Shown in pieces: positions 1-64,000 of a stretch of 64,000 nucleotides of DNA. How positions within the stretch are numbered: the stretch's first letter is position 1; each line of letters begins with the position of its first letter. Origin of the DNA: Gracilariopsis chorda. Its lineage: Eukaryota; Rhodophyta; Florideophyceae; Gracilariales; Gracilariaceae. The notes beneath the pieces were generated by a model. It was not told the DNA's origin, searched no databases, and worked only from the letters and a program-made list of their open reading frames with translations. The position numbers and the translations under genes were made by a program. Location of the stretch: assembly GCA_003194525.1 (NCBI GenBank), contig NBIV01000041.1, forward strand, positions 62,001 to 126,000, in the 5' to 3' direction.

Positions 1-121
1 GATACCTTCGCGGCCATTTCGACATTCCGAAAGACACAGGTCCATTCCATCGTTTCAATGCACTCCTAATCTTCGAAGGCGCGTACTACCGCGGACAAAT
101 GGTAGCGTATGGTTCCTTTAA

Positions 122-1426
122 ATGTCATCCTCAATCCCGACTTCAAGTTTCTATACGCAGAAGGCTGTGCTTCGGTATCCGTTCAAGACCCAACATGGGC
201 TCCAAAGTATGCTTCATGCAGTTCGGAAGGACCCGAAACTACGCATTGAAACATTCTACACACAACAAGACGCCTTTGACCACGCTGACAAACAGGCGCT
301 GCGCTTAAAAGTGTGGTCAAACGAAATAGATTCAAGTGGGAAACGACGTTACCTAACTGGCTCATACGAGGCGTTCTGGCGATTTTACTCCCGATGCCTT
401 CGCAGATCAAACACACTGCACTTTTATGAAGTCATTCGTGAGCAGCGTGCAAGCAAGCTCTATTTTGATCTAGAGTTCAAACGTGAACAGAATGATTGTA
501 ACTGCGAACGAATGATCGATGCTCTTATAGATTCCGTCGCGAAGTTAGCCTGCATCCCGATTCGAAGACACACCGAAGACGTTGTGGAACTCGATTCAAC
601 TACTGAGGTGAAGTTTTCTCGTCATATTGTTTTTGAACATGTGGCTTTTTATGACAACGTCCATGCTGGTCTTTTCGCACACAAAGTTGTTCAAAAGCTT
701 CAAGAACAGAATGAAAACCTAGTCATGGTGAACAAAGACGAAAGAAAGATACCGTTTGTTGACCTTGGGGTATACACGAAGAATCGATGCTTTCGTATCG
801 TGGCAAGCTCTAAGTTTGGTAAGACTGCTCGTTTGTTACCGTTGAATCATGAAGGCGACCGAGTTTCAATATCGAAAGGGTTATTTCTTAAAAGTCTAGT
901 GTGCAGCGTGAGAAAAGGAGTCTCTCTGAGAGGAAACCCGTCTCCATTGCAAAGCATGGCAAAAGTTGAACGGGAAAATCCATATTCCGCGGCTGAGACC
1001 CCAAGGTTCAAACGTGAAAAGGCATCTCTGCATCCACAAGTGGACAAGTATGTATATTCGATTATTGAACCACTTGGGGGGGGAATACACGGTGTGACTA
1101 TCTCTGGGGAGCACCTGCTCGTATATGCAATTAAGGGTGGATACAAATATTGTGCAAACGTCGGGAGGCATCACAAGTCTAATAACGTCCTCCTTATCGC
1201 TGACATGGGTAGTAAGTGTATGTATCAGAAATGCTTTGATCCAGATTGCCGTGGTTTTCGATCTCTGAGCTGGCCCATGCCTCCTTGGATTACTGACGAG
1301 ATTGGAGATGATGACCTGCTACGCGTAGTAGATGAAATTGAGGACGCAGGCGGCGGAATCAGCGACAATGCTTTGAGCGCCGTTTTGGATAACCATCTCA
1401 ATAAGAATCCTCCACATCCTCTTTAA
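122..1426 (+). CDS. PRIMPOL: PrimPol-type DNA primase/polymerase
   Basis: Archaeo-eukaryotic primase (AEP) superfamily enzyme, 434 residues, one uninterrupted frame. PrimPol re-primes stalled forks and performs translesion synthesis in nucleus and mitochondria. Visible motifs: motif I YFDLEF with D116 and E118 (metal ligands), motif II FSRH with S166 and H168, motif III FVDLGVY with D214. A C-terminal zinc knuckle has C344, H351, C371 and C376, the same 7/20/5 spacing I recall for the human enzyme. The protein is shorter than human PrimPol (about 560 residues) and ends soon after the zinc knuckle with an acidic tail (residues 391-410), where a RPA-binding region sits in animals. The first ATG of the frame is used as start; an upstream exon cannot be excluded. 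The next feature downstream is a LINE insertion on the opposite strand. Confidence 0.9.
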   Translation: MSSSIPTSSFYTQKAVLRYPFKTQHGLQSMLHAVRKDPKLRIETFYTQQDAFDHADKQALRLKVWSNEIDSSGKRRYLTGSYEAFWRFYSRCLRRSNTLHFYEVIREQRASKLYFDLEFKREQNDCNCERMIDALIDSVAKLACIPIRRHTEDVVELDSTTEVKFSRHIVFEHVAFYDNVHAGLFAHKVVQKLQEQNENLVMVNKDERKIPFVDLGVYTKNRCFRIVASSKFGKTARLLPLNHEGDRVSISKGLFLKSLVCSVRKGVSLRGNPSPLQSMAKVERENPYSAAETPRFKREKASLHPQVDKYVYSIIEPLGGGIHGVTISGEHLLVYAIKGGYKYCANVGRHHKSNNVLLIADMGSKCMYQKCFDPDCRGFRSLSWPMPPWITDEIGDDDLLRVVDEIEDAGGGISDNALSAVLDNHLNKNPPHPL

Positions 1427-1542
1427 GTAGACAAATACCCAATGACTGAAAAGGTTTTTGTCTCTGTGAGAGACCCAATCGCCAATCTGTTTTTCTTCCC
1501 TCAATGGCAGAGGTAAGACGAGTACAACTCGTCAAGTCGGAT

Positions 1543-1636
1543 CGGCTTCAAGTTCAAGTGTTACCGCTTCTAACCATGTGTCTATGGGTTCAAAGCTTGA
1601 AGCCGTAGGCACATGGTTAGAAGCGGTAACACTTGA
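1543..1636. repeat. Interleaved inverted repeats (27-bp perfect arms)
   Basis: Perfect 27-bp inverted arms at 1554-1580 and 1610-1636 are separated by 29 bp. A second perfect 10-bp pair (1543-1552 with 1596-1605) interleaves with it, giving the order A-B-A'-B'. Only one hairpin can form at a time unless a pseudoknot forms. It lies 117 bp past the PrimPol stop and just before the LINE insertion. It could be a cruciform, a 3' UTR hairpin or a decayed foldback element; function unknown. Confidence 0.85.
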
Positions 1637-1646
1637 TATTCATGAG

Positions 1647-2664
1647 CTAAACCGGTTCTTCTTCTTCTTTATTTTGGGTTCAATATGTCTGATTACGGCA
1701 TATTGATAGAGGTTTTTTCTTTTTATGAGAAAAACCTCTCTCTCCTAAGAAAGGCTAGCAACTTCTGTGGCCACTGGCGGACTATCTCCGCCAAAGTCTT
1801 ACCTTTTCTCTCTGCTGCGGCAGGAAGCTCGCGTCTCCTAGAATCTGTCCGCTTAGTACAACGAAGCACATAGTGTTCAGCGCTGTTGGTAGCGCGCGTG
1901 TTACAGTCACATCGTGATGGTTTCCCTTCTATGTAACTTGCAACAGGGTGAAGCTTCGGCGTGTGTCCTACATAGATCTGAGACAGCGTGACTTCTGCTT
2001 TCCGAGGCGATATGATGCCTTGTAGTTCTTCTGGGACATCATTGATCAAAGGCTTGGCTTTAGAGGCAGCCATTATTCGTGTCTTGGCGTCCTCAAAGTA
2101 GACCGGTACTCTGACTTGATCTTTCATAGGAGTGCTCAAACCTTGCTTTGCAAGGCTATCCACCCGTTCATTCTGCGGAAGGCCGCAGTGCCCGGGTATC
2201 CAAACGATATCAACGAAACAGCCTCTTTTGTCGGTGATGGAACTTAGTATTCGTGAAACAGTTTGTAACGAAGAAGGTTGCTGTCGAAGAGAGCTCTGCA
2301 ACCCATCTACCATACTTTTGGAGTCCGTTGCCAATCTGATTCGTCCTTTCCATCCTTCTTCACATCTTTGCAAAACCTTTTCAAGCGCGTGTTTTGCAGC
2401 GGTGACTTCTGCTGTGAACGAGGACACTTCCACTCCAGCCGGGAGTGTGGCATGTTCTTGTTCAGGACTGTTCTCGTACCACGGGATATTGTAGGCTGCA
2501 GCTCCTACTTTCTTCAGAGAAAGGAGCTGGTATCCCAATTTATGCCCGTCTGCATCTAATATGATCTGGGAATCCAGACAGGAGTAAGCCATGACAAATT
2601 CATCATCATAGTATACCACCATGTCTGGCATTCGGCGATGCCGTTCATAGAACTAAACCGGTTC
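1647..2664 (-). mobile_element. 5'-truncated non-LTR retrotransposon (LINE) insertion
   Basis: The 12-bp direct repeat CTAAACCGGTTC occurs at 1647-1658 and 2653-2664, extending to 15 bp with one mismatch. It flanks about 1 kb holding only the C-terminal RNase H part of a LINE on the minus strand. On that strand the 3' end at about 1676-1659 is A-rich (AAAATAAAGAAGAAGAA). Target duplication, 5' truncation and an A-rich 3' tail together are the signature of target-primed reverse transcription. The reverse transcriptase and endonuclease are missing, so the copy is immobile. The repeat could be coincidental, but its fit to both ends of the coding remnant argues against that. Confidence 0.7.
1723..2631 (-). 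CDS. RNase H and C-terminal zinc motif of a LINE polyprotein
   Basis: Open frame of 302 codons with an RNase HI-type domain. Catalytic candidates are E75 (FTAEV), D103 (ATDSKS), H148 (PGHCG) and D158 (NERVD); the first acidic residue is less clear (D26 or D28). A Cys/His motif follows (CDC at about 234, then H and C in EHYVLRC), typical of the C-termini of jockey/I-like LINE ORF2 proteins. The frame has no stops although the element is 5'-truncated, so it is either young or kept by chance. The ATG at 2631 is only the first available; the real protein began in the missing part. Whether it is expressed is unknown. Confidence 0.7.
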   Translation of the reverse strand: MPDMVVYYDDEFVMAYSCLDSQIILDADGHKLGYQLLSLKKVGAAAYNIPWYENSPEQEHATLPAGVEVSSFTAEVTAAKHALEKVLQRCEEGWKGRIRLATDSKSMVDGLQSSLRQQPSSLQTVSRILSSITDKRGCFVDIVWIPGHCGLPQNERVDSLAKQGLSTPMKDQVRVPVYFEDAKTRIMAASKAKPLINDVPEELQGIISPRKAEVTLSQIYVGHTPKLHPVASYIEGKPSRCDCNTRATNSAEHYVLRCTKRTDSRRRELPAAAERKGKTLAEIVRQWPQKLLAFLRRERFFS

Positions 2665-3456
2665 GATGCGATGCATTAATCCGCCCGACGTGGTGTGCCG
2701 CCGTTCCTGCTGTTGCGAATAAGGAGGACGCAAAATGGATTCGCAACGTCTGCCTTGATAACATGGCCTTGGCAGCAGACTGGCTTCCTACAGAGATAGT
2801 ACGTCGAAGTCGGAATTAGCCTTCGTCCCCCCACACACAACAATAACATCCTTGAAAGCACCATGAGGCCGTAATATTTTCACAGTTCTGAAAGTAGTAG
2901 ACGTACTCTTCAACTATTTACATGACTAATCATCTGCACAGATGAGTTTTCTCTACTTCACCCCTAACAGTTTCATCAATTATTTTGGACAACTACCGCA
3001 AGAAGATAGAGCTTCTCTATACGCAAGCCGACTCATTCCATTACTGTCTCTTTTGCCCCACACACAACAATAACATCCTTGAAAGCACCATGAGGCCGTA
3101 ATATTTTCACAGTTCTGAAAGTAGTAGACGTACTCTTCAACTATTTACATGACTAATCATCTGCACAGATGAGTTTTCTCTACTTCACCCCTAACAGTTT
3201 CATCAATTATTTTGGACAACTACCGCAAGAAGATAGAGCTTCTCTATACGCAAGCCGACTCATTCCATTACTGTCTCTTTTGCCAAGACATGCTACGATG
3301 GGTAACATCTTTTAGCACGACTCGTATTGCCTTCACGTATTGCAGTTAGTCAGGTGACTCGTTTCTTCTTTCTTTGCGTTTTTTGGATCCTCATACCCAG
3401 GATAACAAGTGTTACAAAGAGGAATAACCCCGTTGGATACCACGAATTCTTTCATT
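2665..3456. other. Non-coding host DNA with tandem duplication
   Basis: I see no credible gene on either strand between the LINE insertion and the Harbinger terminus. The main structure is the 227-bp tandem duplication at 2829-3282. Confidence 0.6.
2829..3282. repeat. Perfect 227-bp tandem duplication
   Basis: Positions 2829-3055 and 3056-3282 appear identical over 227 bp when read base by base, and the next two bases after the second copy (CC) also match. No coding capacity. Identity implies a very recent duplication or an assembly artefact. Confidence 0.95.
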
Positions 3457-3496
3457 AGAGACTTCACGCACAGCCAAATCTCGTAAAAATCTCGTA
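3457..3496 (+). repeat. Harbinger left terminal inverted repeat
   Basis: Begins AGAGACTTCACGCACAGCCA and matches the reverse complement of the right end in about 36 of 43 aligned positions, allowing two or three single-base gaps. Similarity fades inward but a shared GTACCACGA motif recurs about 90 bp in. Confidence 0.75.
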
Positions 3497-4216
3497 TACA
3501 GAGCGTACACGAATTTTAGGTGACCGTCGCGGCCGAGAATTGTACCACGAATGCATACGAAATCTCGTCTGCGCTCTGGTTTCTACGAGACTCTTCTCGT
3601 ACAGTCTGTGCGACAGAGAGAGTGACGACGACTTCCGTTCACTACATGTCCACGATGAACGACTCTCATTCAGCCGCGGATATCACACGAAGCAAACAGC
3701 AAAACATCTCTAACGATATAGAACCAACGTTTCTCAAGCCAAAAGAGAGAGAAACCAGCCGAAACGACTCTAACTTTTCTTTGCATACAAATCTTAAACG
3801 CTTTTGCTTTAAAAAAACTTCTGAATTGTTTCTTCTACGGGGTGTTCCAGAAGAAGACGCTCATATCCAAAAAATGTGAAAAATGGAATACATTTACAAA
3901 AGAGTTCTCGAAAGGTTTTTGAAGCGCAAATCATCTACTTTTTTCGTATACATAAATTAACCGTGAATAAATAATATGATAGATAGATTCAAAAGTCTTG
4001 CTTCTATGTGAAAAACAGATAATACGAGAAACATGGCATTTTCAGAAAAAGCAAAACATATGGAGTAAAAGAATCTCTGTTGGATGATTTAATACTAAAA
4101 ATGGATTAAAAAGCAGAGAAAACACGTTAGTTGAAACGATAGCAGATAATGAACGAAATGAGGTTTATAGGAGCGGGTGAGTCCATAAAAAAGAGAGCTT
4201 TATCTTTAAAGTATAA
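3497..4216. other. Harbinger left flank, no recognisable gene
   Basis: An open frame on the plus strand at about 3520-3879 lacks an ATG at its start and has no recognisable domain. The remainder is AT-rich and apparently non-coding. The N-terminal part of the Myb-like ORF is not visible here. Confidence 0.5.
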
Positions 4217-4692
4217 CAAGTGGAAACGGCCTTCGGCCATGGGCGGCGCTGCGCGCCGCGTTGTTTTTGTAGCTTTGTGTATTTAGTAGCGTTCGGAGGC
4301 TCTCCGAGCACTTTGCTCGCTTGCGCTCGCAATAGCGCTCGTAGAACCACGGAGCGCCGCGGCGCCGAGAGTATGTGGAGCCGTAGGGGTTTGTGTTTAG
4401 GTGCCTAAATTGACTGCAGTGCCTGCCAATGATGAGAAAGCGCGACACGTTGCTTTGTGTAACTGGCTGGCACTACAGTCATTATGGGAGTGCCAGCCAG
4501 TAAGCAGCAAGCTTTGCTGCTGCTGCTGCTGTTGCTGCTGAATTTTCTAAGTGGTAGGGAGGCGTTGCGCCAAATGGCAGTTTTGCATGCGCGTAGACGG
4601 GCATACAGGGCGGTTTATTGGCGCACCGCCTCCCGTCAATCAACAACACCCCCCTCATACATGTGTAAATCATTAAGAGTGGGGTGTTGAGA
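4217..4692 (-). mobile_element. Non-autonomous Helitron copy A (476 bp)
   Basis: Shares left and right ends with the autonomous copy but encodes nothing. Contains a CTG/CAG run and an internal imperfect inverted repeat (arms like GGGAGGCGTTGCGCCA) near its 5' end on the minus strand. Confidence 0.8.
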
Positions 4693-5162
4693 CAAGTGGA
4701 AACGGCCTGCGGCCGTGGGCGGCGCTGCGCGCCGCGTTGGTTTTGTAGCTTTGTGTATTTCGTGGCGTTCGGAGCCTCTCCGAGCACTTTGCTCGCTTGC
4801 GCTCGCAATAGCGCTCGTAGAACCACGGGGCGCCGCGGCGCCGAGAGTATGTGGAGCCGTAGGGGTTTGTGTTTAGGTGCCTAAGTTGACTGCAGTGCCA
4901 GCCAATGATGAGAAAGCGCGACACGTTGCTTTGTGTAACTGGGTGGCACTGCAGTCATTATGGGAGTGCCAGCCAGTAAGCAGGAAGCTTTGCTGCTGCT
5001 GCTGCTGCTGAATTTTTTAAATGGTAGGGAGTCTTTGCGCCAAATGGGCGTTTTGCATGCGCAAACGGGGGCGTGCAAAGCGAATTTGTGGCGCAACGCC
5101 TCCCGTCAGTCAACAACACCCCCCTCATACATGTGTAAATCATTAAGAGTGGGGTGTTGAGA
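4693..5162 (-). mobile_element. Non-autonomous Helitron copy B (470 bp)
   Basis: Very similar to copy A along its length, with the same ends (TCTCAACACC at the 5' end, CCACTTG at the 3' end on the minus strand) and the same internal hairpins. No coding capacity. Confidence 0.8.
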
Positions 5163-5309
5163 CAAGAGGAAGCGGCCTTCGGCCGCGGGCGGCACTGCGC
5201 GCCGCGGTGGAGGAGTGATAAACAGCGGTGAGGAGAAAAGAGGGTGGAGAATGCAAAAGCAGAAAAGCAAGTAGTTTAATTCAATGAAAGAAGAATGCAA
5301 GAGATATGA

Positions 5310-8300
5310 TTACGGTTGTGGAGGGATGCAGAACTGAATAGCTTCAGGCAGCACTGGGTTGGCGATGGGAACAGGCATGGGATGAATTGTGTGCGCATTC
5401 GAGGGTGTAAGCTGCGGATCATGCAGGAGCAGCACATGGTCGTTCCTTCGAACGCGCGACAATGCGACATACAACTGACCAGCGCAGAAGAAGTTGGATC
5501 GCACATCCTCAACCAAGCCATCCAAAGTCTTTCCCTGTCCTTTGTGAACGGTAGCTGCAAACGCGAGACGAATGGGAAACTGCCTTCGAATCATGCGAAT
5601 ATCTGCGAAAGAAAACTCGAAGTCGATACGATGCAGGAGCTGTCGTTCGAGCACCTGTCTGTTCTCGTCGAATCGAGCCACCTGCATCGTAAATTGATCG
5701 ACACGCGCGACTACGAACAGCTTTCCGTTGACCACAGCGGGATGCAGCACGTTCCGAATGACCATAACTGGCACACCAATCTTCAAGTCCAAGTTATGAG
5801 GCGGTACTCCAGTAGGCGCATACTGATATGCAAACTCGGGGACGATAGAACTGGCAAAGTCAGACTCTGGGTTCTGTCCACGAACAGGTTGCACGGTTGT
5901 CGCTGACGGAAGAGTGAAGCGCTCACCAGGAAACAGATCTAGCGCTGCCGCATTATGTTCGTCGACCAACTGATTTGTGGAGGCAATGAGCATTTTGCTG
6001 AGATCCACATCCTCCTTGCGTCGTGTTGTGAGCCACTTCCACAGGAATTGGTAGGCGGTTTGCATGCCACCGGTAGATGTGAGTGGTAGTGGAGCGTTGT
6101 TGGATATTGTGTTTCGTGCAATGGAACGTAACAGCGACGCAAATGCAGGATCATCCGCTTGGCGTACTTGTTCCGTGAGGTACAGCACTTGAACCGAGCA
6201 CAATGTCCACAGATCACTCTTCCACGGCAATTCGTTGAGAATGTTTGTGTACACTCGTCTCACATTTCCACTTGGCTCGGCCTCCATGTACACCTGCGGC
6301 ACCACTGGAAGCAGCTGGGAGTAGTCGCCGGATAGAACGATGGTCAAGCCCCCAAACGGAGGTGGGTTTTCCATTCCACTGCAGCGAAGATCTTTGAGCA
6401 ACGCATCCATGAGTTCGAAGAGCTTTCTTGAGAGCATGGACGCCTCATCCAAGACGAGCAGTTGTATTTCGCGTAGCAGTTCTGCACGTTGAGATCGGGG
6501 ACCGTACTTTGACAAAGTGGCTGTAGTGTTGCTTGTGCTGTCCCTATCAGCTACACCCAGTCCGAGAAGGCTATGTAAAGTGCGGCCACCTTCGTACAAC
6601 GAAGCTGCAATGCCTGTTGTAGCAGTCATTTCGGCGAGCATTCCTTCCGACTCAACGATATCACGAAGGAGGTTGAGCACGTATGTCTTTCTGGTTCCTG
6701 CGGATCCTTGCACAAAGAACACGTTTCCAGGAGTGCTCGTTCGCTCCTGCAGCGCCTGTCGTTGTTGCAATGCGGCAATGACGGTGTCAATGACTTGTCT
6801 TTGGCGAGGTTTTAAGGTGGCGTACCTTGACTGCAAAGTTGACGAATTTCGCACCACTCGTGCGTCTCGAGTTGTTGTAGCTCCATTCGCCTCAGTCAAT
6901 GCTGTATGATCCTGCTGTAGGTGTTGGGAGAAGAAGCTGTGATCGCGAAGCAGTCGTCCCCCGTGCCGGTCTGAGATCTCCACCACACGTCGATACATTT
7001 CTTTCTTTCGTTGCTGCTCATCTCCTGTATGTATGTCACTACATAATGCCTCCCAGTTTTCGACGGCCATTTTTTCTGGGTCTGCGCCTTGTTGGTATAG
7101 TGTGACAACCAGACGTCGTAGCTCGGAGGGCGTGCTGTATATCTGCACTGCTTCTTGGAATGCAATATCAAACTCAGATCCGTCCGCGAGCAGTCCGCTT
7201 ACAATCGCAGTTTCACGATACGTTCCATACTGCTGTCCGTTGAAAGTCCTTGCGTCATCATAAGAGCTCGAGCCGTGATTCATGAGCAGCAAGCGCAGAG
7301 CAAATAGCTCAATGTCAGACGGTGAAACACCTCTGATCCTTGCAACACACTGCTCGTCTTCCGTGCGCTCTACCACGTACATGGGCGGATCGCAGTCGTC
7401 TGTGGGCACCTGGGTGCTGTCTCCGTCGTATTGGTTAAGCACACGGGCTGGAAGCGTGCGATACAATCGAACTTTTTCAAAGTACGAAAGGTAGTCGAGG
7501 TTTGCGTATGCTTCGGGCCTTGCAAAGTATCTCTCCAGTGTAGACGGTTGTGATGCAGAAAGAAGCTGGTTGGGACCTCTCAGCAGAAATGTGCGCTCTC
7601 CTTCCAATTGAATGGCCAGTCGCTCTACTTTTGGTACGATGTGAACATGTCGAAACTCGAAAATTCTCCAAGCTGCATTGACAGCGCCCACCACACGTGC
7701 TCGCATGTATGCACGAATGTCGTTCTGCACCTGCGGCTCTTGTTGCTGCTCGTTGTGTGTGCCTGTCTCATTAGCACCACTCACGTTGAGCACCACCTCC
7801 TGAGCTTTGGGCTGCTTAAACGCGTACTTCATCAGATAAGCCACTGCGCCCCCTCCTTGCGTGCGCTCCACGTTGATATGAGAGCGGTACTTCTTGGTCA
7901 GAGTTGGGTTGTACGGCACTATCTTGAGGTCATGTTGCCTTCTTCTGCGGTAGACCACGCGATTCGTGCCTTCTTCAATGTACGTCTCCGGCACAATCAT
8001 GTTGCGGTCGTATCCAAACTTGCAACGCCCAGCGCGATTCCGGCAATGGGTGGAGTGGCGGTGCCTGTGCATGGAACGAATGAGGGCACGCAACGCGTCG
8101 TCTTCACCGGGAAGAGGAAGTTCTGCACGAATCAGCTCGTCGATCACATCAACGTCTTCAATCACGCCTCCTTCGAGCCACACGAGCATGTGGTGATGAG
8201 GCACATTGCGCTCCTGAAACTCGAGCTTTGATGCAAGCCCCAGGCACTTCAATCCGAAGATGTGCTCCGAGTTCTTCTCCAAGTCCTTCATGAAGTCGTT

Positions 8301-10727
8301 TGCGTACTGGTTGTACACCCTTGCAATCAGATCAGGTCGGTCAAACGGTCGATGGCGGTTACTCTGTGCCGTAAATGCGCTCCGATTGCTGGTATCCATA
8401 CCAAGGCGCTGGATGTCCTCTCTCCAGATGTTCATGGTGATTGTAATGAACAGAGAAGGCGGTCCTCTCCGCGCTACGATCGCCTGTACATCCATGCGCT
8501 TTTTCTTCCAGTACGCTGCTGAGTTGACCGAGTCATCGGGCAGAAATATGCGTCCCATTTGCGCGAACTGGGATGGTGACACATGACCTGTTTGCTGCTG
8601 TGCTTGCTGGATCTCTTGCTCTTGTACAATACGTGCCTGTTGTTCTCTCTCCAGGAAACGTAGTCGCATGTCCTCAATGTTTGTGTGCGTGCGGAGCATC
8701 CACATCTGCATCAACGGTCCACTGTTGAGGAGGATGTTGTCTGAGTACAAACGTCGCTTCGCGTTCTGAGCCCAGGTGAGCTTTCGGAGCTTCCACTCGT
8801 TGACGCTGAGATCTGAGCTTTGCTGTGTGGAGTTCCTTGCCTCCAGGAACAGGCCGATGTCAAATAGTTCGTGCTGATCACCGTACGGGTAGAGAAGAGG
8901 GAAAGTGCCCTTCTCTGCAAGTTTGGATGCCGGTTTTAGAAGTCGGTACCGCACTTGCGCATTGTTTGCGGCATTCGCAGTCGCCCCTGCTCCAGCAGCA
9001 GCAGCACTCGTCACTGCAGCGTGCTCTTCGGTTACGGTTCCTTCTTCCAAGCGCGGTACTTGAGACTCCACTCGATACAGGCCAGTTGGATCCACGACGA
9101 GCGTTCTCATCATGGTTGGCCCCCCACCAGGAGCATCTTCAGGGAGAGGCCCAGCACCTGCGTGAGGAGCACTGACTGTGGCACTTCGGGTTCCTTCGTA
9201 ACCACGTACGACTACTCCCTCTTCTGCTGCCTGCATGCTGATATCGACGGCGGTATCTGCATTTTTTTGTTGTTGTTGCGTGCTAAGCATGGATCGGTAC
9301 CGCTCACGCACCACGTCTGGCTTGGGCTGGATCACATCGTACAACTTGGGCACGATGTCTCGTACGTTGATTTCTTGAATGAACGCACGCAAATTGGCAC
9401 GCGCATAGTGAGAGGGATCCAAGGAAGGCGGACCAGTACCCCACAGAAAGCTGTAGCGCGTGTTGTTCTGGTTCTGCGCGGGCAGAGCGAGAGCTGCGTT
9501 GCCCTCAAGTCTGAGAAAGGAGGGACCGCCTCCCGTCACATACGACATGTCCATGAGCGCTTGCGTCGTCGCGAAGAGCGTATTCAAGTTGAGGAAATGG
9601 CTGTGGAAGGCTCTCAGGCTATAAAGACTGCGAACCAACTCACTGCTATGCCTTCTGCGGAACGTGATGCCCCATCCTGACATTCTTTTCATTCCACAGC
9701 ACACTCCAGTGACCTCTGTGCCAAGCAAAACACAACCGCAGTACTTGCAGCTATGAATTTTCAATGTCCAGTCCGCGTACGGGCAGGAGGAGAGCGTGTG
9801 TGAGTGTTCGCCGCATCTTCCGCATCGCCTTTGACCTGCAGTGGGAAGCGTCTCAAACTCCGGCACGCTTGCACGGATGGCCGGATCATTCCTCGCATGA
9901 GCTGCCACGGAATCCCACGCATAGTACACGCGATAGAGTCCTCGATCAGGACGTCCAGCACAGTGCATGACCGTCATATCAAGCTGTTGCTGTGGCTGAT
10001 GCTGCGGCTGGTGTGAGGGAGCCGGTGTGATCTCATCCGCTTCCACCTCCATCGGAATGGACATCTGTTGTTCTTCCTGTTCAGCTTGTGGCAACGCAGG
10101 CTGCGGCGGCGGGTGTGAGGGAGCCGGGGTGATCTCATCCTCTTCCACTTCCATCGGGACTGGCATCTGTTCTTCCTCTTGTTCAGCTTGTGGCAGAGCA
10201 GGCTGCTGTGATGGCGGTGGCTGTGAGGGAGCAGGGATGATCTCATCCTCTTCCAATTCCATCGCAATAGGCATCTGTTCTGCAGGCATCGGTGGGAGAG
10301 GGGGAGGCATCGGAGGCGGTGGAATGTGACTTGGAAGGCCTCTCACAAACTCCAGAAATCCAGGAATTGGGCACGATGTTGGTAGATCTGTGGCAGCGGA
10401 CCCACTGGCTCCAGCGGCGCTTGTGCTAACTGCTGCTGCAACCGAAGTAGGTGCAGGAGTAATTTCGTCTTCTTCAACCGCTGGAACAATAGGTCCTTGA
10501 ACGTGTGCTCCGCTCTCATTTACTCCCAACTCATCTGGAGCTGGAGGAGCTGGTTTTCTTTGGGGTCTTCCAGCTCCTGCCCGTGCTCCACCACTGCCGA
10601 CGCGACGACCACCAGCGTTTTGCCTTGAACCGCCTGCGTTCAACCTGGCACCTCCAGATTTGTCTCTGGCACCTCCCGAGTTAGATCGGATGCCACCAGA
10701 GTTCAGACGTCGCCCTCCTCTCGTCAT
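5310..10727 (-). CDS. Helitron RepHel transposase (HUH Rep plus Pif1-like helicase)
   Basis: Intact 1805-residue protein for rolling-circle transposition. In order: an N-terminal Arg/Gly repeat tract (residues 1-55, about seven units like R-x-x-SGG); a Pro/Glu-rich region with three roughly 40-residue repeats (PMEVEEDEITPAPS type); a Cys-rich zinc region (CGRCGEH...CKYCG); the Rep domain with HUH motif HHH at 844-846 and catalytic tyrosines Y964 and Y968 (YLMKY); and a Pif1/RecD-like SF1 helicase with Walker A GSAGTRKT at 1341-1348 and Walker B D1427-E1428. Walker A has Arg where Gly is usual before Lys-Thr, which may affect ATP hydrolysis. No OTU or endonuclease domain is apparent. The start ATG is the first in a frame that opens into the R/G repeats; A-rich non-coding DNA precedes it. 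Confidence 0.93.
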   Translation of the reverse strand: MTRGGRRLNSGGIRSNSGGARDKSGGARLNAGGSRQNAGGRRVGSGGARAGAGRPQRKPAPPAPDELGVNESGAHVQGPIVPAVEEDEITPAPTSVAAAVSTSAAGASGSAATDLPTSCPIPGFLEFVRGLPSHIPPPPMPPPLPPMPAEQMPIAMELEEDEIIPAPSQPPPSQQPALPQAEQEEEQMPVPMEVEEDEITPAPSHPPPQPALPQAEQEEQQMSIPMEVEADEITPAPSHQPQHQPQQQLDMTVMHCAGRPDRGLYRVYYAWDSVAAHARNDPAIRASVPEFETLPTAGQRRCGRCGEHSHTLSSCPYADWTLKIHSCKYCGCVLLGTEVTGVCCGMKRMSGWGITFRRRHSSELVRSLYSLRAFHSHFLNLNTLFATTQALMDMSYVTGGGPSFLRLEGNAALALPAQNQNNTRYSFLWGTGPPSLDPSHYARANLRAFIQEINVRDIVPKLYDVIQPKPDVVRERYRSMLSTQQQQKNADTAVDISMQAAEEGVVVRGYEGTRSATVSAPHAGAGPLPEDAPGGGPTMMRTLVVDPTGLYRVESQVPRLEEGTVTEEHAAVTSAAAAGAGATANAANNAQVRYRLLKPASKLAEKGTFPLLYPYGDQHELFDIGLFLEARNSTQQSSDLSVNEWKLRKLTWAQNAKRRLYSDNILLNSGPLMQMWMLRTHTNIEDMRLRFLEREQQARIVQEQEIQQAQQQTGHVSPSQFAQMGRIFLPDDSVNSAAYWKKKRMDVQAIVARRGPPSLFITITMNIWREDIQRLGMDTSNRSAFTAQSNRHRPFDRPDLIARVYNQYANDFMKDLEKNSEHIFGLKCLGLASKLEFQERNVPHHHMLVWLEGGVIEDVDVIDELIRAELPLPGEDDALRALIRSMHRHRHSTHCRNRAGRCKFGYDRNMIVPETYIEEGTNRVVYRRRRQHDLKIVPYNPTLTKKYRSHINVERTQGGGAVAYLMKYAFKQPKAQEVVLNVSGANETGTHNEQQQEPQVQNDIRAYMRARVVGAVNAAWRIFEFRHVHIVPKVERLAIQLEGERTFLLRGPNQLLSASQPSTLERYFARPEAYANLDYLSYFEKVRLYRTLPARVLNQYDGDSTQVPTDDCDPPMYVVERTEDEQCVARIRGVSPSDIELFALRLLLMNHGSSSYDDARTFNGQQYGTYRETAIVSGLLADGSEFDIAFQEAVQIYSTPSELRRLVVTLYQQGADPEKMAVENWEALCSDIHTGDEQQRKKEMYRRVVEISDRHGGRLLRDHSFFSQHLQQDHTALTEANGATTTRDARVVRNSSTLQSRYATLKPRQRQVIDTVIAALQQRQALQERTSTPGNVFFVQGSAGTRKTYVLNLLRDIVESEGMLAEMTATTGIAASLYEGGRTLHSLLGLGVADRDSTSNTTATLSKYGPRSQRAELLREIQLLVLDEASMLSRKLFELMDALLKDLRCSGMENPPPFGGLTIVLSGDYSQLLPVVPQVYMEAEPSGNVRRVYTNILNELPWKSDLWTLCSVQVLYLTEQVRQADDPAFASLLRSIARNTISNNAPLPLTSTGGMQTAYQFLWKWLTTRRKEDVDLSKMLIASTNQLVDEHNAAALDLFPGERFTLPSATTVQPVRGQNPESDFASSIVPEFAYQYAPTGVPPHNLDLKIGVPVMVIRNVLHPAVVNGKLFVVARVDQFTMQVARFDENRQVLERQLLHRIDFEFSFADIRMIRRQFPIRLAFAATVHKGQGKTLDGLVEDVRSNFFCAGQLYVALSRVRRNDHVLLLHDPQLTPSNAHTIHPMPVPIANPVLPEAIQFCIPPQP

Positions 10728-10740
10728 TTCAATTCACCAA

Positions 10741-11452
10741 AGAAAAGAAAAAAACAATGCTATGTTTTTAAACCGTTAAAAAATTTGCCAGAGTTCCAGA
10801 ATAATTCCCAATAAAACACAAAGTTGAAAGTGAAAAAACTGGTTGCAGTTTGTTGCGTTGCACCCACCGGGCCTAGTCGCATGCAGCAATTAAAAACAAA
10901 TTGCTGCAAGGCTTATATTTACCCGATGCAGTCGTGCGCAGCACAGGGACTCTCGACACACTCCTGTTGGATTATGACGGGCGGAGTGTGCCCAGCCGGT
11001 TTTCAAGCCGTTTGATGTTTAACCCGCGTCCGGTTGTAAGGATTGGTCTGCCTTTACTCACACACCGAGGTGTGCTTTCCGGCCCCAAGAGGTACGACAC
11101 AACGGCCGCCCCGGACCCTGCACAGCAAGCTGGTATTAGGTCCGGTAAACCCTCAGACTTCCTGATCGCCGTCAAAGGACCAGTATACCACAGAGGAGCA
11201 CCTGACTTTTTCCAGATCCGTGGTACTTAGTGGGTTACTCTTGTGGCGACCTGCACACGAGCTCGGCCTTGCCTAGGTCCCAGGCCAGCAAACAGTGCCC
11301 AAAGTAGCAAAAGATTACGACACTGCGCTATTGGCCAAGCCTGAATGGGATGCAAAAAATTTGTTAGGGTCAGCAAGCGAGATGCATTTGGCACTGCGCC
11401 AGTGCAGTATATACGTCTGTTGCAGGCATGTCTGCAATGAAACTTCAGTATA
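10741..11452. other. Helitron 5' non-coding region
   Basis: Upstream of the RepHel start (minus strand). Several short frames exist but none has recognisable content. It presumably holds the RepHel promoter; no clear TATA box is seen. An inverted copy of the CACTGGCGCAGTG core of the iterons lies near 11388-11411. Confidence 0.5.
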
Positions 11453-11572
11453 CACTGTACTGGCGCAGTGCAATTTGCCACGTGTTGGAATGCACTGCAC
11501 TGGCGCAGTGTAATTTGCCACGTGTTGGAATGTACTGCACTGGCGCAGTGCAATTTGCCACGTGTCCGAATG
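11453..11572. repeat. Three 40-bp iterons near the Helitron 5' end
   Basis: The motif TGGCGCAGTG recurs at 11461, 11501 and 11541, an exact 40-bp period. Each unit carries CACTGGCGCAGTG (nearly palindromic) and CCACGTGT. Spacing and position about 280-400 bp inside the 5' end suggest protein-binding iterons, possibly for Rep; this is inference. Confidence 0.8.
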
Positions 11573-11854
11573 AACCGCTGGGTTTCTGCTGCTGAGTGGC
11601 TGGCACTACAATTTGATTGTATTGCAAGCCATTTAGCAGCCATTGCACAGTCAACATGCAGCAGCAGCAGCTAATTAACTGAACGCTTTGCTGCTGCTGC
11701 TGCTGCTGAATTTTTTAAATGGGAGGGAGGCGTTGCGCCAAATGGGCGATTTGCATGGGCAAACGGGGGCGTGCAGGACGATTTTGTGGCGCAACGCCTC
11801 CATTCAATCAAGAACACCCCCCTCATAGAGGAACAAATCATTATAATGGAGAGA

Positions 11855-12317
11855 CAAGTGGAAACGGCCTTCGGCCGTGGGCGGCGCTGCGCGCCGCGTT
11901 GTTTTTGTAGCTTTGTGTGTTTTGTAGCGTTCGGAGGCTCTCCGAGCACTTTGCTCGCTTGCGCTCGCAATAGCACTCGTAGAACCACGGAGCGCCGCGG
12001 CGCCTAGAGTACGTAGAGCCGTAGGGGTTTGTGTTTAGGTACGTAAATTGACTGCAGTGCCAGCCAATGATGAGGAAGCGCGACACGTTGCTTTGTGTAA
12101 CTGGGTGGCACTGCAGTCATTATGGGAGTGCCAGCCAGTAAGCAAGAAGCTTTGCTGCTGCTGCTGCTGCTGAATTTTTTAAATGGTAGGGAGGCGTTGC
12201 GCCAAATGGGCCTTTTGCATGCGCAAACGGGGGCGTGCAAGACGATTTTGTGGCGCAACGCCTCCATTCAATCAAGAACACCCCCTCATACGCGTATAAA
12301 TACTTATAGTGGAGAGA
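11855..12317 (-). mobile_element. Non-autonomous Helitron copy D (463 bp)
   Basis: Same terminal sequences as the other units, with 5' end TCTCTCCACTATAA on the minus strand matching the autonomous copy better than copies A and B. It is the first unit of the array; the host base before it on the minus strand is A. Confidence 0.8.
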
Positions 12318-12642
12318 TGGATCGTATTAGTAGTACCAAGAGTCAACCTTCAAAGGCTCCCGCCAAAAGAGGATGAAGAAGTCAAAACCATCAACTTCCG
12401 ATGAGGCAATCAGTACTCGTATTATCAGTCAAGCTAAGGAGGGCCAGCGAATGGATGCAGATCGCGTTCCGTTAGAGCGTGGGAAGTTTGAAGTACAAGA
12501 GAAAGAATCTTTACAGCGTTTAGAAATTGATCAGCAGTGGTTCGAATTGGAAAAGTGCGAGCGTATGCAGGCGATAGAAGAACGAAACAAGGTTCTTAAT
12601 ATTATGGAAATGTTGGGTCGGAAGTTACAGTTAGTACAATAG
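12317..12642 (+). pseudogene. Harbinger accessory Myb/SANT-like ORF, C-terminal part
   Basis: A short frame from the ATG at 12317 (MDRISSTKSQPSK...) meets a stop after 19 codons. A second frame from 12373 continues for 89 codons with a helical, charged segment (FELEKCERMQAIEERNKV), typical of the C-terminal coiled coil of Myb/SANT-like proteins that accompany PIF/Harbinger transposases. One single-base indel would join the two. No Myb repeat is visible. The Helitron array lies immediately upstream, and its insertion point falls between A and T of this ATG. Confidence 0.4.
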
Positions 12643-13178
12643 GCCAAGAATATGCACCGCTTGAGGCATTAAACCCACATCCAACGACCCACATCAGAGC
12701 CACGTCTCTGTTCAGCTTTCGTCATGCTGTTCAGCTTGGCAAGCTCACTGCGAGTAGCGATTAGCTCACAGGTTTTCGAGAGAGAGGATTTTGAAGCACG
12801 ACTATATCTGACTTTATATGATACTAATCGAAAAGGAGCAATATTTCCTATTTGCTTATAAGGGATGACCTGCTGAGCGTTATGCATCATGCGTGGTGAT
12901 GATCATGTGAAAGTTTCGAATCATGGTCGTTCACGACCTATTAAACCTCTTGGATCATTTTTAATTTACTATGGGTCAAGAGAACGGAATAGTCGGGCGC
13001 GTACTACTGGTACTCCCTTTTTTCGGCGCCTTTGATGAAAATCGTGAGTCTCTGAGTTTTTGCAGCCGTTCTCTGATCCCGTCTGAGCAAAGCAATACCG
13101 AAGTAATTACTGGTACAGGTTATCTTCGTCACCTTTCTCTTCCCTTGAAATAGACCTAACGCTGTTCCAATTTGAACC

Positions 13179-14336
13179 ATGCCTTGCATTTCAATTGCTT
13201 TCTATGCTGCATATGAAAACACGACCATGAATGCAGAACAGGCCCTTTGCTTGCGACTATCTCGCCCACTTGTGCTTCTAATATCAGACACGGGTTATTG
13301 TGCACCCTTCGCACTCGTATCTACAGCTATCAGCCGACCGTCAGGGCATATTTTATTGAGATACGAGTCGAATAATAGCAGCAGTTGCATGATGGTTCGC
13401 TCGATATCATTTTTATATACCGATTTTCTGGCAATGAGCTCCCTTTTGTATGCTTTTTCATACGCCCAATCTATGGAAACATCACACTGTCTAAAAAAAG
13501 ACGTTTCTTGCCCATACTCGGAATCAGAACCATCTGGAACTTGTATAAGGTATCACGGTGATGGCAAATGTCTACTCAGTATATGTCAAGAATCATACAA
13601 GTGTGATTGCCATGGATATCAAATGTGACAGAGATCAAGTTGTGCCTTTTAAAAATTTATGGAGAATGCCATTCCAAGTGGGATCGTGCTGTTTCGCTGT
13701 CACCCTACACCCAGTGCTGGTTCTTGTACCAAATTCCTCTCCGTGCTAGATACGGTGGTAGCAGCCGATAACGCAAGAGAGGACGCCCGTTTCTCAAACA
13801 ATGAGCTCTTTGGTCATGGTTTCGAAGCACAAAGAGCATTAATGGATGTTCACAATGATATCGTGATTGCCATTGACGCTTTGGAAGAGCTTGACGAAAT
13901 CAAAGCTTATATGACTTCAGAAGAAGAAAACGAAATCTTAGCCAAAGCGCGCATGGTGGAGGCTGCTACTCGGAGAAAGACAGAGCGAACTACTGCAAGC
14001 GTGCTCCCCGTTATCACACCTCACAGCATTTCTTGCCTGCGAGCCACTCGCATCTCTACAAGTAAGATTGAAACATTTCTACCTGAATCTTATACACATC
14101 CCATTGAAAGGAAAGTGACGTCATCACCACGGGAACTACAAATGATCAAGTTGCATGAGAACGCATCCAAAGCTCGAAACCTCAGAGTAGTTCTAAGTCT
14201 TGCGTCTGTGGAATATTGCTTCTCACTTCTGATCTTAAACGCCCCAGTTCTTCGCACTGCAACCATGCATTCCAACTCCTTTACCAGAACATTTGCGATT
14301 ATCGTTAGAGCTTTTGCGCAGATCGAGGAGTGGTGA
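13179..14336 (+). other. Unrecognised reading frames inside the Harbinger element
   Basis: Two stretches in one frame (13179-13628, 149 codons; 13659-14336, 225 codons) are separated by a TGA and a TAA 30 bp apart. The second has a hydrophilic, helix-rich stretch (residues 40-100) that looks coding. A competing frame at 13558-13749 also looks coding. No domain recognised. This may be a decayed passenger gene or a second transposon gene. Confidence 0.3.
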
Positions 14337-14824
14337 ATCTCGTATCTGGTTCTGGTTTGCTTCTCAATAAAACTCGTTTTACAGACCCAGTAACAGCTTT
14401 GACATCCTTCTTTATGCAAGTATGAATCGAACCCTTCCTCTTGGGTGCTCCAAAGCTGCCAACGGGTGTGTGAGGGTGTGACGACATATAAAGATCCTGA
14501 TCGAGCTGCTGGCGTCTTTGATTACTCGAGATATCGTCGCCCTCGGCGAGAAACTATGGCTCAAAGTTAGCTGAACTCATACGCGGCGGCATTGGCATTC
14601 ATGTTTTTTTCCATATTTCTTCGGTGCTGCATTTCAATGAGACGAACTGGTATTTTTGCTGATTTCGAAGCTTTGCAACGGAAATACACGCATCTGAGTG
14701 ATATTTGTCGCCTTGTTTTCTTCAAATTCCTTACCTCGCCAGTACGCAAAAGCTGTTACAAAGTGGAGAACACATCAAAACTCGGAGCATCGCAATCAAA
14801 GTAGTAGCTTTCCAGTCGTCCTTT

Positions 14825-15937
14825 CTCAATGCAAGTTTTGAAGTTCAGAAACAACGCAGACGCAATGTAGTGCTACTGGAATTTTCCTCACACGTAGTAA
14901 TCTAGAAAACGCATTCCTCGTCCATATCTGTTTCAAATTCTTGTAGTTCCACTCCAAGGAAGTACTAATTTCATTCATCGCACAGTGTACTTCAGCTCAT
15001 CTTCTGTTGCATTTACTCTATCGAACGCAGTTTGAAGCCATGGTCTTAAACCAAAAGCCGGGTCTCCGTTAACGTATTACTGAGTGCCTTCAACTACGAA
15101 AGATGTTTCCATGTTTCTTTCAATAACACTTCTTCGCATCACCGTCATGTCATGACGACGGCCAACTTCAGGTCCATATAAGTAAAACATTAATCCGTCA
15201 GGCGTAGATATAGTTAGGTACTTCAAGCTACGTTTTCGCGTATGGCCCGAGAAACAAGACCCTTGATTGCTTGCCAGTCCTCCAAAGCAGCACATTTCTA
15301 TTTTTGTGCAATCGATGAACCCAACATATCTGGGCAATGGAGATCCACGTCCATGTATGGCTTCAGAATAAATATGAGCGCGAAATCATAGAAGTTTTGA
15401 TTGCAAGTTAGTTACGAGATGGCCCTTATATTCTGCAAAGTTCTCTATTGAGTCCTAGAATATTTCACTGATGTGACTGTACCGCATTCCAAACATCGGT
15501 TCCATGGGAAACGAAGTATGTGTGCAGGACAGGCGTTTAAATAGTATGCAAGTCGCTGTGACTGCATCAAACTGGTATCGGTTTCTGCTTGTATGGTTTC
15601 AATGCCATCCTATCATCCTCATAATGTGCCCTATATTGTTACGCCGAAAGCGAAAATCGTGTAGGCATTATTCTTCAGACAGTGCGTTGATATTGAAAGT
15701 ATAGTTACGAGTTCTATGCAAGCGAAGCCTTATGTTTCGTACGTCTGACTTTGCCCGTTTGAAGGGGCGCCGAAGCACTAGGAGTACAGTAGGATCCTCT
15801 CCAAGTTGGTTGGCGAGGAAGGCATACCGCACGCAGGATTGTACACGAATTCGAGCAGCTCCAATCGAATAATCTGTTTGGCGAACCATGAAAACCATGG
15901 GCGTTCCAAGATGGGCATGGACAATATAGAGGCTCAC
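14825..15937 (-). pseudogene. PIF/Harbinger transposase (DDE_Tnp_4) pseudogene
   Basis: Minus-strand reading shows the family order: N-terminal DFRFRRNNI, ILFKRLSC, then GFIDCTKIE (first Asp), YSGH-like FSGHTRKRSLKY, TPDGLMFYLYGP, GRRHDM (second Asp), GDPAFGLRPWLQ, and in a shifted frame LEWNYKNLKQ (the Glu). Six in-frame stops (after ALSEE, GWH, EIF, KLL, EGTQ and KYTVR) break an otherwise continuous frame. A frameshift follows near 14970. All catalytic residues are still recognisable, so decay is moderate. Inactive as it stands. Confidence 0.85.
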
Positions 15938-16022
15938 GAGATTCTTTCCACTCTGTGTGCGTAAAGCAGTTTTTTACACTTCTCGTACGTAACTCGTGGT
16001 ACACTTCGTGGCATATGTGGCT

Positions 16023-16063
16023 ACGAGCAAAATGCACGAGAATTTGGTTTGCGTAAAGTCTCT
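16023..16063 (-). repeat. Harbinger right terminal inverted repeat
   Basis: Reverse complement begins AGAGACTTTACGCAAACCAA, matching the left end at 3457. Flanked by ATT at 16064-16066. Confidence 0.75.
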
Positions 16064-16072
16064 ATTAGAGGA

Positions 16073-18279
16073 TTAATGCCGCAGAAAGACTGGTGGCAGA
16101 TGTCGTAGCCACGACTCACACGTACGCTACCCGGTTTCACGGAACAAAAAAGGCCACGCAGAAAAAATTATGGTATCGATCGTATGATACAAATTATGCG
16201 ATTGGTCGCATGTCTTTCAGTCGGCTCATCTTTCACTACAGTAGAAAGCTCTACCAGTTCTGGTTCAGCGTCAGTAATAAACTCTTCTACTCGTGGGGTA
16301 GGGATCCAAACAGTTTTATCTTTTATTATATGGGCTCATTTTCAGCAACTATCACCGCCTTATGCATTGTTAGAACACCCAGTTTTCCTGTGAGAACTAA
16401 GTTTACTTCTATAAGATTCACATTGAAGTTAACAAAACAAAGTTCTAGTGGCTTTTTATCAACAATAGTTTATGGTAAATTACAATAGTTGCTTATAATT
16501 CTGCAAAAAACTTCTATGGTTTTTTTATCTTGAATATTCTACGCTTTTCCTAGACAACTTACCAGTATGGTTTTTGAAAAGATGTTTGCATTTTATTTCA
16601 TTTACTGCATGGCTTTCGATTGCTCGTTGGCAACTTTTTAGAATGGGATCTAACAGTGATCTCTTTTTTATCCACATGAAAACTTTCTATACTGCTCCAT
16701 TCAAATTCATCATTTTCATCTATGTAGGCCTCTACAAAGACCGCAAATTTATCATAACATTTAGTAAAAAACTTTCCTTATCACTTCAAAAGCAGATTTA
16801 ATTTCTCAAAAACGAAAACAGCTGTTTTTGACAGTTTCAAGTTTATATATACAATCTAAAGTATAGGAGTGCTTCTTCTGTTCTGGTTCACTTCTACATA
16901 TAATATGTTTGAGTAATTCAGTATCAAGAATCTACATTGTTTCTGTTTGGCCACTAATGACCACCTCACAACTCACAGAGATATTTTGGGCAAAACTATA
17001 ACAGCTAAATGTTTCAATGCTGATGTGTTTGTTGCTTAAAGATACGGAATATAAAATGTATACCTTACTAGTTTACGTTGCAGAAAAGATATTCGTTCAG
17101 GTACTTTAATTCAGCGATTTTTCTTTTATAGAATACATTTAAAACGTTTTTCTTCGTATCCGCTTGAAAGGTGTCAATTCAAGCTTATCAATATTATTGT
17201 TTGGAATTTTATTTTATCTTGTTGATAATAAGGCTTGTTCATCAGCCACTATTATCTGCACAGTTGTAGTCTTTGATAAAGTATACTGTAAGTATGGAGT
17301 TCTACTTAAAATTATTCTGTCTATTTTCATTTCTAAGTATACAGGTACGCTAACTACACTCCAAAATGTTTTCCAATTTTTGCTTAGGACCAATTCTTCA
17401 ATGTAGTTTTTCCTCTCCTTTATGAAAAGGAGTAAATAAATGTGTAGCAGCAGTGTGGTTTGCTTCCAACAAAGAAAACATAAGATGCTTTGTAATATAC
17501 GTTGATTCTCTACTTATGCTTCCCTCACAAAATAGGGGCAAACTTCCGACTTCTTGATTTTCTTTTTGGTCACCGTTTTTTCTTTCTCGGAAGTAGTATT
17601 TGACAATATAAGCCATTATGCTATTTCATTTTGTTGTTTAACCTTTACTACTTGTATGAAACAAAACCAAGGTCATTGTCAGTGTACTTTTGATCATGCA
17701 ATGGCATACTGATATTTTTTAATCAACTAGGTTTGGCGTGGTACCAAAAACGGCATAAACGCTTTGCAATGTTCTGATTGCAGGGTTTTATTCGTACTTG
17801 GTCACAATATTGCTTTTATGGCGCTTGGGCTGACGAATCTTGATCAGTTTTATAAGTTATTACAGACAGTTTTAGGTATTTAGTTTTTTTTTGAATGATT
17901 GTGTTTTACAGCGAAAACTTTATTAAGTGTAGTTATATCAATCATTTCTGGGATCTTGCTAGTTACGATGCTCCTAAAGTATCTGCTGGAGGTAGTACGT
18001 TAGCTTTGCCATGTGTGCTAATATACTTTTCCGTATCACCATTCCAAAGAAATTGTTTTCACTATATTATATATTCTGTTTTTAATAACACCCATAAAGG
18101 GATTTTTACAAATACTTTTACCTTTTTTGGTGTGAAATTTATACTATCAGCTACTCATGTAGACTGCCATTTGTACGAGAAATCGTATGGAAGCCTCGTA
18201 CGTTTTCTAGCCACAGATGGCAGGTGTGTGTCCTGCCTTTGTTGTATACCATAAGTGTACGAGAATTTCTGCGGCTTAA
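16073..18279. mobile_element. AT-rich insert with TTAA ends (piggyBac-like, decayed)
   Basis: TTAA occurs at 16073-16076 and 18276-18279. Inside them are 10-bp inverted repeats GCCGCAGAAA (16078-16087) and TTTCTGCGGC (18266-18275); one extra T lies after the left TTAA. The enclosed 2.2 kb is much more AT-rich than both flanks. No intact transposase is readable; a minus-strand acidic stretch (about 16180-16300) might be an N-terminal remnant. TTAA duplication and short TIRs fit the piggyBac superfamily, but no DDE motif confirms it. Confidence 0.45.
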
Positions 18280-18284
18280 ATCCT

Positions 18285-19004
18285 TTATCGAAATCGAGCA
18301 ACGCACTTTTTCATGTGAGCAGATAGTGCGCTAGTTGAATTGATCCCTGCGTTGCACTTACCACAGTGATATTGCTTATTGACAGATCCACTACCGTGCA
18401 TACTATGGCAGTGGCGCCTTATAGCTGCCTTCGTTGTGAATAATACATCACATAGACGGAAAGAACACGCAAACTTGTGACCGTCTTTTCGTGACAACAA
18501 TGTTCATGAAAGGTTCTAAATTGCTGTCCACAGTTTGAACATTTTTCCAGTGAAGATTATTGTACAGCATCACGGTAAGCGCCACCTATGGCCGAAGAAG
18601 GTTGAGAACTACACTTCTTTGAAATTACCGATTTTGATGCGCTTTCAGAGAATTGAGACGCCGTAGAGCCGGCAGATTGTCTAATAACGTTTGAAATTTT
18701 GCCGAGTGAAGAGGACAACGGCTGGGCAGAGCCTGGATTTCTGACAGCGGATCGTCAGAGAGTCCGGCACTGAATGAAGACAAAGCACTGTTTCCACTTC
18801 TTGATGGTTGGCACACATGGTGAGATTGGTTTTTGTCTGGTGCAAGCATGGCCTTGCAATGGGAGCATGCCCTTTGTGCTGTTGTTGCTGATCGAGTGCC
18901 CATTTGTAGAATGCTATAGTAGTCTTTTGAACTTGTTTACGATGATTCTTTCGCATTATTGAAGACAACGTATCAACAATGCCCACTGGCAGCTTGACCA
19001 ACAC
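18285..19004 (-). pseudogene. C2H2 zinc-finger gene fragment, frameshifted
   Basis: Minus-strand frames show successive finger-like motifs: CSHCKAMLAPDKNQSHHVC (about 18870-18810), CSNCGQQFRTFHEHCCH (about 18540-18490), then in a shifted frame CSFRLC...RRHCHSMH and CGKC...SAHMKKC (18480-18300). The change of frame lies inside the finger array near 18490. The gene starts right beside the AT-rich TTAA insert. Unknown target; could be a host transcription factor or part of a transposon. Confidence 0.4.
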
Positions 19005-19709
19005 TGCGGTGTTTTATGGATGTGAGTAAGAGGCACTGCCTCGCAACTTTAAATCTCCGTCGTCGGCGTGTGGCTTAAGTACTCTGCTGTTTTACTGTAG
19101 TGGTGTTTGACGTTGGAAAAAGTGCAGCGCACCAAGACTGGGTGTCGATTGTGTCGAATGTGTGGGCATGTGGGAAGGTCATGGGCATGAAGTATAGGGA
19201 CGCAGGCAAAGGACGTGGGACGAAAAGGGACCCAATTGCCGTTCAGTCCGTCTGTCTTCCCTCCACGCGCCGGACAAGGCCGAAAACTGTTTACTTATCT
19301 CTTGTTGGGCCTTGTGGAGCGCTCTGTAGGCTCTGAACGCCCAAGAAGGCCTGTGGAGCTGGGCAAGGTCGCCGCGAGTTCGGATGCCTACGCGAGCATT
19401 AATCCCACTATGCAACCAGGTACGACACCCCCTGTTCTCGTTGATGATAGCTAGAACAAAGACGAGAACAGTAGTTAGTGCTGGGGACTGAGCACTGCAG
19501 GGGTAAAGAAAAATGTTTGTGACGCGCTGTAACCATGAGGCGTGACGTGGATGAAAATGCATCACGGTGTCATTATACGTTATGGCGCAGACAGCGGAGG
19601 CACCTGTGGCGGGGGTGGCTATATAAAATGAACTGGATCCATCTGGTACCTTTCGAGTAGCACGGTTTGCTGGCTTCTTTTCGACAAGCCCGTCAATCCA
19701 TAAATTGTT
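19005..19709. other. No recognisable gene
   Basis: Short frames only. A hairpin with 10-bp perfect arms (CTGTTCTCGT at 19432-19441, ACGAGAACAG at 19462-19471) is the only clear structure. Confidence 0.5.
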
Positions 19710-20213
19710 TTGGGCTTTGAAGAGCGCCTGAATGCTGACTGTTTTCCACGCTCTTCATTCGAACATTGCAAGGCCCGAGTTGTGAAGCGAACTTTGGATG
19801 CACAGATTCAGCACAGTCGAGCGCGGATTTATGAGTTCAAGAAACCGTATTTTGCGGTGGCGCAACTTGAAGAAAGGAAGACTAAACTGGGAGTTTGTCA
19901 GCAGGGTATGGCTGATGTGATTGGCATGCCAGCGGAGAGGTTGGTTTCAAAGGCGCGCCGGGAATTAATGTTTGTGATTGGATCTGCACAAATACACCAT
20001 AGAGGCTTTCGTGACGCATGGAGTATACCAGAGGTGATATTTGTGACCAGCGTAGAGGTTCGGAGAGGGGTACAGTTCCTGTTGGAAAATATCATTGGCA
20101 ACCATCGCTTGCTTCGGGAGCCACAGATTGCTCGAATTGAGGGAAGGGCTACATTGAAGTGGTGGTTTGTTAGGACAATCGAGCGTCTTGACCATCGCTG
20201 CGCCTTTCGATGA
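19710..20213 (+). CDS. Hypothetical protein
   Basis: Open frame of 167 codons beginning at an ATG. It is basic and rich in Arg, without a visible signal peptide, membrane segment or known motif. It lies alone between decayed transposons, so it may be a fragment of one. Not recognised. Confidence 0.3.
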   Translation: MGFEERLNADCFPRSSFEHCKARVVKRTLDAQIQHSRARIYEFKKPYFAVAQLEERKTKLGVCQQGMADVIGMPAERLVSKARRELMFVIGSAQIHHRGFRDAWSIPEVIFVTSVEVRRGVQFLLENIIGNHRLLREPQIARIEGRATLKWWFVRTIERLDHRCAFR

Positions 20214-21376
20214 GGCCTCTACCATAATATCGGTGAAGGAAATGACTGAGCTGTTGATGCAATTATGTATTTGTCACATGATGGTATGCTGCAGTTCTTT
20301 CACAGGGTTTGACGGGTTCGCAGAGTAAGATATTATGCTCGTAAATGTAGAGCAATGCGTATGCACATACCCTCCAGGCTAGTTGGATATTGAATGATTC
20401 AGTACCGACATGGCATCGATTCAACTCAGGTATAGGTGGACCCTTGGAAATTTTTGGTGAAATTTGATTGATTTATATTTGCTGTTTTTGGAAGCTTTAT
20501 AGGAGATTTCTATGATATCTGGAATAGATGGACTGGTGCTAAGCGTATGGATATTATTCATGGCTGTCATGCTCTCCACTTGTCTTGTTGTGCCGTGGCC
20601 GGGCATACCACTCAGTGACACAAACGTGTTAACCACACGTGTGACGCAGTACAGTAGTAGTATTCTTAGTTCCATTATGACCCCATAGTATTCAAGGGAG
20701 GACGGCCTTGCCGTTTCACTCTGAACTAAATTTAAGCTGTGACTCGGCTCTGATTTTATAGCCTACGAGAAGTGAATAACTCCCTCCTGGAGTTTCGCCA
20801 CGTTTGGTATCGTTATACTTACCCGTACAGTATCAGCGAGGACTGCTGATCCGTCTTACCCCGTGGGTTCGCCCAGTTTTCACTGTATTTTACCGTATTG
20901 GTTGCTTTTATTTGTGGGAACAGATAGCTGTTCGACTCAGTATTGCATTTTACCGTGATCGTTGGATAAGCAACACCCCCACTGCAAAGTCTCTTTGGGC
21001 TTTGCGCAAAACCCGCCGGGTTGTACCCTCCTCTTTGGGTCTTTCCTCCTCTTTTCCCTTTTTCCATTTGGATTCTCCGTGGACCGGGACACCACTTACA
21101 CTGCACTGCACGCTACTTTGAGCAGCTTGTTACCCTCTCAAGGGGGAAATTTGCAAAAATTTCCCAGCCCAAAAACATTGCTTCAGAACCAAAAAAAAGG
21201 TTCATTTAGGGCGTTTTGAATCTGACTTCTTAAATTGGGCACAGGGGGTAGTTCTACAAACCCTGGACGACGCCCCGCTTTGGCTCCCAAGCTAAGCAAC
21301 CCAGCTCCGAGCCCAATAGGGTGTCAGCAGCGCTTGCTGTTGACTCATTTTCTTTGCCACCACCTTCTACAACACC
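20214..21376. other. No gene; possible decayed LTR
   Basis: Pyrimidine-rich tracts around 21020-21080 resemble those in the gypsy LTRs at 26990-27339 and 28268-29173, and a CTACA followed by a TGG at about 21255-21270 could be an LTR end and primer-binding site. Too degraded to delimit. Confidence 0.2.
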
Positions 21377-23165
21377 TCATCCACGCCTCCAGGTCTCCAA
21401 TATTGTAATAATGTCATCCGCTTTTCCAAGTTGGCTCTGTACTACTGCTCCAGCACCACTGTGCTTACGTCTTTCTAGTGTCCCACTAGTACTCCCAGTA
21501 TTCCTAAAATTCTTCACAACGTCATTATTATTTATAATATCCCCTATTGGTTCACGATTAATGAGAATGGCGGCTAGTGTTCCACATAAGTCGCCATTGC
21601 TTTTTCTAACACTACGAACTGGTGCCCAAAACGGTGCAGCTTCCCAGAGTATGCGATGAGCAGAATAGTTTTCCTGTGTCGTCTGCTCTATCTGGCAAAA
21701 GCCTTGCGTCGAATAATTCTTGCGCTGAACGATCTCTTTGATTCTCGAGTAGACTACGAGATCATTTGTCCGCAACGTCATCGGCAAACCGCTCTCGTTG
21801 TCTTCATTTCTGTCAACGGATGATCGTGCTCTGCCGTTGAGTCTGCGTCGTAGGTTCTCGAAGAACTGAAACTCCATTGGCCACATTCCTGTATTAATGA
21901 GGCTTTTGTAGCGATATAGCAGGTAAGAGATTTGAAACCTGCGACACCGAACGTGATCTTAAAAGCGATATTGGAATTGCTACACAGCCCCGTTTCAACA
22001 AGCATATCTCTGACTTCCCCTGTCGTCTCTCTGTCCGTCTTGTTTATGGATGCATCCCATTTTTGTGTAAAGGAAAAGGTGTTTGCGGGCAGTTCCACAA
22101 TGATGATATTGGTCTCCTGGCAGTACATGATCCATTCCTCCCACTTTCTGGAGCTCTGCCCATCTAGCCATAACAAAACTTGCTGATCCAACCGTACTAT
22201 CTTTCGCCCGAAGGCATTGAAATGCTGAACAAGTTTTGGCTTCAGCTCCATTTTCATGGACTCCTTAGCAGCGGTGTAGATTTTTGTGTGTTGGGGTATC
22301 CAATCTACGTCAGTCATCCAGTGCAGCCTTAGAAGGAGCTTTGGTTTGCTCGCAGCATCGATTGTCTTTTTCCATCTTTGCATACCTTCTTCCGGACGGC
22401 TACAAAGAATGTAGGTGCAATGAAGCCTGAAGCAGATGCGAATAGCACCGCAGAAACATGAGCTCCGTTATCTTTTATATTGGGGCTTCGTCCACCCAAA
22501 TTTGTGCGTGCACTATTGAAAACCCTCACTCGTTTTCCATATGTTGCGTTGACGGCCGTCTTGTCCAGATTCCAAATTTTATTGGGGTCGTTGAACATGT
22601 GTCGGTGTTTCATTTTCAGCGCTCTTATGTGGTTAACTAACGTACTGACGTCATCCATATTCTCTCCCACGATGTACTTGTGGTTGTGTTATTCTGCCAT
22701 CCATACTGTTATTTCATGATTACCAGTGCGAAAACATCGAACTGTCTCAACGCTAGAAAGTTTGTTCTGGTATGTTTTTCGCCCATCACTCGCTGTTTCT
22801 CCCATTTAATGCCTAGTATGGTTGACGTCTAATTCGAATACTTGTGCTGCAGCGTGTTCCATTCGTTTGGCAATCATTTTTTGTTCTGTGGTGTTTAAGA
22901 CCGGGGATCGTCCGGGGTGGTACACGATAGGATTCAGGAGTTTGTTAAGCCATGTATTGGTACTTGTCTTTCCCACCCTGTGGAGCGGATGAACAATAGA
23001 TGTTGATAAACCACATCTGGTTCCTACGCTTGCAGCTTTATGTTGCTGCTTGAGGAGCTCTAAAGCACGAATGCGAGCAGCTTGGTTCTGCTCCCGTTGG
23101 CGCTGCTTTTCTTCATGCGAGCTTTCTGCTACCCCATGGAATTTAGCATTTTGGAGGCGACCTGA
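21377..23165 (-). pseudogene. DDE_1 (pogo/Tigger/jerky-like) transposase pseudogene
   Basis: Minus-strand pieces in family order: a charged N-terminal region with a helix-turn-helix-like part (ALELLKQQHKAASVGTRCGL, about 23080-23020), IWNLDKTAV (first Asp, about 22595), then after a frame change LLWLDGQSS (second Asp, about 22170) followed by YCQETNIIIVELPA. The C-terminal region continues in a further frame to about 21377. At least two frameshifts and two stops separate the parts. Inactive. The DDE_1 call rests on the NLDKT and LDGQSS contexts. Confidence 0.65.
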
Positions 23166-24326
23166 ATATGTTGCGGAAATGTCTGTAGGGCCAGTTAGAG
23201 TCTAGATAAAGGACAACACCTTGTTTACTAGAACCTATGCACCATTGAGAAATAAACAATGTGTACTTCTGACGCTTTGTATAATTTCGCATTTTTTATA
23301 ATTTCCAGCTTGAAAGGGGCATCCCGATTGTCGACAACACTTCCGTGGGTTTAGCAGGAAACTACCTTGGTTTTAAACCCGAACACCGCATGGTATGGAG
23401 CGCCCTTTCACTGTGCCTATTTCGCAAGAGAGCAAGGCCGCGAACACCTTGGGAGGATCTCCCACCTAGGGATATTGCTTTACAGTAATCATGACTAACC
23501 AGCATGGGGTTGAAATGAAATAGAAGTTGATACCCTGGACCATCCAGGGTTGTGCAACGCGCTCGGTGATGGAGACATCTGGAGCGGGGGCTTTGATTTC
23601 TTTTTGGAAACGGATGAACTTACGCACTAGAAGAAAATTGTGCCTCGGGAGGGGGCTAGTGCGATCTGTTCCCTTGATATGTTTTGTGCACGGAATCTGT
23701 TTGTGCCTGTATGCGTATCGAGTGCAGGAGCGTGAGAGCCAACTTCCAGTACTAAGCCTATTAAATTGAAGGAAGATCGTATGATCATTTGCCCCACTGG
23801 AATGTTGTGCTTACAGGCTTCAGTAACAAACGCCATTGTGCTTGTAGTGGACGACGATTATGCCTCCAATGTGTTGTTGAAAGGACAGATACCATCGATC
23901 GTTTCATTTGCAAGCGTGGTAAGATGGGTAATACACACGCAAAAAGAGCGATTCTAAATCGTGTTTGCCTTGGTTCAGAAGTGCAAGGGCGCAAACATGA
24001 ATGTCTTGTGGCACTGGAGAGCGGTATTTTCTTGGTAAGACTGCTCGCACAGAACTTCGATCATGGCGGGTGCGCGGATTGAGCGAGACCTATGATTCTA
24101 GGTTCCGTCGAGCAGTATCCCTTGCCATTGTGCGTAGAGGGACTGAATTGCTGCGTTGGTTGTGAATCTGACTTCGAACATGTGTTGGATGTCAGGAGGG
24201 TTGATGAGTAGTTGCACTCGAAAAAGCGAAACAAGTCCTCATCCAGGCATCGCGTTCGAAAGATAAAGAAGTCAACGCAGGGCAAAAAGTGGGAAATAGA
24301 TTTGCAATGACAAAGTAGATAGAACT
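23166..24326. other. No recognisable gene
   Basis: Only short frames. A plus-strand Cys-containing stretch around 23815-23930 (CACSGRRLCLQC) is not assignable. Confidence 0.45.
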
Positions 24327-25021
24327 TCAAATTTTAGTACTGTCCACCAATTTAACCAAGCTATCTGGAGTCTTTCCATTGTTAATAGGCGTCTTGAGCA
24401 TCTTGAGCACCTGTGCATTGATCTTTGGTAGTGCATTTGCGAGTTTCAAAGGGCCTGGTATCCAATGAAGTGAGTTGATTTCATTTGCTTCAAAAGATTC
24501 TCGCAGGCGAGTGACGGTTCGTGTCAGACGATATTCTTTCTGTTCGTGAAGGGTGGATATGTTGGACGACAGTCCATGCGATTCCACTAACAACTCTGAC
24601 TTGGGTCCCGTTCCCAAACAGTTGGAGCTTATGATAGACAGAAGCACCTCACCTAGGTGTATTGGTTGGTCTGCAGTGTGAGCGGGAGCAAGAATCTCGG
24701 CTCGTGTAGAGGAGAACGAGAAGTAGTGCTGTTTTGAATTATACCAATCCACGTAGTGCGGGACTAGCTCTCCGTCTGAACGGAATAGTAGGCAGCAGAG
24801 GATTCTCGTTTTTGCGTAGGAAACATTGCCATTTGCCACATTGCTGAGTGCGACGATGGTGATTGGGGCTTAGAGACTTCATATGCACTAACGCCAACTT
24901 CAACTGGCGAATATGGAAAACTCGAAGACGTGAAATGTTCTCCTGCATATTGCTTGAAAGTAGAGATGCTTGAGAGAGGATGCCATGACCGAGAAAGCTT
25001 AAGTTGCCTGTCAAACTTCAT
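24327..25021 (-). pseudogene. Ty1/copia RNase H remnant
   Basis: Minus-strand frame (24839-24327, 170 codons) carries copia RNase H features: FSFSSTRAEIL (Glu), ELLVESHGL (acidic site, Asp changed to Glu), LHWIPGPLKLANALPK at the end. An overlapping upstream frame (25014-24739) supplies the preceding ASLLSSNMQ part. Neither LTRs nor the reverse transcriptase are visible nearby. Degraded fragment. Confidence 0.6.
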
Positions 25022-25326
25022 AAAACACTTAGTTTCTCCTTAGTGCAAAGTGCATCGTTCTGCTTCTTCCGATCATGTGAAAGTGCTATCAGTTTGATAG
25101 ATTACGCAAAATCTTCCATCGTCTTTGATCGTCTTACTAATTAACCTTTATGGTTCACCTCATACTTCCTATACTTCTGCCCAACAAGGTGTAACGATGA
25201 GTTGCAAAACCTGTCGGTTGCTTGCCCTCACAAGAATTTCTCTTTGATGATGGGGAAATACTTCTCTTCTTCGACAGCAAAAACGCCAATTGGTTTATCT
25301 TCTGCAAGATTAACCTGACATGATTT

Positions 25327-26549
25327 TCAGTATTCATTCAAGAATTTACTTACCTCAGTTTCCTTTTCCTGCCCATCTGTAAGCAATTGGACGGTGAACC
25401 ATGGGATATCGTCCTCCACTGTTTCTTTTGCGAACAAATTCGTACTTAAGAGTGACATGGAATGGGCCAAGTTGCGCTTCACACTCGGGCGGTATTGTAC
25501 CTCGTAATAGAACTCCGATAGGGTGAACGTCCATCTGTCTAACTGTCCGGAATCGTCTGCGAGGCCCAATATCCATCTTAGGGCATCGTGATCTGTGCGC
25601 AAGGTAAACGTCATTCTGCATAGGTAAGGACGGAGCAAGAACATGCTCCGGACAACCGCTAGACATTATTCCTCCGTAATGGTGTAGGTCTGTTTCGTTC
25701 TAGTGAGCGCCCTTCTCCAGTAACTGATTGATAAGTTGCTCTCATCCGCTTGTGCTTGCATGAGAAAGCATTTGACCTGTGCAAGGAATGCATCTGTATC
25801 AAGGGTATAGTGATAACCAGACTTGGACGAAGCCATTATTGGTGGGGAGATCAGAGCAGCTTTCAGTTTCTGTAAGGCTTCGATCTCACCCTTCTCAAGG
25901 TACCTAAAACGATATGGTTTTCCTTGTGCACTTTTCTATTCAGGGGAGCTGCAATCCTCGCAAACCTTTTGATAGACCGTCTATATACATTGCGCAAAAC
26001 GATAAAGAAGCATACATCCGTTTGGATCTGCGGAAGCCTAACTTCCTGAACCGGTCAGATATTCCTTTCAGCTATAAACAGTCGACCTGGGCTTATCATG
26101 TGACCCAGATACTACACCTTTTGATGACAGAACAAGCATTCGCCCAACATGAGCGTCACCCCAGCAACCTTCAGGAGCTGTAACACAGTTCAGATATGCC
26201 CAAAGTGGTCTTCAACCGATCGGTAATAGATGACTGCGTCATTTATATACACTAGTGAGGTATATAATCTAAATTTTGATAGGATTATATTCTGAGCCCT
26301 CCGGAACGTAGCGGGCACATTCCGTATACCAAATGGGATTCGTAAGGAGCAGAAGAGACCGGCATGGTAGGTGAATTTAGTTTTGTCCCAATCCTCCTCG
26401 GGTATCTTCACATGCCAGTAACTGGAATTGTTGTCCAGTGAGGTTATGAATTTCGCATCCTCAAGGGATTCGATACATTTCGCCATTCTAGGTATTGGAT
26501 ACGAATCCCTGCCCAGAATGGCGTTTCGTTTCCCATAGTTGAAGAGCAC
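25327..26549 (-). pseudogene. Ty3/gypsy RT-RNase H remnant
   Basis: The 26549-26190 frame holds gypsy reverse transcriptase (RDSYPIPRM, SLDNNSSYWHVKIPEEDW, RIPFGIRNVPATFRRA) with the YxDD box altered to YIND. The 25644-25327 frame holds the end of RNase H (TDHDALRWILGLADDSGQLD, EFYYEVQYRPS). About 520 bp between them has lost its frame. Distinct from elements A and B, since it runs the other way and is more diverged. Confidence 0.75.
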
Positions 26550-26989
26550 GCCCTCTGAGAGGGGTATTCGGTGACTTGTTCTTTTCCCAGATTAATCCGG
26601 TTTGTCTCAATTATGAGTATGTATGACGAGTAGGTGGCCCAATCTCGAGGTGGTACACGTGAGTCACGGATGTTAGTGTAATGATGACCACCATTGGTGC
26701 GTAGATAGGAACTCCATATCTATTAAATTAGTTATTCGGTTTAACTATTCTTTCTAGGGGCTACAGCACTTAACTGCGCCAGCGTCGCCTCCACTGCATG
26801 AGCAAACGCCCAAAAAAAGACTTGGCGTTGAACTCTCTGCCTAAGATGGTTGACATCTCCCCCGTGAGGGATGCACCGTAGCCATCGGTAGTTTATCTGC
26901 CTTTCTCATCCAAAGGAACCCATTACTGGGAGTATTGCTACCAGTAACTGTCGCGTTTGACCTTGGATAAGGAAAAACCCCAGCCTTGC
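26550..26989. other. Non-coding, probably start of the element B LTR
   Basis: No gene. The 5' boundary of the degenerate LTR of element B lies somewhere in or just after this stretch; I could not find a matching TGNAGTGCAAT start. Confidence 0.35.
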
Positions 26990-27339
26990 CGGTATCATAC
27001 CAAGTTGATCTTGTGACTGGCCTCCATTCGTTCCCTTTTTCCCTTTTTCTTTTCCCACTTTGGGTGGTACATCTGCCACTCACGTGGATTGCACTGGCCC
27101 TTGGGCCGCGCTCTCCACTTCATGTGCTACATATGGCTTACGAAGATATACACGTACCCACTCCATGGAATCACTTTTTCGCACCTCGCTGCCCCAGTGG
27201 AGACGGGATCGGCCTCAGTCTTACAATCGACCTTGTCGTGCCTTTTCCTTAAGAGGGCTCTATTACCGGGTACGCCTCTGAGAGAAAAAGAACCCGAACG
27301 TCTTCATGGTGCGTCCTCGCTCGCAGTTATTGCACTACA
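26990..27339 (+). repeat. Element B 5' LTR, 3' portion
   Basis: Ends ATTGCACTACA at 27339, like both LTRs of element A, followed by AAG and TGGTCTACTGACCTAGAA, the same spacing as in A. The preceding 350 bp shows patchy similarity to A's LTR, including GAACGTCTTC. Confidence 0.6.
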
Positions 27340-27443
27340 AAGTGGTCTACTGACCTAGAAGTGATCACCTGTGTAAGATCTTTTTATGGATTTGTTTGTG
27401 AGACCCAGAAGATTTCCGTAACTCCCGTCTACAGGGTTTAGTT

Positions 27444-28267
27444 ATGTCGAGGAAGCCTTCTGATGCGAAGCAAGCGCTCACTCGGAGCCGCTCCCACCAT
27501 GGTGGTGATTGTCCCGATGATTGGTTTCTGTCGAAGATCCCGATTCGACGTGGATCACATCCAGCGGGCAATGCTCCCTCCCAGCAAACGGGCCAAGGAC
27601 AGGAAAATCAGAATCTTCCACCCGCTATGGTGGACAACCTGACACCAAATGCTGGGCCGTCTACGGAATTTACAGCTGTAGCGAAAAAACCTTGCCATCT
27701 GGGACTGTCAAGAAGAACCAGGTTGTGCACTTGAATAAGCAGCTTTGTATTTGGCGATCTGCTGACAAAACTGTTGCCAGGCACCTACCTCCTTCAGTGG
27801 AGTGGTGGAGGTGAACCGTGTAAAAGATGTAGCCGAGGACCTCCGTCTAATACGTTCAGACGTCAACACATTGCTGGAATGCTTGGGTGGACCCGCTACC
27901 TTCGTCGAAGGGATTGAGACTCGATTAGATCGAGTTCGTGCCCATCTAGAGGCATTGGCGCAGATCATCATGGCAGACCCAGCTGCTGCAGTGGAACTGG
28001 AAGCTGTCTCACAGCGTGCCGAACACAGGCAGCGGCGGACGGTCTGAAAAAGCGAAGATCGGGAAAAAGGAAGCATTTCCGGTCGTCTTCGACCTGGTGG
28101 GAATTTTCTTCCAGTGACTGGGATAGCTCCAAAAGCTCAGATTCTGAGACCGGAAATCGTCACCGAGGGCACTTTTCCCGCTGTAAGCGGACATATGGCA
28201 CCGAAGGTGCTGTTCGCGCGGGGTCCAAGGGCAAGAAGTACTCAAGGCTGAAAGAATCGAAACTTAC
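27444..28267 (+). pseudogene. Element B gag, N-terminal part
   Basis: Starts MSRKPSDAK, matching MSRRPSSAE of element A, and contains AEDLRLIRSDVNTLLECLGG, matching A's AEDIRLLRADVNTVLECFGG. Frame changes break it. It stops at codons RLKESK followed by CTTAC where element A is inserted, and resumes at 39922 with NPMYGKWLSYRYYRL. Confidence 0.75.
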
Positions 28268-29173
28268 TGAAGTGCAATGTTCAAGGAGGAAGGCTCAGCG
28301 ATGTCCTGTGTACTTGATGTTTTTTTTTGCCGCTTTCGCGTGTTTATGATTACTACCGCTATTAGCGGGTGTCTCAGCCCTCAGCGGATCCGCGCTGTGC
28401 GCCAGGTGCCCACCTGTGCATGCGCCGTGTGCCGCCCAAGGCGTGAGTGGACCACGTGTGACACGGATAGTCAAGAGGAGGTTGGCACCACGGTGTGGAC
28501 ATTTAGTTAACTTATATTTATTATTTATTATTTATCTACGCTACAGTAGGGAGATTACTACACTATATAGTGGCTCGGCGACCTCGCCCTGACACTGAGT
28601 AAACTTCCCCAACCAGGGTTCTTGGCTCTAAGTCTTTTCCGCTTTCGCGAGTATTCTACACTCCTCGGAGGTAAAGCCGCGTTACTAACGGTAGACCTAT
28701 CCACCCTGCGTCACTAGGAGTATCACCGCCTTGGGCACTTGTCACTTAATTCACCACCGCCGTGTTCTCGCTCCTGTATAGGGTTCCTTTGTACCTTTTT
28801 CCGTGGTCCCGTTGGCCCACACCCCCGTCGCCCCCAATCGGGCATCCCCCGTATTTCCCTTACCCCACTCTCGTGGTTTCTACCCCTTTGTGTGGTTACT
28901 CATCACCGCTGACGCGTGTCTCTCGTGCCAGTATCCCGTGCCGTCTTCCCTCACTTACGTGGACTCGTACTCCTTGGAAGGGCTGTTTTCCCATTCGTGG
29001 TGATCCTAATCCTACCGTTTCAACTCTCCCCGCTTGGCGTGAGGATGAGCCTCGGCTTTACAACCCGACTTCGTCGTGCTCATCCGGAGAGGCTCCGTTC
29101 GCTGTGTTACCCTCGTGAGAGGAAGATTCCGAACGTCTTCGTGTGTTGTCTCGCTTGCGGGTATTGCACTACA
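28268..29173 (+). repeat. Element A 5' LTR
   Basis: 906 bp, TG...CA with imperfect 11-bp terminal inverted repeats. Contains a TATA-like palindrome CACTATATAGTG at 28561-28572, the probable promoter core, and an AT-rich TTATTTATTATTTATC stretch just before it. Confidence 0.92.
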
Positions 29174-29176
29174 AAG

Positions 29177-29194
29177 TGGTCTCCCGACCTAGAA
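29177..29194 (+). promoter_or_regulatory. Element A primer-binding site candidate
   Basis: TGGTCTCCCGACCTAGAA lies 3 nt after the LTR end and starts with TGG, complementary to a tRNA CCA end. Element B has TGGTCTACTGACCTAGAA at the same place. I cannot name the tRNA. Confidence 0.5.
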
Positions 29195-29288
29195 TCGGAA
29201 ACGGTTAGGTTTTGTATTACCTCTCCTCGGAGATTCACTGTCCAAACTTTTGGTTTCTTACCACTTCGTGGGAGTTTTTGGTCTACAC

Positions 29289-31403
29289 ATGTCTCGGCGA
29301 CCATCCTCCGCCGAACCCGTTGTCACGCGGAGTCGTTCCGTCAGTGACGTGGAACAGGCAGAGATCTCGAAGGTCCCCGTTGGCCACCCTCGACGTGCCA
29401 CTTTGAAAGGCAAGTCGAAGGGCCAAGACTCGTCGAGAGCCCAGAAACCCCCGCCTAAGGCGTTGAAGGACGCTCCCAACTCCGGTGTCGACCCGGCTTC
29501 TGCCGATGTAGCTGCACCCCGGAGGGGAGACCCCGATACCGACGACCCCCCTAGTGTCCAAGCGCAGCTTGAGGAGATGAGTGAAGCACACAATGCCCTC
29601 GTGGAGGAGTTTGAAGTCCTGCGTGTCAGGTTTGATATCTCTTCTATGAAGGATTTGGCTGAGGACATTCGCCTTTTAAGGGCGGATGTCAACACTGTGT
29701 TGGAATGTTTTGGTGGTCCTGCCAACTATGTTGAGAATGTGGAAACCCGATTTGATCGTGTCAGTGCCCGTCTGAGGACGTTGGAGCAAACTAACTTGAT
29801 GGATGACAACGTCCCGGGGAAGGCCGCTGCTGTCTCGCAAAAAGCGAAGCGCGAGAAGAAAGATTCTACCCGCTGCACTCGTAAGAAGCAGCCCCAGCAC
29901 GATCCCGACTCGTCGGATTCCTCCCTGTCTTCACAGGATTCTCACCATTCAGATGGTTCGGTGTCGTCGGATTCTTCGTCGGACGATGATCGTCGCCGAC
30001 GCCCGTCCCATTCTAAACGGTCTTCTTCCACCCAAGGTGTGACTCGCCCCCGGAGGAAGGGAAGGAAACACTTAAGATTGAGGGAACTCAAATGTACTAA
30101 TCCCCTCTACAATAGGTTGGTATCGTACCGATATTATCGGCTTGAGGACTCCTCATTGGATCGTACACCCCGTGGTACGGGTAAGGTGAAGGACTGCATA
30201 AAGCGTATGCAGCTTTCTTTTCGTAACTAGTCTTTTTCTGGAGAGGATCCCATATAGGTGTTGGACTTCCTCGGAAGGTTCGTTTCCGAAGCGGACATAC
30301 TTGGTATGAACGAAGGACAGGCGTTCATTGCCCTACCGTATTTTCTACGTGGCATCGCCGAGGATCAATACAACTCTGTAAGAGGTTCTTCCCGAGCCTC
30401 CGAAGGAGGTGTAACGTGCTGGCCGGAAGCGGTTCAGTACCTCTTGTGATCCTACGCGACGAACAACGCTATTCAGGGGGCTACTATCGCTCTACGCGAT
30501 ACCCGCCAGAAATCTGGAGAGACGGAAACCGAATTCTCGCTACGCCTTAATAAGGCTTTCCACAGGTGTGGCAATGTTTACTCGTCTGGAGAGCGCTGCA
30601 CCATGTACATCGATGAATTGGATCCAGCAATCCATACGCTGGTGGCCCGATATCGGGAGGATCGTCGTAACACCACCTACCTGGAGTTGATTCAACACGC
30701 GCAAGCGGAAGGTGATGCACTTCGAGCTCGTATCCCTGCATCGAAGTCTCGTCCCGCCAAGGCGTTGATGATGGAAGCCAGTTCACCATCTTTATCGCTA
30801 GCAGCGAGTGGACGCCCTTCAAGGGACTACGATAACGTGTACCTCGCTCAGGTTGGTGCTCAGTCTATTCCGACCACGGAACTGCCGCCCACGACGGATG
30901 CGTCCTACGACACAGCTCAGGAGAATTCCCTGCTGTATGTTGACGGACCCCGTGTTGACGGACCTCGCATCCCCTATTCGAATGGTGCCCTCCGGCAAAG
31001 TCGTCCCGGATGGAAGGATTCCCGCCCAGCGGTGAGACACACGGAGGCTCGTTCCGGTCAGCCGCCCCCACGCTCTGGAGTCATATGCCACATATGTTAC
31101 GAACACGGTCACATTTCACCGGACCGCATCCTCACTTTGAGAGAAGTAACCCGAGTGATCAGTAACTATGAAGCCCTTACGCCAGCGGAGAAGCAGACCG
31201 TTCCGATTGCATCGTACTTACGAGCGAAGACGGACTTCCCCCGGAATATCCCGGATACGAATCTGCGACACGCGTTGCTTTCCCCTGCTGAGCAGGTCAC
31301 TAACCCCCGTCTTGTTCGACAAGAAACCCCCGCTAGCGCTCCACTGCTAGTGGTTCAGGATTCTGAGACCCCGCCTCAGGCGGAACGGGCTCAGGAAAAC
31401 TGA
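29289..31403 (+). pseudogene. Element A gag with three in-frame stops
   Basis: Starts at ATG 29289 (MSRRPSS), chosen over an upstream ATG at 29250 because element B begins at the same residue. The N-terminal part is basic and Ser/Pro-rich, then a coiled-coil-like LEEMSEAHNALVEEFEVLR and acidic Ser/Asp runs. A capsid-like region follows (VLDFLGRF to about GNVYSSGERC), then a Pro-rich end with CHICYEHGH (partial zinc knuckle). In-frame stops: TAG 30228, TAG 30255, TGA 30447; the last replaces a Trp codon kept in element B. No frameshift over 705 codons. Final stop TGA at 31401. Confidence 0.8.
31394..31400 (+). promoter_or_regulatory. Gag-Pol -1 frameshift site
   Basis: GGAAAAC directly precedes the gag stop TGA. 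The pol frame is -1 to gag and is closed upstream by a stop at 31364, so the shift must happen within 31367-31400. Element B has GGGAAAC at the equivalent site (41662-41668), the classical retroviral-type X-XXY-YYZ heptamer. In A one G has become A. Confidence 0.65.
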
Positions 31404-34400
31404 GTTCGGGAGTCTCCCCTACCGGAGAGGCGCCCTCAGAGTTGAGGTTGAAGGCGCCCGAGGCGTCACTGCCTCGCTCCCCGGTCAAAATCCTTACTAG
31501 GAAACAGGCCGTCTTAGACGTGAACTCTGAACACTTTGGTGTTCTGCGTCGACCGTGGAAACGTGTTCGAAACAACCGGTTCCCGGACAGAGTTTTGGTA
31601 ATGGCCAAGAGAAACTACAAGGTATATGCTGACCGTGGCCTTTCCACCCAGTTTATGGTGCAAGTTCTCACTGTTTTGGACACAGGTGCAGGCCCGAACT
31701 TCATCGTTGGGTCGCTCCTGCCACCATCGTTGCAGTCTTAGATCTGCCATGGCGTGATACCGGATGTCGCGGATGCGAATGATAACCCGTTATCAACGGT
31801 TGGGACAGTCGACCTGGTCGTGCGCCTTGGCTCCTTTCTTGTGAAACTCGACTTTATTGTTTGTCGGAAACTTGCCGCCCCTTTGATCTTGGGATGCGAC
31901 TTCTGCGACAGATTCGTCGATGCCATCAGGCCCCGTCTAGGACGTGTGGAAATGGAAGACGGCTCGTCCGTTCCGATCTTACGTCGTCCTCTACGACGTG
32001 CCTCGAAGAAGCACGTTCCATTACCTGCTGCGCAGGAATCTCCACCGGCTTACCGGGACTCTACAAAGCTCCGCGTTGCCGCGTCTGTCCAACTCCCACC
32101 GGAATCCCAAGTTTGGGTACGAGTCACTTCCCGTCAACAGGGTTTACGAGTAATTCAACCCCTTACATCCCTATATGATAGGTATCAACTCGCCGTGGCG
32201 AATGGAGTAGCTCAAATTGAGCCCGACAAACCGTTCAACGTGCTGGTCGCCAATCTAGGCTCTACGCCCCAGTCACTGGTGAAAAACCAAGTCATTGGTT
32301 CGTTAATGCTCCACCCCACTGCGATGGTTCCCTCGAGAATGACTGCCGCTGATGTCCTCGGTCTCGTTCACTCTAAGAAGGGGGAGGACACTGCCGTCCA
32401 AATGCCGAAATGCTCGAATGCTAAGCCGGTTCCAACGAGTTACGACCGGATTGATCCCGTGAAATAACTCGAGGAACTTGACCTCGGTCATGTGCCGGAA
32501 TCGCACTGTGAACGTCTCCGTGAGATGCTACGGAATTTCACCACGATGTGAGATGGCTCCCTAGGGGAGATTACTACAACGGAGCACCGGATTGACTTGC
32601 TACCTGATACCAGGCCGATCGCTCAGCACCCCTATAGGGCAGGCCCTAAAGCTCGAGAAGAGGAAGAATTCCAAGTGGAAAAGATGCTCCGAGCTGGAGT
32701 AATAGAACCGGCTCAGTCGCCGTGGGCATCCCCAGTGTTACTGGCTCCGAAACCGGATGGATCCTGGCGCTTTTGCATCGACTACCGTCGACTGAACGCC
32801 GTAACCATCAAGGATGTGTACCCGATCCCACGAATGGATGAGTACATCGATTCACTCGGAAATGCTACCGTTTTCACGGCTCTAGACGCCAATTGGGGAT
32901 ACTGGCAGGTGCCCGTCAGGGAACAGGACCGCGACAAGACTGCTTTTGTCTGTCACTCCGGACTCTACCGTTTCAAACGGATGCCTTTTGGTTTGACCAA
33001 TGTTCCCGCTACTTTCTAGCGTGCTATCGACATACTACTGGCTCGCTTCAAATGGCGTACATGCCTCGTCTACCTGGAAGATATCATAGTATTCTCAGAT
33101 AATCTGGATGACCACCTCACACACGTGAGAGATATCATGACCACGCTACGTGAAGCTGGAGTTACTCTCAAGTTGAGGAAATGTGAGTTCTTTACAGATA
33201 AAGTGAAGTATCTGGGCCACATAATCCGCCCTGGGCGTGTGATGATCGAGGAAGCTGGAGTTAAGTCGCTCCGTCAAGCGAAGGAACCCGCCACTCAAAC
33301 GGAACTACGCTCCTTTCTAGGATTAGTCAACGTCTATCGACGGTTTATCCCAAGTTGTGCGGATATCTCAGCACCCTTGAACGCGCTCTTGCGGAAAGGC
33401 CAACCACCGAAATTGGAACCCTTTACGTCCGTCGAGACGAAAACGTTTAACTCCCTCAAGGAGGCTGTAACATCAGCACCGATCTTATCGTGACCGAAAC
33501 CCGGACTACCGTTTACCGTAGACACGGATGCTAGTGACTACCAAGTAGGTTGCGCTCTCTTTCAGACAACTCCCGAAGGAGAACGAACCCCTATTGGGTA
33601 CTGGTCACGCTCACTGAACGTTCACGAGCGGAATTACTCCGTCTCGGGGAAAGAGTGTCTTGCATTTGTGTGGGCACTCTCCACTCTCCGCCCCTATCTT
33701 ATGGGTGTGCACTTCACCGTTTAAACGGACCACTCGTCATTACGATGGCTCATGACAGTCTCTGAACCGTCAGGCCGCTTAATGCGTTGGAGGTTCCGCC
33801 TTGCGGAATTCGACTTCGAGGTGATCTACAAGAAGGGCACAAAGAACGCTCAGGCGGACGCGCTGTCGCGTTTACCCACGGATGGTGAAACTCTACCCGC
33901 TGGGGACGAGGACATTCCTTGCTTCGTCGTCAACGGTCGAGAACCGGAGGCCCCGGACCGTGAACCCGATAACTCGGATGAAGAACCGGAATCAGATGAT
34001 GAACTGGACGCACTACTCGTCTCGGACGATGCTCAGAAACCCCCACCGGGTAATTTCGTGCCAATACCCCCGGAAGAGATGGTCAGAGAACAACAAGGTG
34101 ATCCCTTCTGTACTCAGATTCGCGCCCGACTTAATGGCGGGGCGCAACTCCCTTTCGAGGTGAATGATGTTGGATACCTCGTCAGGACGGTTCAAACAAC
34201 CCCACAGGTAGTGGTACCGCATACTCTACAATCTAGAGTGTTGCACTTGTCGCACTATGCGAAACTTGGTGGACACGCCGGTGGACGGAAACTTTACCTC
34301 ACGTTGCGACGGAGTTACTATTGGCCAGCCATGGCTGTGGACTGCTACGCGACTGTGCGGTCATGCACGGAGTGTGCCAAAAACCGGGTCAAACTCCGGA

Positions 34401-35776
34401 AGCACTCAACGAAGTTGAAGTTATTTCCAGCACGGGCCCCTCTCGAGTTTGTCGCAACTGACCTCTTGGGACCGCTGCTCACCACAAAGCGTGGACATAA
34501 GTTTTCACTCGTTATCACGGATTGTTTCTCCATGTTGGTTCGCACCGTACCTTTATGGAAGATATCCGCTTTCGCGGTGGCGCAAGCCTTCGTTACCCAT
34601 TGGGTATTTGTCTACGGACCACCGGTTAACATTCTATCCGATAACGGAAAGCAATTCGCATCGCGATTCTTTGAGGACGTGTGTCGGATTCTCGATATCA
34701 AAAATCTGTTCACAACGACCTACCACCCCCAGTGTAATGGGCAAGTCGAGCGGTTTAACCGAACGTTGTTAGCCTCTCTCCGTTCTTACGTTGCTGATCA
34801 CCCCAAAACATGGGACCTGTACACTGACGCCTTGACGTTTGCGTATAACACACAGGTACACCGTACAACGGGTTTGACTCCATTTGAATTGGTACTTTCG
34901 CGTCATCCGCCCGCCGTAGCGTTGGAACCCCAGCCTACGCTGGCAAACGTCCCTTCCGTGAAGGATTATCGCCAACGATGGAAAGCGTGGTTTACGAAGT
35001 TAATCCCGGTCGCCCGGAGCTCCATGGCACGAGCAAAGGCCGCGTACAAGCGTGATTTTGAGTCTCGTGTCCGAGGTACAGCACCACCAATTAAGGAGGG
35101 TGACTACGTCTTCGTCCGTAAGGAGCACTGGAACCATGATAAGGAGAAACGGCATAAGCTCTCATCCGTCGCGAACGGTCCCTACAAGGTCATATCAGTG
35201 GATAACGACACCTTAGTGGTGGAAATGAACGACGCTCACGAGCGGATTTCCCGCGATCGCGTTGTTATGGCACCGCCACCTTCCGTAGAGGTTGCTTACC
35301 AAGATGAGAACCAACACACCCCAGTGGAACAACCCACATCTGTGGTTAACAGGCCTTCTGCGTTGCCACACCCTTCAAGGGGACTCTCAGATATACCGTC
35401 CTTATCGGACGCAGCCCTGAATGGCCTTTCTTCTCTAACGCCACCACGCGGTGTCTATCCCCGCAGTTTGGGCGCTTCTACCACTCCCTATGCCGCTCCA
35501 TCTAAGGAGGGGAGGAGAACCCTAACTCTCGTCGAGAGACTGAAACCGCTTCGTCGCGTCATGACAACCGTGGTGCACGGACCTCCGGAAACATCGAAAA
35601 GGACAATAGTGGACCGAGAATTCCGTCTACTGACGTGCCATCTTCGCATTTGCGCGCTACAGCTACCGCTGAACCATCTCGAGGAAGTTCTACCGCATCT
35701 GCGCCAGATCGCACTCCCCACCGGGATTCTTGTCGTCAAAATGCACCACGCAGTGGGAAGTCTCTCGCCAAAGTGA
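31400..35776 (+). pseudogene. Element A pol: protease, RT, RNase H, integrase
   Basis: One frame throughout. Protease VLDTGAGPNF (DTG at 31679) and LILGCDF; RT with PIPRMDEYIDSLGNATVF, RMPFGLTNVPATF and the catalytic box as YLEDI (expected YLDDI, about 33070); RNase H with VDTDAS, SGKECLAF and TDHSSLRW; integrase HHCC zinc region (HYAKLGGH ... CTEC) and DDE residues in ATDLLGP, LSDNGKQF and NGQVERF. Six in-frame stops: 31739, 32465, 32549, 33017, 33491, 33722. The TAG at 33017 replaces the Gln of PATFQ, the TGA at 32549 a Trp seen in B. No indels. It cannot make active RT as it stands. Confidence 0.9.
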
Positions 35777-36953
35777 AATCGTTGCAGGAAACTATTCGCG
35801 TTCGCGATACTGAACCGGCTGTACCGTCGAGCGTTGATCCGCATTCCGTGGGTCACGGTTCGTCAACAACAGCTACGCTGGATAATGCAGATCAGGCCCT
35901 CGCGGGATCCTCTGAGCCGACTACACCGGACGTGGTAACTACTACTGCACGGCAGAACACACCAGCCAGGCCGGGCAAGCACACCGTACAGGACGAAAGG
36001 AAAACGACCAGCAAGCTGGATTCTGGTTTAGGACCATCGCGCTGTCGCGAACTCACTCCGAGTGTCTCGGTTGATCCCGACAGTGTCGCCGAAGTCGCAC
36101 CAGTGACTCCGGAAGGAAAGCACGTCAAAGACGGAAATACTTCGTCGCCGAAGCGAGAAAACATACCGGCAGCACCGTTGCAACGGCCCTCACGTGAGGA
36201 GGTGGAACGCAACACGGCGCGGACAACCCTCGACCATCCGTTGCAAACGGCACGTGACCCCGACACCGTACGGAAGGCAAAGGCACCAATTACCGCCGGA
36301 GGCGAATCGACGCGTACTGTACGACGCACCGTGGTGCAACCGACTTCTTCGGCTAAAGCACCCCCGTCAAGACGGATATCTACACACAAACCTGTGGTTC
36401 GCGACCCAGATGCTCATCTTTCAGATGCGTTAGAAGCCCCTCAAAGGGATCGTCAATAGAAGCCCCCTCAAGGAGTGAAGAAACCGCGAAGCGGGATACT
36501 TTAACCCACAGCAAGGGTCCCGATACGCACCATCAATTGGTCGACGCAAACGGCCGTGCCGAGGACCTCCAGACCCGCGAAAGGGATGAACCTACCCGGA
36601 AACCGGTTAATGACCCCTCAAAGGGCATGGACAGGCAGTACCAAGCCATGCCCCTTCCGGGGAAGACTGTCCAACACCCACCAGTGGTGGTAGAGCCTGC
36701 CGTGCAGGACGCGATAATGCGAACACGGCGAGGCCGGGAAGTCTACAAACAGGAGTTTGTCGTTGACCACATTGTGGAACATTCTTACCATCCAGATGGT
36801 TACATCCAGTACCGCGTACGCTGGTATGGTTTCGGGCCCGAATATGATTCGGATGAGCCGATAGAGCACCTCCCACGTTCGAAAGTGGTTTCATATCATC
36901 GCAGAACGCGAACAGGAATCCCGGCATCGGTGATACACGCCCAAGTGGGATAA
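35635..36953 (+). pseudogene. Element A integrase tail and chromodomain
   Basis: A Pro/Ser/Thr-rich linker in a shifted frame (35635-36459) leads, after a second frame change, to 36537-36953 with a chromodomain: EFVVDHIVEHSYHPDG, then IQYRVRWYGFGPEYDSDEPI and HLPRSKVVSYH. Chromodomains of chromoviruses guide integration to modified histones. The two frame changes lie in the low-complexity linker. The element B equivalent is at about 46980-47130. Confidence 0.8.
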
Positions 36954-37166
36954 GCAAGCCACTGCGGTGGAAGGAAGGAAATGAAGGATCGAGTTGTGGT
37001 ATGGAAAGGAAGAAAGGAAAGGAAAAAAGAAGAAACACAAGTCAACTTGGATTTTATTCGATACGATCGATGGAACACCGACTAGTCGAAGGATTACACT
37101 ACGTCACAAGGTTGCACCCCCATGGTGAGGGAACACGCCCCCTTACGGGTTAGAACTGCCCCCACC

Positions 37167-38984
37167 TTAGTGGTTATTTCCCTGGAGTCGGGCAATCAGA
37201 GCATCCCGCATCGCGGTGACATCGGCACTGGCCTCGTTACCTCCCAGCCCCACTTGGCGGAGGAACTGAGAGATCACGGCAGCCTGACCCGCAGGGGCCA
37301 CGTTCGCCTCACCTGGCGTAGAGGACCCACCAGTGGGAAGACCGACCGACGGATTGGATGGCTGACTCGCAGGGGCGACTCCAGGAGCATCCATACCATA
37401 TGGTTCTCCCTCCGCCTCGGCGTGACCGGCACCTTCGTCGGGCTCGTTGTCGAACATCGGATCCTCACCGTCGTAGACGTTGTAGTACTCATCAGCGTCA
37501 ACAAACCCGGTCGGATGCCCCTTGGGGATATATCTCGGTGCAAACCGGAGCTCGTTCGCTTCCTCCGCGGAGATCTCAAGCCCCTCCCAAGGGTTGAAGT
37601 AGATGAAGTCACTCGCGAGCGGAGTTCGACGCCCTGGCGACAGGTCCTGTATCCGGCTACAGGCAGTACGCCCACTCTGCTCTAGAGGACCTGAAGCCCA
37701 GTCAACCTGGTCGATGAAATCGAGGAGCCCCACTACTTCGTCAGCGTTTGCCTCACCACCTAGTGGGATTTGTAAGTCCAGAGCTCGGATGGCGGCACGG
37801 ACCGGCAACGGGATGAACCACAGTCTGTGCTGGTCATAAACCTCCCAGAGGATGGAAGCCGCTGTGCGGACCGCCCATTCGGTGACCACCACGGACCAGA
37901 GCCCGGACTGAGGATCGTCGATGAGGTATGAGCCGTAATACTTGATCACGGGAGGCAACTCGATGTAGCAACCTTGGCACGCTTCGAGATGCGACCACCA
38001 CGGTGGAATCGGAACGTACCGACCCCGTCGGTTGACCACGCGGATGCGTTCGACTTCTACGTTCTGATACGGAATCAAATACCCGAATCGGGACCGTGCT
38101 CGCCGCTCAAAGCGTATCATCGACAAGAAGTTGGCCCTCGCTAAGCGACGCATATAGCAGAATTCAGCCCGAATGATCGGTCGTGTCCAGCACACCGCGT
38201 CTTGGCGCGCCGCGGGAATGCTTCTCCACAAGAGTGGTTCCAAACCCGCTAGGCGGTCGAAGTACCCCATTTCACCTTGGGTGCGATACAATCCGATGTC
38301 GGAGCCCATACCATCGGGGATGGGATATTCAAAGGGAGCCCGGCGAAGCCGTTGATGAGCGAGTAAGACCAACGCCGCGTGCGCGGAAGCTGCTGATTCC
38401 CGACCCCGTCGGATTACCGTGTGCACGGGTATCGCTATGCGATTGCGCCAATACCACGAAGTGGTCACGATTGCCAGAACGTCACCCGGGAGCATTCCGT
38501 TTCCATCGGTATACATCGCCAGAAGCGCATCATTGAACACCGCAGTCGGGTGGAACCACGGCGCCAGCCGGAGAGTCATCGCATGTTGTGAAGGCTGCAG
38601 CCCGACCAGCATGTCGTACGACGGCCACGCTGCCATTAGATACCCTCCCGTGGGAGCCGCACTCGCATTTGCGCCTGTTTGTTGCGAAGGAGTCGAGAGA
38701 CCGCTCTGGGGTAAAGGCACGGAATGAAATCCGGAGAAGTACTGTGACCGTGTGTTGCTGTTGTCGTTGCCGTTGTTGTTGCCGTTGTTGTTGTTCATCG
38801 TAGATGAAGGAAGCCGAGTAATCGAAGAAGAAGGCCGCGAAAGCGTACGTGTTGTTGGAAGAACCTCGGAAGAGTTGGTCGCAGATTCGCTGTTCGCAGC
38901 TAGGTGCTCGTTACCCAGAGTGGGATGGAAAACCGGCGAACCAGACTTATATTTAAGGACCTTGCCCGGTGCTTCCGTCGCCAT
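37167..38984 (-). CDS. Antisense ORF of the chromovirus, unknown function
   Basis: Intact 605-codon frame on the strand opposite to gag-pol, between the chromodomain and the 3' LTR. Its ATG is 25 bp inside the polypurine tract, so transcription would have to start in the 3' LTR. N-terminus (1-110) is Ser/Thr-rich with an Asn run (about 63-76). A Trp/Arg-rich middle (about 115-430) looks folded, with single cysteines (ACQGCY). An acidic stretch (DADEYYNVYDGEDPMFD) follows, then a Pro/Gly linker and a C-terminal helix (ISQFLRQVGLGG...MRDALIARL). No domain recognised. Unlike gag and pol it has no stop. Element B keeps its C-terminus at the same place and orientation. Confidence 0.75.
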   Translation of the reverse strand: MATEAPGKVLKYKSGSPVFHPTLGNEHLAANSESATNSSEVLPTTRTLSRPSSSITRLPSSTMNNNNGNNNGNDNSNTRSQYFSGFHSVPLPQSGLSTPSQQTGANASAAPTGGYLMAAWPSYDMLVGLQPSQHAMTLRLAPWFHPTAVFNDALLAMYTDGNGMLPGDVLAIVTTSWYWRNRIAIPVHTVIRRGRESAASAHAALVLLAHQRLRRAPFEYPIPDGMGSDIGLYRTQGEMGYFDRLAGLEPLLWRSIPAARQDAVCWTRPIIRAEFCYMRRLARANFLSMIRFERRARSRFGYLIPYQNVEVERIRVVNRRGRYVPIPPWWSHLEACQGCYIELPPVIKYYGSYLIDDPQSGLWSVVVTEWAVRTAASILWEVYDQHRLWFIPLPVRAAIRALDLQIPLGGEANADEVVGLLDFIDQVDWASGPLEQSGRTACSRIQDLSPGRRTPLASDFIYFNPWEGLEISAEEANELRFAPRYIPKGHPTGFVDADEYYNVYDGEDPMFDNEPDEGAGHAEAEGEPYGMDAPGVAPASQPSNPSVGLPTGGSSTPGEANVAPAGQAAVISQFLRQVGLGGNEASADVTAMRDALIARLQGNNH

Positions 38985-39008
38985 CGTGGATGTAGTATTC
39001 GCCCCTCA

Positions 39009-39018
39009 GGAGGGGGAT
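39009..39018 (+). promoter_or_regulatory. Element A polypurine tract
   Basis: GGAGGGGGA-type purine run ending one or two bases before the TG of the 3' LTR; would prime plus-strand DNA synthesis. Confidence 0.75.
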
Positions 39019-39019
39019 A

Positions 39020-39921
39020 TGAAGTGCAATCTTCAAGGAGGAAGGCTCAGCGAGATCCTGTGGACTTGATGTTTTTTTTGCCGCTTTCGCGTGTTTATGA
39101 TTACTACCGCTATTAGCGGGTGTCTCAGCCCTCAGCGGATCCGCGCTGTGCGCCAGGTGCCCACCTGTGCATGCGCCGTGTGCCACCCAAGGCGTGAGTG
39201 GACCACGTGTGACACGGATAGTCAAGAGGAGGTTGGCACCACGGTGTGGACAATTAGTTACCTTATATTTATTATTTATTATTTATCTACGCTACAGTAG
39301 GGAGATTACTACACTATATAGTGGTTCGGCGACCTCGCCCTGACACGTAAACTTCCCCAACCAGGGTTCTTGGCTCTAAGTCTTTTCCGCTTTCGCGAGT
39401 CTTCTACACTCCTCGGAGGTAAAGCCGCGTTACTAACGGTAGACCTATCCACCCTGCGTCACTAGGAGTATCACCGCCTTGGGCACTTGTCACTTAATTC
39501 ACCACCGCCGTGTTCTCGCCCCTGTATAGGGTTCCTTTGTACCTTTTTCCGTGGTCCCGTTGGCCCACACCCCCGTCGCCCCCAATCGGGCATCCCCCGT
39601 ATTTCCCTTACCCCACTCTCGTGGTTTCTACCCCTTTGTGTGGTTACTCGTCACCGCTGACGCGTGTCTCTCGTGCCAGTATCCCGTGACGTCTTCCCCC
39701 ACTTACGTGGACTCGTACTCCTTGGAAGGGCTGTTTTCCCATTCGTGGTGATCCTAATCCTACCGTTTCAACTCTCCCCGCTTGGCGTGAGGGTGAGCCT
39801 CGGCTTTACAACCCGACTTCGTCGTGCTCATCCGGAGAGGCTCCGTTCGCTGTGGTACCCTCGTGAGAGGAAGATTCCGAACGTCTTCGTGTGTTGTCCC
39901 GCTTGCGGGTATTGCACTACA
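39020..39921 (+). repeat. Element A 3' LTR
   Basis: 902 bp, about 98% identical to the 5' LTR. Element B gag resumes at 39922 immediately after the terminal ACTACA. Confidence 0.92.
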
Positions 39922-41668
39922 CCTAGGAATCCAATGTATGGAAAGTGGTTGTCATACCGATATTATCGGTTGGGGGATACCTCAATAGATCGAACGGTCG
40001 GTGACCCGGGTAGAGTGAGAGATTGCATTAATCAAATTCAGCTCTTACTGCGTGACTAGACGTTTTATTGAGAGGAATCCATACTGGTGTTGGACTTTTT
40101 CGCACGATTCGTGGCTGAGGGCGACATATGCGTGGTGAGTGAAGCTCAGCCTTACATCAATTTGCCTTACCTTCTACGGGTTGTACCTGATGACCCATTC
40201 AAATCTGTAAGAGGCTGTAGTCGTGCCTTAAATGGGGGGTTTAGTCGCTGGCCGAAAGCAGTGCAGTACGTACTGTGGTCGTATGCAACGAATCTTGCAA
40301 TTCAATCGGCGATACTTCCTTAGCGAGACACGCGCCAGAAGCCTGCTGAGCTCAAAACCAACTGTTCGGTACACCTGAACACACTAGAAGAAATTTTTGC
40401 ACTTTTAGAAGAGCAGTTGGAGTGCAATATTCAAGGGTCTGGCAAGGGTGTCGCACTCCGTTTTGGTTCAGGTAGAGCTCCCTGTATCCTCCAAATAGAA
40501 ACGTCTGGCCCACAAAATTGCAATTTTTTAATTTTTTGGATGTGGCGCTGCTTTTAAATGGCATGCGGCCGCTTTCAAAAGATTGAAGTTGGATTATAAA
40601 TGGAATGCAGAGGGTTTGACCACCACTTCATCTGTGTAGCATTTGCACTCCTTGGGAATCTGATTTGGATACATCGAGTCTGGGCCAGAAACCGAGGTTC
40701 ACAGACTTCCGGATGCCTTCCATTTAGCTTCCGAGCGTCATCCACAACGGCCACGCACGGTCCAAATGCCCTCCTATTATTCCAAAATTTTCTTTTAGGG
40801 ACAAGGCCTTCCACGGATGTTGTAATATATATTCCGCGCTGGAGCAGTGTATGATGTTCATCGAAGACCAGTACCCAGGTATCAAAACCTTTGTGGGGAC
40901 GTACCGGGAAGACGGGCAGAAGCTCACTTACCTCGAGTTAGGGCAGTACGCCCGTGCAAAGGGGAACGCATTTTGTGCACGTGACCCTCAGCTAAGGTCA
41001 AAGCCCGAGAAAGCGTTGATATCGGAGGGCAAGTCCACTTCTCTATCGATAGGAGCGGATGAGCTACCCAAGTTGGGGTATGACAACGGTCACATCGCTC
41101 ACGGTGATAGCGGGTCCGTCCCGATGTTGGAGCTCCCATCTACGTTGGACGGAATGCACGCGACAGCGCGGGACGACAACCTCTTGTATGCTAAAAATGA
41201 TAGAGCCCAGGCTCCTCGGATCCCGTATGCTAACGGATACCACTGCAATTAGCGGCCTGGCTGGACGGACACTTGCTTAGTGGGACGATCCCCTGATAAT
41301 CAGAATATGGACCCTCGTTCGGCTTTGATGTCTTTCATATGTCACCTGTACTACTCGCCTAATGACACCTCGCCCCATTGCCTCCTATCCGTGAGGGTCG
41401 TGTCGAAGATTGTGACCACCTACGAGGCTCTAACAGCCAACAAGAAGGCATCCATGCCGATGGCCTTTTATCTACGCGCTAAGACGGGCTTCTCGCACGC
41501 GGTTCCAACTGCCCTGCTCAGGCGTCGTAGCTCAGTTAAACTGGCTCAAGCCGCACCACATGCCCGCGATCCAAACCCGCTTTGGCGCTTAACCAAGGCC
41601 GGGATGGCCAAGCCCTCGTGGTTGAAGAGTCTGAGCAACAAGCCCAGGAGCCCCTGCCGCAGGGAAAC
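39922..41668 (+). pseudogene. Element B gag, C-terminal part
   Basis: Continues the interrupted gag (SYRYYRLGDTSIDRT, then VLDFFARFVAEGD and SYATNLAIQ), homologous to element A along its length. A TAG at 40057 lies at the same codon as A's TAG at 30228. The MITE at 40382-40800 splits codons that otherwise read HLNKAF (RLNKAF in A). Ends with CAG-GGA-AAC-TAA, the slippery site directly before the stop. Confidence 0.75.
40382..40800. mobile_element. CACTA-like MITE (419 bp)
   Basis: Starts CACTAGAAGAAATTTTTGCA; the reverse complement of its end starts CCCTAAAAGAAAATTTTGGA (16 of 20 identical). It is flanked by a 3-bp duplication ACA (40379-40381 and 40801-40803). Removing it with one ACA restores the gag reading frame exactly. 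TIR sequence and 3-bp duplication fit the CACTA (CMC/EnSpm) superfamily. No transposase coded. Confidence 0.75.
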
Positions 41669-44600
41669 TAATTGAGGGAATCTCACTGTTAGGAAAGACG
41701 TCCTCGAATTAAAAGTTTTTGACGCCCAAGGCGCCATCGCCACACTCCCCGGAGAAAGCCCTCTCGAGGAAGGACGTCGGAGACACGAATATATAACACC
41801 TTGGTGTTCCGCGTCGACCGTGGATACGGGTAAAGAACCACCGGATCCCGGACTAAATCATGGTGATGGCCAAGCGAACTTATAAGGTATAGGCTGACCT
41901 TGGCCCAAAACCCCAGTTTCTGGTGAGATACGCGACTGTCCAGACAGAGGTCCAGGCCCGAAATTCATCCTATAATCAGCCCTACCTCCACAGCTGCGGT
42001 CTCATATCCATACTGAAACCGTGCCAGATATTGCTGATGCGAACAACAACCCTTTGAAAACGGTAGGATCAGTCGACATGGTTCTGAGACTAGGAAACTC
42101 CGTGGTGAAGCTCAATTTCATTGTGTGTCAGTTGCTGGCCACTATAGTTATAATGTGATGTGACTTCTGCGACAGGTCTATCGAAGCCATCCAGCCCTGC
42201 CAACGCGTGGTGAAACTGGAGCATGGCACGACAGTACCTGTCGTCCGCCCACCGCTAAAGCGGGGGTCACAGAAGCAGAATCCACTGCCTGCTGCGCAAG
42301 AGACACAACCGACCGTTCGGGAGACTATGAAGATCTGCTTGGGCTGATCAGTATCAATTCCCCCCAAATCTAAGGTAATGGTTGAGGTCGACGCCCGTGA
42401 GCACGGTTTGCGGGTTGTTGAACCCCTTCCTTTGCTGTACCAGCAGTACCAGTTAACCGTCACTAACGTACAGGTGCACGTGACGCCGGATACTACGTTT
42501 CGTATAATGGTTGCCAACCTAGGCAAAACTCCCCAGTATCTGGAAAAAAAAGAGGTGATTGGGTCACTCACGCCCCACCCGTTGGCCATGCTCTGTACAA
42601 AGCTGACGGTCGCCGATTTTCTTAGGGTTGTCACGCATGACGAGAGCCTCGAGGGGGAAGCAGCCCAAAATGATGGGGAAGAGAAGTTACTTCAGGCAGA
42701 CAAAATGGAAGGACCGAACAACTGGGATATGGCACGGGGCACAGGAGAAGGAGGGCCCACTGGCTACGATAAGGTGGACCGCCTCAAGGACCTACAGTAA
42801 CTCAACCTCGGTCCCGTACCCGAGTGGCACCTTGAACGCTTCCGTGATTTGTCAAGGGGATTTACCCCCATTTGGGATGGTTTTCTTGGTGAGATAAATG
42901 CGACGGAGCAGTGGATAGATCTGTTACCAAACACGAAACAGATAGAACTACACCATTACAGCGCAGAACCGAAAGCTCAGTAAGGAGAACAGTTTCAAGT
43001 AGAAAAATTGCTCCGCCCAGGCGTTACTGAACCCGCTCAGTCGCCCTTGGTATCTGCAGTGGTACTGTCTCTGAAGGTCGGCGGGACCTGCAGGTCTGTG
43101 TCGAGTGTTGCAAGCTTAATTCCCTGAGTGTAGGTGACATTTTTCTCATATTCTGTATGGATGGGTGCATCGATTCGCTCGGAAACGCTACCGTGTTCAC
43201 TGCGCTGGATGCCAACTCGGGATGCTGCCAAGTCTCTGTACGGGAGGAAGGCCCCAACAAAACTGTGTTTGTCTGCCTCTTTGGCTCCTACCGCTTCAAG
43301 CGGATACCATTTGGACTTGCCAATGCCCCCGCTACCTTGCAACGCGCCGCTGTCATTCTGTTGAACCGGTTCAAATGGCAGACGTGTGTGATATATCTAG
43401 ATGACATCAATGTATTCTCAGATAATCTGGATGACTGTCTCACCCATCTCAGGGACGTAATGACCATATTTCAGGATGGGAGCTTAACCCTCGAGCTGAG
43501 GAAGTGTGATTTCTTCACTGACACCTTCACGTATCTGGGACACATCATCCGTACTGGACGATTAACGATCGAGCAAGCTCGTGTGAAGTCCCTCGCTAAG
43601 GCGAATGCGCCGCCCACACAAGCCAAACTCTACTCCTTCTCAGGGTTGGTCAACATCTACCGACGGTTTGTCCCAACTTTTTCGGATATCTCGGCCTCCT
43701 TGAACGCGCTCCTGCATAAGCGACAACCCTCTAAGCTGGACCACGTCACGTCCGAACAGAAGGACGCTTTTAACTTCTTAAGGTAGGCAGTCATTTCAGC
43801 ATCGATACTGCCCCTGCCCACACCGGATATTCCGTACTGCGTAGACACAAACTTGAGCGACTATTAGGTCGGCTCTGCGCTCTTCCAAACTGCCTCAGAG
43901 GTGGAAGGACACCCAATCGGTTATTGGTCCAACTCGCTCAATGCTCACGAGCATAATTACTCTGTCTCGGAGAAGGATTGCCCCACTGTCATATGAAGGC
44001 TTACCACTCTCCCTCTCTATCCAATGGGCGTTCATTTCACCGTTTATATGGATCACTTCTCTTTGAGATGCCTGACGAATATTTCGGATCCATCTGGCCG
44101 GCTGGTGTGGTGGAGACTCCCCCTAATAGAAAATGACGTTGACGTCATCTACAAGAAAGGAGCGCAGAATACCCAAACTGAGGCTCTATCGCGGTTACCC
44201 ACCGATGGCCAAGCACTCACTATGGAGGAAGATGAGACTCCGTGCTTTATGGTAGACTACACCACACCGGAAGCCCCGGAATCGCCGGACCCCAACTGGC
44301 CAGAACGCTGGGAATGTGATGCTGAAGTTCACGAACTTCTCACCTCGACCGAGACTCCTACTGAGAACCCCGTACCAGGAAAGTTCGGAACCATCCAACC
44401 GGAGGAGATGGCCCGGGAAAACTTTGCGAACCCTTTCTGTGGGAATAAACGTGCCCGTCTAAACGGTGGCGAGACCCTCCTATTCGAGTTAAACGACGTC
44501 AGCTACTTAGTTCGAACTGCCGAAGCTACCTCATAAGTCGTGGTACCCCACGCTCTGCACACGTCGGTCGTACACCTGTCGCACTACGCGAGGTAGGTGG

Positions 44601-44912
44601 CCACGCTGGCGAACGGAAGCTTTACCGTACCCTGAGGAGGGAATTCTATTGACCTGCAATCGCAGTCGCTTGTTAGGCAACCGTGCGGTTCTGCACGGAG
44701 TGTGCCAAGACTCAGGGGAAGAGCCTTACAATCTTCCGCCCAAGGGTGCCGCTCTAGTTGTCGCAATTGAAATTCTTGGCCTACTCCTCACCACTTGGAG
44801 AGGCAACAGATTCTTACTCGTTATCACGGACCGTTTATCAAAACTGGTTTGGAATGTCCTTCTACGGAGTATCGCTGCGTACACAGTAGCGAACGCCTTT
44901 GTTACGCACGTG
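41662..44912 (+). pseudogene. Element B pol (PR, RT, RNase H, truncated integrase)
   Basis: Homologous to element A pol but with many stops and several frame changes. RT is clearest at 43157-43786, with an intact YLDDI box (about 43398), FGLANAPATLQRA and LRKCDFFTDTFTYLGH. RNase H at 44024-44200 (DHFSLRCLTN, EALSRLPTDGQ). Integrase core starts (LLVITDRLSKLV) and breaks at VANAFVTH (44912) where a solo LTR is inserted. The downstream integrase part with the second Asp and Glu is not found. Confidence 0.8.
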
Positions 44913-45540
44913 TGTAGTGAAAAACCCGAAGATTGGGTATCACACTCAAGTTGTCCAGGGCCTTGCTCCCTGTGGAGGCAGACCCAGTGACAGAGTCCTC
45001 TGTATACCTGTAATACGGGCGTAACTCCGTAGGTATTTCGGATTGACCACAGAAGTGGATAAAGAAAGGGTAACCGGAGCCAGGAAGGCGATAAAACCAG
45101 AGACCGGTATGCCACGTGATGCGGCGGTTTGGAATATACCCGGTGAAGCGTGCCTTCCAAGGACGGGAAAAAAACCCCGGTGGGTCGTGCGGAAAGCGGA
45201 AACAGACGCGAAGGAGGGTGAACATGAACGAGATGTAGCTGACGAAATACCCAATACAGAGGGGATACCAGTACCACACGGTATATAAATGTCACACGAC
45301 AATTATAACACAGAGTATCTGTAGGTTTACCGAGGAGGTGAATTGAGCGAACCAAATGCGATGACCCTCCGCAAGGAGTAGTACATGGCACAACGACCTC
45401 ACAATCCAGAGCCAGATACCTCAGGTCAAACTGAACAGTTGAATGACCGAAGTCTTGGGTTAACTTTACTGCTCGCGACGACGAAGTCCCGCTCACCTAA
45501 GTAGGTATACGACCATACTAAATTATGATAATTAACTACA
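44913..45540 (+). repeat. Probable solo LTR inside element B integrase
   Basis: Sequence unrelated to A's LTR begins TGTAGTGAAA and ends AACTACA, so termini are inverted repeats (TGTAGT/ACTACA). A TATATAAATG box lies at about 45282. No target duplication is visible, and the integrase does not resume cleanly afterwards, so a deletion accompanied or followed insertion. Confidence 0.45.
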
Positions 45541-47130
45541 ATAGTGCACACCTCCTCAGATTCTCACACGCCAGGACAGTTTCAGGCACCCTGAGGTGTC
45601 AAACCAATTAAAACAAAACACTACAGCATGGTGCTGTCGCACACGCGCACACGCGTCCACTCATCCTGCAATCCATTCTAGATTCATACCTTCCTAGGTT
45701 ACACTTGACACAGTAAACCATCCCATTGGCATCACCCCGTACGGTTCCCACTCACGTACGGTACAGCTGCCACGGTAGCCGCTTCGCACTCCTATGAGTA
45801 GCATTATTGCGATTTACACGCATTTTGCGTTGCACCATAACACCCACGTCTGTTCCACGATCGAGTTACACTGGCAACTCCACCCTCTTCATAGGTCGTA
45901 CTCAAGCCCCCTGTTTTCCAGAATCCCGTCAATTCGGGAACATCAGCAACACCGGGTACACGGTAACTAGAGCGACCTGCCCTTCTAGCACACCCCACCA
46001 GTGGCCTGTCAGACCTTCCGTACATTTCGGAAGATAAACCGACTTTGTCGGACGGTGCTGCCTCATCAAAACAGCTCACAACAATTCCAGTCAAACCTGG
46101 AATTTATACCAGCAACGCGCTTCCTCGGTTGCCTTCCATAGCTCCTTCTAAGAGGGGAGAGAACATTTCTCATAACCTCAGTAGTTCGCCGACGCAACGG
46201 AATATACCCCATGAAGCACGGATAAATGACCAAGAGTCACCATCAATACCGGTTCAAGACCACGAAGGGCCACTCTCGGCGACGGAAAACGAGTATGCGA
46301 ACGCAGAAATGCCACTGGAGCCCACCGCAGAAAACTGCCATGTCTCGAAGGAACCAGCTGCGCTGGACGCTCAACTGCGTGCCAGGTTGAGGAAAGCCGA
46401 CTCCATGAGCCAGGAAAAGGAAGTTACGCCACCCTCATCGGTGTACAATGGCGACAGAGAGAAAGAAACAACAGGCTTTCTTGCTACAGCAGACGAAGAG
46501 AACTTCAGCAGACCCTGGACTCGCGCACCACAAAGCACCAGGATGTCCGGGACACATGCACGTTGGAAATGGAATTTTTGTCCACAAAAAGGGAACTCTC
46601 GAATAAAATATCGGCACGTTTTGAAGCGTCCACGCCCCACAAGGGGAACATATGGCAGTGGCCGCGCCGGAAATAGGCGCAGGAGCTGGAGCGTCAGCCC
46701 ATTGCAAACAGGCCATGGTGCCGGCAAGGAAGGCATATTGCCGGGCAAACCGTCGCCAGCTGCTGATGACGTCACGGGTTGTCACTGCTACCCAGCAAGG
46801 GCAGCCATAACAACTCGCCGATGGCGAAGAAGCACGAAGTTGCCAAGTCAGTGAATCACTCAACCGTTAGGAGACCCGCCGACTTGTGGTACGACCGGGC
46901 TACTGTAAACCGGTCACCGAAAACACTCTAAGGGAACAACAACCCAACGTGGGCAGCCCTGGAGCAACGCCGCATGGCGTAGCTATGAAACGGCGCAGAC
47001 AGGAAGCTTACATACAGGAATACGTGGTTGACCAGATTGTCGGACACTCGTATGACGAGAAAGGTGCTCTACAGTACCACTTACGTGGTATGGGTACGAC
47101 GCTTAGTTCCATACGGCCGAGCCGATAGAG
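45541..47130 (+). pseudogene. Element B linker and chromodomain
   Basis: Disordered linker frame (46045-46854), then 46985-47128 with EYVVDQIVGHSYDEKGALQY, matching the chromodomain start of element A. A frame change follows; the next frame reads on to a match of A's EPIEHLPRS. Pseudogene. Confidence 0.65.
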
Positions 47131-47637
47131 AATGGCCCACGTTCACAAATGGTACGCTATCAACGCAACGCGGGCATGGCCACACCAGCAAAGATGCATA
47201 AAGAACAAGCGGGTTAACTCTACCTTTTTACGGACAACACCACAGGAGTGAAATGGCTGCGTCGGAAACTGTGACTTCTTCACTCGGAATCTATCGTTTC
47301 GTTTCATCAGTTGATAATTATTCATGCAGCGCGCTGGCGTATCAGCACCAAACACACAGTGTTTCTAATTGACGATGGTGTATGTTTTGCCGTTTACACT
47401 CTAACAATTAAGAACACCTTCATGAAGTCAGAGTGACACCGCGAGAACATCCCTAGCCCCAGTTCTCCGGTCTGCATACCCCTGCAATAGAAACAACGCC
47501 GCCTCTATAAGGTGTAGTGGAGAACATCGCCATGAAACACGGAAGGAAGAAAGAAGGCCAGGACAATCTAACAATCCCAGGTGAGGGAGAATTTATTTCT
47601 ACGACTGTAAGGCGGAAGCCCTGGGGTAGGAAGCCGG
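47131..47637. other. Element B spacer, no gene
   Basis: Between the chromodomain and the antisense ORF remnant; the corresponding spacer in element A is about 210 bp. No recognisable coding content. Confidence 0.5.
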
Positions 47638-47860
47638 TCACTGTGTATCTCCATTTGGAGGTGGGCCCCCGCCAAGATGATTTGCCAACGTAACACGCAT
47701 CGTGGCCAGGTCACCTGAAGTGTCGTTCATGCTCATACCGACTCCTCGGAGGACCGTGGCCATGATCACACCTTTGTCTACACCTGCAACAGGAGCCTCT
47801 GTACCGGCGGTCGCCGTTGGGTGCCCCGAAGCTGGGGTTGTACTCGCCCCATGCTACGCA
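47638..47860 (-). pseudogene. Element B antisense ORF, C-terminal remnant
   Basis: Minus-strand frame ending TGA at 47638 reads APVAGVDKGVIMATVLRGVG and then NDTSGDLATMRVTLANHL. The last 26 residues from LRGVG align with the C-terminus of element A's antisense ORF without gaps at about 11 identities, with further similar residues. Upstream coding is replaced by the copia element. Same position and orientation as in A. Confidence 0.6.
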
Positions 47861-49409
47861 GTATGCGTTCTGTGGAAGATCACATCTCAAGTATTTCGCT
47901 ATGAATCTCCAAAGGAAGGGTAAGGCCTTCATACTTGGTTTTCTATCTATAGGCCTCCACGCTCCTCGTTGCACTAGGTCATCGTATTCTCTGTCGATTG
48001 CTTTTGCACATCTTGGCATGACTTATTCTTTCTAGAAGCTCTTAGAGACCCTGGCATCATCCCTAAGATCTTTGAAGTGAGAGCTGGCAGTCAAACAATG
48101 GGCCAAATAGGCATCCAAATGCTCTTCGTCATCTTCCTCCATCTCTCTCTCGGCTTCGTGACCACGAAACGAAGAGAAGTCTATTCGTTTGTTGATCGAT
48201 GAAAGGGCTCCCTTGTTTACTTTGAAGTCTGCCTTGTGGCACGCACCTTTTGCATCGAGGGAACGTAGATTCTTAACAAGGTTCATGGGTTACGCATTCC
48301 AACAGACTCATCTGGAACGAAGAGACTATGGGCTTCTTCTTAGCTACTTTCTCGGCCCAATATACGTACGCATGTCCCTGTTCTTCGAACTTTCGGACAC
48401 TAGTAAATTCAAGCTTTTGTCCGAACTATAGTGTGAAGGAGACCTTCATTTCCACTCGTTGATTTTGTAGGCTGTTGTTTAGATAGTTGGCATGCGATAT
48501 GGCATTCTCCAATAGCTGGTGAGACAACTTTGAAGCGAACCGGAAAGCTTGCGCCATCTTCCACAAGTCCGGGATGATTTTCTGCCCTACCCCGTTTGAC
48601 TGATGCGCATACAGTGGTGTGAAATCGAGTATAATTCCGTTCTCCATGGCATAAGGGACGAAATAATCGGACCTATTCTCACCCGCCCCGTCAAAGCACA
48701 CGCGGTATATCCGGTTTGGAGAAAGTTGATTCTCTGTGCGAGCCTTGTACCATTGTACTGAATCGATGAACTGGGTCTTTTTGTAGAAAAAGTAAACGGA
48801 GCTTACCCTTGTGTATTCATTGATAAGTAATTGAATGTACTTAGAACTTTGTTGGGCGCTCGGGTTTATAGGGCCTGTGAGGTCCGTGTGTCTTAGTTCC
48901 AATGGCTCTTCCACGACCTAGTCAGATTGTGTGAGTGGAGCACGTTTGGTACCAGCGTCTATGCATGGGGTACAGTAAAGATCGTTAATTTCTGTCGCGG
49001 AGAGTGTGGGTACTCCATCACATTGGTCGATGCCAGATAGCAGCATATCGCGACCAGGATGGCCAATTTTTTCATGCCCTTCCTTGGCATTGTTGCTTAA
49101 GGATTGTGACGCCGCTTGTGCACGAGGGGGAAATATGGGACTTGGAAAAGGATAAAATCCGTCCCTTAGTGTGGACTGGAAAAGTTCTTCGCCAGTTGAG
49201 CAAACTTTTATGATGAACATCAAAGTCTCTTGGTGGTTGGAAAATTGCAAATCTATGTGCCTTGAAAGCATTGGGAGCGGTACGAGGTTAGAGTAGAAGG
49301 ATGGCGTATGCTTAGCAGGTAACAGTATCCAACTCCCAAGCGGTAGTTTTAGTGTTCCAAAGGCTATTATATCAGAAGTGTGGTCACAAGTGTTTACCGT
49401 TTGGGGCAT
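47858..49409 (-). pseudogene. Copia pol remnant (pre-integrase, integrase, RT start)
   Basis: Reading down the minus strand: GAG-pre-integrase motif HEKIGHPGRDML and CTPC (about 49170-48970); integrase 48914-48426 with HTDLTGP (Asp) and CFDGAGENRSDYF (Asp), and with HQSNGVGQK where NGVAER carries the catalytic Glu, so Glu is lost; acidic linker 48286-48032; RT start 48019 onward with CAKAIDREYDDLVQRGAWRP. Stops separate the blocks. Inactive. Confidence 0.8.
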
Positions 49410-49752
49410 ACTCGGTGGATAGTCCCAGAACAGGTCTTTGATGAAGATGTTACTTGCGGCTGATTCTACCCATTTTGGTCTGCTTTCATTGTAATTAAAA
49501 CTTTCATTTGCTATGGCAACAAAGCCTAAGTAGGGAACACAACTCTGGTCGCTGTTGTTTTGATTGTTACCTTCTTGTCGTGGGTTACGGTACGTATCCC
49601 AGTTTCAGCCTGAATTTTATGTTTTGGTTCTTGTGGTGGTTCTCGTTCCGCTTAGAGTTTCGGTGAGCTTGTTGCTCTCCGTTCTTGGTATGGTTCTGCT
49701 TCCGTCGCCAGCACTCAGAATGGCTGTGTCATCTTCGTCCACAATTCGAGCA

Positions 49753-50193
49753 CTAGACTCCTGCCTTTCTTCTTCGAGAGGGCTGCTTGCCCCATATAGT
49801 AGACTTTTCTGCGGCAGAGTATGGGTGAACGCTGTCTCTGTTGGCTACTTCAGTCCTCAAGGAGGACGTAGAGGCTCTGTGTACCCAATGATCCATCTCA
49901 AAACGAACAAATGATACTACTTGGTCATACTCCATGTTTGTAGCATCTCCTTGTTTTGGTACGGTCTTAAGTGAGTCCGGTAAGGTGCAAAGAAGAAGGG
50001 CTGCTTGCTCTTCTTCCTTCAAAGGATCACCAAGTCTGGCAAGTTCCGAGTACGTTGTTTCGAACTCAATGAGGTGTTTCTGTACGTCCTCACCATCATC
50101 AAACTTTAAGGTGTTTAGCTTCTGCCTGAGGTTTAGTTTGGGTTGCATGTTATCCTTCTTGTATGTGAACTCAAGTTTCGTCCCTACCTCCAA
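49753..50193 (-). pseudogene. Copia gag (UBN2-like) remnant
   Basis: 146-codon frame with the copia capsid-like pattern LRQKLNTLKFDDGEDVQKHL, FETTYSELARLGDPLKEEEQ and ALLLCTLPDSLKTV. The preceding N-terminal part lies in another frame (50459-50184). No zinc knuckle visible. Confidence 0.7.
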
Positions 50194-50459
50194 GGCAAAG
50201 CAGTACTCCTGTTCAAGTTACTTGGGGAGAGCGACGATAGGCTGCGTGCCCAAGTTCTGTACGATGGATGAACTTTCCTTTCGATCAGCGTCCTCCCGTC
50301 GCTTGCGTGCTTGCGCGCTACCATTAGTTGTGCGTGGCTCCGTGAGAACGTATATTGCTTGCAAGGTATCCGTGAGATCCCGCACGTAAATTCACCGTGT
50401 GTAGTAGGCAGTGATCCTCTTTTGTCTGGGTATACGTTTGGTACTGTGATTTTTATCAA

Positions 50460-53049
50460 TGTCCATCGAGGCGTAAAATCTACGGGTGACGCAGATAAGG
50501 TGGCTAGTAAAACTGCTTCACAGGTCTCCTACTCGGGGAGGGATGGTTCTTTTACTTCTTGAACTTTCGTCGCTACTGGCAGGAGATGCTATCCTGGACC
50601 TTCTAAAGTCCAGACCCCTGGCTTCTAGTAAGAATCTCTCGGTGAGATACGATTGCAACTGCCTGCACAGATTCTGTGCAATCCAGAACGAGGGTGCGTA
50701 TAAATTACGGGATGTACAGGATGTACAGGATAGGTTATTAACAGGAGGATATGTGTTCACCAGATTACCTCCTCTGATCCCTTTCGGTTACTTGCTCGGC
50801 AAGCGTGCTCTGATTCGCTTGTTGATCTGTCGTTGGAGTCCGAGCTGAAGGATGAGACACTCTATCACTGACGGTTTGCAGCCACACCCCAGCTGAGCCA
50901 GTTATCTAGTACACCTATTCGCCGCTGGTTTAGTTCAAAGTTCCTTTTGGTTCACTTTTGATACGCAGCTTGCAGATTTCTTTGATAGACCAGTTGCCAC
51001 CTTCCATGCGTGGGTAAAGGCGGCAGTGGCCCTATTCGGGACCTAGTATCTCGTCTTGCAGTCAATGTTCCTAGTGGGGTAGGGACAAGTGAGGCATTGT
51101 GTACAGGACTTTGATATGTTGCGCACTGGAAGTGAACTTCCGTGATAGGCCGAGGGTGTTACCGGTGAGGCAGCGAAGAGAGAGATTGGGGGGAGGGGGT
51201 CCAAAGGCGCAAGCCACGTCGGGGGTGTTCAATGCCAGACGCCAGTGTCCACGAAGGGAGGGGTCAAAGGCGGAAGCCAGAGTCCAGTGATCGTATATCT
51301 GGAACCAACTAAAGCGCAAATACAGCACTGGTATTGTAGAGGCAGTCTAGGGGAAGACAAAACGCAAGAGAAGGGCGGAAGTTGCTGTCCAGTGTTGCAG
51401 TAGCAGCCCATGGAGAAGAAAAACTGATCCAGAGGTGGAAGCTCATGCTAGATCTGCGTAAAGGTGGCGCGAAAAAAAGGCGCACGCTTCCAGTGGTGTG
51501 AAAGACCCAGCGCGAGGAGAGGGGAAACGCGAGCCAAAAGAAAAACCCCGGTGTTCAGTTTGATTTCAAGTGCAACCAGCTGGCGCTGAGAAAAAACAGC
51601 GTTTAAAGTAAGATAGTCGCGCTGGCTAGAGGGAACACAAAACCAGCACCGAGAAAGGCAGAAGCAGAGAAAAAGCCGCGAAGGGTGCTGATGGCTAGAC
51701 AGAGTGCGCAAGGCGTTCTCAAGGCGTGGCTGGATAAGCCGGTCATTCCTAGATCAGACAGACGAGCTTCTTTGCGCTCGTAAGTTGGGTTGTGTTAAGC
51801 AGTGTCTGCTGAAACACCCCTAGAACTGTCAAATTGCTAGCTTGTACTATTGCTGCAGCGACTGCTGTCTGCTTGTGGATACAATTATCGATGTCGTATA
51901 TTCTATAATCGCTGTCAGGCCTTTCGTATGCATGCAGCGACTCTACCATGTAGCGCTTGTCACTTTGTCAGCCTCCTTCTCCCTGGAGAGAGTGAGAACG
52001 GTCACCCTATATATTCAGTATCTATAAATCTAGTGTGTCCACCCTGTGGCTCGCTCTAATGAGCGACCACAGTCAGTCCACTCACATGGGTGATGTACGT
52101 ACAATGTCATGCGCTCTGGCTGAAACTACCCGATGGGCTTGAGACCAATTAGGGATGGAGCTAGGGACGCACCTGGAACCCTTTAATTGGAAGGGGAGGT
52201 TCTTGGATCGTTACATTCTGGAATTGAGGTTCTTCCCCATTTGTTACAAAGAGAGAGGGGATCTAGCTGGTTATGACCACGCATCTCACAGTGCGTAGAT
52301 TTTCCGTTTGCCATTTCCCGGACAATGGACAAGATATATTCTTTTCCATGTCCATGTGCAGAAAGGGCTTAACATCTACATTGATTATACATGTACCGCT
52401 CAAACCCTGCTTCATACCCATCTGCTCGTATGCAAGAATGTCCACCGACTAGATCTCGTCAAGCGAACTATTCTCGCGTGATCTTTTGCAAGTCCTTGAA
52501 TAATGCACGTGGTGTATGGATGACACATCGTTGAAGAATGAAAGCGGATGTGAGAACAGAGATTTGGATAGCAATATATTCTATTGTGTCTATCACCTGT
52601 TGGTGTCGGACCGGCAAGAAATGCGTGTGCTTGCAGAAACTCTACGGGAGCAACGGCTGCGAGTCCTGCGCGTGACGAGAGCAAATTCCATCTGAAACCC
52701 TCATTCTTGCTCTGAAATCGAAGCATTAGTAGAATCGGTGGTAGGGCTCGAGCTTATCTTTTTCGTCTTTTGTGAGCTGAATGGCACCAAGAAAAGAATA
52801 GAAAAGATAGTCCTTCTCAACTTCATGTGATATACGTGATGGACACAGAAGAAGCAAACTGCAATAGCTGTGCATCGTGGAAATGGATAAGTGGAAAAAA
52901 AGTTCCAACAATATGAATGGATTGAAGGATGCGATGAGTTTGACGTCGGGTTATTTGATGAGGAGTTGTTTCGTGAAGCAAGAACTCATGAAGACAAGTG
53001 GTAAAATCTGCTGGATCCATGGTACCTGGTCGAGTCGTATTAAACCTTA
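50460..53049. other. No recognisable gene
   Basis: About 2.6 kb of short frames. 51150-51700 is purine-rich with loose repeats of GGCGGAAGCCAG-like words, perhaps a decayed satellite or LTR. 51960-52030 has a TATA-like TATATATTCAGTATCTATAAA stretch (two words separated by a few bases). Confidence 0.4.
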
Positions 53050-53679
53050 ATGCAGTGGATGATAAGTGAGCTGGAAGCGAAAGGCTTTCGAATTGTGTCC
53101 AGATTTTGCAAGGAAACAGTTAGATGTGACAAAGGATATTTCATGCAATACGAAATAAGTGGTAGAGGACACGGTCGAACACTCAAGCCCCAGAGGGAGA
53201 GTGAAAGTATCTACATCAAATTCACACTACATCAGCTTTGAGGAACGCAGAGAACTGCCGCAATTGGGCATGTAATAGGAGATATTGCTGTAGAGGTCAT
53301 CGAGATGAATAACCAACTGGCAGTCGTGCTGCTTGGGGACGCAGGGGAATTGGATCTAGAGACGGTGCATGAGGAAGTTGTTATTAAGACGCTAATAGTA
53401 ATGCAAAGAAGTTCTGAAAATGGACTAGACGAGCTAATTGAGGCGGTTTTAGAAGTTCGAGATGGAAAATGGCTGAAAGAGAATGTTGATCGAACCCCAA
53501 ACCATTCAGCATGCACAAGATATCGCAATGAGTGGGACGTAGAAGATAAGGTGGAGTACTTGCGGTCGAAAGTAAAATTAACTCAGGCAGCAGGGCGAAA
53601 CTTGGCACTAATTGAGGGTTCAAAAACTCTTGTACACGGGGGTTTACGCTTGTATAGTATCCCTCATGCCATTATTTGA
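53050..53679 (+). pseudogene. Unrecognised ORF with one in-frame TGA
   Basis: One frame of 210 codons from ATG 53050, broken only by TGA at 53239-53241. The part after it (GDIAVEVIEMNNQLAVVLLG, LETVHEEVVIKTLIVMQRSS) is helix-rich and looks coding. No family recognised. Confidence 0.3.
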
Positions 53680-54923
53680 GGATCAATATAGTGATCCCAA
53701 TGTTTGGGAGCGCAATAGTTGGGCGAACAGCAATATTTCAAAATCTCAAAGATAAAGAGGCATTAAAGATGTTTATCCGCTTTCATAAATGAAGTTTTAC
53801 GGCAGGATATGCAATGAAAAGCGCACAGCAAGCTTTCAAAGTTCAACCACTAGACATCTTTTCCAAGTCCTCAAAAAGATGTTTTGATCACACTAATGAT
53901 CAAGAACGGCACCGTCTAGACACTCGCAGCACTAAATATGCAGTGACTTGAACACTTTAACACATATATTAAACAGTCACAATTTGTTTACTCTCGAAGC
54001 TGTGTTTGCCTTAAACTTACATCAGCTGCAGTGATAAAGCTTGCAATGTCATGAGCTGGCGGCTGCTCTACCATTATTTCCAACGGTGGCTTTGAGGTGC
54101 GTCGTTGAACCACTATCTCCTCTGTTTGCGTTATTGGCACATTTTTTGACTTATTAGTTTCCACTAACTCTCTTTCTGCCACTTCGTTAATACCATCAAA
54201 GTTTTTTTCCATGGTAGAATTGGGAACAAGACTTGGCGTAGTTCTCAGCTTCAAAACCTTGGAAGAAGGCCATAAACTCCAACAACTGTTTTTTAGGTCC
54301 TGGGTATGTTCTTATACACAACTGGACGTTGCAAATAGGACAGAAAGAGGAAGAGCGATGGACTTTCCATTAGAATTTGTGTTGGCAGCAAATCACGCAA
54401 TACAACATTCCTCCTTGCCTCGGAACATCACCGGAAAACCCCAAGCGATCCTTTACACCATCTGAACTATTGAAAAACACCATTCGTTTTCTTTCCCGTG
54501 CCTATGGAATAGCAATAAGGCATGCAGCTTCTCTTTTGGGAAGCGGTTCGTTGTCGGTAACGCCTTCTTGCCCTTCTTTAACCGCCAATGAATCAGCATA
54601 GCATAAAATCTGTTTTGACAAATCATACATAAAAACGGAAGTAGCCTGAACCTTGTTCCAAAAATATTCTGAACTTTTCAATGTACTTAAAAAGCTCTCC
54701 AGAGTGCAACAAATCTTTCCGTTCAACCATCCGCCAGGCAAAGAAGGCGTTTATGGCATTCGTTTTGAGATTCTGCGACACTATCGTCAGTTCCCACTTC
54801 AAAGGGTAGTAGAGCAGTACAGAATTGCACTCTGCTGCGTGGATCCATCCACTCCCACCTTTATTTTAGAGTAAAAAGACTGCAAGGCATGCTTAAAGAT
54901 TTTGAGCAGCATAAATGCACCAT
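53680..54923. other. Decayed DNA downstream of the transposase pseudogene
   Basis: Two minus-strand frames (54741-54502 and 54254-53988) may be the C-terminal end of the gene at 54924-57313, but I cannot link them to a domain. Confidence 0.3.
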
Positions 54924-57313
54924 TTACCGTGACATGCCCATCGACGATGCGCAAAAAATCCAGCCTTGTCGTAATTGTAGAGTGCAGGGAAGTAGAAGAA
55001 AGGGCGGAGTAACTGCATCTTCTTTGTACGCCCAGGCAACAAGAAATGCAGCTAAAAACTTAATAGTCTCATAGCAATTCATTTGAACCCCGGTAGGACA
55101 CATAATCACAACAATGTTTTGAATACCACTCCCGGCGGCGGCAAGGTAAACAGCACAAATGAGGCCAAGCACCAAATGCTGGTGGAAAATCTGAGCGATG
55201 TGCTCTTTGGGAACGTAGGTCTTAAAATGGGCATCAAGCTCGCACTGTATCGGTTCCGATGTCAATAACGTGACGCTCTGACCAAGCAACGATGCAGCCA
55301 CAAACATCTTGATTTCAACTGTCGCAAATACAAAAGTATTATCTGAACTATGGAATGGACCGGCATCAGAACAAACAGCGGAACTTAAACGTTGCAAAGT
55401 AGCCTCCTTCAGGAGCGCTATGACGTCCAGAGAGCAGGCGAGGTAGGGGACGTCTTTCCGAGACAACAAACCAGCCTCGAAAACGTGTTCCATATATGGA
55501 AGGGCATGCAATGCGGCTAGCACTGCGTCTCGTTCACTCCACCGCGCATCATAGCCTTTGTATACCCCTTAGATGAAATCCATCCGTCATAAAAAACCTT
55601 AAACCAATCTTCCAAAGTCTTCTCTTGACGCAAACCAACAATCCCCAGCGCAGACTGTGCCGTCTCACTGCTAAGCAGCATCAAGCCAGCGTTATTGCCC
55701 GTCACCCTAAATTGACGGAGCACAAACCAATCTGCACATCTCTGTCAGACGGTGAGAGGCACGCACGTACGTCCCATCACCTGTTCCACATTTTTCTTCA
55801 GATCCGAGACTTGGTCTTCTTCAATGCTTCGTTGAGTATAAAGAGCGTTGTTAAGCGAATAGTTTGGCTTTGAAACAGCTATCCATGTGTTCAAAAGTTC
55901 TCGTAAGGACGTGGGAACAGTGTACACAAACGCCAGACCCTTTGCAAAGTTCTCCGTTCCCTGTTCGCGAGTAGCCACTGCAGTAATTTTCTTCTGCCCA
56001 ACAGCTGATGCACCTGAGGATCTAACATTTTTCGTCACGAAAAAGGCTTCATGTCCAAGCTGTGGGTTGTAGTCGACGACAAAACTTCACCTTCTGTCCA
56101 ACGGAACTTTGAAAGCAATGCCACCATCCCTGTTTCGCTTGCATCCGCAGCGATAACATTCTTAATCGCCTCGCCCATTGCCAGACCTTCCTCAGTATGA
56201 CCCCTGCTGGGGTTGAGGTACCAAGAGGCAACAAATGAACGAACGCGGAGCAGGTGGCCGGGCATTACAAATACTGAGCTGAACTCGAATTTGGTCAACA
56301 GCTCCATAGAAGACGGCTTGCCGTAGCCTCTGTCCGCAATGACTATGAAAATGCTGGTGCCACCCTCTACACGACACTTCGTTTGCACTTCAAACAAGAG
56401 ACAAACCGAATCCAGCTGAGATTCTCCTCGAAGTCTAAAACGCAAGGCGAGCACAATCCTAAAAAATGTATCCCCCACAGCATCCGCAGGGTGTCCCTCT
56501 TTGTCCGCTTTCCTCGCGCTCAGCATCTTCACTTAATTTTCATTTGCATGGATGCCGTATACATAGTCATCTAAAGTAGCAAGGAGATGGAACGGAACGA
56601 AGAACACTTTCTTCGTGTCTCTAAAAGATATCTGCTCGAATTCCCCAAGCTGTTGCTTGCGTCTGGTCTCGCTGCGAGTTCCATTCCATCTGCACATCCT
56701 GGCCACGGCTCGCAGCGAAAAGTGCAAGGATGTTACTCGCAATAAACCGAATTCTCTCTTGAGAGGGTGTGGAACTACCAGACTGTCGGAGTACATCAAT
56801 GGTCTTGCCAAAGCCAAACCCAGTTGTGTGTGACAACAGTAGTACTACGGCGTAGCGGTACCGTTCAAAAATCTTGGTGTCGTCAATACAAAGCGTCCAC
56901 AGCCAGATGAGTTCATTGAGCCACCCTTACAGCTGTAGCAGAACATGATTCGTGAACAAAATAACAAACCTACCCCTTTTCGGTACAATGTCTCGAACGA
57001 CCCACTCTAGTTTTCTTTTTCCAACCGCTCCTTTGCAAAAAAGTCTTGCGCGCTCTTGTAGAACTTTCCGAGCGAGCAATTGCTCCAGATTCAAGGAGAC
57101 ACATCTAGAAAAATTATGATTCCATCCCTCACTAGGGTCGTCTCGGTTTTCACGAGCCGTACCACCAGCACTCGTGCCTGGACCTCGTCCTTGTGTTCTG
57201 CCACGGCCACTTCTCCTAGAACGTCGACTTCCCCTACCCCTTCCTCTCACTGTTGCACGGGCAAGGCGCACACTAGAGTGCGGAAGAAGAGCTCTTCTGT
57301 ACCAAAGTCCCAT
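54924..57313 (-). pseudogene. DDE transposase-YqaJ-like nuclease fusion, broken
   Basis: Minus strand. N-terminal Arg/Gly-rich part (57313-57180); then LDDYVYGIHANEN, an in-frame TAA, KMLSARKADKEGH, and VIADRGYGKPSSMELL, the two Asp contexts (DDxxxG and DRGYG) of a DDE family I recall from oomycetes and algae. After frameshifts, VTKNVRSSGAS, then WFVLRQFRVTGNNAG, GGVNETQ, YLACSLDVIAL and FATVEIKMFV: the order R-x-T, G-x-x-E, D and E-x-K expected of YqaJ/lambda-exonuclease PD-(D/E)XK nucleases. At least four frame changes. The DDE part is more certain than the nuclease part. Confidence 0.5.
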
Positions 57314-58585
57314 AACTAGTCTTTTCCACTGCTATTCTCAAATTTCTAAACACGTTTGTGTAGCGAGTTACTGGATTTTGTCCTGATCAATTATCTGAAC
57401 ATTTATTCTGAAACCTGTGAAGGTACGCGTGTGACTAGCCACCCACAGCGTAGAATCGTATGCCAAACTTGACAGGCTTACTTTTCATATAAGACCTTTC
57501 AGAAGTACGTCGTTTACAAAGTATGGTATTTTTATCAATAGAGATAACGCTAACGGGAACTGCTAATGTTGCTACGTTTCGCAGAAGTTGTTCCAGAATA
57601 TTTTAGCTGTGCTACAAAGGGTGTAACACAGCTATGAATGGATTGTATGTTGTATATAACTGCAGCGCGGTACGAATATTGAAAAATGTATCTCGGCTCA
57701 TTGTCTTCTGAAAGAATAAAATGCCAACTACTCCTCATTTGTTTCAATATTCCAAAAGTTAGTTCACTCGTTAGACCCATGTAGCCAACTCTAGGCCCAG
57801 ATACGCTTTTAACTAGTATATGCGAAGGGGTTTGTGGCGGTTTCATCTTCGGAGCAACGTTTTACTAGTCCAAGAACGTACACAATTTAGATAAGATTTA
57901 TTCAGGAGAAGATAGAATAGACAGAGTTCTTGTTTCTGTGCGTACGTTTGGCGGACAATCTTACGCTTCAGCAGGTACAAACCACTTTAAGTAGTCAAAT
58001 TGGCGTGGTAAGAGTTGTTTTTGCACATTTCTCGTTTTTCAATTGCACCTAATGCTTTTAATACAACTTCTTTTTCGTCGCATTTATCATAGTACTCACC
58101 AATGGCATTGGCAGAACTACATTCTTTATTTTTGGTTAGCGCATCGCTTTCAGGGGCGACATTATTCGAAGGAAAGACGGACAGAGAATCGTTCATTTTG
58201 AGTCAACACCAGAAGCCCAATATGAACGAAATGTCTGCCACGAGTGCTGCAAAGATGGCAATGACTATTGGCGGGTTCAAAAGAGTTTTGAAAAGCAATT
58301 GGTGGACTTGGTGAAGTCTACCCGATTGCACATTCTATCGCACCTCAGGCCACTACGGCATGAAGTGCAAACGCGTGGTAATAGCGCATGGTAGACAGGG
58401 CAGATGAAAGAAGCACTGAATAGGTGGCTGAAAAGGTCGCAACACAGAAGCTGTCATGTGAAATGCAACCAATTATTCAGCTTTGCGTTATGTATACCAG
58501 GATAGACATAAGGAAATCAAGTACTTGTCGCGTTCGCATGTGGCTGTTGTTTCAATCGTTTTACTCTTTGTCCAGTCAATTCAAC

Positions 58586-58615
58586 AGCTTATGTCTACCA
58601 CAGTAGACATAAGCT
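58586..58615. repeat. Perfect hairpin, 13-bp arms, 4-nt loop
   Basis: AGCTTATGTCTAC at 58586-58598 and GTAGACATAAGCT at 58603-58615 with loop CACA. No U-run follows. Function unknown. Confidence 0.85.
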
Positions 58616-58760
58616 TTCCGTTTCAAAAGGGTTAAGAGGGGCATTGGTAATCGTACTTGCGATGATGCTAGCCTTTTGTGTCTTGTCAGAATAGTTAGTG
58701 ACACGCATATTTTGAATCCGACACTTGAGTACTTCGAGCACCAGTCTCAAGTGGTGCCGA

Positions 58761-58804
58761 TCGAACACAACTACCATGTAAGTGGTAGTTGAAGATGTGT
58801 TCGA
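58761..58804. repeat. Two-part hairpin
   Basis: Outer arms TCGAACACA (58761-58769) and TGTGTTCGA (58796-58804), inner arms CAACTACCA and TGGTAGTTG, with a small bulge. Lies in otherwise unassigned sequence. Confidence 0.7.
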
Positions 58805-59042
58805 CTCAGTGAAGGCACTGGAACACAATGCACAGTACAATACTCGTACTTGGCTCAAGGGCACATGAACGGGTACTATGTGCTGCGCCTTAGGAAGAAG
58901 GTATGGAACAATTCCCCCGAACACAACTATTCAACACGCAACATGCATGGTTATCAGTCGTTGGCTCAAAGCACTGCAAAGAACATAATTATGGGTGCAG
59001 ATCTCAAGCAGATACGTCGTGTAGCAAGTCTGTAATCAGCAC

Positions 59043-60052
59043 CTAGACCATGCGTTTGTGCTCGAAGAAGTTGCGTATGCGCATTATCTGCACACCAGCG
59101 ACTCCAAGGATAAGAAGGCATTCAACTATAGCCCAAAAAGTGACCCGTCTTCTGTTCTTGTCCGCAGCTGATGAAGCGCAAATAGTTCAAGCGTTAGTAC
59201 TGGTGGCGTAGCCATGAACAACAAACAATGTATGCATGGAAAAAGCGATACGTACTGTCACGGTGATGATGTTCTCTAGCTTTGAAAGCTTCAAGGTCCA
59301 CTCGAGCGGCGCTTACAAGAGAATTGAGCTTCTCTACGCTGTACACCATGTCATTCACGTGCTCTGAGAGGACGAACAATCGGAAAATAGTGATGATACA
59401 CAACATCGTTAGAAAGCCGGACGCAAGGCCTACATGCGTGCGCATCAACATAGGCAGACGTGCGTGTCGACGCAAAGTGGTTTCGCGTAAAAGAAATAAC
59501 CTACCTTCCTTAGCAACGTCAGACAATGCAGAGTCTGTTTCGGTATTAATCCAAAACGATACTTCTGTTTCGGTGTACGCATTCTTAAAGCAGAAGCTAT
59601 GCTCACCGTCCTCAGTGGCGACAAACTCGACGCGTCCCTCGCTCTGGGCTTCGAATTTTTGGATCTCGCGACCACTGGGCGCGTTGACATGCAGGTACAC
59701 ATAAGCACCATAACCCCATGATAAAACGTCGAAGAAAGCGAGTACCTTGTTCCCTACCGGAAGAGCATTTTCGATGACGAAGGTCAGCATTCATCTCATG
59801 ATTCTCTACCAGAATAGCTGCGGCTTGGAGGCAGGAACCAGGTCCATAAGATGGGAACAAAGAAAATGTTGATCGAAGCGGCTTTTGCTTGCGTTGTGCT
59901 GCGTTGAAAAAGCTCCACGGCTTACCTTTGTGTGTAATCTCATGGAAACATAGAGTTTCCTTTGGAGAAATCTTAAAGTTAAGAGCGGACGATGGTGTTG
60001 AGCACAGCGAAAGGGCCAAAAGAATCAGAGTAAAGATATGTGATGCCTTCAT
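59043..60052 (-). CDS. p24 family (EMP24/TMED) cargo receptor, four exons
   Basis: COPI/COPII vesicle membrane protein cycling between ER and Golgi. I assemble exons 60052-59926, 59753-59505, 59363-59256 and 59167-59043 (609 nt, 202 residues). Introns of 172, 141 and 88 nt are GT-AG (GTAAGC, GTAGGT, GTACGT donors) with CTAAC/TACTAAC-like branch sites (TACTAAC at 59199-59193 in intron 3). All four joins keep the frame. Signal peptide 1-23 (MKASHIFTLILLALSL...), GOLD domain with C35 and C97 (expected disulfide), coiled coil about 127-160, membrane span about 170-190, tail NFFEHKRMV with the FF and KR sorting signals. ATG 60052 is preferred over an in-frame upstream ATG (60214) because it starts the signal peptide. 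Confidence 0.92.
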
Positions 60053-60762
60053 CGCAAAAGTTTGGAGACGCTCGTTATGGTAAGTCAGCTGAATCAGTGA
60101 AGAACGATAATGATTACGGAGCAAAGTCATGAGAGTTGAAGACGGAGGACTCCTGCCGAATTCGATTGTGTTCACGGTTCGGCTTTGCAGTTCGGTGCGA
60201 ACAACGAAAATCAATCATTCCGAAAAATGAAAAATATTTGGAGTTTGATCCCTTTTTTTCCAAAATGGCTGTGGAGAACGTCCTGCAGCAGACAGAAAAG
60301 GCCTCCGCAGATGAACAATCAGGAGTCGCATCCCAGACGCCTACCCTTTAAATGGTTAATCCTTAGCTGCTATAAAGAGCCTCTTATTAAGAGAGTGTTA
60401 TTCAGATGAGCACTGCGTGCAAAAGTTTGCATGATGCAAAATGCATATCATGGCCTTCGTGTTCGCAGCCGCATCTTCGCATCATGACCATGCTCTTTAT
60501 TTCTGACAAGCGGAATGGTAACCTAAAGTTAATCAGAGAATCCGGAGTAGCGGAAGCCAGTTGTGTATGCTTTCATGGACCACATCAGATGAAGCAGTCA
60601 TTCTTACGCTCATCAAGTTACCATCGCGCCACTTTTAAGGAAGTGAGGGCAACGAGAAAGCTACACCACCTAACCTTTTACAATAAAACGTAGAACATAA
60701 CATAACACGATACATCAATCAGCATGAAAGCGTAACAAACCACACAATTCGCGAACGGGTTG
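60053..60762. other. Intergenic, p24 promoter side
   Basis: 710 bp between two minus-strand genes, holding the 3' end of the DUF3067 transcript and the p24 promoter. No TATA box or poly(A) signal stands out; plus-strand frames here look spurious. Confidence 0.5.
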
Positions 60763-61528
60763 TCAACTAGAGACGTCCTCTTCAAAGACGGCGGTAGTAG
60801 CATCGACGCCAGGAATCGGAATATTAATAGTGATTCCAACAACCGCTACAACACGACAGCGACAAGAAACACAACAAACAAGCGGTTAGTATGCGTAGAT
60901 GGTTGGGTTGCTGGACGGGGTGAATATGATGATGGGAACTCACGTCTCTTCTTGGTGGAAGCAATATAATCACAGAAGTATTCTACGGCGCCCCATTGTC
61001 GCAACAACTGTGCAACGGCCTCACAATGCGAAGCGAATTCCGGCTCATCCATATAAAAGCTCTGCTGTTCAAAGTATCTCCACATAATCTTCGCGACGCA
61101 AACCACAGTTAGAAACCAGCACACTCTGTGAAAGCGTGCCGTCAAACGCAACGCCACGACAACAATAACAAGTGACATACCTGTACATAAACGCGCTCGC
61201 CTCGTTTCTGCGGTTGCACGTCGTATTCAACGCCCCAACGCTGTCGTACAACGCTTCGCAGGGTGTCACCGTCAAAATTGTCAAGGTCTGTAATGGCAGA
61301 TTGATCGTCGCTCGCTCCAAACAATCCTTCAAGTCGAGCGCGCATTTGCTCAACTGTGCTTCTTTCCAGCTGTTTGAAGTCCTCCGCGTCGAAGGGCTGG
61401 TCAGCTGCCGCCCGCGCCGGAGGTCGTCGAAACGTCCTGTCCGGGGTGGTTCGCGCACAGCGGTTAAACTGGTGTGCAGCGCCGGGAAGAAGCGTTCTAG
61501 CAGAGGTGATGGCGAATGCTATCGTCAT
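60763..61528 (-). CDS. DUF3067 protein, probably plastid-targeted, three exons
   Basis: Exons 61528-61181, 61088-60944 and 60845-60763 (576 nt, 191 residues); introns of 92 and 97 nt with GTATGT and GTGAGT donors, branch sites TTCTAAC and TACTAAC, and AG acceptors. Joins restore the family sequence: LRSVVRQRWGVEYDVQ, RVYVQ joined to IMWRYFEQQSF, QLLRQWGAVEYFCDYI, then KKRPVVGITINIPIPG. DUF3067 is known from cyanobacteria and photosynthetic eukaryotes; its role is not established. Residues 1-42 (MTIAFAITSARTLLPGAAHQ...) are basic and hydroxylated with an early Phe, like a red-lineage transit peptide. ATG 61528 is chosen for that reason; an in-frame ATG at 61660 is the alternative. Confidence 0.88.
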
Positions 61529-62669
61529 GTTGAGGCTTCTGCTCTTCGCAGTGGTTGACCGCTTTCGTGGCGAGAAGCTAGCCCGGACGCGCTCACCAGC
61601 TGTGGGAAGGTGCACCAACGGTACAAGGGTACATTGCGAGGGACCAGCGGCACGCCGCAAGAAGAACGACGATCATCGCCAAACAAACGGCAGCACGCGC
61701 AAATGCAGTCATGTGTGGACAGAATCGCGCGCCACGTACAACACGGGAAGGATGAAGCGCGCCACCAGCGCGTGGCAGCAGCACGCCGGAATGCAAAGCA
61801 TCATCCAATCAAAAGGGGTGCAAATCCGCACAGTCCACAACGATTGGCCACAAGCGAAACTCGAGAGATCGCGTACGCCCTCACCGCCCGCAAACAGCAC
61901 AACCAACGTTCCACGGGCGTCTGCCTTTGCGAATCGCAACTTGCGATGCAGCTCCCTCCACAAAAAATCTGTATCATACGCGCCACTTCACACGGGCGGA
62001 AACGCTTCGAGCCTTTAACAGCCACGTGCGCTCGTCGCTTTAAGTCGCTCTTTACGCACGTGCATGGCCCTCTCTGACGGAAGGGTGTGCCCGCTCCGCT
62101 GGAACCATGTGAACTGTTTCGCGCCACAACGCTTGCGCGAAACGCCGTCCACTGTCCGACCTTCACACCGTTTCATCGTGCAACCGGCGTTATCTTGTCT
62201 TGTCATCAACACCTTCTCAGCCCTCCCGCCGATCTGCTCTTTGCATCTCTCGTCTCGCCTCCTCAACATTCCTCCCGATGACGTGAACCATCAAGTCGTA
62301 TCACGCGAAAGAGCCGTGAATCGCAAGTGGATCAACAACTACAGCACACTCCCTCAACGTATGTCATAGTCAACCAGCTGCGTCTAACGCGTCGGAGCTT
62401 TACAATTTTATCACACTTGTCAACACCCTGATGACAACAAACATGAAGACAGAGAGCGACAGAAAAATGGAAAGGGAAAAAGAAAAACCACAAACTCTGT
62501 CAGCTCCGCACGCCAGCCAGCCTCGCGTCGATTATCATGCACACATTCGAGCACAAATCACTGTATCAAGCTAATGTGTATGTGCGTGTGTGGAATCCCC
62601 CCCCCCCCCCCCCCAAGTTGAAACTTATGGTGCTTTCCGTTAGCTGCTCAAAGTTATACAACTCACGAA
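61529..62669. other. Intergenic, GC-rich, with a C18 run
   Basis: Upstream region of the DUF3067 gene and 3' flank of the next gene. Overlapping frames on both strands are long because of GC content, but none has recognisable content. 62597-62614 is an uninterrupted run of 18 C. Confidence 0.5.
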
Positions 62670-63956
62670 TCACCGCCGTGAGCTGCCATTTGTCATGGCT
62701 CGTTGCGCATTATCATTTCCCTGGTATGGCGTTTGTACAGACTTTGCCTCCTCGACATGCCGCAGTCGTTGTGACTTGAGCTCCCTCACATACCCGTTTT
62801 GTTGCTCATCATCACCTAAACTGCGTGGTCTCTTCGACCTCACATCGGTCACCGCAGAGTACTTGAGGTGGCTCTGGTTGCACCGCTGCAGATCATGGTT
62901 CACATGAAGCGGCACCCGACTCTTGTGGTAATGCTCCTGTCTCTCTGGCACTAAACCGTTCACCACCTGTGGCTTGTTATCCGCTTGCAGGTACATGGAT
63001 TGATGGAACATAGCCTTGGGTTGCTCACTTTGAGAGTAAGAATTGCACGTCTCCAAATCTGTTGTAGCAACATCGCTACCCACATCCTTAGGTCGTTCCG
63101 ACTCGTGCAAATTTCCGTTACGCATAATAATACCCTCTGAAGATCCTCGGGGACCGCCATTGAGAATCCGAATCTGCGGCTTCTGCATAGCGCGCCCCCT
63201 GCGTACAACCGCTCCACTAGGCTTTGAAATCAGTTGGTTGATAGACGTTCTCCGTTTCGGAGAGCTCCCGCCAGAGTTGAACGAAACTGGATCGGTCCGT
63301 GAAGTATCTCTCTTGGATAGATTCGTTCGATTTCCATCATGATTTCCATCATGATTTCCATCATACCCACTGCCATCATTACTGGACTTGGGGTCATCAT
63401 CCCCATCTCCAGTATCACTGTTTTCTAAACTATTTCCAGTGCCACTTCCACCAGAAGTAGAGCCGATTCCCACATCACTCGATGCAAGCCGATGACCGCT
63501 AGCAGAAAAGGCTCCACCAACAGCAGCAGCGACATCACTGCCATTCGACGATCGTGCCGAAGTCCTCTGCGGATCTGGCGGTGCGACCCGATTGCGCTCA
63601 GTTTCCGACTGCAGAACGGGCGGACTTTCTCCTCGTCGTTGAGGTGAAGCACCACTCGTTCCATGGTACTTGTTCACAAGTGCATTCTTCCTGGCTTCCG
63701 AGTTGAGCGCGTCGACAATGGAAGGCGAATCAGCGAGTACGCTGAGCTTGCCGTGCTGGCGCGGCGGGAGAACCGGTACAGCATCACCAGCGTGATTAGT
63801 GGGGGCTTGCTCATGGGGGATGGTAGGGGTAGGAGAGGAAGGCTGCGAACACTTGCGAGCGCGAACAACCTTTGCACGGTGTGCGCGACGTGCAGCGGCG
63901 GCAGTAGCCCAGCCAGCGGCGGGTTGACGCGAAGGCAAAGCGTCTCTTGAGATCAT
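62670..63956 (-). CDS. Disordered protein, possibly 5'-incomplete
   Basis: Minus-strand frame open from the window edge to the stop at 62670; first ATG at 63956 (MISRDALPSRQPAAG), giving 428 residues. Rich in Ser, Gly, Asn, Asp and Arg. An Asn/Asp-rich repeat of GNHD units (about residues 200-212) reflects a 12-bp DNA repeat at 63331-63364. Basic patches (SPKRRTS, RSKRPRS) might be nuclear signals. No domain recognised; the true start may lie beyond the window. It is in line with the DUF3067 and p24 genes on the same strand. Confidence 0.5.
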   Translation of the reverse strand: MISRDALPSRQPAAGWATAAAARRAHRAKVVRARKCSQPSSPTPTIPHEQAPTNHAGDAVPVLPPRQHGKLSVLADSPSIVDALNSEARKNALVNKYHGTSGASPQRRGESPPVLQSETERNRVAPPDPQRTSARSSNGSDVAAAVGGAFSASGHRLASSDVGIGSTSGGSGTGNSLENSDTGDGDDDPKSSNDGSGYDGNHDGNHDGNRTNLSKRDTSRTDPVSFNSGGSSPKRRTSINQLISKPSGAVVRRGRAMQKPQIRILNGGPRGSSEGIIMRNGNLHESERPKDVGSDVATTDLETCNSYSQSEQPKAMFHQSMYLQADNKPQVVNGLVPERQEHYHKSRVPLHVNHDLQRCNQSHLKYSAVTDVRSKRPRSLGDDEQQNGYVRELKSQRLRHVEEAKSVQTPYQGNDNAQRAMTNGSSRR

Positions 63957-64000
63957 ATCAACGCAATTGGACAAGACGTGAAGCGAATTGGTAGAGGCGG

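What the first reader, a model, noticed from the sequence alone, without database searches (positions are those of the whole stretch)
37167..38984. Long antisense ORF in a gypsy chromovirus, conserved in a diverged relative
A 605-codon frame runs opposite to gag-pol between the chromodomain and the 3' LTR of element A. It has no stops, while gag and pol of the same copy carry nine. Element B keeps the last part of the same protein at 47638-47860 in the same place and orientation (11 of 26 identical at the C-terminus), although B is very decayed. That argues for selection on an antisense gene. Antisense ORFs exist in some plant LTR elements; I do not recognise this protein.
Basis: partly seen in the sequence, partly recalled or inferred. 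Interest (0 to 1): 0.9.

Follow-up and report, generated by a model that had tools for sequence, protein, structure and literature searches.

The report
Conserved antisense gene in seaweed retrotransposons
A family of jumping genes in the red seaweed Gracilariopsis carries an extra gene written backwards next to its end repeat, and natural selection has kept its protein over a long time, although its shape and job are still unknown.

Summary
The 605-codon frame at 37167-38984(-) is real and is a gene. The window is very probably from the red alga Gracilariopsis chorda. The frame lies between the chromodomain and the 3' LTR of an 11.7-kb Ty3/gypsy chromovirus nested in the gag of element B. The genome holds hundreds of relatives; the loci compared fall into nine subfamilies with cores 37-71% identical. 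In 17 of 17 loci printed, the homologous frame faces pol in the same place. Protein core and integrase-chromodomain give the same unrooted tree. Between subfamilies dN/dS is 0.11-0.19 in the 6 of 22 pairs not saturated. Among six subfamily-2 copies the core has pN/pS near 0.14. The start codon lies 35-57 nt from the LTR edge in four subfamilies, so the promoter is probably the 3' LTR read backwards. AlphaFold gives a confident 389-residue core without a PDB match. Antisense accessory ORFs are known in plant and Botrytis elements; this is a new protein family in red-algal chromoviruses.

The parts
28268..29173 (+). 5' LTR of element A (906 bp)
29193..30677 (+). gag region of element A (broken frames)
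   Evidence: 89% to the matching open frame of sister copy L028; named gag by position, no Pfam gag hit
32552..33490 (+). reverse transcriptase region, split by an in-frame stop
   Evidence: PF00078 in two adjoining frames
33725..35773 (+). RNase H end and integrase (zinc-binding and core domains)
36756..36899 (+). chromodomain at the end of pol
   Evidence: PF00385, 27.3 bits, cut-off 25.1
37167..38984 (-). antisense accessory gene, 605 codons, convergent with pol
37485..38651 (-). part coding for the confidently folded core (residues 112-500)
   Evidence: pLDDT 85, pTM 0.86
39008..39019 (+). polypurine tract between the antisense ATG and the 3' LTR
   Evidence: sequence read directly; role from general knowledge of LTR elements
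39020..39921 (+). 3' LTR; its left edge lies 35 nt from the antisense ATG; inferred antisense promoter
47653..47853 (-). C-terminal relic of the homologous antisense gene in element B
46937..47214 (+). chromodomain region of element B, upstream of the relic
27435..28035 (+). gag of element B before the insertion of A
39928..40928 (+). gag of element B resuming after A (A is nested in B)

Best explanation
This is an accessory protein gene of a red-algal lineage of Ty3/gypsy chromoviruses, on the strand opposite to gag-pol between the chromodomain and the 3' LTR. Shown: the frame is old, present in at least nine subfamilies, co-inherited with pol and under purifying selection. Inferred: the integrated copy transcribes it backwards from a promoter in its 3' LTR, giving an mRNA that converges with the end of pol. 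The protein has a disordered Ser/Thr/Asn/Gln/Pro/Gly-rich N-terminus, a folded, mostly helical core with a basic segment, an acidic disordered linker and two C-terminal helices. It most likely acts in the nucleus on the element's own DNA or RNA, or on host chromatin, in a way that helps the element propagate (transcriptional activation, protection from silencing, or help to the integration complex).
For: Frame faces pol in 17 of 17 loci printed, all chosen as carriers of the protein. Trees of protein core and integrase-chromodomain share 8 of 8 splits. dN/dS between subfamilies 0.11-0.19 in 6 of 22 pairs, the rest saturated; RT, IN and chromodomain 0.06-0.31 between subfamilies where computable. 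Six subfamily-2 copies: third-position excess, core pN/pS about 0.14. Stop-free: 20 of 38 full-length rows, 60 of 73 rows, 62 of 75 (best-scoring places only). The five other frames carry 7-22 stops per copy. Start 35-57 nt from the LTR edge in 27 of 30 loci listed, 22 of 25 distinct copies, and 54 nt in L031. No transmembrane-like stretch in the window protein, acidic linker. Confident core fold.
Against: No transcript or protein evidence was available. The window protein has no classical nuclear-localisation pattern; of 8 proteins only the distant P0004 and P0005 do. No known DNA-binding or enzymatic domain was found. Close copies of A show no constraint. The protein changes faster than integrase in the same pairs (W-L009 55% against 68% identical, W-L029 44% against 64%). 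dS exceeds 3 in 5 of the 6 computed pairs; only L029-L030 (dS 1.65, ratio 0.12) is comfortable. Positive rather than negative action is inferred from constraint alone.
Confidence: 0.55

Rival explanations
1. It is a brake: like HBZ/APH-2 of the HTLV group, the protein made from the 3' LTR lowers sense expression and keeps copies quiet.
For: Same geometry as hbz, which is made from the 3' LTR and lowers HTLV-1 expression (passages of PMC10186651); a protein made only from integrated DNA suits feedback (inference).
Against: Long-lasting constraint and co-divergence over nine subfamilies are easier to explain for a factor needed for spread than for a self-repressor (inference). No bZIP or other known domain was found.
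Confidence: 0.25
2. It is a structural or enzymatic helper in the particle or integration complex rather than a gene regulator.
For: A predicted globular core with many invariant charged and aromatic residues; purifying selection.
Against: No enzyme family or fold match. Its location outside gag-pol would make it a separate product, not part of the polyprotein (inference).
Confidence: 0.2
3. The antisense RNA is what matters (dsRNA or interference with pol); the open frame is a by-product.
For: Convergent layout with pol, 185-198 nt between the two frames in L009, L012 and L036, stop codons included; the review PMC7264820 raises an RNA role for plant elements.
Against: Codon-level constraint and protein conservation at 37-71% core identity are unexplained by RNA function.
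Confidence: 0.03
4. Chance open frame kept open by base composition or by sense coding.
For: Close copies of A decay neutrally. In subfamily 2 one sense frame also has a low ratio (0.435), because its third positions coincide with those of the antisense frame (the reason is my inference).
Against: Chance of about 1e-10; sense frames hold 7-21 stops per copy; homologues in nine subfamilies and in Agarophyton chilense.
Confidence: 0.01

Closest known systems
Antisense additional ORFs (aORF-3R) of plant Ty3/gypsy elements: Retand lineage with TRP28 (PF04195), maize Grande gene23, rice RIRE2
   Same: Extra frame between pol and 3' LTR, antisense to gag-pol, conserved in most copies, function unknown, proposed nuclear regulator (PMC11963269, abstract and passages; PMC7264820, parts 1-2 of 3).
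   Different: Retand is a non-chromovirus lineage with a POL-3'LTR region of 2.9-6.6 kb and TRP28. Here the elements are chromoviruses, the region is about 2.1 kb in A, the start lies a few dozen bases from the LTR, and no Pfam domain matches.
Boty-like elements of Botrytis cinerea with antisense gene brtn
   Same: Antisense extra gene in a gypsy element outside plants (a passage and the cited title of Zhao et al. 2011 in PMC8365987; mention in PMC7264820).
   Different: Host is a fungus; the brtn protein was not available here, so homology is untested.
HBZ/APH antisense genes of HTLV-type retroviruses
   Same: Expressed from the 3' LTR in antisense (PMC10186651, passages); the short ATG-LTR distance suggests the same here.
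   Different: No bZIP domain found; no env found; no transcript data here.
Env-like third ORFs of LTR elements
   Same: Position between pol and 3' LTR.
   Different: Opposite strand; no transmembrane-like stretch in the window protein.

Membership tests
Chromovirus (Ty3/gypsy with chromodomain) | Chromodomain after integrase | tested here: met
   (PF00385 above cut-off in A); homologous region in 17 of 17 loci printed
Chromovirus (Ty3/gypsy with chromodomain) | LTRs with TG..CA ends, polypurine tract, RT-RNase H-integrase order | tested here: met
Chromovirus (Ty3/gypsy with chromodomain) | RT placement in a tree with named chromovirus clades | not tested
   no named reference RT set was fetched
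Antisense additional ORF (aORF-3R) class | Frame between pol and 3' LTR on the opposite strand | tested here: met
[quoted passage not shown]
   dN/dS in the range of RT/IN/chromodomain and matching trees, though the protein changes faster than integrase in the same pairs
Antisense additional ORF (aORF-3R) class | Presence in most copies of the lineage | tested here: inconclusive
   417 and 95 exact LTR-PPT edges and roughly 65, 73 and 74 scored copies in three groups, but chromoviruses without the gene were not counted
Retand/TRP28 antisense protein | TRP28 domain PF04195 | tested here: not met
   (no PF04195 at E up to 1 in 8 members)
HBZ-like antisense protein | Transcript starting in the 3' LTR | not testable with these tools
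   no RNA data; geometry only
HBZ-like antisense protein | bZIP domain | tested here: not met
Env-like protein | Sense orientation and transmembrane segment | tested here: not met
   minus strand; highest 19-residue hydropathy of the window protein 1.11; of 8 proteins only P0005 reaches 1.97
brtn of Boty | Sequence homology to brtn | not tested

The most novel reading that the evidence does not exclude
Red-algal chromoviruses acquired once, before the Gracilariopsis-Agarophyton split, a protein with a fold not seen before. It is expressed from the integrated copy through a two-way LTR and is needed for propagation, possibly as an anti-silencing or integration-targeting factor. It would be a third independent invention of an antisense accessory gene in Ty3/gypsy elements besides those of plants and fungi.
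Probability: 0.35. Interest if true: 0.75.

Novelty: new variant of a known kind. Interest (0 to 1): 0.6.

Why it matters
Here an antisense gene of an LTR element can be shown to be under selection, with codon-level constraint and co-divergence across nine subfamilies. It adds red algae to plants and fungi as places where such genes occur, and gives a defined core for structural and biochemical work on what these proteins do. A public annotation currently calls one copy a hypothetical protein of the alga (P0007).

Tried and rejected

Viral and prokaryotic collections: no relative in IMG/VR, none in PHROGs or NCBIfam, no BFVD match at E<=0.001 for the full-length model (the core model was not tried there).

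Nonsense deficit in subfamily 1 (3 stops against 12.4 expected): rejected as evidence, because 14 of my 17 copies had been picked from stop-free rows. RNA fold of the pol-antisense gap: no structure (z 1.14). The promoter scan uses a bacterial consensus and says nothing here. The gene model of P0007 has a short predicted intron; several sister copies have one open frame covering both parts, so I treat the intron as doubtful. The cruder reference-anchored alignment gave higher synonymous distances inside subfamily 2 (0.153 for L009-L013 and L009-L012) than the codon alignment (0.090 and 0.087); I use the latter.

Full report
WHAT IS THERE. Element A spans 28268-39921 with LTRs of about 900 bp that are 97.8% identical. 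Sense frames hold RT, integrase and a chromodomain above Pfam's cut-off, and a gag region named by position, in separate open pieces. The minus-strand frame 37167-38984 has 605 codons and starts with ATG. At the window's stop frequency the chance of 605 open codons is about 1e-10. A is nested in the gag of element B: B's gag runs 27435-28035 and resumes at 39928-40928. No perfect target-site duplication was seen around A. B's relic of the same antisense protein at 47653-47853(-) is confirmed (E 1.6e-5 with a subfamily-2 protein).

HOST. The only named hits in three protein searches are from the red algae Gracilariopsis chorda (P0007) and Agarophyton chilense (P0008). P0007 lies on a contig of 70517 bases; contig C355 of the window's own genome has that length and holds the gene, 100% over 94 and 99% over 475 residues (one search gave 99% for the larger part). 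The window is therefore very probably from G. chorda (Rhodophyta, Gracilariales). An rRNA check failed twice.

COPIES. Searches of the own genome returned 76, 73, 75, 70, 82 and 85 match rows with six queries. Only the best candidates are scored, rows overlap between queries, and a copy can give two rows; one search holds about 65 subfamily-1 copies and 6 subfamily-2 rows. Full-length rows without stops: 20 of 38. Rows without stops: 60 of 73 and 62 of 75; scoring the best candidates favours intact copies. The exact 18-base LTR-polypurine edge of the subfamily 1/2 type occurs 417 times and that of subfamily 3 occurs 95 times, with 0 for the backward controls. These edges count 3' ends, not open frames.

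LAYOUT. I hold 36 loci, 31 of them distinct copies. For 17 (W, L009, L010, L012, L013, L015, L017, L024, L028-L036) the positions of chromodomain and antisense frame were printed: in 17 of 17 they face each other. All were chosen because they match the protein, so chromoviruses lacking it were not sought. Eleven of them (W, L009, L012, L029-L036) were compared for divergence and form nine subfamilies: core identity is 37-71% between subfamilies; L009/L012 (98%) and L032/L034 (94%) count once each. Not all copies are intact: the frame found at the best hit has only 434 codons in L032 and 235 in L034, and in L031 the N-terminus lies in another frame. In L009, L012, L028 and L036 the adjoining pol frame through the chromodomain is open over 743-842 codons.

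CO-DIVERGENCE. Protein-core identities and integrase-chromodomain identities correlate (Spearman 0.84, 55 non-independent pairs), and the two FastTree trees share 8 of 8 splits. Support is 0.89-1.00 in the protein tree, but three nodes of the pol tree are weak (0.06, 0.54, 0.68). The subfamily of L036 is 54% identical to the Agarophyton protein but 37-44% to the other G. chorda subfamilies, so subfamilies appear older than the split of the two genera, unless transferred between them. Exchange between elements also happens: L009 and L012 differ at 59% of synonymous integrase sites but 3.5% in the chromodomain and 8.7% in the antisense gene.

SELECTION. Seventeen close copies, A included: dN/dS median 0.68 (0.79-0.93 in the other five frames), variable sites 127/122/128 by codon position, 88 silent private changes against 87.2 expected; that is neutral decay. 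Six subfamily-2 copies: median dN/dS 0.36 against 0.435-1.27 in the five other frames; variable sites 36/34/72 (P 6e-5); 26 silent private changes against 15.7 expected (P 0.01). In alignment columns 141-520, pN is 0.002-0.015 and pS 0.011-0.104 over 15 pairs, a ratio of about 0.14 of the means (my arithmetic); in columns 1-140 pN is similar to pS. Between subfamilies, dN/dS of the antisense frame is 0.11-0.19 in 6 of 22 pairs; the other 16 are saturated, and dS is above 3 in 5 of the 6. RT, integrase and chromodomain give 0.06-0.31 between subfamilies where computable. The protein changes faster than integrase in the same pairs (W-L009 55% against 68% identical). The same stretch read in the five other frames carries 7-22 stops per copy.

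START AND PROMOTER. Between the LTR edge and the ATG there are 35 nt in subfamily 1, 55-57 in subfamily 2 and 50 in L029 (27 of 30 loci listed, 22 of 25 distinct copies); L030 has 213, and for L027 and L028 the edge motif was not found. In L031 the distance is 54 nt (positions). The start codon is ATT in one copy (L002, held again as L017). The polypurine tract lies in this gap. A promoter must therefore sit in the 3' LTR or beyond it. This is inference; no RNA data were available.

PROTEIN. N-terminus 1-117 is Ser/Thr/Asn/Gln/Pro/Gly-rich (60%), segment 281-311 is basic, linker 496-562 is acidic (net -15), and the window protein has no transmembrane-like stretch. AlphaFold with 8 sequences: whole protein pLDDT 58.5, pTM 0.53; core 112-500 pLDDT 85, pTM 0.86, mostly helical. 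Foldseek found no PDB match at E<=0.001, and no Pfam, PHROGs or NCBIfam family reached a cut-off. A structural match could still be missed: the second aligner was not available for the core model and predicted cellular proteins could not be searched.

KNOWN RELATIVES OF THE IDEA. [quoted passage not shown] PMC7264820, parts 1-2 of 3) and in Botrytis Boty elements (brtn; passage, cited title and a mention only). Retroviral HBZ is made from the 3' LTR (PMC10186651, passages). A survey of fungal chromoviruses mentions additional ORFs of unknown function but the word antisense does not occur in it (PMC2864245, passages and section 5). Bdelloid rotifer elements carry varied third ORFs (PMC5408684, passages). 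No paper on such a gene in red algae appeared in the listings, which cover one open-licence library. The G. chorda genome paper (recalled) was not among them. The finding is thus a new protein family and host group for a known kind of gene.

MECHANISM. Shown: an old, selected, co-inherited antisense protein gene. Inferred: expression from the 3' LTR of integrated copies, nuclear action, net benefit to the element. Activator, anti-silencing factor, integration helper and brake are not separated by sequence alone.

Noticed in passing
27282-28267 and 39922-47853: Element A is inserted in the gag gene of the older element B, so B is split into two parts by A; B's LTR tail is recognisable at 27282-27339.
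   Followed up: yes
L009, L012: Integrase and the 3' module (chromodomain plus antisense gene) have different histories in subfamily 2: integrases differ strongly while the 3' modules are close, a sign of template switching between elements.
   Followed up: partly
L031:2403-4185: The public gene model of this copy (BWQ96_10156) uses a short predicted intron; several sister copies have one open frame covering both parts, so a retroelement gene is annotated as a host gene with a doubtful intron.
   Followed up: partly
5310-10727 (-): Open frame of 1805 codons with Helitron-like N-terminal and PIF1 helicase domains.
   Followed up: no
122-1426 (+): Open frame with UL52-type and C962R-type primase domain matches above their cut-offs, at the window's left end.
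   Followed up: no
2829-3282: Tandem duplication of 227 bp, two identical copies.
   Followed up: no
25120-26540 (-): Fragment of another, more distant gypsy-type RT and RNase H-integrase region on the opposite strand.
   Followed up: no
59194-59790 (-): Open frame with a p24/GOLD-family domain match, probably a host gene.
   Followed up: no
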